This document shows positions 1 to 64,000 of a stretch of DNA of 64,000 nucleotides, one piece after another. The stretch lies in NCBI RefSeq assembly GCF_018143015.1, contig NC_054744.1, positions 3,555,059 through 3,619,058 of the forward strand. Reading direction: 5' to 3'. Positions within the stretch are counted from its first letter, which is position 1. The number at the start of each line of letters is the position of its first letter. The position numbers were made by a program, and so were the translations under genes. The notes beneath the pieces are model-generated. The model was not told the DNA's origin. It saw nothing but the letters and a program-made list of their open reading frames with translations, and did no database searches. This DNA comes from Lytechinus variegatus. Lineage: Eukaryota > Echinodermata > Echinoidea > Temnopleuroida > Toxopneustidae.

Positions 1-19
1 ACAGAAAATGCACGATCAC

Positions 20-260
20 CATAGCGGGTCTTAGTGCGAGGGCCATGAACTAAATTATTGGAATATCATGAACGTAAGGATCTGACAGATGAGGAAGAAC
101 GAAGGGAAATAAGGTCTTGGAGATATTTGTGACATATTATGGGTAATTTTGTATACAATGAGTAGAATTTTGAATGTTATCCGAGAGTGAACCGGAAGCC
201 AATGAAGTGATCGGAGAAATGAAGTATTCTGTCCATTGCTCAAAGAAAATAACATTCATC
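20..260 (-). mobile_element. LINE reverse-transcriptase C-terminal fragment
   Basis: The minus strand reads LHWLPVHSRITFKILLIVYK, which is the conserved segment just after the reverse transcriptase in CR1/L2-like non-LTR retrotransposons. Only this stretch is left and it stops near 55, so it is a truncated remnant. It is a different copy from the large element at 2.1-6.9 kb. Confidence comes from this one diagnostic motif. Confidence 0.7.
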
Positions 261-917
261 TATTTTATATAACACCTAAAAGTAGATCCTTTTCGTATGG
301 CATTTACAAATTTGAATAAAAGTGCATTCAGTCCGAACGCGGTCTGTTGATTGTCGCACATACATTCAACACACGCAAAGCGCCGGTGGTCTTGGCGCAC
401 ATGCAATGGACAGAATCGTATGGATTCAAAATTGCCAGATGATGACATTGTAAAATGGGCTGAAGGATTGATATCAAACAACCAATCAATGACAAGGATC
501 TTTGTAGGTGTTGTATAATTGTCAACATATTACGGGAGGATAGTGTCATGAAGGGGCAAGGACATCTATTTGATATGAGCACAAAATTATTGTGTACAAA
601 TAGGGCCAGAAATGCTCTGCCCCAAAAAATGGGGTCAGTGCAAGCATAAGCTAGAAGAGTAGTGCATGTGTCATGTTAAAGAAAAATAATCTGAACTGTA
701 GCCACTGATTCAGCCAGCCCTTCCCCCACCTCTGTTTGAAAATTGCAGCAAAGCTGTATGAAATCATATGTCCAGTTCCAATCAATCAGATGGGGGTTGT
801 CAAGACTCATTGTCTGGCTGACAGGGTGTTCCATCCCACGAGTGGAAATTAAAAAAAATGATGATAATTAAAAAAAATGTAAATTCATGTTTCTTTTTTT
901 ATTTTTTTTCATATTAG
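261..917. other. No assigned gene; upstream intron of the 918 exon
   Basis: I see no recognisable coding sequence. A short plus-strand open stretch at about 418-505 could be an exon of the same gene as the 918 exon, but it has no convincing splice sites or recognised motif. The segment ends in a strong polypyrimidine tract that precedes the AG at 916-917. Confidence 0.4.
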
Positions 918-1071
918 ATCCATCATGAGACAGTGCACTGCCTTGGAGTCTGTCAATCTCACGTCTTGTCGAAGTCTTCCAAGAGGACACAAGCACTGCT
1001 ATGGAGGCAAGAGCCTCAGGAAACTACGCAAGGAAATTCAGAATGTCACCATGTCTGATGAAGATGAGTAG
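918..1071 (+). CDS. Terminal exon of an LRR-like (possibly F-box/LRR) protein
   Basis: A T-rich tract and AG at 916-917 precede a 154-bp open stretch that ends in TAG at 1069-1071. The exon starts in phase 2: one base completes a split codon, then SIMRQCTALESVNLTSC follows. The CTALESVNLTSCRSLP part resembles a cysteine-type leucine-rich repeat as found at the end of F-box/LRR proteins. The tail is basic (KSLRKLRKE) and ends in the acidic SDEDE. A polyadenylation signal sits 157 bases downstream. The rest of the gene must lie to the left of the window. I cannot name the protein; the LRR reading rests on one repeat. Confidence 0.5.
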
Positions 1072-1227
1072 GGTGCTTGCTGCTTGTTACTTTCCATCTC
1101 CCAGCGGGAGATAGAGTGCAAACGGGTGAAATGTACATAAAGAGATCTGTCATTTAATCTCTTGAACATGACGTAAGAATGTGTGTTAGAGAATGGGTGC
1201 ATGTTTCAGTAGAGTTCCTTCCTGAAA

Positions 1228-1233
1228 AATAAA
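1228..1233 (+). promoter_or_regulatory. Polyadenylation signal AATAAA
   Basis: AATAAA is followed by an A-rich run (1237-1246), 157 bases after the stop of the 918-1071 exon. The spacing suits the end of that transcript. The A-run could equally be a processed-transcript tail, so the call is moderate. Confidence 0.45.
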
Positions 1234-1246
1234 TGCAAAAAAAAAA

Positions 1247-1950
1247 CCAGTGCCTACTTGCAAATGTCTCCAACCAGGGCTGAAATATTAGCACTTCCAG
1301 TGCCTTGTGCTAGGGCAAAACTTGCCCCCTTCAGATGTCTTTCACAGATCCTCTTTGATTTTGCATGTACTGTCTGTCGATCTGTATGTCCCGTTTGTCA
1401 TCCTGTTTTAAAGAACCATTTGACAGGACATCTTAAAACATGGGTCATGTATGCATAATGGTGTGATAAAGGTCTTATTAGTTGGGGGTATCAAGGTCAA
1501 AGTCACAGATCATTATTCATGTATACAAAGATATTTTGTTCTCATAATAAAAACATTTGAGTCGCCAATCTCATACATGGCTCATGTACATGTATGCATA
1601 TTGAAGTGGCAGTGATCCGATTAGATTTTAGGGTCAAAGACCACAGAGATAAATACTTGGATAGCCAGGAAGCATTGGTACAATGTTGGACCAGTGATTT
1701 AAATGGGTTTGCTTTTTTTTTCTTTTCAATTTTTAAGGGAGAATTTTCTAAATAGCAAAATTGCAATAGGGAGCTTTTTCATGTTTGGATGCTATCATCA
1801 GAATATGGCCAAGTTTCTTTTATATGTGTCAATTATTTTCGAATTAAGATGAATGATTTCATTGAGAAACACTTTATAATGTTAGATATTTGTCCTGCAG
1901 TGACTGAATATTGATGTAATATAATTTCCAGTAATCAAACCTCAAGTTCT
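1247..1950. other. No gene seen
   Basis: Low-complexity AT-rich sequence with several ACATGTA words. Open frames here are short and without recognised motifs. Confidence 0.5.
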
Positions 1951-2104
1951 TCTCCACAACATTAGCGTTGTAAAGAAGTTTCAATTAGTGTAGTACTTAA
2001 ACCACAGAAACGCCGCTTCCCAGAATCCAAACTCTGTGCAACATTGACATTGTAAAGCAATTTCCATAAGTGTACTTACTCCACAAAAGCACTGATGCCC
2101 AGAA
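1951..2104. repeat. Minisatellite, units of about 80 bp (left part)
   Basis: Two diverged units share the pattern CAACATT-GTAAAG-TTTC-AGTGTA-CCACA-AAA-CCCAGAA. The same units reappear at 7290-7445 on the other side of the LINE, so a single array was split by that insertion. Confidence 0.65.
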
Positions 2105-2657
2105 ACTTGAATGAATGAATGAATCTTTATTTTGTTTCAAATCCGATAACAAACAACAACAGTAAAACAATGTGATACAAGCAAATAGCAAAGAACATAG
2201 AGTAAATATAACAGGATAATATACATAATACATGCACTACTTTTTATATGAATATACATGTAACACCCATGAGAATAGATGAAAATGAAACGTGGTGACC
2301 TACTAAAAAGCTTAGCTTGTGGACCACAGGCCACCAGAATATTAGGAACTTACATTAGCAATCATTTAAAACATCATAGCACAAGCAAACAAAAAATTGT
2401 AGTAACCAAAGTAGGGATATACATATTTACAAAAGATACACTTAAAAGTAACAGAAAGTGAAATGCAGAATGCAAACAAATCCTATGAGACCCAAACTAT
2501 AAGAATCTAAAATTCAAAAAGAAGAAAGAAAAGAGGAAAAAAAGAAAATAGGCAGAGCTCTATTTTTGCATAGATAATTGTGGAGAGAATACAATCTATA
2601 AAGTTAGACGAGATATAACGAGCAGGCATTCGTTTACTGATCTAAGTATTTCTTCAG

Positions 2658-5600
2658 TTAATCGGTCTTTAACTTGTTTCTAAAAACACTGAGGCTAACT
2701 GATTGCTTCAAAGAAGAAGGAAAGGAGTTCTATAATTTTGGCCCAGTGTAAACAAATGTATTTAGCCGAAAACTACTTTTGACCAATGGCAAGTGGAGAA
2801 AAGAAACTTGTCTTGTATAGTAAGAATGGATTTGGTCATTTCTAACACATAATGAATAAAGGGCAAGAGGAAGATCTCTTTTATTTAATTGATACATAAT
2901 GCAACCGAGGTTGAGATCAAATATGTCATGTAAATTAAGGAACTTGTTTTCATGAAACAAAATATTATTGTGATATCGTGAACTAACTCCACATACTAGT
3001 CTAATTACCCTTTTCTGCACTTTTAATAACCCATCCAAATGAACTTTAGCAGCATTGCCCCAGGCAAGGATGCAATAATTCAAGTAAGGCAAAATGAGAG
3101 TTGAGTACAAAATACATAAAATATGTTTTGGGAATATACTCTTCAATGAATTAATGACTCCTGAATTTCTGGAAAGTAGTTTACATAAATGAGATATGTG
3201 AACTTTCCAATTCAGCTTACTATCAATGTGTACCCCAAGGAATTTTGTACTCAATACTTCAGTAATCTGAACATTAATTTTAATATCATCTGGCAATTTT
3301 GATAGGGTATTGCTGAATAACATGTAGTTTGTTTTAACAAGATTTAAGGAAAGCCTGTTAGCAATGATCCATTCGTTAACAGAAATCAATTCTGAATTGA
3401 TAGTTTGCAATAAATTGCAGGGGTTCTTTTCAGAAAAAATATGCTTGAGTCATCTGCAAACAGGATAAACGAAATGATTTTTGATGACTGAGGGAAATCA
3501 TTTTATATATATGAGAAATAATATAGGCCCAAGGAGTGAACCTTGTGGCACTCCACATGTAAGTGACTGCATAGATGACTTCTTAACACCATTTAAAAAT
3601 ACAAACTGTTTTTTATCAGAGGTAGCTCTTGAACCACTCTAAAGCCTTACCCCGGAATCCATAGAAAGATAGTTTATACAAAAGAATGTCATGGTCAATC
3701 GTGTCAAAGGCTTTGGAGTAGTCCAAGAATATACCAACAGTATGGAGCCCATTATCTCTTGCAGAAGAAATTTTGTCAATGAAATGTAACAGAGCATGAG
3801 AGGTAGTGTTTTTTTCACGAAAACCAAATTATTCAGGAGCGAGAATATTATTGATTTTCAAAAACTTCATAACACGAACAGAAATTATTTTTTCAAGAAT
3901 TTTAGAAAAGCATGTAAGAAGAGAGATGGGCCGGTAGTTTCCAACTTCCTGAGGAATTCCCTTTTTGTAAATCGGCACAACTTTGGCTATCTTCATACTC
4001 AAAGGAACGATTCCATGTACAATAGATAAATTGAATATATGGGTAATAGGAGAAACAATAACATCAATGACTTCTTTAATAAGCTTGTTAGATAGTCCAT
4101 CATACCCAGCAGCCTTATTTGTTTTCAAATTATGAACAATGTCAATCACTTCCTTTTCAACGACAGGAGTAAAGAAACATGAACAGGGAAGTCGACTACC
4201 AAGGTAATCATGGAAAAGTTTTTGACTAGCGGGAAGACTAGATGACAAATGATTTCCTATTGATGAAAAGAATTGATTACAAGCGTTACTCATTTGTACA
4301 TGATCTTCAGTCAAAACCCCATCTACTAAAAGTTTAGAGGGACCCTGACTCTTTTGTTTTGAATTTAGCGTTTGTCTTATAACTTTCCAGGTTCCCTTCA
4401 TATCTTTGAAGACTGACTTAAACTTTTCATCATAATATGATTTTTTAGCGTCTCGTAGTACAGATGTTAAAATATTCCTATAGCAAGAGTATTTTTGCTT
4501 TGCTCCTAATGTTCTTCTTAGTTTAAACTTACAAAATAGTTTATTTTTCTTGTTGATACATTTCAATAAAGATTTGGATACCCAAGGCATCTGAGGATAT
4601 TTTCTTCTATCTTTTTGTTTCTTGCTTAGGAGAGGGAAATTCTTTTCATATAGAGCTGTTACCAATTCAAGAAATTTACAGTAAGCTTTTTCAACGTCAG
4701 ACTCATGTAAGACAACACTCCAATCGGTTGCATTTAAATCACACTTGAACCTTTGCATATTTTCGAAGCCAAAATTACGAGAAAAACTATTTTCATTAAT
4801 ATTCCTTGAGTTTCTGATACTTAATGGAAAAGAAGCAATTACTGGAAAGTGATCTGAAATATCAGAAATTAGGATCGATGATTTTATTGACAGTTGACCT
4901 ACAGAGAAAATGTTGTCTATTAATGTTGAAGTATTTTCAGTTACACGCGTAGGTCTATTGATAAGCGGGACAAGATTAAAAGAAGCAAGAGCATCTAAAA
5001 AACCATTCACTGAAGCATTAGAACCATACTGCAAAAGGTTTATATTGAAATCACCTAACAAGCAAACCCTCTTGCTATGAAGTACAGGATTTGACAGCAG
5101 ATCTTGTAGCTCATCTGTAAAATTCTCAACACTACTTTGGGGTGGTCTATAAACAACACCAACAATAAAATTACTTTGACCAGGGATAACCACTTCCACA
5201 AAAACTGTTTCAAGGGACTGATTCATTACATTCAGATCAGGTGTAAGATGATATTCTAAGGTTGAGGAGATAAACAATGCTACTCCACCTCCAGTTTTGT
5301 TCTGCCTGCAGTTGACGATGGGGTTGTGATAGCCAGGAAGAGAATAAAGGTTACTATTATCTGAGAGCCATGTTTCAGAGAGGCCTACAACTGAAAATTT
5401 GGTAGCCAGTTCTTGCAATAAAATGTTCAAGTGATCAAAGTTTTTATTAATACTACGAATATTCATATGAAACAATGAAAATGAATTGTCATTAACAAAG
5501 CCATTTTTAAATTTGTCAATAGTAAAGTACTTTGACGAAGGCAATATAGTTTCAAAATTATCATCAACAGTGTAGACGAAAGAGTCCATGGTAGAATTAA

Positions 5601-5696
5601 GGAAATCAGCAATATCATGTCCATGGTAGAATTAAGGAAATCAGCAATATCATTCTCTCCCTGGCCATCAATATCAGTTGGGACTTGAGTCATCAA
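2658..5696 (-). pseudogene. LINE ORF2: endonuclease plus reverse transcriptase, disrupted
   Basis: The N-terminal part is an AP-type endonuclease with SLFHMNIRSINKN, VGLSETWL, LLGDFNINLL and ISDHFPVIASF. The reverse transcriptase follows with NYRPISLLTCFSKILEK, the [16 protein letters not shown] motif, CGVPQGSLLGPIL, the FADD catalytic box and the late NYCILAWGN segment. Defects seen: a 35-bp tandem duplication at 5584-5653 that shifts the frame near the start, a TAA at 3826-3828 where the same frame continues with FGFRE, a shift after WFKSYL near 3625, another near ILFLIYI, another just after FADD, and a TAG replacing the Trp codon after GPKL at 2730. The last codon is TAA at 2658-2660. The copy cannot make an active protein. 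Confidence 0.85.
5584..5653. repeat. 35-bp perfect tandem duplication
   Basis: The 35 bases at 5584-5618 are repeated exactly at 5619-5653. On the minus strand the duplication falls between DIADFLNSTMD and SFVYTVDD, and since 35 is not a multiple of three it separates the true ORF2 start at 5696 from the rest of the protein. Confidence 0.9.
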
Positions 5697-6075
5697 TATA
5701 CAAGAATAGATGATAGAGCAAAAATAGTGCTACATAGTAGATAGGAAACCAGAAAACAAAAGGTGAAAAAGAAATTTTCTTTACAAAAAGAAAAATCACA
5801 AAAATTATGAGCACACAAGCGCGATCATATGCAAATAAATTCATACTCATATTAGAATACAAACTATAAAAGACTAGAGATCAGATATTGAAATAATAGT
5901 ACTAATGAAATACTAAACTACTGCAGGATGAAAAAAAAAGGGTATATAGACAAAAGATACAAAAAATAAAAATAATAATACAATGCACAATCCAGATACA
6001 TGGAATTTTAACAGAATATGGAAAAGAAAAGTGAACACGAGATTAGCAAATAGAAAGCAGAGTAACATAGTCACT

Positions 6076-6822
6076 TCAAATAGAGTCAAGATCGGTCTTA
6101 GAGTTAATGAGTTTCTTCATATCTCTGTTCGGGTCATTGGTTGGGATGAGGGCTGTAATTCGGCCATCACGGGTCCAGGCATCCTTGACACGTGGATGGT
6201 CTCTGGTGTCCTTCAGGAGCTTGGCGTTGGCTGCCGTAAGATCCTCCTGAATGGACCGCCTGGAATTGGCCAGCTTCCGACGCTGGGAGAGAACCTCTGA
6301 CCTTTTTTTGTAGGTTACAAACCTCACAATTATGGGGTCAGGGATCACCTCACCCTGCCGGTTTTTCTTTGGTGCTCTTGACTTAAGCCGATGACATCTG
6401 TCAATGTCATGGCCGTTAATGTCAATTTGTAGCTGTTCTTTAACCAACTTAATAACCGAATCCTCAGCAGTCTCTCCTGTGTGCTCTGGAACCCCAAAGA
6501 CGCGCAGAGAATTCCGCCTGCTGTATTGTTCTTGGGTGTTAAGGTCCCTTTTCAAGTTTGAAACTTCATCATCCTTCCGGGCGAGACGTTCTTTAAGCGA
6601 CCGAATTTCCATCTTCTGGTCATCCCGGTGACTCTCCAGATCGAAGATTTTTGCCTCCTGTCGGTCAATAACCTCTTGAAATCTGGCTAGCTTGGTGTCG
6701 ATATGTGAAGCCACTAGCTCCACCAGCCTGCCATCTCCAAGAAGGTCCGCTAAAACCAGGGACACCAAAGAAGCAGTGGATCCCTCATTTTCCTTCTTCT
6801 CTTTATTTCCCCTAGGAGCCAT
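6076..6822 (-). CDS. LINE ORF1 protein, intact
   Basis: 248 residues from ATG at 6822. Residues from about 45 to 95 form a charged coiled coil (DRQEAKIFDLESHRDDQK onward), followed by QYSRRNSLRVFGVPE, the hallmark of the RRM-like middle domain of LINE ORF1 nucleic-acid chaperones. The C-terminal part contains PIIVRFVTYKKRSEVL and RSIQEDLTAANAKLL, the usual C-terminal domain. ORF1p binds element RNA and helps target-primed reverse transcription. It is the only undamaged gene of this element and is followed after about 380 bases by ORF2. Confidence 0.85.
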   Translation of the reverse strand: MAPRGNKEKKENEGSTASLVSLVLADLLGDGRLVELVASHIDTKLARFQEVIDRQEAKIFDLESHRDDQKMEIRSLKERLARKDDEVSNLKRDLNTQEQYSRRNSLRVFGVPEHTGETAEDSVIKLVKEQLQIDINGHDIDRCHRLKSRAPKKNRQGEVIPDPIIVRFVTYKKRSEVLSQRRKLANSRRSIQEDLTAANAKLLKDTRDHPRVKDAWTRDGRITALIPTNDPNRDMKKLINSKTDLDSI

Positions 6823-6900
6823 GTTGAAGATGAGAGACGACTATGCCACAGATTTACGACACACAGATCTCACCAAAGCTCATACACAACAATGAGGCAC

Positions 6901-7289
6901 TGTATTCCTTAGTAATGGGGAATTCCTCACAAGGACAGACTATAAACGGTGTAGATTACATGTAGTAGTAGAGAGCTATGGTGCATGCAGTATAAACATA
7001 CAGCATGAGAGTGGGTTGTTGGGACTGAAGACCAGAGTAAGGCAAGTTATTCACAATAAATCAGTCCCACATAACTAATTCCTCAATGATACTTCCTCGT
7101 GATCCAAGTTCTGGGATGTGCTATAAGAGTCCTACATGCCAGGTAAAAGTCTATTCCAAGTGGGTATTAGTGGAAATGGACAAAAAAATCACGAATCCAA
7201 GAGAGCACATTTGACACATTAGACACGTAGACATCTCTTTATACTATAAAGAGATATATATATTTCTCTTGCCAAACTTAATTTCAAGT
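6901..7289. other. Uncertain 5' flank of the LINE
   Basis: This holds either the LINE 5' untranslated region or the sequence it inserted into. It is AT-rich with no open frame of note. No clear target-site duplication was found. Confidence 0.4.
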
Positions 7290-7445
7290 ACTTTAATACA
7301 ACATTGACATCATAAAGTATTGGTGTAGACGCAACACAAAAACACAGATTCCCAGAAACCACACTCCAAGACCTTCTACACAACATTGATATTGTACAGC
7401 AGTTTCCATTGGTGTACATAAACCACAGAAACACCAGTCATTTTT
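7290..7445. repeat. Minisatellite, units of about 80 bp (right part)
   Basis: Two further units of the array at 1951-2104: CAACATTGACATC-TAAAG, then CAACATTGATATTGTA-CAG-AGTTTCCATTGGTGTA-CCACAGAAACACC. Their position implies the LINE interrupted the array. Confidence 0.65.
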
Positions 7446-8439
7446 CCATAAGTCTTTGTTCATCTCCATGTGGGGCTTGTGGACATTGGATAGGCATTGC
7501 CTGTGCCTCTGGGATCATGGCGCTGTCTTTTGTCTGTTGCCTCACCTGAATTTCTCCTGCCATAAATTTTGGTCATTGATTGGTTACAAAGTTCGATGAA
7601 GAAAAATAAATGTTTGGTGACTGCTGCCTGATGCTTGCAGGGGCCTCCAGTTTTGCCTACAGGACTTCCAAGAACAATGCCCTATGTCCATGTCTACATC
7701 ATAATTAACATCCTTGGAAGACTGCCTCTTCTTCAAGAACTGGGTGATTGAATTAGAAGAACTAGTACATGAATTTGAAAAATATATATATATACATATA
7801 TAAGTCATAAATGCAAGTTTAGAGTTAAGATTATCTGAAGTTATCAATTGTACAATGTTCAAAGTGGCATCAAAGTAGTCACCATTTCTAGGCTCTTATT
7901 TTCCACCACACTAAAAAAACATGGCAGCCAACATGCGCTGTAACTTTCATGCACGCATTTTCTATAATTGTCAGACTTTCTCACCTACAATGAAAAATTA
8001 ACAAGACATCTTGATAACTTATAGGAGGAATGCAACTATGACATTGTGTATATACATTCTGTTGGAATTATCCTTTAATTTTGGCTTTCTTGCCCAATAT
8101 TCTTAGGAGTTTACACATTACAATTAAGTTGTACTGTGAATTGGTAACACATTGAATTGAATTGAATAGTCAGAATGCACATAGCGTAAATTATTTGTTG
8201 TAAAGTTGTGCAAGTCATGTTTGTCCAAACTTAACAGCAAGTACATGTAATCTACACTACAGGACTTCTGTGTTGTCTTCATCCTCTTCTCCAAGTTTTT
8301 AATAAAGTCCATTATTGCTGTTAACTTCCACTTTACCCCTCTTGGACTTTCTGGTATTGAGTAGTAGTGGTCCTTGAGAAATGAAGGTTCTGAAGACTTT
8401 GGTACAGGTGTCTTTGCAGTATCTGGGAGGTTGTTTGCT
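7446..8439 (-). other. No assigned gene; two unassigned minus-strand open stretches
   Basis: On the minus strand an AG after a pyrimidine-containing tract near 7767 precedes SSNSITQFLKKRQSSKD, and another open stretch at about 8430-8250 reads ESPRGVKWKLTAIMDFIKN. They look more protein-like than chance but match nothing I recognise and lack confirmed splice sites. They may be relics of one transposon gene. Confidence 0.2.
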
Positions 8440-9531
8440 TCCAATGGCCACCCGCATCCAGTGCTTGTAAAGTTCTGTTCTTACAGAGTCCGAGCTAAGG
8501 TCATTGGTGCTAGAGAGCTTCTGAAAGGGAAGAAAATGAGTATCCAAGAAGATTTGACACAAGTTCGCCAAATCCTCTATCAGAAGGTCCTCAAATCGAG
8601 AGAAACTTCCAAGATCCTATCTTGTTGGAGCACTGATGGCAGAGTATTTGTGTCACTACCCTCCACTAATGGAAAGACTGTGAAGAAACTCATCACATGT
8701 GAACAAGATCTCTTGAATCTCTAGGACTGGACTTTACACGATGAAGTTATTGATCTTCCATTGTTAATGTCTTGAGAGTATATCGGCTATTTTTTTTTAA
8801 CACACCTGTAGTCTTCATTTTTCTCTTTTTGCTACGTAATTGTTGTTGGTTGTTAATTGTATTTGTGTTGCCCATGTCATACACCTGCTCTATCTGCAAA
8901 AATAATGTGAATGACATAGCTGCCTGATACTGCTAACTGTACTATATGTGAGTCCAGTGCACACATCACTTGTCTAAATAAAGTAGGACTCGGTATTAAG
9001 ACATATTCGCCATGTCCATCTTGCCTTGCCTCTATCTTACCCTTCTATAACATTGAAAATGAACAAGAATTTGTTAATGCAGTCTCATGTTCCTCATGCT
9101 TACCTGTACAAACTCAATTTTTTGAGGAACTAGAGATATTCTCTTCTCCTCTACTTGACGAGTCAAATTTTGAGGAAGCTTTTAGGGATAACAATACATG
9201 TAGCTGTAAATACTACTCAATGGACTCTTTTAATAATGCATGTAGTACATCTAACTTGAACACTTCATCTTTTTCTATATTCTATATGAATGCCCAGAGC
9301 TTAGCCAAGAAATTCCCCTATTGCATGAACTTATTACAGAGTTTATCACACAATTTTCAAATATATGGTTTCACTGAAACCTGGTTCAAGAGCTCTGTTT
9401 CCACTTTGTATAATATTCCTCATTATTCTTTTTTACAAAAATATAGACCACGAAGAAGAGGTGGAGGGGTTTGTTTATATGTATCTGATCAACTTGTCTA
9501 TAATGCACATGACGATCTGAATTTTAGTTGA
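8440..9531 (+). mobile_element. LINE fragment: ORF1 C-terminus, zinc-finger-like stretch and start of ORF2
   Basis: The plus strand encodes an ORF1 C-terminal domain (NGHPHPVLVKF, KMSIQEDLTQVR, WSTDGRVFVSLP, ending DLLNL at 8724). After a spacer comes a degraded cysteine-rich stretch (CSICKNNVND, then SSAHITCLN and CPSCLAS), then the ORF2 endonuclease start SSFSIFYMNAQSLAKKF, FTETWFKS and RRRGGGVCLYVS. The coding sequence stops abruptly at 9531, where a YqaJ exon on the opposite strand begins. The Cys-x2-Cys/His-x2-Cys pattern resembles the PHD-like finger present in some CR1-type ORF2 proteins. It is not a copy of the 2.1-6.9 kb element; the proteins differ throughout. Confidence 0.7.
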
Positions 9532-9980
9532 TACTCCATTCGGTGATGCTCCAATGTATGCTCTCTGAGGAAGCAGACACAGACCACTCTGCCTCACCAT
9601 GTGTTGTTGATGTGACCGTCTCATTACCAGTGAATTGTACTCAACAGCTACCTTCTCTTTCGGTCTTCCGCCCCCATTCGATAGCTGCTGGCTCAAACTC
9701 CTTTGCACCTCCCTTCACTAGTCTTACGGCGAGTGACCCACCTTCCTCTTTCTTCGATGACGCTATTGCTTTGAAGTTTGAAGCTGTCAGTCTACACTTG
9801 CGCAGGTCATGCCACATTTGATCCTGGGCGGTCCTCTTGTATGCTCCTCTATATCGTCTACCTCCTCCTCGGTCAAAACCATGCTCTTCGCAATCTCTGA
9901 TGGCGTAAGCACCTGCCTGGACATCATGTGTTTGTGGTACTGGAATGATGCCAATTATTGATGAAAATGCAAAACTTGAA
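9532..9980 (-). pseudogene. YqaJ-family nuclease exon, broken
   Basis: On the minus strand a good acceptor (TTTTGTGTTTTGCAG, AG at 9982-9981) opens an exon that reads MWHDLRKCRLTASNFKAIA, then AIEWGRKTERE, and, after a frameshift near 9650, AYIGASPNGV. These are the usual blocks of the YqaJ/lambda-exonuclease family: W-x2-R-x2-R-TASNF, then E-x-A-x2-WG, then GASPDG. The final aspartate and the following ExK block are absent because the exon ends exactly at the LINE junction at 9531/9532. In animals such exons commonly belong to PIF/Harbinger-related (ISL2EU) transposons, whose second protein has a YqaJ domain. An LTR element lies in the intron just upstream. Function here is lost. Confidence 0.7.
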
Positions 9981-10032
9981 CTGCAAAACACAAAAGTCAA
10001 ACAACTATAAAATCAGTTTCGTCTGAATACAT

Positions 10033-10136
10033 GTTTAGGAAATTAGGATGGTCAATTTCCTAATTATGTAAATAGAAAAAAGGAAAGATTGTGTCCTACC
10101 TTAATTTTTGCACGCCAGAGGATAGAATGAGGTCCA
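10033..10136 (-). repeat. 3' LTR remnant
   Basis: 104 bases nearly identical to 11076-11179, beginning GTTTAGGAAATTAGG on the plus strand. It is the last part of the LTR; the earlier part went with pol. Confidence 0.8.
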
Positions 10137-10934
10137 CACCACACCTGCATGCTGTTCACTGCGGTTCGGGCTGCGCGAAACTGACTGAGGGCGCTTATTT
10201 GAGTCTTTCGACTTGCGCTGCCGACTGCGACCTCTCCCGCGGTTATCTAGCAAGGAGCAGGTTAATGCTTGGACCTGCATCGTAAGCTGGGCAACCTGTG
10301 CAGAGAGCTGGTCGACTTTAGTTTCGTGCGCAGGGAGTGGAGGAGGTTGTGATGGCGCCAACTTAGACTGAATGTTAGATATGCTAGTTGGGCCTGCAAC
10401 TTCGACAATTTTGTCCGAAAGCGCCGCCAAGTCCACCAAACTCACCCCATCGCTTGATGCGGCTAGGATGACCTGCACGTTGGTGGGCAAGCGTTGCAAA
10501 AATAATTGCCGAAATATGGAATCCTCCATTGTGCTCGTCCCCATCAATAGCTGCATCCGCCGGAGGAGTTGCGATGGCGACTTGTCTCCGAGCTCCTCTC
10601 CTGACAGCAACCGATTGAGGCGCGTCTGCTCGGAGACGGTCGTTCGCTTGACCAATGCAGCTTTTAATTTCTGATATGGGTTATCGGCTGGGATAGCTGT
10701 AATGATGTCCCTCACCTCCATAACTACCTCCTGTTGTAGTGAGGCAACTACATAATTGAATTTAGTAATTTCGGCGGTAATACCCTTCGTGTGAAATTGG
10801 GCCTCCACCTGAACAAACCAAATTTCCGGGTCGTTTGCCCAGAATGGTGGGAGCTTAATGCTCACCGGAGCAATAGAGGGTGATACTGGAGAAAGAATAG
10901 ATTCAGGAATAGAGGTAACATTAGGGGTAGTCAT
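10101..10934 (-). CDS. Gag protein of Gypsy-type retrotransposon, C-terminally truncated
   Basis: 277 residues from ATG at 10934. The capsid-like core includes LPPFWANDPEIWFVQVEAQF, FNYVVASLQQEVV, RDIITAIPADNPYQKLK and FLQRLPTNVQVIL, matching Gag of invertebrate Ty3/Gypsy elements. A basic Ser/Arg-rich linker (RGRGRSRQRKSKDSN) follows, where the family normally continues into a zinc knuckle. Here the frame instead crosses the deletion junction at about 10137 into LTR sequence and ends WTSFYPLACKN. Gag forms the particle of the element in the cytoplasm. No protease or polymerase follows. Confidence 0.8.
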   Translation of the reverse strand: MTTPNVTSIPESILSPVSPSIAPVSIKLPPFWANDPEIWFVQVEAQFHTKGITAEITKFNYVVASLQQEVVMEVRDIITAIPADNPYQKLKAALVKRTTVSEQTRLNRLLSGEELGDKSPSQLLRRMQLLMGTSTMEDSIFRQLFLQRLPTNVQVILAASSDGVSLVDLAALSDKIVEVAGPTSISNIQSKLAPSQPPPLPAHETKVDQLSAQVAQLTMQVQALTCSLLDNRGRGRSRQRKSKDSNKRPQSVSRSPNRSEQHAGVVWTSFYPLACKN

Positions 10935-11057
10935 GTTGTAGAGTTAAGAAAAAAAAATGAGGAAGTAGAAAGAAAATAAAAATAGTGAAATGAGAAGCAA
11001 GAATAGCGAATTGAGAGAAATGAATAGAAGGCGATAAAAGAAAATTAAGGATTCAGG

Positions 11058-11075
11058 ATCACGTCGGGGTCACCA
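11058..11075 (-). other. Primer-binding site for tRNA-Trp
   Basis: The minus strand reads TGGTGACCCCGACGTGAT directly after the LTR end. This is complementary to the 3' end of animal tRNA-Trp including CCA (plus strand: ATCACGTCGGGGTCACCA). It fixes the orientation of the element and the LTR boundary at 11076. Confidence 0.8.
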
Positions 11076-11179
11076 GTTTAGGAAATTAGGATGGTCAATT
11101 TCCTAATTATGTAAATAGAAAAAAGGAAACATTGTGTCCTACCTTAATTTTTGCTCGCCAGAGGATAGAATGGGGTCCA
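11076..11179 (-). repeat. End of the 5' LTR (shared with the 3' remnant)
   Basis: Right-hand copy of the 104-bp direct repeat, next to the primer-binding site. The LTR continues beyond 11179 but has no second copy here for comparison. Confidence 0.75.
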
Positions 11180-12066
11180 GCCGCTCAGATAAATTGCACA
11201 AATCCCATGGACAGAAATATATACACTTCGAAATTTCAAATAGATTAGGAAGAAGGGATAGATGTCACAAATGTCTCGCGAAGTAATGAGCTCATTAAAT
11301 ATGCAGAGTAAATATAGACTCCGAAGGAGTGGAAGTGACGGTAAGAATAAGAATCAGAAAAGGTAGAGAAATATGTATAAATCGATCCTCCACAAGATTC
11401 GATTCTCACTAGCAGCTGGATGAAATGGACAGCATGAGTGGTCAGGACGAAGGCAGAAAGTAGAGTGGTGATGTGGCAAAAGTAGCATGTTGGTTTTTGC
11501 CAGCATCACAAAAAGGGGGTATGAAGACCACACCCAAAAGAGAGACAAAAAGCAAGTTGAAAGGAGAGAGTGAGAGAGAGAAGAAAGAGCATCTGTGTAG
11601 TGATGCAGTATAAGTGCAGTGGGGAGCAAGGCCAGAACAATAAATCAGGTACATTAATGCCAGGTTGCCTTGCTCCAAGTCCATTATGTAAAAGTGAAAG
11701 GAAGATGTTTGTTTGTAAGATTTAGGCAGAAAATATGCATACAGTGGTAGTGCATTGCATTTGACACAAACAAGATTGAATGTAGAAGAGAAATATACAT
11801 GGAAATAACACAGAGAATATAGGCTTATAAAATTATGTTGACATATGAATGAAAATATATACAGGAAAATAGTATGATATATACATGAAAATAGTATGAA
11901 GATATAGTCAAGTCACTACACATGTATGATACTTGCTGGTAGTGTGTATGAGTGAAATTGAATATTATATCGTTCATTCACAATCTGTAACATACCAGTA
12001 TGCATAGCCTGCAAACAGAGACTAATTTAACATAATGCAATCCAAAGGGAGCTGATTCCTGATAAT
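11180..12066. other. Rest of LTR and flank, no gene
   Basis: The first part should be the remaining 5' LTR; the boundary could not be placed because the opposite LTR is truncated. The remainder is AT-rich with no coding signal. Confidence 0.4.
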
Positions 12067-12259
12067 TTAAAGAAAATCAAACAATCCATTAATTACATTG
12101 CAGGTTTCACCCTGTGTCTCATCCAACGTCGTATATTCCTTAAAACGTTTTTTATTCTCCAGTCTGGCAGGATCCAATCCTACAGTCACCTTGAAATCTT
12201 TACGCATTGATTCCCTAGTTGGAAATTCAAATAAATCATCTTTCTCAGTCACACAAATA
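12067..12259 (-). CDS. Possible terminal exon, unknown product
   Basis: On the minus strand an AG (ATTCTTAACAG) at 12261-12260 opens a frame reading VTEKDDLFEFPTRESMRKD and ending GLFDFL then TAA at 12067. The amino-acid mix (charged, with LDETQGETCNV) looks like real protein rather than noise. I do not recognise it. It lies among transposon genes on the same strand and may belong to one of them, for example the gene of the YqaJ exon. The upstream tract is only weakly pyrimidine-rich. Confidence 0.3.
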
Positions 12260-12299
12260 CTGTTAAGAATGAACAATGATAAGAAAAAATAATAAAATG

Positions 12300-12988
12300 T
12301 TAATATCTCAACTTGTGCAAAATGTAGATACTGTAGGTACTGTGTTTTTTTTTAAATGGGGAGGCAGTGAAAAAAAGGATGCCTGCTGGGTAGTTAGAGA
12401 CCATATTATATGTCCAATTGATCATCCATCTCTGACATCATCATCGTCAAGAATATACTGTGCTTCAAGGATCTCAAGGGTGTATACATTTTGGGGGGGA
12501 GTACAGCTGACTAGAAAGGAGGATATATTGCAGTTCTCAGCAGTTTTCTAATAGTATATATTGCCCAACATCAGAATGCCTAAACAGATACCTATTCATA
12601 TAAAAGCATAAATGTCAACATGGGTCAGAGTAGTGGCATTTGACGATTGACCCGCGTCATCAACTATCGGTAGTTTCCCTGGGAACCATTGTCAAAGTGA
12701 CCATGACGAGAGGGTGATCTCTATTGGTTGGAGTATGATCTTGATGGAGAAGGGCTAGGAGATCAACCGAATCACTGATCAAACCTGTCTGGTTGAAAGT
12801 GTTGTCTTACATGTAGCCTGGTTGGAGTTGGAGATCTTCGATGATAATCTGATCAAAAATCTTGCCTGCCTCTAGATTCTTGAGTAGACTGACGAAAGGA
12901 TGACTAAGATGCAGATCGAGATCTTTGTATAACATTCAGAGTGTGTTGACCTACGACCTAGAACATGTGTAGTTGTTATACAAATAAC
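12300..12988. other. No gene seen
   Basis: Non-coding; short inverted words such as GGGTCA/TGACCC near 12620-12650 but no recognised element. Confidence 0.4.
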
Positions 12989-12991
12989 TTA

Positions 12992-13849
12992 GGGCACTGC
13001 CACACCTTGGCGTTTTAGACAGCATATGCCCGACGTATGAGGAATTTGGTGAATACGCTGGCGTACGTCGAATACGTTACGGGTAAGTTTTGCATACGTT
13101 AAGAGTACGCTAAAACACGCTGGTATACGTCGTCATACGGCGAGGTCGTCGAAAAATTTTGTGCTTGCACAAAATTTTTCGACGTATGCCAGCGTATGGC
13201 TCATACGTCCCGCATACGCGGGCCATAAGTTGTAGGCAAGTTACGCGATCGTTGATACACGTTGACACACGTTACTCATAAGTCGATGTACGTCGAGATA
13301 ATGTCCAGCGTACCCTAAAACTTCTAACCTATGAGTAACGTGCTTTGAACGTATGTGTAACTTAACTCCAACGTATATTGACGTATGAACGTGTTTATAA
13401 CTTACAGCTACCGTAAAATAGCGTATTGACGTTTATAGGAATTGGTATATAAAGGTGGGGTTCACAGGAGTTTTCTTCGGCATGGCGGTGGTGTTGATAG
13501 GTGATGTATCGTGCGGTTATGATTTGAATAGTCGAGCGGCAGCCTTTTTATAGGCTACGACACGTGTTCGTCAGCGATACGCTGCCGCGCGCTATGCGTA
13601 AGTTAGGCTATCGTAGGGCATAAGTTGTGTACGCCAGCAATACGCTAAGCATTCGTTGGAATACGTTACTTATAAGTTAACGAAGCGTTCGATATAAGTT
13701 ACTAATACATTATGCACACGTCCAATTCGTTATGAATACGCTAAGTATACGCCCAGAGTTGAAAAAAAAATCAAAGTTCAGCGACGTTTTAGAGAAATTT
13801 TGATACGTCAGGCATATGCTGTTCAAAATGCCAAGGTGTGACACCACCA
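12992..13849. mobile_element. 858-bp foldback/MITE with TTA target duplication
   Basis: TTA at 12989-12991 and 13850-13852 flank the element. The termini are inverted repeats: the left begins GGGCACTGCCACACC and the right, reversed, TGGTGGTGTCACACC, both followed by TTGGC-TTTT-ACAGCATATGCC and GACGTAT. A 3-bp TTA duplication fits the PIF/Harbinger superfamily. The interior is packed with TACG, ATACG and TAAGTTA words on both strands, far richer in CpG than its surroundings, and holds a perfect 18-bp stem hairpin. No open frame codes for a transposase, so it is non-autonomous. Confidence 0.75.
13147..13184. repeat. Perfect 18-bp inverted repeat with 2-base loop
   Basis: CGTCGAAAAATTTTGTGC at 13147-13164 and its exact reverse complement at 13167-13184, separated by TT. 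It would form a cruciform or hairpin in the left half of the 858-bp element. Confidence 0.95.
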
Positions 13850-13852
13850 TTA

Positions 13853-14214
13853 AAAACAAAAGATGCATACCTTCTCTAAGGGAGTTTTTTTCTTGAACTC
13901 AATCGTTTCCTTCTTTGTGTTGGGTCTGTCATGTACCCAATGGCACGGGTTGTCTTGTCTAAAATGTACTGGAATATAAGAGAATGTACCTTTCATCATT
14001 GTCAATCAGACATAAACCAATTGAGGCATTCTAATTGGTGTATACATTGTATATTTTTTTCGCTTTTACATCACTTTGAAAACTGGACAGCTTCTGTACT
14101 GGATAGGGGTTTTTTCATAACTTCACTTTTTCATATTTCATAAAGAACAAATTTTCTCCTGTTCTTATTAATTACTCTTATTTTCTTCTATATGGATTCT
14201 AACACTTACAAATT
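13853..14214. other. No gene seen
   Basis: AT-rich non-coding sequence between the foldback element and the next minus-strand exon candidate. Confidence 0.4.
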
Positions 14215-14284
14215 TCATATCATATCTTCATCTTGTAGCTCAACTTTTTCCACGACCTCTCCGTGCCGCTCTTCAATTGTGCTG
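14215..14284 (-). CDS. Possible terminal exon, unknown product
   Basis: On the minus strand CATTCTTTCAG precedes a short open stretch STIEERHGEVVEKVELQDED ending MI then TGA at 14215-14217. It is acidic, like the short exon at 17094-17219 (PELSTIEEVKTSPVKEE), and could be part of the same gene. No family is recognised. Confidence 0.3.
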
Positions 14285-14639
14285 ACTGAAAGAATGAAAT
14301 TGGAAAATATTATATTATCATATGAGTGTTAACGAAGGATCAAAATTTCTAGATTGGTAATACTGTATTTACTGGATGTGGCTAATTATATTATTCCTCA
14401 CTTTCATGTCTATTACCTATAATGGATGGCCTAACCTCCCTTCTTGAGTTCCTCAAGCCCATTTTCTTCAAATCATCAAGAAGCGGACCGGAGGTGAAGA
14501 AGTTACCAAAATGAATATGGTATCTCATCATTCCTGAGAGATTCACGTTTATTTCCTGTCAGGTTTCACTTGAACATTGTCTGCCATGTCATGTATGTCC
14601 TGAAAGGTTCAGGAAATCTAAAAAATGGCCAACTTTCTT

Positions 14640-15490
14640 CTGCGCTGATTGCCTTTTGGCTGTGGACAGGAACTTAGAACCACTTGCCTGCAGCCCTCTC
14701 TACGCATTGTCAAGCTTTTCATCTATCATTGAGTTGTAGAATGACAGTTTGTGCCTCCTCCACCAATTTCCTATGTTCACTGACATCACTTTCCCTCTCA
14801 TGTTCCAATAAGTCCAACATAAGTATGGAGGAAGCACGATTGTTCTCGTCCCCTACAGCCTCTACGGAGGTCTTGTAATCAGGACAGACTCAGTTTGAGT
14901 CCTTGAGTTTGTACACGGTACACCTTTTCCCATACAAAAGCACTTCGCATGACGGCGAATGAAGCTCTGAATGCCTTATCCGGCAGGATTCTGTCCCCTT
15001 CTCCTTGATGATGGAGACATTGCCCATGCCTTCTGCACCATCTTTCACCGTTGTCAAAATGAGGGGATCATCGTCATGTCCCAATCCACACGAAGCCGAC
15101 CATTGAGCGATTTCTTCATCTAGTTCTTCAAGAGTCTTGGCCAAGGCATGCAAATTCAGCCACTGCACCCCGCTTTAAGTTGGGAGCAAGAACCTTTGAG
15201 TTCATTGTGCAGCTCCCCTCCTATTGGCAATGGTTCAAAGATGATATTCCCGTACTCGTTGGAGTCAGACCACCTGCCTCCTTTAACTGGCGTATGCTCT
15301 ATAAGTTCAGCATCCCCTTCGAGCTTTGAACCGCACACTCCCTGTCATATATGCCTTCTCTGCCTCGTCCAGAACATGTGGTTGCTTCAATGCATCCTTC
15401 ATCTGTTCGTACTGCTCTCTGTACCGATTTTTAGTGGTGACGCGCATCGCAAGACATTGTTCAATAGTCATTTCCTTTGAACTGCCCATA
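14640..15490 (-). pseudogene. RAG1-like recombinase, decayed core fragment
   Basis: Several minus-strand blocks line up in order with the vertebrate RAG1 core. First CLAMRVTTKNRYREQYEQM and a following AEK match the CLAIRVNT...QY..M...AEK block before the catalytic domain. Then ALAKTLEELDEEI and TVKDGAEGMGNVS match the first catalytic block (CDGMGDVS in RAG1). Next come DENNRASSILMLDLLEHERE (DES...L-LIAERE), MIDEKLDNA and, after a TAG, RGLQASGS (GYDEKL...EGLEASGS). Spacing between the GMG and EKL blocks is about 105 residues, as in RAG1. The first catalytic position is Glu, the second Asp (MIDEKL) is kept, and the next zinc cysteines are missing. I see at least three frameshifts and two in-frame stops, so it is not functional. 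RAG1 with RAG2 cuts DNA as a DDE recombinase; sea urchins carry RAG1-like genes and transposons. Confidence 0.8.
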
Positions 15491-15744
15491 CTCTATGCAG
15501 TCAGTTCACCTGACAAAAGAATAGTGAATGGGTAATGCCGTTGGTTCCCACCTTTGCATACCAAAGGGAATGCACATATATCTGGTCGAAATAAAACAAA
15601 TCTTTAGAATGTCGTAACTTTTGGCGTTATGCTCATTTTCCTCCTTTCTTTTATTCAACTCAACTACTATATTTGTTTTGATGGACTTCCCTTGAAGCCT
15701 GCTATGACCTGTTTAAATCTTAGATCTTTTCAGAAAGGATTGCA

Positions 15745-15817
15745 TTAAGCCTCTTGGTCTTCTTCGTTGGCTCCTCTCCATCCATGCCCTTTGCTCTTCA
15801 GATGATGGTTGTTACAT
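15745..15817 (-). CDS. Possible short terminal exon, unknown product
   Basis: After the acceptor CTCTTTACTTCAG the minus strand reads CNNHHLKSKGHGWRGANEED and ends QEA then TAA at 15745. It is on the same strand as, and upstream of, the RAG1-like fragment, and could be an exon of that or of another transposon gene. The pyrimidine tract is good, but the exon is too short to classify. Confidence 0.25.
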
Positions 15818-15857
15818 CTGAAGTAAAGAGAAAATGCAGGAATTAAAAACAAATTAA

Positions 15858-16729
15858 TGTAGGGGAAGGCAGGGTAAGTTGCGCATAGGGGCAAGTTGAG
15901 CCACCACCCCCAGGCTAATAATGAATGAGTCAGACATTGTGGTGGTGTCATGTATTGATGACCCATTGCATAACCCTTAACCCAACCACTTTATTTCCAA
16001 CTTTGAACAAAAAGTACTTTTTTTAGAGGGAAAAATGCAAATTTCAACCAAAAAAGTAAATAAGGTGTGAAATAGCTAAGTGATTTTTACCCACACACGT
16101 CTTTGAATATATTATAGAAATAAGAACAATATTGTTAGTCCAGGCATGGATTCTCATTCTTGTCATAGTTTTTTACATGATGAATGCATAAGAAATGTGT
16201 GGATGTGAAAATATCGCAATAAGTTCGGACTGGGGTAATTTAAGCCAAATCAACATGGGGCAAGTTGAGCCATGTTAATTCTTATGGTGATGTATAATAA
16301 AAAAAAAATTAAAAAACATAAAAAGCCATTGATATGCAGGCAGAAAGGAGCAAATTCACATGACAGTTCTTTTACTTTTAGAAGATGTTAGTATTTATAG
16401 AGAATTAGCAAGTGAAAAGACTTTAAATGAAAAATTGACATCCTGGTTCTTCCCGCATACATTTTGTACATAGTTTTTGTGGCTCAACTTACCCCAGACT
16501 GTGGCACAACTTACCCCATATATGGGGCAAGTTGAGCCATTTGACATCGTTTTTTTTCAAAGGTCATGATGACTTTCAGTGTGGGGGTAGAAAGTTATAT
16601 GTAGGTGAAAAACATTTCCAAAGAATCAAATTTAAAGGCAAGGTACTTATTTCTACAATATTACTAGTCATATTAATTCTAACATGCAAAATGCAAAAAG
16701 TGTCACAGCTTACCCCGCCTTCCCCTACA
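15858..16729. mobile_element. 872-bp MITE with GGGGAAGGC-GGGTAAG termini
   Basis: The left end TGTAGGGGAAGGCAGGGTAA and the right end, reversed, TGTAGGGGAAGGCGGGGTAA form terminal inverted repeats. Inside, GGGGCAAGTTGAGCCA and its complement TGGCTCAACTTACCCC recur at 15888-15902, 16256-16273, 16480-16497 and 16523-16541. The 2-bp duplication is either AT or TA; the palindromic ends do not allow a choice. There is no coding capacity. Confidence 0.75.
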
Positions 16730-17093
16730 TATTTTTAAAAATTACACCACATATTTGAGTAAAATGTTTATGTTTTGTGTTGACAAGGATCTATTTGCAA
16801 GCTGAAGATATCTGTCATCTTGAAGGATGTTAGGCATTGCTGTCTGGATAAGAGTGTCAGTTTCTTTCCCTACTTGTTAGATCTAGTGTTATTATCATTA
16901 ATGTCATTGTTGAGGGCTAAAAATGACAAAACATGACATCATACTTGTAGGTCTGAAAGAACATTTATTTTTGTCAAAATCAAGAACAGCCCCAGAACCG
17001 AGAAATTCATCTTATAACTCATACTCATTGTTGCTGTACAAAACAATTATATATTTCATTTCAAATAGGATGATCCTCAAAAAGAAAACTCAC

Positions 17094-17219
17094 CAAAGAC
17101 AACATGCCTTCTATCGACACCCTCTTCTTTGACAGGAGAGGTCTTTACTTCTTCAATTGTAGAAAGCTCAGGACATGTATACGCATCAATAGTGCAGCTA
17201 TCAAGAGTAAACCTTGATC
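17094..17219 (-). CDS. Internal exon, unknown transposon-like gene
   Basis: On the minus strand an AG at 17221-17220 opens SRFTLDSCTIDAYTCPELST, continues IEEVKTSPVKEEGVDRRHVV and stops at a GTGAGT donor (17093-17088). The frame is open throughout and both splice sites are good. The sequence is not recognised; the acidic VKEE type composition resembles the exon at 17643-18791 (KAIKVEEKPFFMAE), so I place both in one gene. Confidence 0.35.
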
Positions 17220-17642
17220 CTTTCACAAATATTTTGAAGAAATAAAAAAAATTAATTCATTTCATTAATATTACGCCTAAATAAATTCAGTATAATTACG
17301 ACAATTACATTAAATCACATCACATATTTTTTAAATCAAAATGAATACATTGGACAACCACCAAGATTACAAATAATTACAAGTCAAAGAGATATAATTA
17401 ACTACATGTATCTAATTCCACCTCCATTATCATAAATTTTTCACATTTTCCAAACCACATTAAGTTCTGATTAGTAATAAAAGATTACCAAGCATACACT
17501 CTACCATGTCTACGTTTCATCTCATTCTAAACCCAGCTTCAATTTCATTCTCAACAAACACAACATACATTCTATGTCTAGATTTAGGCTGGGCCTGGCT
17601 CTGGGTATAAAATAGTCTCGAATATTATTAATATTTTTTCCA

Positions 17643-18791
17643 TTAATACCAACTTAAAATAAAAAGATAACAAGCATTAGACCCCTTCCTTAGCCCTTCC
17701 TTCACTTTCTCTCGAAGTCGAAGAACATCAATTCCCTCATGTGTATCAATACTACATTCAGCCATAAAGAATGGTTTTTCCTCAACTTTAATCGCCTTCG
17801 ACATCACATCTCCCTCCATTTCAACGTACGTGTCCACACAGCCAAGTGTCGGCTCATACACGCCTCCTCAACAGAACTCCATGTCCCTTTTGTTCCTTAT
17901 TACTCAAACTTCTCAAGATCGGCTCTCCAGCAGTGACCTTGATACCAGAACTTGTTGAAGTATTACAAGTTTCTGCGGGTATGTCAAGGTAGGAGAACTC
18001 GAGTTTGGTGTAGGCAGGGTTGTGGGTTTTCGGTTTGACGCATGGGTGGGACGAGTCCAGGATCATTTTGTGGAGGCATGGCAGATGGGGCATTTATGCT
18101 GGCAGAGCAGGAAACACAAATCTGTTTTATCTTTATATTCAATGTGCCACAAGACCAACAGGACTTCCACTCTCTTCTCTCTGACTCTTGACTTATCTCG
18201 TCATCAACATGGTCAAGCCACTTGCCATTCTTATGAACCCGCTGGTCCACGATTCAGTCTTCCGGTGTCTTGTACACTTCTTTGTAGTGTGTATTGTTAA
18301 CAGCTTTGTTGAAGGTACTGTTCTCATCCAGTATGACTTCTTCAACAGTCTTCCTGATCGCTTCTTCTTTAAGCCACTTTCTGGGCTTCAAATCTGCAGT
18401 AAATTGTAGATTGCTGTCTGGTTGAACTTGTGCGTAGCAAACACTTGTGATTACACTTGACTTCACCTTATTGTCCGGTTGAGCATGATAAGTTTTCCCG
18501 ATCACCTGATCGTTATCAAATGCGCAAAGCACATCCCAACAAGGGAAGACTGGTGTTCCAGCCTGGGTCTTAAGCCAGTTTGTCACATATATGAATGACT
18601 TCCTGCTGGCGATGATGAAGAGTTTGTATTACATACAAGCTTTTTCCGGGCAACTGCGTAGGACACAGGATTTTCAGAAAGTGAAATTGGCAATATTGTT
18701 TGCTTGTTCTGTAGGTAATATGTTTGTTCAATTGCTTTGGCAAGATCAACCTCCCTATCTCCGGCACTATGCTTGGGATCAGTAGTAGTAC
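17643..18791 (-). pseudogene. Unrecognised transposon-like protein with zinc-ribbon motif
   Basis: The minus strand gives one discontinuous protein: VDLAKAIEQTYYLQNKQTIL, then after a frameshift TNWLKTQAGTPVFPCWDVLC, AFDNDQVIGKTYHAQPDNKV and LKPRKWLKEEAIRKTV; after an in-frame TGA at 18254-18256, KSCWSCGTLNIKIKQICVSC; after another shift, EPTLGCVDTYVEMEGDVMSK and KVEEKPFFMAECSID. The C-x2-C...C-x2-C pair (CWSC and CVSC) looks like a zinc ribbon. The type of sequence is familiar to me from multicopy invertebrate genes of unknown function, but I cannot name it. An upstream exon may lie at 18795-18925. It lies between a RAG1-like relic and a Harbinger relic on the same strand. Confidence 0.5.
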
Positions 18792-19366
18792 CTTAAAAAA
18801 AAATCACAAAATTCCTCGAAGCGATCCACTCCTTGAGATTTAGCCCACACATTGCATCAATATCATTTGCAGGAAGATGTTTAATATCAGATTTCACTGC
18901 CGTTTGTTGGCTCTGTCCTAAAAAAATAAGCCACCTGTGCCAACTCAAACTTCTCAAGTATAATTTCAGCAAACCCATTTTCACAATTCCAACGTTCGAA
19001 ATCAAGGAGAATGTAGCAATTATGAGATAAATCACACACGTGTATCGCACTTCACCTGCAACCAGTGCGTTCAGCCAATTCACCAAGCAAGGTATGCTAC
19101 TGCTAGCTATAGCTGCATGCTTCGCTTGGGGCATAGATAAATGTACCCATTAAAATATCATCTAACATACACATCTCACGCAAAAATTTAATCCCAAAAC
19201 AAACATCAACAATCTCATACAACTCAAAAACAACAACTAGATTTTGATTCGTCATAAAACGAATTACATGTAGGTGGTTTGTCGTAGATAGATAAAAAGA
19301 TAAACAGACATAATTATTTAAACCAATGAATAGATATTAGATTGAAAGATAAATAGACATACATAT

Positions 19367-19644
19367 TTAAACGTATACATATAAGGAAGATAGATAGCAA
19401 GACAGGAAACAAACAGGAACTAGGTCTAATCTCTTGGTGACTGCTCTCTCTTGTTGCTCTACATTATCATCCATCAGTACTTCAATCTCATCAGGTTTTC
19501 TGAAATTCTTAGTGAGGTTGTAAAGCACGCAGCATGCGTTAATGACCCTACAGGTCCTCCCTGGACTGAAGGGTAGCCCGTCTCCCAGCAAACACCGAAA
19601 CTTGTTTTTCAGCTGGCCGTTGACTTGTTCTATTGCCGTGGGCT
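19367..19644 (-). pseudogene. PIF/Harbinger (HARBI1-like) transposase C-terminus
   Basis: After the acceptor TTTCATTTACAG (AG at 19646-19645) the minus strand reads PTAIEQVNGQLKNKFRCLLG, then SPGRTCRVINACCVLYNLTK and NFRKPDEIEVL. This is the end of the DDE_4 catalytic domain of Harbinger-type transposases: the E-x2-x-G-x-LK-x-RF-x-CL block carrying the last catalytic Glu, followed by the ACCVLHN helix. Upstream exons with the two Asp residues are not seen within the window. The frame after the domain runs into low-quality sequence, so this is a relic or last exon only. Confidence 0.7.
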
Positions 19645-20289
19645 CTGTAAATGAAAGAGATTTGAGATGGATTCAAATTCTTCGCCTCTACAAATATGAT
19701 TACAGAAACCAAATTTAATTATTCATAAAATACATAAAGACACTGTAGATTAGGGAAATGAAATATGCAAGAGATTCAGGTCTGCACAATAGAAGCAAAC
19801 AAATGAATCAGGATTACTCTATTTTGATCAATGGTGCAAAATAACTTCATTCAGTTCCCTTAAAAGGATTCCATCGAGTACGTTCTTTCAAATGGAGTTT
19901 TAGCATTTACAGTGGTGCAGAAAAGATTGTGAACCCCATCAGAAAATGAACATGTTTCAAGTTCTGCCATTGCTGAGGTTATGAAATATTACCTTCAATA
20001 AAATTTGATTCTCTGGGCTCGCCAAACATGGTAGTGTTGTTAAACCCTTGTTTAACTGGGATGTTTCAGACCACTGCAGGATATACATGTTCGCAGTCAA
20101 GGCAATCTACCCTTTCATTTGCTTGCAGTCATAAGCATAAAGAAATGTGGCGTATGAAAAGCCCAGGGCAACAAAGTTAGAAATATCCAGAAACTGAAGA
20201 TGATGTGATGTCAGTACCATGTGATTATGGTTCCGCTTGATGACATAACCAACAGAATCATGCTGTACAAGTGATGGATAGAGGTAATG

Positions 20290-20690
20290 TAGGGCTCCAA
20301 ACTAACCCTTTTTTTCTTCTGGTCCAACCTGTTCATGTTGGACCAGTAGATGCCCAATTTTTCAATTTTTTACTGGTCCGAACCTAAAATTTACTGGTCC
20401 CCAAAAATACAGAAAAATGTAAAAAGACATTCAAGTTTATTTTCCTGACTGGAATTGCTTTTAATGCTCCTTCCACAACATTATTCATGAGAGCCATTTC
20501 TGAATTTTTGAGAGCCATTTTTGAAGATGCCAGAGCCATTTTTAGAATTTAAAAGAGGAGAAAATATCATTTTTATCAGTTTCATATATTTTCTACCGTT
20601 ATGTCAGACCAGTAAGTCTGGCTATTTCTGAAAAAACTACTGGCCCGCTAGCAATTTTTGCTGGTCTGGGACTGTCGGACAAGTGCCAGT
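20290..20690. repeat. Interspersed repeat rich in ACTGGTCC/GGACCAGT
   Basis: The segment starts GTAGGGCTCCAAACTAACCC and contains repeated TGGTCC, GGACCAGT, ACTGGTCC, GACCAGTA and three GAGAGCCATTT units. It has the look of a dispersed non-autonomous repeat, but the right-hand terminus is unclear. Confidence 0.4.
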
Positions 20691-20699
20691 GTCGTGCGC

Positions 20700-20938
20700 T
20701 GGGTAATGGCGTTGATATCATACCTCCTGGAAGTGAGGCCAACCACAGGGAGTTCTGTGATGTGGTTCATGAAACACTCCTTCAGTCTCTGAAGATGTGT
20801 AGCTGTTTGAGGTGACTCGTTTATTTGCCTTCTGCCAACTCTCATATTCTTGTATTTTTTCATCCAATTTTTTTTTTATCTCATCCTCGTCAGAAGAGTC
20901 TAAGAGGCAGGAGTGTTTACTTACCTCCAGGAGGTACA
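20700..20938 (-). CDS. Possible exon, unknown product
   Basis: On the minus strand CTCCTGCCTCTTAG precedes an acidic stretch (DSSDEDEIKKKLDEKIQEYE) and a GTATGA donor-like site. A different frame gives KECFMNHITELPVVGLTSRR. I cannot decide the frame. A second donor consensus GTAAGT lies at about 20930. Probably an exon of a transposon gene on this strand. Confidence 0.25.
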
Positions 20939-20984
20939 ATATTGAATCATCAATTAATTTTGACAGTATCCATCAGACACTTGA

Positions 20985-21470
20985 TGATGGTATTGTATTG
21001 TATTTATTTTCCTTTTATAAAAACATGCATAATATAAACAAATTCATGAGACATAATTACAATATAAAATGAATACATATGAATGGCTGGATTGCCCATT
21101 CAGGGTGGTAATTGTTACCACTCTGTTCTGCCTAGGGGTCCAGAACATGATAAAATAGATCAAATTGTATTATAAGCATAATTAACAACAGAAAAGAACA
21201 TTGTTAAACAAAATATAAAGTAATGAAAACTAGACAGTAGACATAAAACAAAATTTCAAGTTACGAGTTCAAGCTACAAGCAAATTCCCCCCCCCCCTTC
21301 CTGGCAAAACAATGTGTTGCTCAGAAATCAATGTAATTTGAAATCTTAAAGAAGTCATAAATGTTGTAAAGTTTTTGATAAATTTCATATTTAAAGGTAA
21401 GTCATTATATAGGCGTGAACCTCTATATATAAACATTCTACGGCGATTTTCTGTATTTGGTTTGGGCATA
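20985..21470 (-). mobile_element. LINE 3' end
   Basis: The minus strand encodes NTENRRRMFIYRGSRLYNDL and then PLNMKFIKNFTTFMTSLRF, the last conserved part of LINE ORF2 proteins. About 290 bases of AT-rich 3' region follow, ending AATAAATACAATACAATAC, a short tandem tail. The copy is 5'-truncated. Confidence 0.7.
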
Positions 21471-21481
21471 ATTACATTTAC

Positions 21482-21798
21482 CTACAGTAGGGTTCTGTGT
21501 AACCAGGAACATTTGAATTGATGCTCATGCTCATTGGAATGTGGCGTGATGGAAACACAAGTTTGTCAGTTGAAGCATCATTGGATTCTTTGTCATTTTC
21601 TATCTTTTCCATGTATGACTCCATGTCAGATGTGGCAAAATATGGTAAGAAGTGTGTTGCTTCTTCGACAGAGATGCCTTCCTGTTGGGAAATTATGCTT
21701 GGTGGCTGTTGAGGTGCATATTTTCTCATTGGATTTTTTCCATAGCTTGTCACATGTACTTGTACGGCATTGATAGTTTTGGCAGTATCAGTCAATAT
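21482..21798 (-). CDS. Internal exon, unknown product
   Basis: Bounded by the acceptor TTTCATTTCAG (AG at 21800-21799) and the donor AG-GTAAAT (21481-21476). The frame is open for 105 codons: ILTDTAKTINAVQVHVTSYG, then KYAPQQPPSIISQQEGISVE, then HFLPYFATSDMESYMEKIEN. Not recognised. Both splice sites are good, so it is a credible exon, perhaps of the gene to which 20700-20938 belongs. A LINE 3' end is inserted in the intron that follows. Confidence 0.4.
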
Positions 21799-21799
21799 C

Positions 21800-22289
21800 T
21801 GAAATGAAACTGAAATGGTTTTCATACAGATTTACATACATTGTATTTGGAAACTTATCTAATCTACTGCGAACAAGTTTAGCAGCAACTGTTACATTTT
21901 GACCGTCCACCCACTCTTTCTTTTTCCCTCTGTAATGTTATCATCCCTACATGTACGTTGTACAGGTTGTAATTACCATGATAGTGATCTTAAAGAACTC
22001 TTCAATTTTGTTTAACTTGCTTATAGTTCTATCTCTTTGAAATCTGACATTTTGATGTGAGGCACGTACTGTTTTAGCAACGTTCTCACCATAGTTTCAA
22101 AAGCTTGAGAATTTGCACCTTGAAAGAGAGCTAAACATCTGAAAAGACAAAGGTTAACATTTTACATCCTACCAGTTTTATGGCTCTTAACTAGATATAC
22201 AATAACATGATTATTACATTATGCAAAGTCATGATGATGTCATACCCATACATGTATATGGGTATTGCATCATAATGACATCATGCTTA
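21800..22289. other. No gene seen
   Basis: Non-coding flank with an inverted word pair around 22243-22280 (ATACATGTATATGGGTAT and ATGACATCATG). Confidence 0.3.
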
Positions 22290-22509
22290 GGGTGTGTTGC
22301 AAGAAAATATTGCGATCAATTGCAAATATTCTGTTGCAATTTTACAACTGATAGGTCAACGTTAGTTATAGCAAATCAGATTAGACCTCTTAATTCAAGG
22401 AGCAGATTAGCAATCAATCACTAATTTACAATTAACTGCAAGACATATGATTGTTCTAGAGACCAAAAATAGACTTGCAATTGATCGCAAGTTTCTTGCA
22501 ACGCCCCAT
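22290..22509. mobile_element. MITE with TTGCAA-rich inverted termini
   Basis: The left end GGTGTGTTGCAAGAAAATAT-TGCGATCAATTGCAA mirrors the right end, which reversed reads TGGGGCGTTGCAAGAAACTT then GCGATCAATTGCAAG. The whole 220 bp is nearly palindromic and non-coding. A relative lies at 51448-51593. Confidence 0.65.
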
Positions 22510-23215
22510 TAGTCTTGATGATGTCATATCTGCATTTAGGTATGACGTCGATATGTTTGCCCCCCAATATTTTCATTTGGGGCGATCGCCCCCTGCCCCC
22601 CCCACCCAGGATCGACGCCTCTGTGTATACAACTTCTCTTTTAAATCTAACCTGACTGGCAATATCTTTATTCTTCTTAATGCATGATGATAAAATGCAG
22701 ATTCTGACCAATTAAGACTAGCACAAATTACAACCTGTGTGGCTTCTCGTGCGCCATCGGGCTTACCGTCATTCCTTTATTTATCTTGCCACCCTTTTAC
22801 TCCCTTTTATTTTTCTACCCTTTTGAGTAAATGATTTATTTAAATTAATTTATTCACCACTGGTGGGATGGAACACCCTATCAACAAAAGTTGATTTTCG
22901 TTGGGGTCCTTTTATGTCATGTGTTAAAAAATATCAGATACATAAACATTTCATTCTTTTTCATCTTGAACCTCAACCCATCTGTTTAATAGTCCTGAAA
23001 AAGAATGTTTTTATTTAATAACAATATACACAAATTGCGAGGGAAACAAACTGATTGATGGCATACTATAATCATCATGATCAAACTTTTCATTTTTTCA
23101 TCATCATTATTATAATTTTTCTACCCTAAATTATTGGGGGGGATGATAATACAGGCCATCCCCCCACTTGAAATATTGGGGGGGATATATCCCCCCCATC
23201 CCCCCGTGATCGACA
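22510..23215. repeat. Dispersed G/C-tract repeats
   Basis: Two relatives of one small repeat: C-runs followed by CACCCAGGATCGACGCC at about 22590-22618 and by CCCCGTGATCGACACCC at about 23200-23218, both with TATTTC/TTGGGG near their other end. No coding content. Confidence 0.4.
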
Positions 23216-23221
23216 CCCATG

Positions 23222-23396
23222 ATATGATGCCTGACCATTGCTGGCTTGGCGCAAGATCACACATAAAATCTGAAAATAGCACGGTCCTGCTATAACTCTT
23301 GTTGCGAGCATTTCAAGGTCTATGCTGTTGAATTGTGGAGTGACCAGTCCTTTTCTGCCAGTTGGATACGATGCCTGACCATTGCTGGCTTGGCGC
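23222..23396. repeat. 31-bp direct repeat
   Basis: ATGCCTGACCATTGCTGGC-TTGGCGCAAGA occurs at about 23226-23255 and again at about 23370-23400. The right copy is coding in the DUF7869-like relic (SCAKPAMVRH), so a piece of that gene was duplicated. Confidence 0.75.
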
Positions 23397-23703
23397 AAGA
23401 ACCCCAGCTCAAGATCGATCCAGTCATGAGCTGTAAGTCCTTGTAGGAGGTCAGAATCTTGTTCCCCTCGGTTTTGGTGTATTTATAGTGGTGGGGTTGG
23501 GTGTGTCCAGATACAGTGGATATATGGGGTGCCAGCCGTGACTTGAAGTCGTATAAGGATGATATCTCTGTGCAGTTTGGTAGATTAGATATCAATTGTG
23601 GAAGTGTTTCTGCTTGTGTTCGATGTAATTTCCTCCTTATCTGGGAGAACATCTGATCATGATCTTCATGAGTGTGACCCACAAGAAGAAATGGAATGTG
23701 AAC
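23320..23703 (-). pseudogene. DUF7869-like transposon-associated protein fragment
   Basis: After the acceptor ATACATTCATAG (AG at 23705-23704) the minus strand reads VHIPFLLVGHTHEDHDQMFS then QIRRKLHRTQAETLPQLI. The FLxVGHTHEDxDQ-FS block is the signature of the DUF7869 family found in many multicopy, transposon-like genes of invertebrates and plants. The frame stays open to TAG at 23320 and includes ISSLYDFKSRLAPHIS and KPAMVRHRIQLAEKDW. Upstream exons are not seen, and a 31-bp part of the 3' end is duplicated to the left. Activity of the family is not established. Confidence 0.6.
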
Positions 23704-23829
23704 CTATGAATGTATTTAAAAGTGACAATACAATAACTGCTTGGTCTATCCTGCACATGATCATTGTCTCGCAAGATTATGGGGGTGTAACGATTGCATA
23801 CATTGTAGTCATGCCACCTTAATAGAAAT

Positions 23830-25049
23830 GAGAGTATTTTTTTATGAGATATAACAAATAAATTATTTTCTTTGACATCTACAATTTTAACTTACATTTC
23901 TTATGATAAGGTGCTTTTAGTAATATTACAGGACATCTAGTGAAGTGAAACAGAAAAGTTCATCTGTTGAGGATGATCCGATAAAATACTGTTTAAACTT
24001 CTACCAACCTTGAAAGGATCACTCTAGATGAAAAGGATCAAACTCTTGATATCCATTACCATCCATCTTTGGTCCAATGATACAAGATCAATGATCTTTC
24101 CTTCTTTCTTCAGGCTGAAGTGGCTGCTTGTCCAGATAATATCCCCCTAGGTTTGAGATCTTGGATTTTAGTTAGTGAATCCCTAGTACTGTCGCATAGC
24201 ATTGAGACTCGTATCCCTCACCCGCCACACTACACATGAGTCTGTTGCCAGCACCAAGATGGCTATGATGCATATGTATGTTGCTTGTATGCGTAGCGAC
24301 GATAGCTCTCATTTGAGCGTGGGATGTCCCTGGGAAAGTTGCCATTACTCGCCGCCATACATGTTGCCAAGACATTCCCATTTATTACGACATCTTTGAA
24401 ATTTTGTTATGTCGTCTTGCAGGTAGAAGTTCCCTGTCTGTATCTGTTGTCTGATTCCCCATTACAGAACATATCCTCAAAGTTTCCATTCCCCATATAT
24501 ATAGCCATAGCCATATTCTTTCACCGTCAATGAATTTCTTGACTCACTATCCTCTTGAATTTCTCCTTAGGGATAATAATTCCTTTCCCTAAAGCATCCT
24601 GTTTAAAAAAAATGATAATCCTAATTTGTGTGTACATTTGTTATATTTGTGTGATGTTAACTTTTTTCTTTACAAATTTCAGGCAATTATTTAATGAATG
24701 ACATATTCAGTCTGGCTTCATCTAAATTGACATAAACGCCTTCCATGTGTGAATGTACATATACAGGTATGTTTAAACAATTGATGTTTATGAGTAAAAA
24801 TCTGTGGTAGTTGTGATTATCGACCAGTCAGTATACCTTCATCAAAAAGCGACTACAAGTTTTCTTTTCATTGTCGAATGTTCTCACACTATTAACTAAA
24901 AACCAGTGCTTGTGATATTGGTTCTGTATCTGGTATGCCTTCATAAAAAACTGGCTGTACCCTACCCACTTGTGTCTTGAACTCCTCAGGGTATTTTTGA
25001 GATCTGTTGATGCATGATGTACTACCATATCCTGGTAAAAATGTCAGAC
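23830..25049. other. No gene seen
   Basis: AT-rich non-coding sequence; the open frames are short and unlike known proteins. Confidence 0.4.
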
Positions 25050-25352
25050 TAATAATAATAATGAAACGTTTTTGCATTGCGCAAGATACATAAGCAAAGT
25101 TGCATGTCTCTAAGCGCTTTTTACAAAAGGAGTGGAGATGGAGGGGAGAGCACTGGGTTCTTACATTGTTTACATAATGGTGAATAAATGTGTTTTCAAG
25201 CAATTTCTAAACTTTTCATGTGGTTGTATATTTCTAAGATATTCTGGCAGATTATTCCATAATATAGCAGCTGCATGTGAGAATGCTCTTTCCCCATATG
25301 ACTTTTTCACAGTATGTGGGACCTGTACTAATGACTTAATTTGAACATACAT
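25050..25352 (-). mobile_element. L2-like LINE 3' end
   Basis: The minus strand encodes KKSYGERAFSHAAAILWNNL then PEYLRNIQPHEKFRNCLKTH, the terminal block of L2/CR1 ORF2. It is followed by a 3' region with AAAGCGCTTAGAGACA, GCGCAATGCAAAAACG and a final (ATT)n tail at about 25051-25062. The tRNA SINEs of this window end in a similar AGCGC...ATTATT tail. Confidence 0.75.
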
Positions 25353-26707
25353 GTAGCATTCTCTCAGGTTTATATGGTGTTAGAACTAAGTAACATTAAA
25401 TGGTTGAAACTTCAGGTTGAATAACCTTGAATTGTTGAAAGTTAAGCTTTAATGTATGAAATATCAATAACCTTAAAGATGCCATCCAATGTTTTAAAGC
25501 CTGTGAATAGCTTTGGTAAAGGGTCAATAATGTGATTGATAATTGAATATCATCTAATATGACAGTCTTACTGAAGCGTAGAGACCGTTAGATATTTTTC
25601 CAACTGCACTTCTCTGAGAAAATTTCAAATATTCAAATCTTGGATATATAGCTCCCTCTCTCGGCGATGCTTGTTTTAAATTTAAAAAATGGGCATTCAA
25701 GCACTTATCTTATAAATTTAGTGATTAGATATCCAAAAGTTACAGACAAAGAACATATCTTGAAAGTTTCAGCCAATTCCATGATTTGGAATAGGATTTA
25801 ATTGAAAGACAAAAACACACAGATATTTTAATTTGATCGGGTGACCCGATCAAGTTAAATTTCCATGTAAAATTGCAAAATTTATCCTGTAAAACACATT
25901 TTCATTTCATATCCTCCACATCATAACTGTTATAGGGCATATCCATTCATATTAGCTAGCAATGAATTGGAATCGTGACAGGTGCATTTTGGTGGATTTA
26001 CAAAAACTATACACAAGCTTTAAGTATAAGTTTGAATAATCTTTCCTGGTTGAATATAAAAGCAGATGGAATAACCTGGTTTAAATGGTTTAAAGTATAA
26101 TCTTACATGGTTGAAATATCAGGTTAAATAACCTTTTGAGGTTTATAACCTTTCAATGGTTTTAGCAATTTAAAAATTGTTAAAAGGTAAAGTTTGAATA
26201 ACCTTTCCTAGGTATAAAGTTATTTTGAGTTTAGATGATATAGTGGACATCCTAGTTCATTCTGTATTTATTTTGTGCATGCACTTATTGAAGGAGATAT
26301 ATTTGTTAAAAAGAGAAGGGTTTCATATGCATCTGCAAACTAATTCTACATGAAGTTTGATTGTAACCACTTGTGCTGGTAATTGAGTTCATCACCTTTA
26401 CAATGCTTGACAATAGAGGGCAGCATTTCAATTTGAAATGAGTAAGTTTATATTATAGTGAGACAGTGTCACATGCTCATGTATTTCATGCCCTAGTTTA
26501 AAGCATAGTGGGCGAGAAATGCCGTAATTTTCCTGGGTAATTCCCAACCCTGGTTTAAAGCTTTTGTCTACCATCAAGGGGCAATAATGTGGATTTGGAG
26601 GATATTTTCTACATGTACGTGAGGGAAATACTCTACACTTTATGTAAAAAAGACCAATCTGATATCACCACACTTCAGATAATGCCACTCTGAAATCAAG
26701 CAGTGCC
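25353..26707. other. No gene; GGTTGAATAACC-like words
   Basis: Between 25400 and 26230 the words GGTTGAATAACC, GGTTAAATAACC, TTTGAATAACCT and GGTTTAAATGGTT recur irregularly, giving weak dyad symmetry, but no element boundaries are evident. The rest is AT-rich and non-coding. Confidence 0.35.
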
Positions 26708-26925
26708 GGCTGCACAGAAATGTTGTTAGCGCTAAAAATGGGCTTACAGAGACCTCTGTCACAACTACACTGTAGTAATGTCACAGTGATGCCCAGTATG
26801 GCACTGTCACAACTACGTACGCATTATTTACATCGTAGATCAATATTTGACATCGCAATCCCTGGAAGGTGTACGTGGGCCTACTGTCAGTGCTCTGTTT
26901 GCGCTAACAGCATTTCTGTGCAACC
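26708..26925. mobile_element. 218-bp MITE
   Basis: Terminal inverted repeats of 25 bases, left GGCTGCACAGAAATG-TTGTTAGCGC and right reversed GGTTGCACAGAAATG-CTGTTAGCGC, two mismatches. No clear target duplication and no coding content. Confidence 0.75.
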
Positions 26926-27673
26926 AAAACCATTTGTTACGTGTTTGTCTTTAAAGCTAAATTACAGTAGTTGCAGTAAAACACTGATTTCGTGAGAAAG
27001 TCTGTAAAACCAAGGTTAAGTATTACTATATCATCGTCGATCTAGATCTGGTACAGTTACATAAACTGAACTTTGTAAAATCATAAAATCTTAGCTGAAA
27101 AACAAAACAATCACACTGAAGATCGCCAACACAGATAGGCACACGTGGGACAGTGTATATTATATTGCTGGAATAAAGACCCGACGGAAGTGTCCGAATC
27201 CGCGCTTATTTTGCTTATTTCTCAGCAATTACACAATTTCTTCCAGAATCCTTCGGCAGATATTATTTATTCATATAAACAGATACTTGGGTGGTCATTA
27301 TATTGGATTCTGTAAAAATTCATTTTGAGATTGTTACCAAAACTGGCATTTACCTGTAAGATATACAGGATTGCAATGAAACAGGGTTTCTTTGGGCTTT
27401 CATAATGATAAATGATAAGTGGTTATTTGTATCATAAGAGTACATGTTTACATATTCCATGAAAGTCTTGTTTGTAACAAGTACAGTGTACTATGCATTT
27501 ATCTTTGTTTTATAAATTTACATACATGTATGTGTTAATATGCAATTTGTACCAAAGAGAATGAAACAAGATCTTTTTATATTGTTTTATATTAAACTGA
27601 CAAGTCAAGTTTATATTTGTACAGATCATTTATGTATGCTTCTTCAGAACTGCATATGTTACTGTTTGGCTGA
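26926..27673. other. No gene seen
   Basis: AT-rich non-coding sequence. Confidence 0.35.
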
Positions 27674-27870
27674 TAAAACCTTGTTATCTCAATATTTAAA
27701 CATTTTGATGGCAGCTCAGAAGCTAGATCTTAAAGTTATAACATGGGTAGCAACCTTCTTTTGCCTCATAAGAGTTCTTCACAGGTATCAGGAGACTGTT
27801 TTCAGGAAATATGAGGCTGCCACCATTGCTATATATATATATATTTTTTTAATTTTTAGATACAAGGTTT
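27674..27870. mobile_element. MITE, copy 1 of a two-copy family
   Basis: Begins AAAACCTTGTTATCTCAA and ends TAGATACAAGGTTT; the interior ATGGGTAGCAACCTTCTTTT and GGTATCAGGAGACTG matches the copy at 32746-32976. An AT dinucleotide run replaces part of the right arm. Confidence 0.65.
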
Positions 27871-28495
27871 GGTCAGCCCAGCCATTATATGAAAATAGAA
27901 TGGAGAAAGGGATAAGAAAGTTTGAGAATGAAAATAAAACAGAGAGAGAGAGATAGGTAGAGGGTGATATGAATAGAGTGAGGAGGGAGATTTTTGCGAG
28001 GGAGAAAGAGGATAGAAAAGAGAGTGTGTTTGATGGGGAAAGAGAAAAAGGGAGTGAGAGGGAGACTATTCGGAAGAAAAAGTTGGTGATTTCAAGTACA
28101 GTGTTGACTTTTTGGTGTTTGGTGATGGATCGATGATTACACCAGCTCAGCTCCAAAATTTAGCAAAATAATGCTGGTCCTGAAATGATCCTCACAATGT
28201 ACAGAGGTATCAAAATTGTGATTTTAGATCACCTTTGTATAAAGCTCAAATTGGATTTTGGGGCCAGGGAAGACAGTGTTTACCAATCGAACTTGAATTA
28301 TGCCAGTGTGAAGGGAGAGAGAGGGAGGTAGTAGGGTGATTGTGGGTGTGAAGAATGACCTACTTCTGGGGACATTTTCCTGCTTTTTACCCACCAACTG
28401 AGGACATCCCCCAAGATTAACATGCCACACTTGAATTATCATCACACTTTAAACCAGTTAAATGTAGTCAATGCACGATTTATAAAGTTATATTT
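27871..28495. other. No gene; purine-rich GAGA tract
   Basis: 27895-28075 is strongly purine-rich on the plus strand (GAGAGAGAGA and GGGAGA words). No coding signal. Confidence 0.35.
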
Positions 28496-28614
28496 AGGCC
28501 AGTTAAACACCATGGTAACGGGGCTCAGCAGCCAATCAGAATCAAGGTTGCCATGGTAGTTGCCATAATGGCAAAGTTACAACAGTTGTAACTCTTTTAA
28601 TGAAATGGGCCCCA
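28496..28614. mobile_element. Short MITE with GGCC ends and CAGCCAATCA core
   Basis: Runs from TAGGCCAGTTAAACACCATG through GGCTCAGCAGCCAATCAGAA and AATGGCAAAGTTACAAC to ATGAAATGGGCCCC. Relatives are at 36941, 51125, 53885 and 55525. The termini are inverted GGGGCC(T/C)-TTTCAT. Confidence 0.6.
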
Positions 28615-28679
28615 GATGTTGCAATTATCTGAGAAAAAGAGAAATCGATTAAATGTTTACTAAGGTTTTTACCCGACTG

Positions 28680-28863
28680 CTAAGGAAGCACGGATGCCTG
28701 TGAGCAAGCAACCAGGGGACCGATGGCTTAATGTCCTCTCCGATGGACCTGGTAATGAGGATTAATGCCTTACCAAAGGGCACTAGCGCACCACTTGGGA
28801 ATCAAACCCGGGTCACCGGAATCCGAAATCCCCGCTCTAACGACTCGGCTATCGCGTCTCTAC
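28680..28863 (-). mobile_element. tRNA-derived SINE
   Basis: The minus strand starts GACGCGATAGCCGAGTCGTT-AGAGCGG, an A-box-like tRNA head, and has the B-box-like GGGTTTGATTCCC (28797-28809). The body ends near CATCCGTGCTTCC. A tRNA with such sequence would not have a normal acceptor stem, so it is a SINE rather than a tRNA gene. It is a different family from the four SINEs at 34.5, 50.5, 51.8 and 56.0 kb. Confidence 0.65.
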
Positions 28864-31756
28864 AAATACATGGTGGCTTTTACTTCTTTCTTGAATACTC
28901 AACCCCTTCTTTTCTCTCTCTCTCTCCTTCCCCAATCCTTATTCTCTATCTGACCCTCATCCTTTCCTCTCCTTTCCTGCTTTCCCTATCCCTCATATGA
29001 CCTTGGGTCTACAAGAAATAGATCTACATGTATGATCATAACCACACCTCCCAAACAAAGTTTGAATGGGGTGTATGAATACATGATTGTACATGTAGGA
29101 TGGTGTATGGCTGGGTGGTCGGTCAGCCTGTTGCGAGTCTTGTGGATTGAACTACTTCCTCACTTTTCACCCAGTGCGTATGAGCATAGATCTTGGTATG
29201 AAGACAAACGGGATCCAATATGGAAGGAGTCCGGTGCTGCACTGCAATAGTCACAGCAGTGACACGACATTTGCTCCTGCGACAATTACTCCGGGCTTAA
29301 TTTTGTCTAAGATGTCGGGTTGGGGTTGCAATAGGGTTATGTTAGATTTAAGGTAGGGTATAGTGCCAAACCCAGGGATGAAGTTGGTCATTTGATTAGT
29401 GATTAGACTTTAGAGAGGAGAAAATGTCACCGGAGCAAATCTCATAACACCATCACAGCATATTGATGATAAATCAGGGAAAATGTCCTTTCTTCCTTCA
29501 TAATTATGTGTTCTAAAAAAGACTAATTTGATAGGATGGGTGTATTAATTACTTTCAGTAATATATCTCTTTGTTTTGCTCAAACAGCATACACAAAGGC
29601 ATTGGTTGGGAAAAAGTGGGGGCGTAAACTACATGTAGGCAGCCGAAATGATAAGGCAATGAATTCATCTTAATTCATCTTCTGGTTCTGAGGATTTTAA
29701 TCAGGAACGTACAGTTGTAAATAATCACATAATTTTCAAATATTTTAGCTCAATGAAAGCGCAATGAATAATCATAACATTCTACCTTCCTATCCGTACA
29801 TATATCCCTCTCATCTTTATTGCTCAATTCCTTTTTCAAACAGCCATCGTTATTCTTTGTTCAAATACAATTCACTGCGGCTATAGTAATCGGTTGGTAA
29901 GACTAAATATTCTTTCGCTTAACTAGCATCAATCATATATGCATTAAAAAAAATGAATGCAAAATCTATTTGCAGGACGTTCAATAAAATATAACTGAAT
30001 TTACAGTCTGTACAGTTTGTTACAATTTACATCCATTTCAATTTCCTCAAGTGATCTACATGATTACGTTTAATAAATGTTGAAACAATTCATGTTTGTC
30101 AATTATTTTTATCCATTTCCTATATACATATACTATTATATCCATACAATGTTTCCTTTCATTATTATAAATATACATCTCATTTTTTCTTTACAAGAGA
30201 TAGAAGGAAAACCAATCAAAATGGATAAGAATAATTGAGGACATATCATATACATGTAAATATATATTAATAAAAGATATCATATTTTCATTCACTCAAA
30301 CATTTCTTCACGAGCCATGATATGCTGGTACACTGTATGCAGTACTGAAAAAATGGCTATCCTGTGATTTCTCCAAAACTATACAAACACAAGATTTGTC
30401 CAATATAAACTTGGTATCCATCTCTAAAACACAATAAAGTGTCTGCAATGCTCATAGGTACAATGATAATAATTATGATCATAAAATATAATACGCTTCT
30501 ACTCTCTTTTGCATACATAATTTAGACACTTAATACAGAACTCCGGGCCAGCGTTCATATTCACATTGTCCGGGCAATATAACATGCATAATCTCATTTC
30601 ATCTGAAATGTTATTCTTGCTATATTTCAGTGCAGCTCATGATAGCAGCAAATTTAACTTTAATTTGTTTTCAGTGCGCAGAGCATTGAAATGATATGTG
30701 TAAAATCATCAGGTGTTAAACATCAACCAACACCTTCAAAATTTATGAATCCCATTTCCTTCAAAGGTGTAGTGCTACACCAAAGCCTTTGAAATTGTAA
30801 TTGTTTTTTCTTTTACAAAGTGACCCAAAAGGTCCCAATCGATTAAAAAAAATATTTTTTGATAATCAGATATTGAATTAGAATGTTGAATGTCAGCAAT
30901 TTTACAATAGTTTAGTCTTTCAGTCTGACTCTATTCCCCAGCTATTGTAACATGATTTCAACATCAAATCTAATGCTTTGACCCCTCCAACATAGCCACA
31001 AAACAGAATCTCGACTTTGAAATACATCCATCCCAAAATTTTGTTCCTTGCGACATGTTATGGAGAAAGTGACAAACTTAATGGAAAAGACAAAAAATAT
31101 TTATTCTTTCTAATGTGAAACCAATTTTAAACAGGCAACCCATATTTCTGACTTCAAAATGGGGTTAACTACTGGCCCATAATCCCATTGCATATAATTA
31201 CTCTAACTTGTCATTTTTTATTTATAGAATGTAACTACCTACATGTACACAATGCCCAACAACCAATCCAAACCAACGTTTGAAATTCAGATATCATAAA
31301 ATGCCAAAGTTAATGAAATTCCAAGTTTCGTGCAAAGTGGGCCCAGGTCTGCCCAAACGGAAATTGTAAACCTTTCTGGGGCAGGTTTCAGAACAGGAAC
31401 AATCAACTTTACAATTAAACAGGGCTGATGTTCATGGATACCCATGCAAGAAGTTCTAATCAGATCACAAATATTGACCCAATCTCTTGCTATCGTTATA
31501 TCACACTATTCTGATGACTCCATACATGTATACATTAATTTTGTTGTAAAGAGAACTTAATACAGTACTACATATTGATCATTCTAGGATATCATACTAA
31601 ACTACAGTATTCGGTATTTGTAAGGTGAAAATTAGAGTTGCGACTAGAAGTTGTACTACAAAAATTTAATTTGATTTGTAATTTTAATGAGATTGCACAT
31701 ATTCCCTTTATATAGGGGCAGCTTTCTTTCTTGATCAGGTCGAGAACTACTGGACA
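28864..31756. other. No gene seen
   Basis: AT-rich non-coding sequence; the open frames are short and unlike known proteins. Confidence 0.4.
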
Positions 31757-31872
31757 ATGATGGTGTTTGGTGGTGGTGATGATGATGCTGATTATGATTG
31801 TGATGATGGTGATGACTGTGATGATGGTGATGATAGTGATGAAGGTGATGATGGTGACGGTGGTGGTGATAA
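31757..31872. repeat. (GATGGT)n-type microsatellite
   Basis: Imperfect GATGATGGT, GATGACTGT and GGTGGT units over about 115 bases. Confidence 0.85.
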
Positions 31873-31892
31873 TATTGACTTATTGCATTTAC

Positions 31893-32165
31893 TACGGGGA
31901 AACTCTACAACGCATCGATTCCTTTGAAATGGAATTAAAATAACATTGGAGAGCTGAGAAGCTTTTGTCGACAGTTGGTGGACTGGGACAGCAGATCATC
32001 CAAAGATTTGCACCGGACGAACAATTGCAAATATGTCGTTGTCCAGATTCAAAAGATTCCAATGCTGTCCCGGTCCACCAACTTTTAACAAAAGCCTCTC
32101 AGCTCTCCGTTATGATTTTAATTGCAGTTTCAAAGGAATTGGTGCATTTTAGAGTTTCACTGTAA
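31893..32165. mobile_element. Long-arm hairpin MITE
   Basis: The arms are about 100 bases each. The left contains GAAACTCTAC, GATTCCTTTGAAAT, GGAGAGCTGAGAAGCTTTTG and GTTGGTGGACTGGGACAGCA; the right, reversed, has GAAACTCTAA, AATTCCTTTGAAAC, GGAGAGCTGAGAGGCTTTTG and GTTGGTGGACCGGGACAGCA. Nearly the whole element is a self-complementary hairpin. Confidence 0.8.
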
Positions 32166-32745
32166 AAAATACGAAAAGTCCCGATTGATGATGATGGTGG
32201 TGGTGGTCACGATAAAGGTGAAAATGATGGACCAGAAAAGGGCTAAGCAAATAATAACAGGATGATAATGATTAAATTATTGTAAAATCTAGATTTCTTG
32301 CATCTGGCCATTCAGCTGTCCATATGACATATACCACCGTTCTTGCTCCTAATAATGATATATGAACTTTCTTTAAGAGTTGATAAATTTGTGAGCATCA
32401 AAACATAACTGCAGTTCTAACTGACACTTCATAATTTTGCATCTTTTACAGAGTCGCAAATCCTCTTTACTTTCTTAAAAGTAAAAAAGATTTTACACGT
32501 ATTGAAAACACAACTTATTCGAGGGTTTTCTTTCAGTTAGGCACTTGACGCAAGTCAAAACCACACCTTTCCCGCAGGAATCCTTGCAAGCAGCTTTTCA
32601 TTACAAATCACGCCACGGTCACCAAAGACAAAACGATAGAGACTGCAGGAAAGCTGCAATGAAAAGACACATTGGATCCTTGTAACAGGATTCCTGCTAA
32701 AAGACATGGCAAAGACTTTTGAGAAGTTGCCTTGTCATCTCTGTT

Positions 32746-32976
32746 AAAAGCCTTGTATCTCAAAATTAAAATATTTTCGAGGAGACAGCTCAGATTAAGC
32801 TTGATTTTCGAATGATACCATGGGTAGCAGCCTTTTTTTGCCTTAGAAAGAGTCCTTAACGGGTATCAGGAGACTGATTTCAGACAAGATGAGACTCCCA
32901 CCATTGCTACATGTATATTTCAAGACTACAGCCTTTTCTAAGCTGCCTTCAAATTTGTTGAGATACAAGGTTTTTT
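32746..32976. mobile_element. MITE, copy 2 of a two-copy family
   Basis: The left AAAAGCCTTGTATCTCAAAA and right reversed AAAAAACCTTGTATCTCAAC arms continue with similarity into GACAGCTCAGATTAAGC and GGCAGCTTAGAAAAGGC. The interior matches the copy at 27674-27870 but is more complete. Confidence 0.7.
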
Positions 32977-34534
32977 CAACCCATCCACATTATGCTATGA
33001 AACCATCAGCGTAGAACCTCTTCGAACAAACACAACATTTCATACTGCCACCTTTAAAGAGAAAAGAGTTGATTGCTAGCTCTACTTCAAATGCACTAGT
33101 TTGGCAAACGGTTATCATTTAGTGAGCAAAGCTCCAGGAAGACCAGACACGTGGTGGGGTTCAAACAGTTGCCATCGTTTCTATCAACTGTTGGATAAAG
33201 CAGGTTGATAGAAAATTCCATCAAAAAAATAGATGCTTTTAAATTAAAAATAGAAAGTTTTCTTTTTATCTTTAAACCTCTGAAAGGATAATTCCTTCCA
33301 AGAAAATCTATTACATGACACTGCATATATTTATTCTTTTATCTGAAAATTATCAAGGACATCTTTATACAGATTACTTCTCTAAAACCAAACAAACATA
33401 CAGTGTCTATTCACTGATTTTTTTTTAACATCCACATCGAGTCTTGCCACTATTTTTACTTGAAATATTTGCAGGCATGAGAGACATCATTGTGTAACCA
33501 AAACAAACATCTGCATATTCCTGCACACAAATTGCAAGAAACTGTGAGTAAATCAAGCAAAGCCCCCCCCCCCCACTCCCACCATACAATTACTCTCCAC
33601 AATAAAGACAGTGTATTGTCACTTGAAAATGTGATAAATAATACAAAAATGCATGTAAAGAAATTACAAGTTCATTTTGGCAAGAGAAATGATACGAAAA
33701 TGAGAAGAGCGTCCTCCAGCACATCTGTACACAAGTACAACAATGCTATCTGACCATCAATGCATCGTCTACAAAAATTTGTTCTTCTATTTTGCATATA
33801 TTCTATAATACCTGCTTAAAGATACCCATGCAAAGAGGCCTTCAATTGCCAACATACAGCACATGTGCATGTAAATCTCCTGGGAAGTGTTGATGAAAAG
33901 AAATGTGAATATACGCCTATGTGTTTGATCGGCGCACTACTGTGCATACTTTTCCAAGAGCACTTTGCCTACAGTGCTGTGGTCTAATTTGGGGGAATAT
34001 AAGGAAAATTAGAAAATGAAATACAAAAAGGAGGGGGTAAACAAAAATTTTTAACTGAGATCAATTGAAATGTTTTCTTAAGATCAAATTAGATCCATAC
34101 CGTGCACAAATTAAAGGCATATTCTTGGCAACATTGGAACACCCTGTGCTCACTGATTAGATTGCAATGAAAACTATACCTTGTATAATGATAAAGGCAT
34201 AACAGTGCAAAAGATTGAGAACAGAATATATATAGATTTCACAAATGTGCATGATTGAAGTGGGTTTTTAACACATACTGAAGTGATGATCACAGAAAAA
34301 AAAATCTTTTTCTTTTTGCATTTCAACAGTTTTTACATCATACCAGGGAGAGGCATGACGAAAAATACAATGACCCCAATTCGGGGGAAATTGGTCCAAA
34401 GGGGGCCAAGATATGACCTCATAAATACAATTAGCCCCCTGTAAGTATTATTGGCTTGGTTCATAGCATTTCAAACAAGACCAATAATAACTTTATTTTA
34501 ATGGGGCTAATTATCTTTTCGTGTGGTCATATCA
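32977..34534. other. No gene seen
   Basis: Non-coding; contains a C-run near 33565. It might include part of the myosin 3' untranslated region, whose end could not be placed. Confidence 0.35.
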
Positions 34535-34807
34535 TGGGTGCGTTGTGGTCTAGTGGTTCTGACTCTCGCCTTTGAAACAGATGGTCATGGAATCGTATCC
34601 CAGCCATGGTGTGTTTTCCTTCAGCAAGAAATTTATCCACACCGTGCTGCACTCGACCCAGTTGAGGTGAATGGGTACCCGGCAGGAGTGATTCCTTGCA
34701 TGCACTGAGCACCAGTGATGGTAGCTCGAGCTAAAGCCGGGGTAATAATAGCAGCGCTTTGTATCCTCAGGCAAAAAGCGCTTTATAAATCCAGCTATCA
34801 TTATTAT
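34535..34807 (+). mobile_element. tRNA-derived SINE, copy A
   Basis: Head GTTGTGGTCTAGTGGTTCTG (A box) and GGTCATGGAATCGTATCCC (decayed B box), then the family body TTCAGCAAGAAATTTATCCA and GTGCTGCACTCGACCCAG, and a tail AAAGCGCTTTATAAATCCAG with ATTATTAT. Same family as copies at 50.5, 51.8 and 56.0 kb. Confidence 0.85.
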
Positions 34808-35306
34808 ATCTCGGGCCCCCATCAACCAATTCCCATCGATTTAGAGATCATTTTTATCTTGCTCTACCAAAATGTTATTAATACTGCTGAAATGCAAAAA
34901 AAGGGGAAATTGATGACATCATACTCTATAGGTTCAATTACTCCAAACTGGAATGCTCTACTGAAATTCAAAATGGGGTTCTTTTAATTTTTATGTTTAT
35001 GAAAAATGTATGTTGAAGCTTTGTCCACAAACAATTTCATACATCTGGCTATCACATATGTTTATCAATATATTTGTAATGATAGAATAAAAATAAGATA
35101 ACTTTTACATGTGTCAGCTGTATAGATTACAAAGGACCTTTTTTTCAAAACGCATGTCCATGTGAATTTACTTTATATCCATGCCCATTAAATTATGAGT
35201 TTTCAACATAAAATGTACAAGCTTGAAAGCTTAATTTTGAAACACCTTGGTATTGTATTAATCTTAGATAAAGCATGAATTAAAAAAAAGGAATTTTAAG
35301 TTCAAA
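34808..35306. other. No gene seen
   Basis: AT-rich non-coding sequence. Confidence 0.35.
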
Positions 35307-35616
35307 GGCCCATATTCTGAAGTCAGGTTTAACTTTATAGACCATGGTCTAACTCTGTGCTAAAATTATGGGAAGCCAAAAGAGTCAAAATGTTTATTAA
35401 GTTGTATGTTTCTCATGTTTAATGTGCTCTTTCCTGATTCATCGATGATGAAGACAATCATCTATTTATACTTCCTAGACAATTATGATTTGAGAGCCAA
35501 ACGAGCTGAAATATGATATCTCTACTGTTAGTGATTTATGTAACAATTGGATATCCATACTTAGACCACAACTTTAAACCTGAGTTTAAGTTAAACCCGA
35601 CTTCAGAATATGGGCC
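35307..35616. mobile_element. MITE with GGCCCATATTCTGAAGTC ends, copy 1
   Basis: The left GGCCCATATTCTGAAGTCAG-GTTTAACTT is the reverse complement, with one mismatch, of the right end AAGTTAAACCCGACTTCAG-AATATGGGCC. A second copy of the family is at 47610-47906. Confidence 0.85.
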
Positions 35617-36125
35617 AATGGGTTAAAGTTGTATGATTCAAGCTTAAACAACTAAGAAAACCAAGTAAGCATTAATTAGCAACATACGTGTAGTAAGTAT
35701 CATTCATAAAATTATGCTTTCTTGAAAAATAAGAATATCTCAAATAATACTGATACAGCATGGGTATACATGATTTTCATCTGAGTTGGAATACTGTGTA
35801 TTTCACACATCACATCGAAGAAGAAGGGAAAGGTTCGCTTCAAAAGTCGAAAATCTTTCTTCTGGAGATGTGGGATCGATTCTGGAGACAAACAAAGACA
35901 TGTATTTGGCTTGAGGATAAATGAGTTGCAGTTAGATGAGATATACACAAATCATCAGGAAATTACATGTAGAAAGGACTGTCAAATACGATGGGCATAT
36001 AATATCTCAGATCTGTCCTCGCACATATTTGTTCACACACTCAATCAATCAATCCGCAAGGTCTAGGGGAAGCGTCTTCATGTAGTATCTTGAATCATCA
36101 AGACCTTACAAGCCATCGACATCCC
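35617..36125 (-). other. Likely 3' untranslated region of the myosin IX gene
   Basis: It follows the myosin stop codon on the minus strand and has no other gene. The polyadenylation site could not be fixed; a long 3' UTR is possible. Confidence 0.35.
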
Positions 36126-36558
36126 TCAAACTTCAACCACCGAATCGTCCAGTTTGGCGTCGGTTTTCTTGTTGTATTTCCCCTTTTTCTTCTGTTTCTT
36201 TTCCTTGGATCCTCGTTTCTTTTTTATCTTCTCCTGGGGAGGCGGTGCCTCTGGTTGCTTCTCCTTGCTTTCCGATGCCGCAGAGGAGGAGGGAGCGGGT
36301 GCTGCTTCCACCTCGTCCTGTCCCAGGAGCATGGAGTAGCGGGCCGGGGGACGCTTCTTCTGCTTCGGTGCACGGTTCTTGTTCAGATGACTCAGCTTGG
36401 AAGGGGAGGCGGCCGTGTCGAAGGACACCCGATCATGATGGATGCCGGAGTCCAAGTCATCAACGCTGGATGCGTCCAGATCATCCGCACTGAAGTTATC
36501 ATCCTCACTCGCTATAGGACCAACGTTCAGAGTTGAAAGGTCAGCTGTCAGATCACGC
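36126..36558 (-). CDS. Myo9: Myosin IX last coding exon E13
   Basis: Acceptor CTCTTTTTCTTCTAG (AG at 36560-36559). Phase fits E12 exactly (AA+G). [20 protein letters not shown], then [36 protein letters not shown], an Ala/Pro-rich stretch and a lysine-rich end [20 protein letters not shown], stop TGA at 36128-36126. The basic end could contact acidic lipids or actin. Confidence 0.85.
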
Positions 36559-38461
36559 CTAGAAGAAAAAGAGAGAGAACAGATATTTGTTTTAAAAAGG
36601 ACATTTATGAAAAACAGGCATGGAAAGGATCTGTCTTTCTGTAATACAATTGATTTGCAATTGATCTACCTTTGATCTGTAACCTGTGACTACTTAAGTC
36701 TGGAATTCACATAAGCTTTCTAGAGGGATTTAAAGACAACTTGGTTCTAATTGTTTGCAGGATTGAATTTAATAACATGTATTCAACATGAATATGGAAA
36801 CAAAACATCTTTTACACACTACCATAAATCACAAGTATGAAATCTAGCAAAGCAATTTAATAGAAATTCAATATCAGGGACAGTGATTATTTTCAGAGAT
36901 CTTCAAGAATAACAACTGAAATGTCTAGCAAAGTCATTCTGGGGCCTGTTTCATAAAGACATACAGCTATGGTATCTATGGTAACACAGCTCAACAGCCA
37001 ATCACAATCGATATTTCCATGGAAGTTACAATAATGCCAAACTTACAATAGTTGTAAGTTTTCATGAAAAAGGCCTCGGATCTAGATACATTGTAATAAT
37101 GAAAGAAGAAATACAACACACCACATGTACATGGGAATGTAATATTTTTCACTTAAAATGAAATGGAATGGCATGGATATACTGACAAAAATGATGAAAA
37201 TTTGAAATAGCAAAGTCCTTTGACAGTAATAGAGAATTTCCATGGGGATTTATGAAATCAAAAAGATCTGTGTACTCCATCCCACTCCCATCCCACCCCT
37301 AAAAAAATTCCAATAAATTTAATACCAATGAAAAGATCCAAAATAATCCACAGCATAGCCATATAGTTTTCTATCCATGCCATTTCCTGCATGATGTACT
37401 GTAAATATCATACTTCCAAAGCCCTTATAAATAAGCTATTTAAGATATCAACTTTTATAATCTCTTGAATGAAACAATAACACAAACTCTGAAATGAATC
37501 TCTCTTTATTCTGAAAAATGTGTGAAAAGTTATACCGCCACCAAACCATATATGTATTACAATCAGGGACAGCACCATCTAGTTTTTTTTAGGGGAGCAA
37601 GAAGACCTAAAAATTATGTCACTTTTTTCTTCTTGATTGATTCATGGACTCTCCTGTATTAGAGAGCTATTGAACATGTTCCATGTTAACTTTTTATTTT
37701 CTTCTTTTTTCTTCCTTTTTTTACCTTTTTCTTCTTTTTCTTCTTTCCTCTTTTTTCATGTCAGTTTTTACTAAATAATGGGGGGGGATATCCCTGTACA
37801 CAATGTCAATGCAGATTTTTCCCAACTTTTAAACATGGAGCATGTAGTAAAAGGTAATTTTTGAAAATGTAGGAAAATCATTAAATCAAAAGCTCAGACT
37901 GGTTAAAATTCAATTTCTTTCAAACAAATTCAGAATAGGCGGTAAGTCAACCCATGGGAAGTGTTTGTGTGTTTACCTAATACTTAATTGAATGAAACTT
38001 GTATCTACATGCAATACCCACATGACTGAGAAAAATAACAAATGCAGTCAGTCTAAGCCATAAACAAAAAGAAAAGTGAAAGTTCATTATAAATTTATTT
38101 TTCCCAACAAACATGCACAGCATAAACCACTCCCAGTAGAAATCTAATGCTTTACCACACAATTTTGTTTGTTTCCTCAAAGAATGAACATATTTTAATA
38201 GCATGCAAGCATTGTACATTAAGTATATGACTTTGTAATATAGCTATACTACATGTACTTGACAAAGCTACTCATATCGTTTGAGCAATGGATGAGGGTT
38301 TTTTTACTTTAAATTTCAAATCAGTGGAAGAGAGAAAGAGTTACCATTGTTGCATCCAGCTTAATGAGCTAAATCAATATAAAGACAAATCACAGTAAAA
38401 ATAATAATTATTTAATTTGTGAATCCAGCATTCATTATTTGTTTATTTATTTATTTATTTA

Positions 38462-38501
<40 letters not shown>

Positions 38502-41500
38502 TTCATTCATTCACTCATTCATTTATTTATTTATTTATTTATTTATTTATTTGTTTTAAATTTATTTATTTTATTTATTTATTTATTATTTCACAATAAT
38601 ACTTATGGGTTTATAGCAAAGTATTGACACTGAAGATATTTATAATGCACTTGCCCTGCCCTTTTTGTACACTCCAACAAAAAAATGATTTATCAAATAT
38701 ATGAAAGTGTTTAAGAAGCCTAATGTGAAGTTTCCATGGAAATGTTATAAACTCACTATTTCTTTTGCATATTATCATATCAAATACATATTATACACAG
38801 ATTGGACAAGGAAGGATCTATATTTATTGAACCAGAGTCAGTTGCAATAACAGTAATCCTGCATATTCAAAGAGGAATCAAACCTTGCTCCAATTCAAGA
38901 GGAAGTACAAGTAATTAAGGTATTTCAGGAAGTAAAATAAAAACAGAAATTGTGAGTTGGCAATCTCATCGGTTTGAATTCCCTAATTTGCATACCAACA
39001 AGAATGTGCATATACATGTTTGGAGAAATGGAGCGCAACTTTGAAAATGACACAACTTTCTTATTTCACACTGAAATTTCAATGAAATCTATGGCTTTAT
39101 GTTTGTTTGATTTTTCTCTATTTTTACAATTGCTTTGTTGTGGACTTGCTCCTTTAAACAACAGAAATTCTCCAATGGCAATCCATCATGATTGTGTCAG
39201 GACTTTCTGCAACTTTGGGTTATCATTAATTCTAAAACCTTGACTCAATTTGTTTGTTTCAAACTTTGCTCAAAAAATAAAAAGGACCCATCATTTAGCA
39301 TGGGTTTCGAAAATCACAGAAGTTGAGAATTCCATCAAAGTAGCCATTATATATAAAGGTATATTTATCTGAACTTTGATAACAGGTGGTTACAGACCGC
39401 CTCGAAGTTCATAAGTTCCAGGTATTTTCTGATAGGGAATTTTGCCCTGATCAACCCTGATCAGAAAGTACAAGGTAATTTTGGCAGTGTGAAAGCAAAT
39501 TACGCATAATATCCCCCAGGAAAATAGGAACTAGTCAAAATTACGAGAACTTTTTCAGGGATATTTCCAAGGTTGCGGGTATTTTGGCAGTGTGAAAGCG
39601 TTTAAACATGCTTAGCCCAGCATGTAGTTTTACACGGGCACCGCGGGTGGCTGCTTAGCTTGCAATTTTAAATCTTGCGCCTTTGGGAACTTTCAGAACG
39701 TTCCCCGAAGGGTACGTTTCAGGGTGGTGTGAATGCAAAAAAAATAATTATGGAGTATTTATCGAGAGCCTGAAAAAGTTCTCGTGATTCAAGGGGGATT
39801 CTTGCGATGGAGGCGGTTTGAAACCACCTGATGTTTCCACTATGAAAGTACAGCCACCAAGGGTCACTTCCATCTCCAAATGACACAGATTTGACAAACA
39901 TCCTCTTCATTATCGGTGCCATCCAGGCAGATAACACATCTCTTGGTAATCTCACTAAAACAGCTGACTTGGACGGCAGATTACTATTGCTGTCAAAAGT
40001 GGGAACACCCTACAAATTATACTCCGAAACATACCAGTTGCAATTTCTGTGCTTTTAATCTAAATATGACAGCAGTCCCGTTTTGCTATCACACCAAAGG
40101 TGAACAGACCATTTATTTTTAAAGATCACAATCTACATACAACATTTCAAATGGAGAAGTTAAGTGAATGAGATCAGTGCATGGTTGTTAATTTCATGAT
40201 AATATTGCACAAAGAAATGTTTTGCAAATCAATAAAGCAAAAAAATATTGTTCATTTTGTGTATTTTACAATACATGTACCTGCAAACAATAAACATGCA
40301 GAATATGTTAAAAATAGCAAATGGGTTTAATAGAAGAATGGAAACCTATAAAACATCATTTTTGACATTATAAACCATAACTACAGTCAACCTTAGAAAA
40401 GTTTATCTCTTACAAACTATTCAAAATTTTGCTTATTCAAGCAAAGGGGAATAAAAAAGGTGCTGTCCAGTGTTCAAGTCACATTATTTTCAAGCTGGTG
40501 TAGAACTGTAACAGCACTCATTTTTTCATCCAATGATTTTTTTTTTCAGTCATGCAAGTCAAATTTCAGTAATACAAATGTTTTAGATAAAAGTTATTCA
40601 ATGAGCAACTAAGGGTAGGCTGACAGTAATCATGTTTTTTTTTTATTAAAAGAGGAACAGGTTTAATTTTTCTAAAGGATTTGATCAACATCCCCCCAAA
40701 TAAAGCATGAGCACTGCAAAAAAAAGAAAGAACTTACTTTTCTCTCTCTAATGTCCTGATCTGTTCCGTAAGCACATTCTCTAGTTCGTGGCCTCCTTCC
40801 GATGAGTTGATACTCTCAGCCCCTACCGAGCCCGTCGAAGGCGGGTGACCCGAGTCCGCTGACGGGTCCACAGTAACTTTGATCTGCAATTCAGGGGAGG
40901 GGGGAGGAATAGAATGCGTAGAACCATGATGTTTAGTCTGTTGACGTTGTTTCAACTTATTGCCTTTGTTCAGTTTCCTATTGCCGCTTTTGTTCGGGGC
41001 TTTCTTGAGGACCTTGGGGTCCGTGCTCTCGTCGTCTGTCGGACAGATCTCCTCGGAGTTGTTGACATTCTCGTTGGCCGTCTCTTCAACCTTGCCATTC
41101 ACCTGATTGCCAACCTCCGCATTGACCTTTGAACTCGACTTCTTAGGTTTTTTGTGTTTACTGCCAGAAGAACCCATAGTTACTGTTTAATCCACTCTCT
41201 GTATATTGCACTCAATGACCACACAGCGATATTGCACAATGCTTTTCTGATTTTTTTTCCTTCTAAAAAAAATCACATTGTTGGGGGAACGTCTTGACTA
41301 ATTATTTCCCAACTCCATTACACACTCTACATGAAGAATGTTTTGTAAAGTGAAAGCGGAAAAGAAACCAGCTGTACAATTTCCACATATGTCCTTAATC
41401 CTCTGAATGCAACTTCATGAGCACTGATTGATAAAATGATGGTATATTCCAAGATCATTCATCAAATAGAAATAGTTATAACAATGACTCCATCATGAGG

Positions 41501-44500
41501 CTCAAATAGAAACAGATAGATTCAAAATAAGCTTGCAGCGAACAAGCAAAAGCTCCTGGCATGTGACACAATCCTCTACATGATAGATGTCATTGGAACT
41601 CTTCCAGCAGTAAACCAATGACCTTCCACACAGTATTCTCCCACATGACATGCACAAGAGGTCTAAACTGATGATCAGCCAGTCAGCCACCCACACTCGA
41701 TTACTACCACTGAGTGCTTAGACCATCACCAATGATGAAACACTGAATCATAGAAAATGCTGCCTCTCTTAATACCTTGTTCTACTAGTACTACCAGATA
41801 ATATTTCCTCTCTTCGGCACAACACATCCTTCCTAAAGTGAAGGTCACATGACCGGACTATTATTTGCACATTTTTTCTCTGGATCTGATGATGGTTAGG
41901 CAGGCCTATATCGCATTGTGATAGCGCACACATCCTTTTCCTGTTGTCGTTGCATCGACTGGTAATGGTATTAAACACACCTACGTACAAGGTACAGTAG
42001 TCATCTCGATTGAATTCATGCGTTCTTGGGGGGGGGGGGCCACCAAATTATAAGGATGATCGCTTGCCCCCCTCATCCAACTAGGCATCACACAAACACA
42101 CAATGCATCATTCTTATTCATAACTAACAACTACAACAACACAAAATAAAATTGAAACCACTTTCTCTTTACCCCCCCCCCCCCACCTGCAACCCCCTCT
42201 CTCTTTCCCCCTCCCCTCTCTCTCTCTTTCTCTCCATCTTTTTTGTTTTCTTTCTCTTTCTACTCATCCTTCTATCTCCCCTTACATCCATTTTTATTCT
42301 AATATCTCCTCCCTTCTTCACAATCCTCCTCCTATTATATTGAACTAAAATGTAAATAGTGTTTATACAACTTTACGTTAAATTCCTTATGAATGCTAAA
42401 ACACATTTTCTTATACTTTACTCTCCTCAATTTATATCTGTCCCAGTTTGGATAAGATTATGTAAATTGCAGAGTTCTTTTCGCTTGTCTCACATTCCCC
42501 ACCATTTCCTGTTATGCCCCTTTCTATTGTTGATGTACTAACAAGGAAACGGGCGCTTTCTCTTCCTTCAGACAGAAACTGACCAATGCTAGACATGTGG
42601 GGAGTAATTCATGAAGAGATTTGTCAGTGACTTTCACGACTATTGTTATAAGCTACAAAAATCCTTGCATCTGATTGGCTCAGAGCAAATTTGGTAGTGA
42701 AAATCACTGATTATTTTCTTCATGAAAATGGTCCCCATGGAAAGCATTTCATGGTGAAGAGATTTGTGGGTGATTTTCACTGAAAATTGTTTTAAGCTAC
42801 TGAAATCTTTGCATCTCATTGGCTAATAACAGAGAAGTGTAAATCATGGACTCTTCATGAAATACTCTGTTGAATCCATACAAAGTTGATCAATCTCCAT
42901 ATTCTTCAGGAGTGTATCTGTACAAAGTTAGCATTTTATAATATCAAACACAGATACGTAATATAATCTGTGCAACCATACCATGTGATATTGGCATCAG
43001 GCTATGGATGACTTTACAACAGGCTGGTGTACTGTATACCGGGGGGGGGGGGGGGGGGGAGAGCAGTCAAATATATTGCTGAAAACATGCATGACCAAAA
43101 AACACGTTTAAAGGGGTATATGTATTTTTTTTCCAGTTTTGGATGCTTGCGGCCCGTGCACTCGTTAAAGGTATCAAAAACACTGATTATAAAAAAAGGG
43201 TACTTAGTTTTGAAAGACTGGTCAATGGTCAATTGTGGGGTCAAACGTATTTAAGGTATGTTTTTTTTCCAAAGCTTTTTTTAATACTAGACACACGTGT
43301 TTAGGGTATGTTTTTTCTCCAAGCTTTTTCCTCGGGGTCATACTCCGGCGACAACTTGTTTAGGGGCCAAAACACACTACTATTGTTCAGGCCATTATTT
43401 GCCACATTTTAGATCACATTCTGATATTACCCAGCTATTCAAAATACAAATAAAACCCACCTCTTTCAAAAATTCTAAACTAAGTTAGGTTCAATCTATG
43501 ATTTACTATTCTTTGATGTTTATAACATATTCATAAATGTTTAATTATAAATTCTACAATCACAACCATATTTCCCGCTTTCCTCACGAATAGAGACCTG
43601 AAGGTATTATTGTATCTATTACGAATTACTATTATTCTCAGAAATACATGTATTTTCAAACTTTGCTCAACTTGTGAAAATAAATAGTTGAGCTCCCACT
43701 TTGGCACCTCATAGTCCATTCGTTCAAGTCATTCATAACTTTATGGACAGTGTTATGAAAAAGCCCCCTTTTATTATAATACATACACCCTTCTCAGATC
43801 TTCAGGCAAACTAATTGCAATTTCAGGAAATAAATACGAAAACAACTTTTGCTTTCACTCTTAAAGATGTATTGAAAGTAAAATTGTGGTTAAACTTTAC
43901 CAAAAATTAATTTAATGCTATGAGAATACTATCCTATTTATCTTAGATATCTATAATTCATATACATGTACTTCTCAACATAGGAAAGACTATGGGTAGG
44001 CCCTGATATAATAAAATGGTTCACAGTTATAAATTATTAATATATTTTTCAATTTTCTCTGCGCAATGTGCATACATGTATAGTATTTCATATCACATTT
44101 GAATTGATGGTAAAACATAATTACATGTATGTTCCTTGAAATCAGGGATATCATTTACTTGATTTCCAGGAAATGTACATGTACATGCACCAGAAACTAA
44201 AATATATCTAAATCCAATATACATGTAGAAGCAAATTTCTGGCTGCCCTGACTGCCTGGGAATGTCATTAAACATGTGGCCTCAGAAATACGGAAAACAT
44301 ACATGGGCTGGTTCGGAAATCATACTTTTATGGCAATGTCTTCAAAAATGCAAAGTATCCCATGCAACTCTCTCCCTTGCCATAAATGGGCATGCATTTA
44401 GGGGGAATGACTGGCAAAAGAAACAGATCGGTCTATGGTTTCTTAACATCACGCAGTTTTAAAATCTATCATAATCATACATGTATGCCTCCACCATTTC

Positions 44501-47500
44501 CAAGTCTGAAATATAATACTCAACTTTTCAGATTACAGTTTTGAAGAAAAAAAAATCTGAACAGATCACTCCTATATGAGATGAGCCAAGTTTGAACTGA
44601 ATTTTTGTTTGCAGCTAAAGGTAGTGTGAGAATGGGATTTTTTTTTATACTGAAATTGACCTTTATAACCTTCAAGTTTTGAATGTTGACCTTGTTACTT
44701 CCCTACCATCCAAAGCTAATCAAGCCCATGGATGCCAAACATGTATTGATTGGCCTCAATTCCCTCTTTCACTTGCCTTGGATACCTGTAAAATTTCCCT
44801 CATTTATGCCATTATTATTCATATTAAATTAATGTAATATAATTTTAAAAAAATGGAGTCCTTTAGAAAAGTAAAGAATGCAAATGTATCCATGGACATC
44901 ACTTATGAAAAATCTAATGAGCAATAAGGATTTTTTTCGTGGGGGGGGGGGCTTATCGCAATTAAGAGTGGAAATCATTGACCATTTGTTTCACGACATG
45001 ATCCCCAGAAAATGGGCACAACTCGGCAAACTAATGAAACCCTGAGCAATTATCAGGAGAAATCAGATGTATCAAGCAGGATGGGTAGTACAAAGCCAGG
45101 AAGAGGAAAGAAAAACATTCTTATCTGATAGATCCAAACTACTGTATCTATAACTAAATATTGATCAACGAATGGGCAAAAACATTGAAGAACTTTACAA
45201 GAGGCAATGTCCATGACTTTGCATGCATTAAATACAGTTATTTGATCACTACAGCTTTCCAGGAGTTTATTCATTGATAAATTAGAGCAAAATAGTATGA
45301 TTTTTACAAATAAATTAGTATAATTTATATGATGCATATGATTTGCATTATAATGTATATATTACATAATGTAAATATTGCTGTTTTTTGCTTGCTTGTT
45401 TTGTTTTTACAAAAAAAAACAATTCAGTTCCTATAAACATGTAATTACACCATTAAGGGGGGCCAACATTTTACAAGCTCTGCTTTTGAGTTGGCCCTCC
45501 CTCCCTTTCAATTATTTATATATCTCGATTTGATGATTGTCTATTGTAATTTGAGAATGTTTTTTATTTGTTGTATGTACTTCAAATGTGATTATAATAT
45601 CTTACTATGTCAATTGTATCATAATTGTAAATATGAAATTGAAAGTGGAAAATAAAATAATTGAATTAATTAAAAAAAACCCATTTAATTCACATTCAAT
45701 GAAATATATTATTTTAGAGTAATTTACCTACATGTATGCAAGTGCATAGATTATGCCATTCTCTACTTCTGTAGCTGAGATCTTGATGCCCCCCCCCCCC
45801 CCAGAATTCAAGCTTTCAAAATAGCCCAGGTAAGAAAGGGTGAAGGCTGTTTTTAGACATGTAAAACAAGCGAAGCTCTTAAAGCAATGTGTACAAAGTC
45901 AATGAGATACATGACTGAAGTACATCAATAAAAATTATGCAAGAGTTAACAACCTTTTCGACTGATGCAAAGGCTAGAATAGTGTGGAACAACAAAGTTA
46001 AAAAAAGGATAATGAAAAATAAAACTAAGTATGAAAAAACAATTTTATATCCAGAGTGGGGTAACTACTGGTATCATTCAACGTGACTCATGATGTAATA
46101 ATGAAATCATTATGTCTTTTTATGACATCATACATGTATGACACGAGTCATAAAACCATAATGTTATCATGATGTCATGAAAATTTCCATTGAAATAAAT
46201 TAGACTTGAAGTGTATGATACATGTATTAGAATAAATGGTGCGATTTGTCTCACCACATACAGTATAAACACCATGAAAAATGTTCCTCAACTTTGCCAC
46301 ATCATATCTGATCAAGTCTTTAAACTTTCAAATGCTAAAGAATGCAGAATTTTCTAATTCACCCACACCATCAGGACCAGTTTGCTAAGAGCCCATAAAC
46401 TTTCAAAACAAGGAAATTAACAATGTTGATTAATTTACTCTCAGGACATCAAATATCAGAATTTCAGTAAGGCTTGGAAACAAGTCTCGAAATTGAAAGA
46501 TGAAAAGTTTTATAAAACAATGCCAGGGCCCCACAAAATAAAAGTTTGTGATGATGGATCACAAATATGCAAGAACATGATTTCCCATTGGTGGTCAGTC
46601 AATGTTTTGAACAAAATGTGCCTACAACATTGATCTTGGTTATTGCAATGTACATGAAGCAATTGATCGATAACATCCATGTTACAGAGACCTGATCTAA
46701 GTTTAAACAAGGATGCTAATGTACAATTTATCAGTCACGGTATTTTCCAAGCTGGAAAGTGACAAATTTGGTGGAAGAAAAAGTATTTTCACCTCTTCTG
46801 CAATAAGAATGTGGAGTAATACATGTATTATCTTGCGAATAACAAAAAAGAAATACCCATGAAATATTCAAAGACACACAGGGTGCGATTAGTGATAAAA
46901 TAGTGTATAGCCCAGTGTTATTCAATTTGTTCAAAACAGAATATTCCCAGATTCCAGTTATTAAGCCACAAAAATATCTCTAGAATTAGAAGGTAAGATT
47001 TTAAGGAAATACAATACAATGTTATTCATATTTTCATCCCTAAATCCAGGACATGAGTATCAACTAATTTAGAAAATGATGATCTCATGGTGCAATCCAA
47101 TATACATGTATAACCACAAAGTTAGTTTCTTTTTTCACAAAGTTCAAAAACAAAGTTGATTGTACCATATTTACAACACTGTTTCAAGTACGAGCATAAA
47201 ATCAAATTCAATCCAACCTCAAAATTAGTCATCAAATCACATGTTGGCCCCCAAAATAAAAACAATCAGATGGTGCTTGTCTATTACTACAAAATGAGGG
47301 AGTTTCAGAATCAGTAATCAAAGTGCATTTCTTTGAATTCTGAGTTAACCACGACATTATTACATTGTATGTATCTCATAACAATGCAGAAAATGAATAA
47401 CACTGCGTCATCATGGGATAATGGCTTTATTATTAATAAAGCATGAACAAATTTACCAATGATGTCATTATTTATCAATTTCCTGTCATGAAGACAATGT

Positions 47501-50500
47501 TGAGTACCTTGCCAAATGCATCCTGCTACATACAATAGGTGCCATGCATCTATTCATAGCAGCCTTCCCACATTTCTTGGTTTCTCAATGATGAAATGTG
47601 AGAACCATGGGCCTGTATTCTGAACTCGGGTTTAAATTAAACCCCGGTTTAAAGTTGAGGTTTAACTATAGAGAGCCAATTGGAGCACAAATCCCTTACA
47701 GTACACATTTAAATTATTAACTCATATGGCACCCAAATTGTTCATAATAGTCTGGGAATGATAACTGAAGTATTTGTCTTCTTTATGAAAGTAAAAGGAA
47801 ACAATTACTCAACATAAGAACAGAATTTTTGAACTTTTGGCTCCCCATAATTTTAGCACAGAGTTAAACCGTGGTCTAAGTTAAACCTGACTTCAGAATA
47901 CGGGCCATGGTGTTCAATTGAAGTTTGTGTAAATGACAGATATATTTCATGTTCAAAGGAGAGTCATTTCTGGCACTTTCTTCCTTCTATCCACTGCACA
48001 GTCTCACTCAGACATTGCAAAATATTACTGATGGACATCCTGCTAGGCGATATATCAGGCAAGACAGCAGTGTTCCAACTGGCACTTGCTTCTTTTTGGC
48101 CATCATCACGTCTCATTCACCCAAGGCACAAAAATATCAATAACACACCACCGCAACAATTTCATGTACAAAAGTCATTGAGATTTTTAAAACACGATGC
48201 GGATCCACATTTTAGGGGTAAAAACTGGGACCCAATCAGATTCTTAGAAAAGGGTTGGCTCAAAATAACCTGTACGAAGTAGTGGGGTCAAACTAATGCT
48301 GTAACCGATTTTTATTCCAATTCCCGATCCGATTTTCCCCTTTTTTCAACATTTTTCCGAACTTCGATTTTTGACCAGTGGGGAAAAAATCGGATCGGAA
48401 AAACCAAAACATAACAAGACAAAAAAAAAAAAAAACACGTGGCGACATGTTTGCCGACAAAATGCACTGGTGATTTGTTGTGATCTCAGACAAAAGCGGT
48501 GGGAGGAAAAGATAAAGGGGAAGAAAATTATGATTTGTTTTTATCTCCGATATTAGCGGAAGCGCAGGTGGAGAAGAAGATTATGATTTGTTTTGATCTC
48601 CGACATAATCGGGGGAGAACAAAACGATGATGATGATAATTGGTGATAATTTGTTTTGATCTCCGACAAGAATGGAGGAAGAAAAACAGCGAAAAGACGA
48701 TATGTTTTGATCTTAAGCGGAGGCAAATAAGATTTAGTTGAACACGCTGACATGCGCGGTAATATTTACGACTATCTGACTATACGTCCTCTAAGAGTTT
48801 ACGATTACCTCCGCTATCACTACGATGTTGTAGAGAAGGTGAAAATCATGGTAAACAACTCTGGGTAATAATGCGTCTTTTTCGGGAGGTCATGCGACCT
48901 TTCAGAGTTTACGATTACCTCCGCCATACGATGTTGTAGAGAAGGTGAATATCATGGTAACCAACTCTGGGTAATAATGCGTCTTTTTCGGGAGGTCATG
49001 CGACCTTTCAGAGTTTACGATTACCTCCGCCATCACTACGATGTTGTAGAGAAGGTGAAAATCATGGTAAACAACTCTTGTTAATAATGCGTCTTTTCGG
49101 GAGGTCAAGCGACCTTTCAGAGTTTACGATTACCTCCGCCATCACTACGATGTTGTAGAGAAGGTGAATATCATGGTAAACAACTCTAGACAATAATGCG
49201 TCTTTTTCGGGAGGTCATGCGACCTTTATGAGATTACGATTACCTCCGCCATCACTACGATGTTGTAGAGAAGGTGAATATCACGGTAAACAACTCTTGA
49301 TAATAATGCGTCTTTTTCGGGAGGTCATGCGACCTTTAAGAGTTTAGATTACCTCCGCCATCACTACGATGTTGTAGAGAAGGTGAAAATCATGGTAAAC
49401 AACTCTTGGTAATAATGCGTCTTTTCGGGAGGTCAAGCGACCTTTCAGAGTTTACGATTACCTCCGCCATCACTACGATGTTGTAGAGAAGGTGAATATC
49501 ATGGTAAACAACTCTAGACAATAATGCGTCTTTTTCGGGAGGTCATGCGACCTTTATGAGATTACGATTACCTCCGCCATCACTACGATGTTGTAGAGAA
49601 GGTGAATATCATCGTAAACAACTTTGGATAATAGTGCGTCTTTTTCGGTAAGTAATGCGGCCTCTAAAAGTTCACGACGGACTCCGCCATCACCACGATG
49701 TTGTAGAGAAGAGGCCTATCGTTGATCGGCGGTAGTGTCGCGCGCTGGAATGTCATTATCTTATTTTCCTTCCTCCGATTATGTCGGAGATCAAAACAAC
49801 TCATCATCTTCTTCCTCCGCTTTTGTCGGAGATCAAAACAAATTATGCTATCAGTGTAGTGTGCCGCATTTGTCCACGCGCCGGCCACATACAAATTTTA
49901 GTGTATTTTTTTTTAATATCTTCCGATCCGATATCCGAACCGATTCCGATTTTAGGAGCAAAACTTCCGAACCGAACTCCGATCCCGTAATTGCTCTAAC
50001 TTACAACATTAGGTCAAACTCATGACATCATTCAACGTGGCTGATGATGTAGTTAATAAGTTCATCAAGAAATCATATAAAACATGCTATGACACTATGA
50101 AATTGATTTACAGTGAAATCACGACCTTTTCCACACTATACTTAAAATTTATAAATTCTTACGTCTAAAAAGTGTACAATAAGCATTTTTTTTATTAACA
50201 CAAGGGGAGTGATATGTCTTGACATATTTAACACTGAAATGCATTGCTGAACATGGTTTTACCATATGTGAATGAGGCTTAAGGCAGAGTAACTGTAAAG
50301 CGTATGAATGGTGTATACTCACGAGTGAGTTGCGTAGATCTGTTAGATGCATTGAAGCAGAGTTGAATGCCCGTTCTAGAGTTGATATATCGTGCAGAGC
50401 CCTCTTCATCTTCAACATTTTCTCATGGATTATTATCTCAAGACATCTACAAAGCAAATCAGAGGCATACATATATTTATTCTGATATTGGAGATAAAAC

Positions 50501-53312
50501 AACCAATTTGGTGAATAATAATAATAGGCATTTATATAGCGCCATCTATCTAGAAATATTCTATTCCGAGGCGCGCTGTTATTATTATTATTACCCCGGC
50601 TTTAGCTCGAGCTGCCTTTCAGCGCTCATGCATTCAAGGAATTAATCCTGCCAGGTACCCATTCACCTCACCTGGGTCGAGTGCAGCACAATGTGGATAA
50701 ATTTCTTGCTGAAGGAAATTACGCCATGGCTGGGATTCAAACCCACGACCCTCTGTTTCAAAGTCAGAAGACTTATCCACTGGGCTACAACGCTCCACAA
50801 TAATCAATTTGAACTGTTTAGCTGTCAACTATTATCAATCTTTGAATACTCTCCCCCTCCCATATATACATACACAATCATGATATTATTGCAAATAAAA
50901 GCTGTAATGGTTAAGATGATTTTGTGTGTATAGTGCAGATGATTCTCAGCAAAAGTTGGCCAATCTATCACTAATAAGGGGATTTTGACTGCTTTTGATC
51001 AAATACCAGTTCTTAGGTGCGGTTATAAACAAACTTTGGAAGTCAATTTGAAACAATTTTTTTCAATTATTCAAAATCACATCAAGGGACAATTTCTGAA
51101 AAGTTTTTACTATAATGGTAGTTTTGTCATTCGATGGTAACTACCATGGTAACAAGGCTCAACGGCCAATCAAAATCAAGGATTCCATGGCAGTTACCAA
51201 AGTGAGTTTTGAGTAACAGGGCCCAAGAGTAAAAATTGATCTTTGCATTGATACTCACTGCGCTTGTTTCTCTACATCTTGCAACGATTCCCAGGCGTTG
51301 CCGGCTTTATTACTCTTCAAGATGCACGGAGCAAAGACAATGGCAAGATTACTGGCTGACATCTTATTGGAGTTCTCGTTCTCCGCGACCCTGAAGGAGG
51401 AAGAATCAAGAAGTTGTGATGAAATCACTGACATGCTTACCTGCTCAGGGGTCTGTTGCAGAAAGAGTTGCGTTTAAACGCAAGTCAAAAAATAAATCGC
51501 AAGTTCCAAATGCGCGCTGTTGATTGGTTGAAAATCAAGTTGCGAATGATTTTTAGAGTTGCGATTGATTGCAACTCTTTCTGCAACGGGCCCTAGTACC
51601 CCTCCCACCTCTTAAATGACTTAAAGAAGGCTTTTCTTTTTCTCTAAGATTTTGATAAAATGGATGCATTTCTGTACAAAAATATGTTCAAGTACGTTTC
51701 TATGTCAACGTGTATAAATTGTAGTTTTGTATACTCAAAGCATCCTTATTTTATAATAATAATAATAGCCAATTTTTATAAAGCGCTTTTCCCAGAATGG
51801 CCAAAAGCGCGTTACAGCATATTATTACCCCGGTCATTGGATTCATTTCAATCCCGCACGAAAAGTGCACAACTTCCACTCCCTGGGGAGCATTCCTTGC
51901 ATTCATCGCAGCCTCATTATGGCGCTGGCAAAATAAAACATACATTATCTTTCGCATCCTACCGGGTACCCATTTAGCACCTGGGTCGAGAGTGGCAAAG
52001 TGTGGATTAACGCCTTGCCAAAGGATGCGGTGGGATTCGAACACACGACCCTCTGTTTACAAGGCGAGAGTCAGAACCACTACACCACAGCTCTTCCACT
52101 TTGAGTGTTCCATAATGAGTGAACACTTTCTTCAACAACATCCAAACTAAGTCTACAAAGAGATATGCTTTTCTCCTTGACCTTATCATTGACATAAAAT
52201 AAAATGTTTTCAGACTAAATTGAGGTACAATGGAAAGTCAATAAACTAATGTAACAAAGAATGCCTATTGTACTAACAATCCCTTATCTCAACTACTGAT
52301 ACATGTATATGCAATTTGATATAATACCATATGTACCAACTTTTCAAAATGTAACAGTCCTAATAAAAGAAATTGAAATCTTACTTTGGGCAATTACACG
52401 CTAGAAGTATCATTATTTTTGTTGTTGCTATTATTTTGTGTTGGCGTCACCTGTGCCTGGGAGGCGAAAAGCAAAATGAATCACTGTGACCCACAGGTCT
52501 CTCCTCCCAATATAGCTGATCGGGGGAGTGCAGGTGGACCACTACTCCGGGGTTTCCCCCCTACTCTTATATAAATAATGCCGTGGGTAGTTTACATACT
52601 TTTAAAAATCTGACATTTGCTTTATTCTCACATTTTGTGTGAAAAAAAATCATACTACATCAAAATCTGACTGGTTAGTAGGTATGTGATATAAACTTTT
52701 TTTTTAAATTAAGTCTTCAGTTATATTGTTAATCAGTGCAAACAGTTTTCCTGTATTAATACATGTATATGTGTCTCACCTGGCTAGATGAAATATTAGT
52801 CTCTCCAGAGCGTCATGGTTCTCTAGCGGCAGTTTCTCTATGCTACTCTGTAATGACTGTAGCTTCTCATGTTTATCAACAATCTCTGTGGCTCGCAAGA
52901 ACTCCTCATAGAGCTGATATGTCAGGAGAGGCTCTGGCATGTCCCTGAAGAAAGACTTCAAGACCTGTGCAATCACCAACACACTGTAGTTGTTGAAGTC
53001 TATGTTATCAACCTCTGTGGATGTGGAAAAGATATGAATGATGGTGGTTGGTATTCTCATGGTGATCGTCATCATCATCATCATCACTATCATCATAGTC
53101 ATCATCATCATTATCATCATCATCATCATCATCAACATCATCAACATCATCATCATCAACATCATCATCAAAATTAACATAATCATCGTCGTCGTCATCA
53201 TCATCACATCATAATCATCACCCTCACCATAATCATCATCATAATCACCATCATCACCATCATCATCTTCATCATCATCATCATCACCATCATCACCATC
53301 ATCACCATCACC

Positions 53313-53344
<32 letters not shown>

Positions 53345-56300
53345 CACCATCATCATCGCCATCATCATCATCACCATCATCATCATAATAGGCATCATTA
53401 TCATCATTTACATCATCATCATAATCATCATCACCATCACCATCACCACCACCACCATCATCATCATCATCACCATCATCATCATCGTCACCCTCACCAT
53501 CATCATTATAGGCATCATTATCATTATTTTCCTCACCATCACTATCACCATCACCATCAACACCATCATCACCATCATCATCATCAATATCATCACCATC
53601 ATCATCCCTAACCCCACCACCACCACCACCACCATCATCATCACCATCAACACCATCATCACCATCATCATCATCAATATCATCACCATCATCACCATCA
53701 TCATCATCAATATCATCACCACCATCATCCCTAACCCCACCACTACCACCATCATCATCACTATCATAATCCTTATCACTCTCATCATTATATTACTTTC
53801 ATGCATACTTTTTTTTGTTCTGTCTCGCTTTGACAAAACTCTGAAACTACAATAAGCATTTTGATTATATGAATTGTTACTCTGAGGCCCGTTTTATTAA
53901 GATTTATCGTCATGGTAAAGTTGCCACAATGATAACTACAATGAAAACCTTGATTGTAATTGGCTGGCTAGCTCTGTACCTACATGTAGTAGTCACCATA
54001 CTTGGCCAGTCTCCCATAATAAAAATAGCTTCATGAATAGACTCAAGATAGTGTAAGCTAGGTTTGGTTTAGAAAGTTACCTTCTTCACTGTTGATGAGG
54101 TGCTTAAGTTCCTTGACCTTCGCAGCAGGACCAGGTTTACGGTAAATACCCTCCGTATAGAGGCCATTGACCTCCACCGTGGTGATGAGGCGCTCAAGGA
54201 CGACGGGGATACGCATCTCCTCGTTGACTAAGTCTTCCAACCTGCCGCCGATCACGATCCCTTTCACACCGTGAGGCTTACCTCGGCAGACCTGAATGGA
54301 CTTTGAACAACACTTTTTGTGACAAGTGTACTTGCACACTGAAGGAATAAAACATGAGAGAAAAACATAAGTTTGATGTATTCCATTATTTCTGTTCTCC
54401 TTTTCATTTGGTTGCACTTTCATTTATTTCATTCTACTTTGAAAGGTTTCATTATTATAAAATTGTTCATTGATTCTTTCATGTTTTCATTCATGATATT
54501 GGTGCTGTAATTCATTCATTCTATAGTACTTTGTCAGTATGTCATTCATTCATCCATCCATCTTTCGAACCATCCATCCACCCATCCATCCACCCACCCA
54601 TCCATCCATCCACCCATCCATCCATCCATCCACCCACCCATCCATCCATCCATCCACCCTATCATCCATCCATCCACCCACCCATCCATCCATCCATCCA
54701 CCCTTTCATCCATCCATCCATCCACCCATTCATCCATCCATTCATCCATCTATCCATCCATTTAACCCACTCATCCATCCATCCATCCATCCACCCATCC
54801 TCCATCCTTCCACCCATCCATGCACTAATCCATCCATCCATCAATCCTTCCATCTATCCTTCCACTCACCATATTTGTGTTCACACTGGAAAAATCAATA
54901 TCTGATAGTTTTTCATGATCGGTTAGGAGTGAATATTCTTCATGACATTGTTTGTCTCACCTTGACACACATAGCCCTTTTCCATGAGCCACAGGAAGTT
55001 AGTACACGTTTCACATGCAGTGGGAATACCCAACTGAACGCTAAGAAACTTGTGGCCAGCGTGTTCAAAGACCTCTTCTTTCTTCTCCTTCTTTCTCTTT
55101 GGTTCTTTCACCTGTCGAGTAAAAATGAAAGCAGGAATAGTAAATATTGTAAGTTTATTCAAACATTTAATGAAACAAAAGCAAGAACAATATCACTTCT
55201 CGAAATTTTGCTAGCACCTTCAGTGGTTGTTGTTAAGACCATTATCATCATGATCATGATCATTATTATAATTATTATCACAGACTATTATTGTTTTTGG
55301 TGATGGTTTATATTACATGTACTACCATCATTATCATTAATATGATCACTATCATCATTATCATTGCTATTGTCATAATCATTTATCACTATCATTCTTG
55401 TTATCATTATTGTGATTGCTATTAACACAATTATATCATTAACAAATATCATCACTATTATCATCATTAAATAGCATTTATTTTTTTATTTCTTCAATTT
55501 CTTTTTTTTCCAGGGTTCGGGGGCATTACATCTATGGTAACTGCAATTGAGGCAACTACCATAGTGACTAGGGCTCCATAGCCAATCACACAAATATCTT
55601 CCATAGTAATTAAATAATGGCAAAAAAAAAACCATAGTTCTAGGTCTTTAACTAAACAGGCCCCTGAATATATTAGAGAGGGGCACAGTTACACTTAGCC
55701 TTCGCATTTTGCGGATAATATCATTAACATTATCATCATTTAAGAGGGGGAAGGGTTGATATCAGAATGTGAATATACCTTTTTGCGGTTATCCGATGGT
55801 TTATACTGATGCATGAATTCATCAAGGAAACCCCGGAAGGCGTTGATACCAAGGGTGAGGGGGAATGTGGTGTTGTTGGCATCTTCGTACTGCTTGGCTA
55901 CTATACTAAGAACCTGCTCAAAGTTGGACATCAGGTGGCGGTACTGCAGATTGACATTACCATCCTGTAGAGAAGATGATGAAACAAAGAACAGATAATG
56001 GAGCGTGGAGCGTTGTGGTCCAGTGGATTAGTCTTCGGACTTTGAAACAGAGGGTCGTGGGTTCGAATCCCAGCCAAAGCGTAATTTCCTTCAGCAAGAA
56101 ATTTATCCACATTGTGCTGCACTCGACCCAGGTGAGGTGAATGGGTACCGGTAGGAAGTAATTCCTTAAAAAGCTGTGTGCGCTATGAACGCCTAGCTTA
56201 GCCGGGTAATATAGGAGCGCCTTGAGCACCTAACAAGGTGGATATGTGCGCAATATAAATCCTATATTATTTATTATTATTATAATGTTTAGTTTACCCA

Positions 56301-59300
56301 ATATACATTCTAGTAAAAACACAGGGTGGATGATTCGCACGAGGAGTGGAAGAGGCAGGGGAGGGGAGAAGGAGGAAGAAGAAGCAGAGGATGAAAATAA
56401 TAAATATAGAGGGGAGGAGGAGGAGGAAGAAGAAGCGGAGGATGAAGAGGACAAGATGGAAGTTTAGAAGGATGAAAATAATAAATATAGAGGGGAGGAA
56501 GAGGAGGAGAAGATGAAAGAAGCAAGAGGAAAAGAAGAGAAGAAAAAGGAAAAGGATGGAAATAAGAGAAGACGTGAAGAGGAAGAGAAGGAAGTTCACG
56601 AGGATGAGGAAAAAGAAAAAGAGAACAAAGAGGGAGGGAGGAGGAGCACTAAGAAGAGGAGGATGAAAAAGAAAAGAGTGCAGGAGAGATGGAAGAAGAG
56701 GAGGGAGAGGAAAAGGAGAAAGAAGAGTAGGAGCAGTAGGATAGAGCGGGGAGGAGGTGAAGATGGAAGAGCTGAAAAGAGGAGATGGAAGAAGGGGAAA
56801 AGAGGAGATGGAAGAAGGGGAAAAGAAAATCAGAGGAAGAGGAAAAGAAAGAGTGGGAGGAAGGGAGAACACAGTGCATGATGACAAAGCAGAGGAAATA
56901 AGGGAGGAGTAGGAGGAGGCAAAGATAGAGAAATATGCAGAAGAGGAGAAAGAGGGAAAGGCAAATGAAATGATGGTGGGTGAGGAGAAGGTGGCAAGAT
57001 GGATGAAAAAGATAAGAACAGAGAGAAGCCAGAGAGAAGGGTTGGAAGAGAAGAAAAGTTTGTTCGATAGGAAACATACTACAAATATTCTAAACCAGCC
57101 AATTATAGGATTTGATTGACAAGATGATCAGTTAATGCTGATATACATGTATGTAGATTATCATCTGTTGCCAAAGAGGTCAAGAGAAGGGTCAAGAGAT
57201 GCAGAGAATAGTCTAATCACCTTCAAACTTTGAAAAAGAGATGAGTACTATTGGTACTGATATTTTTTTTTCTTAATTACACTATTCATGCCACTTAGAA
57301 GATAAGGAGGAAAATGATGTAGTAGCATGCCAGGGTCCAGGGTGCCGTTTCATATAGCTGTTCGGACGTTAAGAGTGACTTTAAGAATAACTGGTGATCA
57401 TTTCTTGTAGTAAATGATATAAACCAAATATTCATTGATGTCGATTGAGCTCCTAAGAAGGGTTCACCAGTCGTTCTTAAAGTCTTTCTTTACAGCTTTA
57501 TGAAACACCCACCGGAAGAGTTAAGAGTGACTTTAAGAATAACTGGTGATCATTTCTTGTAGTAAATGATATAAACCAAATATTCATTGATGTCGATTGA
57601 GCTCCTAAGAAGGGTTCACCAGTCGTTCTTAAAGTCTTTCTTTACAGCTTTATGAAACACCCACCGGAAGAGTTAAGAGTGACTTTAAGAATAACTGGTG
57701 ATCATTTCTTGTAGTAAATGATATAAACCAAATATTCATTGATGTCAATTGAGCTCCTAAGAAGGGTTCACCAATCATTCTTAAAGTCACTCTTAACAGC
57801 TTTATGAAACACCCACCGGAAGAGTTAGATACAATACCATTTCATGGGGTACTTTGTTTGCACCCAGTAGAGGGTCTGTCGGTACTGTCTTATTCAGCTA
57901 GATCCACCCATACATACAATGATGTATACTCACATGCAATGTGACTGAGTATGTACTGATAAGGTTTTCCTTGAATTTCTTGAGGGCTTTCTTGAAGACT
58001 GCATCCACCTGACTGTATGTTTGGCCCATCTCGTCAACCTACAATGAAATTTTTCATGAAAGATACGGTTAAAACAATCAACTGAATCATTTAACCGATT
58101 CATCCATCCACCTCTCCACCTGTGCGAGGTTGTGGAATCCAACCGCACACACAAGAGGAAACTTAAGACCAGTTGGGGGATTGCTGACAGTTTCATCAGA
58201 TCTTGCATGGTATGAATGGCTAATGCTTGAGTAAACCTCAAGCTTCAAACCACTGGCGGATCCAGGGAGGGGGGGGGGCAAATCTGACCTCCAAAAATCC
58301 CCCCCTGGAAAATCCTGGATCCGCCCCTGCTTCAAACATTGTTTCCATCTCGTTTCTTTGAAATTTCTCCCTTCACCCTTACAATGTATATAGCCCTGTC
58401 TATTTTGTAATCGCATGGAGCAGGGCGCAGTATCTACATGTACATTTGGTGCTTTCATTTGGTTGCATTGTGCCATAAAAGGTCGGTCCCTGACATAAAT
58501 AAACATATCTAATCCATACACATCTGTAAAAAAAATATATTAAGAGCATACAAATCACACCTTTGTTTGGATGAAGTTATTCATTTGTTCCAATGTCTGG
58601 GCATCACTGATGAGTTTATCCGTAGGATATCTCCACTGGGACATACCATGAAAGTTGATATTCCCCTGGTTCGTACGAGTTCTTTTCGGAACGGGTGAAT
58701 TCACCGTTCCAGAGTTTTTCCTCCCCGTCGGAGGTTTCCGTTGCTGCGGCGATGTCCGCCCGCCCCCGGGCGTCGGCTTCTCGTTTGTCTTGTCGTTGAG
58801 GGCGGCAGACTTGGAGCTGGAAGTACTCTTGATGCTACCCTGCTCCTCAATGAGCAGCGCCTGGTCTGACGGCGACCGCCTAAACCGTCGCTTGAAGTTG
58901 TGCTTGTAGCGTTTGAAGAGATTCTTGGTGGGTGCGTTGGGCGATTCTGGAGTTCGAGGATTGCTGTCCATGTCCGACAGGAGAGGGGATCTGGGTGAGC
59001 TAGGTGGGACCTCATCTTCAGTGGTGGACGAATCAGAGATGATGGATGAAGGCCTCCCAACAACAATATCAACCTACATGGAAAAAAGGACACATGGGTT
59101 AAATCATTTTGACCATACAAAGAAAGGTTCATTTGAACTCGGATGTTTAACCTTCAAAATAAAAAGAATCCTAAAATTATAAATCAGTCTTCTACCAACA
59201 GATATGTTCAACATGTAATGTCATTACAGTAATGCAGGACATCCATTATCACAAAGCAAGAAACTCTGACCTATCTACATGTAACAGCTACCTGCATGTA

Positions 59301-62300
59301 CAACAAGACTTACATAGAACTATACTAGGACGGCGTGAGTCTTACTTCAGTCTGAGCCTGACTTGACTATTGATATTACTTAAATTAAAGTTGCAGCCCA
59401 AAAGCTTCGCTAGATATAGGTCACCTCAATTGGCTAGAGAGCAATGATATTCATGGGAAAATATCTCACCTTTCCCTTTGGACTAAGTGGTGGCGATGGT
59501 CTGATGGGTAGAACCTTATCCCTGTCCTCCATCTCCAACTCCTCTGCATCATCTTCTTCTAAGATGATGTCATCTGTTGCTATGACAATCACCTCTCCTC
59601 CATTCACCTCAGCTGCTTTCACTGTTTTCTCCTTCTTCTCCTCCTCCACTACATGCTCCTCCTCCTCGTCGTCTCTCCCAAAGGGCGTTTCTTCCAGCGA
59701 GTCGATGACGGTCTGCAGATCAGCCAGCTGATCTGTCAACTGCATCGAGGAAGTCCTTGAGACAACGCTCCCACCTAGCATGGGCTTCTTGAGGGCAGGT
59801 GTTATGGAATCAAGCTTTTTGGTTTCGACGGTTTTAGGAGTTCTATTTTGACTCGAATTGCTCTCTACGGAAGAGTCCGAGGATAATGTTTGTTTGCTGG
59901 GGCGCTCGGTGGAGGAGTCCCTCTCGCTCTTACGGTCTTGGGACGAGGACCGTGAGCCGAAGCGATCCTGCGAGCTTGCCCTTGCCATGTATTCACGGGC
60001 CATGTCCCTGACCTTCCCTTGCCTGTCAGAATGAATGAAAACATACCAAAAACTTGCAGATGAGGCTCACAGCTTTTACGTATCATAGTCAGTCAAGTAT
60101 CACTGGTATATTTGTGCTTTTACATTGTCTTTAACTGTCTCACCATCCTAACACAATAGAAACACCTATTCAATATTCATATGTGGAATATAATTTTCTC
60201 TCTTCAATATATGAAGGATCTAACACATTTCATTAGCTATGAATCAAATCTATGAATAGCTGCTTCACTAAAAATGGGGATGCAGAGCTGCCAACCTGAA
60301 CAAGAACATTTCAGTATTTTTAAAGCTGAAAATCAGTATTTTGGCGAGGAAATCAGTATTTTCAAAGAAATACCATAGGACAACACATAAAAATGAAACT
60401 TGAGAAATCAGTATTTTGCATGAAACCATCAGTGTTCTTCTCATTTTTCAGTACTAAATACGGAAAATCCGTACTACTTGGCAGCTCTGAGGATGACATG
60501 AATACATGTACAACAATATTAATGCAAATATCTAAACGAATACCTATGGAATAAACACAATCACACTGTCAGGAAACGAACAAATCTTCTGCTAAAATAA
60601 TTCTGTCAACCAATCGAAAAAAACAAATCTAGAAAGAGAAGGGGTGTCTGTCTACCTTGCCAGGGATCTCCGGAGAGGGGAAACATCCGGTATTGGGCTT
60701 ATAGGTGGGCCCACTTCCACGTTGACACCATCGTTGAACGAAGGAGACAGAAGTGCACTGGGACTAGGGGGTACTGGGATAGTAGGAGAGGTGGGCAGGC
60801 CAAGGGCAGGGGGGTGGGAGGGACCGGACGAGGTGGTAGGCTCATCGAGGAGGAGCTCATCGGATCCTAACGAACCCTCGTGGACTCCACTGCTCCTGTA
60901 ACGGTAACAGGAGGATATTACTGCTACATGTATAATGAAGACCATGCATGACCGTGTGAAACAATTACAATTTTGGCAATACACAAAGAACAGGTGTCCA
61001 GAATAGTGTCCAATGTTTACATTTCAATTTTGATTGTGCAGAAGTGAAATGTGATTACTCTAAACACTACATAATGATATTCATTGACATATATGTAGAG
61101 TCATGCAACACAGTCGATATTAATACATAATTGAATCTACGAAACAATTGTTGAGTTCTTATACATGTGCATGTACATGTGTCATATCTCTCACAGATTC
61201 CTAAAATTCAGAAAAGCTATTTTCATTCAAAACGATTTCACATACAACAAAAGTAAAATGCTTCTCCAAGAGTTGATAAGTCTTTTTATCACTTCCTAAT
61301 ATATTTTGTTATTATCACTCTCATCTTCCTTCCAGCTTCCAACATAATAAAAACAAAATACCAACAATTCTTGTATTGTTGTGCACTTGGTAGGCTACAT
61401 ATACTTTGTGTCTCAAACCAATTCTGTTTTCTTACCCTGAACACAACATTTTGGTCACATATTCTTGAAATACATACTGTAACCACTAATATAAAAAGAA
61501 ATTACCATCTTTACCTTTCGCAACATAATAAACCACCAAAAATTCCTCTCCTCCCACTAATACCATGTAGCCATCAATCGCAACTACAAGAACTTACTCT
61601 TCCGATTCCATCGTCGTAGTCCTGTTCCTCTCATAGAGGTCATCCTCGATATCATCCGTCGTCAAGATTCCCTCGTCGCTGATGGCGGAGTGGACATCGT
61701 CCGTCCTCCTGATACGATTCTTCCCCTGCGAAGTTGACTCCTCATCGTCCCTTCTCAGCCGTGCTTTCACGGCTGCAGGCTTCACGCTTTGCTCTTTCCT
61801 CAGCAATATGCATCTGTCATTGAACAAACAAAACTCACCCTTATTTACAATCATTCAAATTCTTGGCTGTACTATCCAAAGAAATCGACAAGCACAGCCG
61901 AGTTACTGCCAAAATATTTCAAGATGCAAGATAATACTATCATAACATGATAAATGCAGAAATCTTGCTACTGATGGTTTTTAAACGAAACACTTCAATA
62001 ATATAGACATGAGAAAAAATTTAACAAAAACTTTTTTGAAAGGATGAACATAACCTCATACCATTTGACCTTTTTGAACCCTAGATGACAACTGACCCCA
62101 TCATCCTCATGCATTCACTTGTGGTACTACAAAATGATCATATGTATCAAGAACGAATTTAACTGATGCACAAATAAAGAAATGAAAGCAAGTCTAACAA
62201 AAATTTTGGAACAGACAAAAGAACTAACAGGAAAGTGATTACGAGGTCTTGGCCGAACTTCGTTCACGCGAGACAATAGGAAAAGTGCATGTACTAGGTC

Positions 62301-63925
62301 TCTGCCAAACTTCGTTCAGGCAAGAATGAAAAGGGTTTAAAGCAACTCAGTTTTCCAGATAAAACATTAAAAAAAATTCAAATGAGTCAGATAACAAAGG
62401 CCAAGAAACGTCTAAAATGAGATTCAACTTTTGCTATTCAATTTCAGTGAGTGACCAAAAAATGATAATTCAACAAATACATGTAGTAAAGTTGAAGGAT
62501 TTAATAGAGGAATTAATCAGTAAAAAGAAATGATAAAAAAACAATATTCATCAAATAAAGGCAAAGAAGGATATACTTTGTAAATGAGAATTTTACCAGT
62601 CTGAACGAAATTACCCTAAAACTCAAAATTTACCAGACAAAGGTAAAATAATTAACCTATACTTGAAACAAATATGCAAAATTACCAGAAAAATCCTTCA
62701 CAAGATTCTATATGATGTGAAAATTTTATGTAACTAAGAAAGTTTTATCAAGCAAAAACATATATGTCAACAAATATAGGAGAAAAATATCTCCTGATTA
62801 TGATGAATTTGTATGAATTATTAATATTACAACAAAAATGTTAAAGAAAAATAGCAAAATTCTGAATAAAAGTTCTGTTTACATGTAAAGAGCAATACCT
62901 GATGCAAAAAAAATCAAAATCAAATGTTGTCAAAAAATGAATGAGCATTCATTTGTGATTAAGAACAATTTTGCAGAAATTATCATAAATGATTGAAAAT
63001 GAAATCACATATCTCGTCTCCATATACATGTAGTTCAACCTGATGAAACCAAAGAAATATAGAATTGATTTACAAAGACAGGAAGCCAGGAATATTGATA
63101 ACTCATGTTATCATGCTTCTAATAAGTCAAAATCAGCAAGATAAATGTCTTGAATAATTGAAATTTCTTTATACCAGTAGTACCTTTTGTACCATACATA
63201 TTTCTTCCTGATGTTGCAACAGCAAAATTGGTTAAAAGGCAAACAAAGAATAAGAATGTTTAAACTTTTTTGTGTGTAAATGACACCATAGTAATTAGCA
63301 AATATGGCTTCCATTCTTAAGATTATATGTAAAATGAACTCAAAGAAAAAATGAATAAGTTTGAAGACATATAATAATTTCAAATAATTCATGATGTCGG
63401 AAAGGGGGATCATTCAGATTATCAGTATGCTCTCTTGTTCCAAGGCAGCCAGGGATTTCATTCTTGGAGTTGCTATAATATAATTTAACATTTAATGTCT
63501 GCTTTTACTGCTTATCTGTTGTATTGAATTGCATTTAAATTGTTTTAAAATTGCTGAATAAATAACCATAATAATAATAAATCATCAAATGAATATTTCA
63601 AGAAAGAAATAAAGTTGTTCTTTTGCTTCATCAAATGATAAACCAAGCACTGATGCTAGATTTTTTATTAATATTTGAAAATAATAATTGATTCACTTTT
63701 TAAGAAAAGCCCCCCCAAAAAACAGAGAACATAATCTGTAAATCGAAACACAATATTTGTTTAAATAAATGCTGATACAGTTTTCAACAAGTCAATACCT
63801 TAATTGATACAAACATGTATTCTGTATTGCTTCATTTCAAAACCCCATGCAATTTTGCATGTGTGCAAACTTACGCAGTTCTATCTGAACATTGTGGTAT
63901 TCTCCTGGGGTTTATTTTTCGCTTC
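36126..63925 (-). CDS. Myo9: Unconventional myosin IX (tail half), multi-exon gene
   Basis: Fourteen minus-strand exons, listed separately, encode about 1,200 residues. In order they give a charged Ser/Pro-rich linker, a C1 zinc domain (H-x12-C-x2-C...C-x2-C-x4-H-x2-C-x7-C), a RhoGAP domain with the arginine finger in [12 protein letters not shown] and the [17 protein letters not shown] helix, a post-GAP helix ([20 protein letters not shown]), a short coiled coil ([12 protein letters not shown]) and a basic C-terminus. C1 followed by RhoGAP at the end of a long charged tail is the signature of class IX myosins, single-headed actin motors that inactivate Rho at the leading edge. The motor head and IQ motifs lie beyond the right edge. 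Vertebrates have two paralogues; invertebrates usually have one, so I use the generic symbol. Phases match at every junction except E11 to E12, which is unresolved. Confidence 0.9.
36941..37079. mobile_element. Short MITE with GGCC ends and CAGCCAATCA core
   Basis: GGGGCCTGTTTCATAAAGAC to GTTTTCATGAAAAAGGCCTC, with GGTAACACAGCTCAACAGCC and ATTTCCATGGAAGTTACAA inside. Best-preserved termini of the family. Confidence 0.75.
38440..38590. repeat. (ATTT)n/(ACTT)n/(ATTC)n microsatellite
   Basis: ATTT units, then nine or more ACTT units, then ATTC and ATTT again. Perfect tetranucleotide phase within blocks. Confidence 0.95.
39383..39830. mobile_element. 448-bp non-autonomous element
   Basis: The left end CAGGTGGTTACAGACCGCCT matches the reversed right end CAGGTGGTTTCAAACCGCCT. 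TTTTGGCAGTGTGAAAGC occurs twice inside and GGTGTGAATGC once. Target duplication not evident. Confidence 0.7.
40738..41182 (-). CDS. Myo9: Myosin IX exon E12, or alternative first exon
   Basis: Donor GTAAGT at 40737. Open from about 41182: T, then [20 protein letters not shown], an acidic stretch [20 protein letters not shown], a basic one, the Pro-rich [18 protein letters not shown], and the coiled-coil start [16 protein letters not shown]. The last part resembles the tail of MYO9B. ATG at 41177 has A at -3 and G at +4 and is preceded in frame by TAA at 41189-41187. The acceptor-like ATTAAACAG has a poor pyrimidine tract and its phase does not fit E11. MGSSGSK is a good N-myristoylation motif, so this may be the first exon of a short isoform. 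Confidence 0.75.
42165..42330. repeat. C/T-rich tract
   Basis: Starts with a run of about 13 C and continues as CTCTCTCT and TTTCTCTTTC words; one strand is almost purely pyrimidine. Confidence 0.8.
42600..42865. repeat. Two related dispersed-repeat copies in tandem
   Basis: TCATGAAGAGATTTGTCAGT...GCATCTGATTGGCTCAGA (42607-42690) and TGGTGAAGAGATTTGTGGGT...GCATCTCATTGGCTAATA (42751-42830) align; both end with TTCATGAAA. Each has TTCATGAA-like inverted ends, as in a small MITE. Confidence 0.55.
43041..43059. repeat. 19-base G run
   Basis: An uninterrupted run of G. Similar shorter runs are at 42029-42038 and 44941-44950, and a C run at 45789-45802. Confidence 0.9.
45440..45680 (+). mobile_element. 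Possible LINE 3' end
   Basis: The plus strand shows TTGTTGTATGTA, ATTGTATCATAATTGTAAA and ends GAAAATAAAATAATTGAATT, a composition and tail usual for LINE 3' regions of this genome. No coding part remains. Confidence 0.3.
47610..47906. mobile_element. MITE with GGCC(C/T)GTATTCTGAA ends, copy 2
   Basis: The left GGCCTGTATTCTGAACTCGG and reversed right GGCCCGTATTCTGAAGTCAG pair. Interior TTTTAGCACAGAGTTAAACC matches the complement of the copy at 35307-35616, so it lies in the opposite orientation. CATGG words flank both ends. Confidence 0.8.
48294..50011. mobile_element. hAT-like non-autonomous element carrying a satellite array
   Basis: GGTCAAAC at 48286-48293 and 50012-50019 is an 8-bp target duplication. 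The left end TAATGCTGTAA and the reversed right end TAATGTTGTAA form the terminal repeat and fit the hAT consensus YARNG. Subterminal inverted blocks follow (CCGATCCGATTTT and AAAATCGGATCGGAAA; TTTTGATCTCCGACA and TGTCGGAGATCAAAA). The centre (48790-49720) is an array of about nine units of 108-110 bp. No transposase is encoded. The size is 1,718 bp. Confidence 0.8.
48790..49720. repeat. Tandem array, period about 108-110 bp, about 9 units
   Basis: Each unit contains ACGATTACCTCCGCCATCAC, GATGTTGTAGAGAAGGTGAA, CATGGTAAACAACTC and TAATGCGTCTTTTTCGGGAG. Unit starts fall near 48801, 48911, 49017, 49126, 49236, 49346, 49454, 49564 and 49674. It lies wholly inside the hAT-like element. Confidence 0.9.
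50323..50446 (-). CDS. Myo9: Myosin IX exon E11 (post-GAP helix)
   Basis: Acceptor TTTGCTTTGTAG, donor [26 protein letters not shown] then [20 protein letters not shown] and a final Leu. This matches the helix that follows RhoGAP in MYO9A/B. Ends in phase 0. If the donor is not used the frame runs on to a stop at 50149. Confidence 0.85.
50515..50797 (-). mobile_element. tRNA-derived SINE, copy B
   Basis: The minus strand reads GAGCGTTGTAGCCCAGTGGA with B box GGGTTTGAATCCCAG, body TTCAGCAAGAAATTTATCCA, and tail of TATAAATGCC plus ATTATT. It lies in the first part of intron E10-E11's neighbour region, just beyond exon E11. Confidence 0.85.
51125..51226. mobile_element. Short MITE with GGCC end and GGCCAATCA core
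   Basis: ACCATGGTAACAAGGCTCAA, then CGGCCAATCAAAATCAAGGA, ending AGTAACAGGGCCC. Member of the family at 36941; left end worn. It lies just before exon E10. Confidence 0.55.
51259..51390 (-). CDS. Myo9: Myosin IX exon E10 (RhoGAP end)
   Basis: Acceptor TTCCTCCTTCAG, donor [26 protein letters not shown] then [20 protein letters not shown]. Contains the conserved Asn of the GAP active site ([11 protein letters not shown]). Ends in phase 2 within CAA. Confidence 0.92.
51448..51593. mobile_element. MITE with TTGCAGAAAGAGTTGCG ends
   Basis: The left GGGGTCTGTTGCAGAAAGAG-TTGCG mirrors the right, reversed GGGCCCGTTGCAGAAAGAG-TTGCAATC. The 146-bp element lies in intron E9-E10; its relative is at 22290-22509. 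Confidence 0.75.
51753..52097 (-). mobile_element. tRNA-derived SINE, copy C (longer variant)
   Basis: The minus strand head GCTGTGGTGTAGTGGTTCTG with B box GTGTTCGAATCCCACC, body CACTCTCGACCCAGGTG, and tail AAAGCGCTTTATAAAAATTG with ATTATT. It has an extra internal segment relative to copies A, B and D. Confidence 0.85.
52780..53014 (-). CDS. Myo9: Myosin IX exon E9 (RhoGAP middle)
   Basis: Acceptor CCACATCCACAG, donor [46 protein letters not shown], and [17 protein letters not shown] are the standard central RhoGAP blocks. Ends in phase 2. Its acceptor lies only about 40 bases from a 730-bp ATC repeat. Confidence 0.92.
53045..53800. repeat. (CAT)n/(ATC)n microsatellite, about 730 bp
   Basis: An impure trinucleotide array with CAC, CAA and CGT variants and internal longer repeats (TCATCACCATCATCATCATC, CCACCACCACCACCATC). 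It fills most of intron E8-E9. Confidence 0.95.
53885..54020. mobile_element. Worn MITE of the GGCC/CCAAT family
   Basis: GGCCCGTTTTATTAAGATTT, GGTAAAGTTGCCACAATG and TTGATTGTAATTGGCTGGCT, in the opposite orientation to the 36941 copy. The distal end is not clear. Confidence 0.5.
54081..54338 (-). CDS. Myo9: Myosin IX exon E8 (C1 end, RhoGAP start)
   Basis: Acceptor TTTTATTCCTTCAG, donor [23 protein letters not shown] completes the C1 ligands. RhoGAP begins at FGxxL-like [20 protein letters not shown], and [20 protein letters not shown] carries the arginine finger (R of YRKPG). Ends in phase 1. Confidence 0.9.
54545..54870. repeat. (CATC)n/(CACC)n tetranucleotide array
   Basis: CATCCATCCACC units over about 320 bp in intron E7-E8. 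All frames on both strands are open because the unit lacks stops. Confidence 0.95.
54961..55111 (-). CDS. Myo9: Myosin IX exon E7 (C1 domain, first half)
   Basis: Acceptor TTACTCGACAG, donor [24 protein letters not shown], then [17 protein letters not shown] and the hydrophobic [12 protein letters not shown]. Provides the first His and three Cys ligands of the C1 zinc domain. Ends in phase 1. Confidence 0.9.
55230..55480. repeat. ATC/ATT-rich irregular microsatellite
   Basis: ATTATCATC-type words dominate; less regular than the 53 kb array. Intron E6-E7. Confidence 0.8.
55525..55665. mobile_element. MITE of the GGCC/CCAAT family
   Basis: TCTATGGTAACTGCAATTGA, GGGCTCCATAGCCAATCACA and end AACTAAACAGGCCCC. 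In intron E6-E7. Confidence 0.6.
55779..55964 (-). CDS. Myo9: Myosin IX exon E6
   Basis: Acceptor CTTCTCTACAG, donor GTATAT. 62 codons starting [20 protein letters not shown], with [20 protein letters not shown], ending SDNRKK. Helical segment before the C1 domain. Phase 0 both sides. Confidence 0.85.
56000..56285 (+). mobile_element. tRNA-derived SINE, copy D (best B box)
   Basis: GAGCGTTGTGGTCCAGTGGA (A box), GGGTTCGAATCCCAGCC (canonical B box at 56059-56074), body TTCAGCAAGAAATTTATCCA, GTGCTGCACTCGACCCAGG, tail GCGCAATATAAATCC with ATTATT. The youngest-looking of the four copies. Intron E5-E6. Confidence 0.9.
56340..57060. repeat. Purine-rich (GGA/GAA)n tract, about 700 bp
   Basis: The plus strand is almost all G and A (GGAGGAGGAAGAAGAA and longer blocks, with GAAGATGGAAGAAGGGGAAA repeated twice); the transcribed strand is pyrimidine-rich. 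Intron E5-E6. Confidence 0.9.
57368..57823. repeat. Three tandem copies of a 152-bp palindromic MITE
   Basis: Units start at 57368, 57520 and 57672. The first two appear identical; the third differs at a few positions. Each holds GTTAAGAGTGACTTTAAGAA near one end and, in the third copy, its complement TTCTTAAAGTCACTCTTAAC near the other, with GGTTCACCAGT/ACTGGTGATC inside and TTTATGAAACACCCACC at the join. Confidence 0.9.
57934..58038 (-). CDS. Myo9: Myosin IX exon E5
   Basis: Acceptor ATTTCATTGTAG, donor GTGAGT. 35 codons [20 protein letters not shown] then [15 protein letters not shown], phase 0 on both sides. Confidence 0.85.
58253..58330. mobile_element. Mini-MITE, about 78 bp
   Basis: CTGGCGGATCCAGGGAGGGG and CCCCCCTGGAAAATCCTGGA-TCCGCCCCTG form inverted arms. 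It is in intron E4-E5. Confidence 0.75.
58561..59073 (-). CDS. Myo9: Myosin IX exon E4
   Basis: Acceptor TTTTTTCCATGTAG, donor GTGTGA. 171 codons: [20 protein letters not shown], a proline/serine stretch, the basic [20 protein letters not shown], then [20 protein letters not shown] ending FIQTK. The last part starts the folded region leading to C1. Confidence 0.85.
59470..60022 (-). CDS. Myo9: Myosin IX exon E3
   Basis: The largest exon, 553 bp. Acceptor CATTCTGACAG, donor [26 protein letters not shown] opens a region with several RSSSQD repeats, then [20 protein letters not shown] and the very acidic [15 protein letters not shown], and ends [10 protein letters not shown]. Probably disordered and phosphorylated. 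Ends in phase 0. Confidence 0.8.
60283..60489. mobile_element. hAT-like MITE, 207 bp
   Basis: The ends CAGAGCTGCCAA and TTGGCAGCTCTG are a perfect 12-bp inverted repeat; CAGAG fits the hAT consensus. The interior repeats ATCAGTATTTT four times and has CAGTACTAAATACGGAAAAT. The flanks share GGATG at a one-base offset. Intron E2-E3. Confidence 0.7.
60656..60895 (-). CDS. Myo9: Myosin IX exon E2
   Basis: Acceptor TTACCGTTACAG, donor GTAGAC. Encodes a Ser/Pro-rich segment ([37 protein letters not shown]) ending [12 protein letters not shown]. Phase 2 in and out, matching E1 and E3. Confidence 0.75.
61598..61813 (-). CDS. Myo9: Myosin IX exon E1
   Basis: Acceptor TTCAATGACAG, donor GTAAGT. One base completes a split codon, then [20 protein letters not shown] and [20 protein letters not shown], an acidic-basic linker C-terminal to the head and neck. 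Ends in phase 2 (MESE-E). Confidence 0.75.
61814..63874 (-). other. Myosin IX intron E0-E1
   Basis: About 2.1 kb of AT-rich sequence with no coding signal. Contains a near-repeat CTTGGCCGAACTTCGTTCAC and CTCTGCCAAACTTCGTTCAG at 62251 and 62302. Confidence 0.5.
63875..63925 (-). CDS. Myo9: Myosin IX candidate exon E0 (51 bp)
   Basis: A T-rich tract ending TTATTGTAAAG precedes the exon, and GTAAGT follows it (63874-63869). The exon reads [16 protein letters not shown] and leaves phase 2, which matches the start of the next exon exactly. Predicted from signals only, with no conserved motif. Confidence 0.45.
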
Positions 63926-64000
63926 CTTTACAATAAATGGACAAAAAAAACATTATGATGCATTTGATGGGCCATTCCACCAAGTTATTTCAAAGCCAGT

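Follow-up and report, generated by a model that had tools for sequence, protein, structure and literature searches.

A truncated and frameshifted RAG1-like relic in the genome of Lytechinus variegatus

We analyzed a stretch of 64,000 nucleotides of Lytechinus variegatus DNA, referred to below as the window, and observed a RAG1-like relic on its minus strand at 14552-15480. The relic corresponds to residues 245-564 of a protein of L. pictus, V(D)J recombination-activating protein 1-like (P0002, 828 aa), and it is interrupted by 9 frameshifts and 3 stops. It is very likely a dead, truncated copy of a RAG1L recombinase/transposase gene, belonging to the lineage of L. pictus RAG1L; RAG1 itself is the enzyme by which our antibody genes are cut and joined. 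A first-pass annotation had described a decayed RAG1-like core on the minus strand, and this description was supported by the alignment to P0002, by the Pfam RAG1 match and by the match to amphioxus RAG1L (6b40).

Position and identity of the relic

The relic was compared with P0002 in an alignment that tolerates frameshifts. We observed that 242 of the 305 aligned residues, running from 15480 to 14552, were identical (79%). Besides the frameshifts, the alignment contained small in-frame gaps, and the stops were located at 14890, 14700 and 14609. A second implementation of frameshift alignment gave a score of 1091, while 20 dinucleotide-preserving shuffles reached 65 at most (mean 42.5, sd 6.0). 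With 9 frameshifts and 3 stops, the relic is a fossil, as had been claimed. The frameshifts noticed earlier were confirmed, but the two in-frame stops reported then are in fact three; similarly, the claimed region was correct, but its lower limit was not, as the match goes 88 bases further, to 14552.

The blocks listed in the first-pass annotation (CLAMRV, QYEQM, AEK, LEELDEEI, GAEGMGNVS, ASSILMLDLLEHERE, MIDEKL and RGLQASGS) were all found on the minus strand in the order given there. They are spread over two of the three minus-strand frames, and the third frame holds a conserved block absent from that list, ILPDKAFRASFAVMR. Based on reading frames and the frameshift alignment, the block CLAMRVTT..QYEQMKD..DEAEKAYMTGSVRF occupies 15310-15480 (minus), which we take to be the DNA-binding part of the RAG1 core. 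The block LEELDEEI..VKDGAEGMGNVSIIKEKG follows at 14893-15174 (minus) and contains E at the position of the catalytic D600. After the stop at 14890-14892 the same frame continues with the block VEAVGDENNRASSILMLDLLEHERE (14722-14889, minus). The last block, MSVNIGNWWRRHKLSFYNSMIDEKLDNA with a stop and RGLQASGSKF (14552-14786, minus), carries the match to its end at P0002 residue 564; it retains the equivalent of D708, while those of C727 and C730 are gone.

Two observations concern the limits of the relic. P0007 gave a weak tblastn match (E 0.48) that extends to 14492, so the relic may go approximately 60 bases past 14552. At the 5' end the relic is preceded by a pyrimidine-rich stretch ending TTTTGTCAG, and P0003 and P0005 begin near there, which makes it a candidate exon boundary.

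It is unlikely that an assembly error lies behind all the breaks, because the same stretch contains open frames of 600 aa (3829-5631) and 280 aa (10101-10943). This argument is not absolute, since the retrotransposon at 3829-5631 itself shifts frame once inside its reverse transcriptase.

We searched 5.8 billion proteins with the frame containing most blocks and obtained four matches at E up to 1. The top one was the L. pictus RAG1-like protein (E 8.1e-62); starfish RAG1-like proteins, from Acanthaster and Asterias, made up two of the others, and the last was an unnamed protein whose precomputed domains are the same. The check proposed earlier was whether RAG1-like proteins would be the best match along the entire span, and this is what was found. 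Further, the frame-joined read-through matched Pfam RAG1 (PF12940) above the curated cut-off (8.3e-11, 41.1 bits, cut-off 25). No single frame of the relic reached this cut-off. When the 7 pieces were compared with Pfam alone, none scored above any cut-off, RAG1 appeared once (14.4 bits, cut-off 25), and sub-threshold matches to unrelated entries were obtained as well (DUF2420, 0.069; SMUBP-2, 0.053). Since single pieces reach RAG1 at 14.4 bits only, the family assignment is carried by the read-through, by the match of two pieces to 6b40, and by the protein and PDB searches.

The two pieces, which lie in the same frame, matched amphioxus RAG1L (6b40) at 1e-11, with an unrelated nucleoprotein appearing weakly (0.7), and the ILPDKAFRASFAVMR block matched the adjoining part of the 6b40 chain weakly (0.068). 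A PDB search with the read-through returned 16 distinct sequences at E up to 10, all of them RAG1L or RAG1: amphioxus RAG1L 6b40 was the best (3.1e-49), and the best of the 15 RAG1 sequences, from a vertebrate, stood at 8.3e-13. No Transib chain was present among these matches at E up to 10. A phage collection searched with the relic DNA gave no match, as expected. We saw no evidence against RAG1L identity beyond the sub-threshold matches of single pieces and the single frames that stay below the Pfam cut-off.

Conserved residues, kinship and drift

Mouse residue numbers were assigned by hand in the alignment, where D600 corresponds to D396 of P0002, D708 to D505, E962 to E761 and C727/C730 to C524/C527. 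We take D600, D708 and E962 to be catalytic, and C727 and C730 to be zinc-binding. At the D600 position the relic has E, while all of the homologues compared have D (11/11). The D at the D708 position is kept, and the E962 position lies past the truncated end. Both zinc cysteines are lost (C727 changed to S, C730 deleted). The relic thus does not hold the full set of RAG1 catalytic and zinc residues. In contrast, P0002 is an open protein of 828 aa with equivalents of D600 and D708 and with both cysteines, whereas the relic is truncated and frameshifted and has neither the D600 equivalent nor the cysteines. The relic is a member of the RAG1 family by descent, but it is dead and not working; because of its breaks it would make no enzyme today.

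One of the homologues, a S. purpuratus RAG1-like protein of 340 aa (P0010), shows Y where C727 would be and N in place of another conserved aspartate, and it ends near P0002 residue 604. It may be a decaying copy itself.

A RAG1L profile search, in which the 8000 candidates sharing most words were scored, yielded at least 11 proteins. In a tree of 12 rows, constructed without Transib, vertebrate RAG1 or known RAGL family A, C and D sequences, the relic paired with P0002, its sister with 79% identity over 245-564 (support 100/99), and the branch of the relic was 0.23 long, compared with 0.018 for P0002. The shortness of the P0002 branch and the 79% identity, the greater share of change having occurred in the relic, point to a host in Lytechinus (Toxopneustidae) or close to it, provided that no horizontal transfer took place. 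With regard to possible membership of the RAGL_B family, which would place it with RAG1L of echinoderms and cephalochordates and apart from vertebrate RAG1, the relic matched ProtoRAG far better than vertebrate RAG1, and its partner, in this tree without vertebrate RAG1 and families A, C and D, was L. pictus RAG1L.

We counted lineage-specific changes with a related protein, P0009, as the third sequence. They were found in 34 of 258 columns for the relic and 8 of 258 for P0002; excluding residues up to 3 positions from a break, the counts were 25/208 and 6/208, respectively. The MAFFT alignment misplaced the first two relic residues, which lie outside the P0009 columns and hence do not enter these counts. 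Differences in the relic fell on 25 of the 123 columns invariant in P0002-P0005 and on 29 of the 133 variable ones (Fisher p = 0.88). For P0009, over its own columns, the corresponding values were 9/172 and 67/193 (p = 5e-13). With five homologues as the reference, the relic differed in 23/118 invariant and 31/138 variable columns (p = 0.65); the values were 15/95 and 24/111 (p = 0.37) once positions up to 3 residues from a break had been excluded. Judged by these columns, the changes that the relic has undergone after separating from the L. pictus copy ignore conservation, as would be expected of neutral decay. The branch lengths, the lineage counts and the counts of invariant and variable columns together indicate free drift in the relic and constraint in the L. 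pictus lineage.

Approximately 51 of the 63 amino-acid differences fall to the relic. In a hand calculation with assumed transition weights, this gives about 0.08 neutral substitutions per base, from which about 2.7 stops are predicted; 3 were seen. The relic represents recent decay from a copy close to a living Lytechinus gene.

Missing parts and the neighbourhood

Residues 1-244 of P0002 left no credible trace in frameshift alignments of the minus strand from 15481 to 64000 and of the plus strand from 1 to 64000, or in tblastn over the whole window. Two candidates were rejected. The one at 31804-32014 (minus, score 60, maximum of 20 shuffles 49) proved on inspection to be a His/Ser/Pro simple repeat, and the one at 53378-53610 (plus, score 76, maximum of 10 shuffles 56) falls in the simple-repeat tract of the 53-54 kb region. 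Using the N-terminal parts of P0004 and P0007 as queries gave scores of 53 and 61 elsewhere in the window, values that have no shuffle control. For residues 565-828 of P0002 the best scores on the two strands of the window, 45 and 49, were within those of the shuffles (10 each, maxima 70 and 54).

The first-pass annotation had advised a search for RSS-like terminal repeats; at the relic such a search gave a chance level only. With the left end sought in 5000-14552 and the right end in 15486-26000, one pair of CAC-starting repeats with an exact 5-bp duplication was obtained, agreeing at 9 of 13 bases, which is what shuffled sequence gives (50 shuffles: mean 0.62, sd 0.75). Heptamer-like sites within 11000-19000 were located at 18765 (plus) and at 11136, 15209 and 15941 (minus); none was paired with a duplication, and these sites have no shuffle control. 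Neither RAG2 nor kelch was detected on the plus strand from 1 to 15002, with zero Pfam matches at E up to 0.05, a search in which Pfam may miss RAG2L. This negative result is weak, because RAG2L is described as poorly conserved (PMC7204232).

Two inverted-repeat pairs were considered as ends of the relic and rejected, as they are adjacent to it and do not enclose it; the arms start, as reported, with TGCCACACC and ATGTAGGGG. One element, at 12998-13843 (846 bp), has arms of 41 nt that are 88% complementary (TGYCACACCTTGG) and several internal inverted repeats, and it looks like a MITE. The other, at 15857-16730 (874 bp), has arms of 25 nt that are 92% complementary, internal GGGGCAAGTTGAGCC copies in both orientations and, by eye, a possible TA duplication.

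The relic had been placed inside a cluster of other transposon genes, and we did find other mobile-element genes in the window: a non-LTR retrotransposon, DUF7041 and DUF7869 matches and the two inverted-repeat elements. The retrotransposon (3829-6840, minus) shows endonuclease and reverse transcriptase matches in the 600-aa open frame at 3829-5631; a 254-aa open frame upstream may be ORF1, and the reverse transcriptase continues downstream in another frame. The 280-aa open frame at 10101-10943 (minus) contains DUF7041 (Pfam 4.5e-30), presumably a gag-like domain. A weak, sub-threshold DDE_Tnp_4 match (18.8 bits, cut-off 24.8) at 19517-19633 (minus, coordinates by hand) is possibly a scrap of a DDE transposase. 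The DUF7869 match (9.4e-25) at 23437-23727 (minus, coordinates by hand) is probably another mobile-element relic. A RhoGAP-containing gene was recognized at 54 kb; a 170-residue open frame, regarded as one of its exons, gave 225 candidates in a search, none of them at E up to 1e-5. Beside the RhoGAP match, at 53178-54905, there are long simple-repeat tracts (Ile/His/Met- and His-Pro-Ser-rich frames), which gave false matches in the frameshift searches.

Origin of the relic and known RAG1-like copies

We consider a transposon fossil the first choice for the origin of the relic; a solitary host gene that was duplicated, the duplicate becoming a pseudogene, comes second. The parent would have been a RAGL transposon, with RAG1L and RAG2L between terminal repeats, moved by DDE cut-and-paste; one insertion at this place would have been stripped of its ends and of the greater part of its length before drifting. 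On balance, derivation from a RAGL transposon is probable. The searches made yielded neither a credible N- or C-terminal part nor a RAG2L, and neither terminal repeats nor a target-site duplication, so that such an origin can only be inferred.

The blocks are short and lie in different frames, as they would if chance or biased motif reading in non-coding DNA had produced them, but this explanation is refuted by the alignment score (1091, with none of the 20 shuffles above 65) and by the E value of 8.1e-62 among 5.8 billion proteins. It is also most improbable that the relic is what remains of an ordinary Transib transposon and not of a RAG1-like gene. P0002 itself does match chain 6pqn, a DNA-mediated transposase which we take to be HzTransib, although weakly (6e-5); yet the read-through had no 6pqn match at E up to 10 while reaching amphioxus RAG1L at 3.1e-49, and the relic joined L. 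pictus RAG1L at 100/99 in the tree, which was made without Transib. In favour of the Transib reading, Transib transposases are reported to be distant RAG1 homologues (PMC4411706).

The second choice deserves more weight, although we regard it as rather unlikely. The relic would then be a duplicate of a domesticated, solitary host RAG1L ('type II', PMC9885083) that arose by segmental or partial duplication, without transposition, and became a pseudogene. Sea urchins are reported to have solitary RAG1L genes together with likely pseudogenes (PMC9885083), the branch of P0002 is short, as for a gene kept for use, and the searches gave neither RAG2L nor terminal repeats with a target-site duplication. 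However, a truncated old transposon would look identical, and a RAG1L-RAG2L fossil insertion of L. variegatus without detectable ends has already been published (PMC4411706).

That fossil, LVRAG1L/LVRAG2L (TransibSU), is located in an intron of Ecp2 and is described as having stops, frameshifts and a lost N-terminal part (PMC4411706). Like the relic, this sea-urchin RAG1L is dead, carries stops and frameshifts and shows no detectable ends; unlike the relic, which has no C-terminal part and no RAG2L match, it is described with a nearly intact core and C-terminal part and a RAG2L partner (PMC4411706). By this published description, the relic appears to be another copy. According to PMC9885083, four urchin genomes contain 3 to 7 RAG1L matches each, with three matches for L. 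variegatus, one of which may be the relic, and approximately 60% of urchin RAG1L sequences are neither annotated nor expressed and are treated as potential pseudogenes. The solitary (type II) urchin RAG1L and potential pseudogenes of that report resemble the relic, a RAG1L remnant for which no partner was found. Dead sea-urchin RAG1L copies are therefore already published (PMC4411706, PMC9885083), and the relic is of that kind. No paper pairing Lytechinus pictus with RAG1 was found in the open-access papers searched.

The RAG1L of amphioxus ProtoRAG (6b40; organism according to PMC9885083) belongs to the same family and covers the same region as the relic (E 3.1e-49). ProtoRAG is a transposon described as carrying RAG2L and terminal repeats (PMC7204232, PMC9885083), whereas neither was found at the relic. 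In RAGL transposons, RAG1L and RAG2L are reported to be convergent (tail-to-tail), with repeats starting CAC and 5-bp duplications (PMC7204232). For a starfish element, 13-bp repeats and a 5-bp duplication are given, and the gene order is worded as head-to-head (PMC4411706).

In summary, the account of RAG origins is unchanged by the relic, and the echinoid record of RAG-like elements gains one well-defined dead copy. Because its own decay was unhindered and its sister protein changed very little, the relic offers a neutral standard against which selection on the surviving Lytechinus RAG1L can be judged. We suggest, tentatively and at less than even likelihood, that the relic could be an insertion of a RAGL transposon family that remained mobile in the genus Lytechinus, and that the L. 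pictus RAG1L which survives has been under purifying selection. If this were true, these urchins would still possess a functional RAG1L, either mobile or domesticated.
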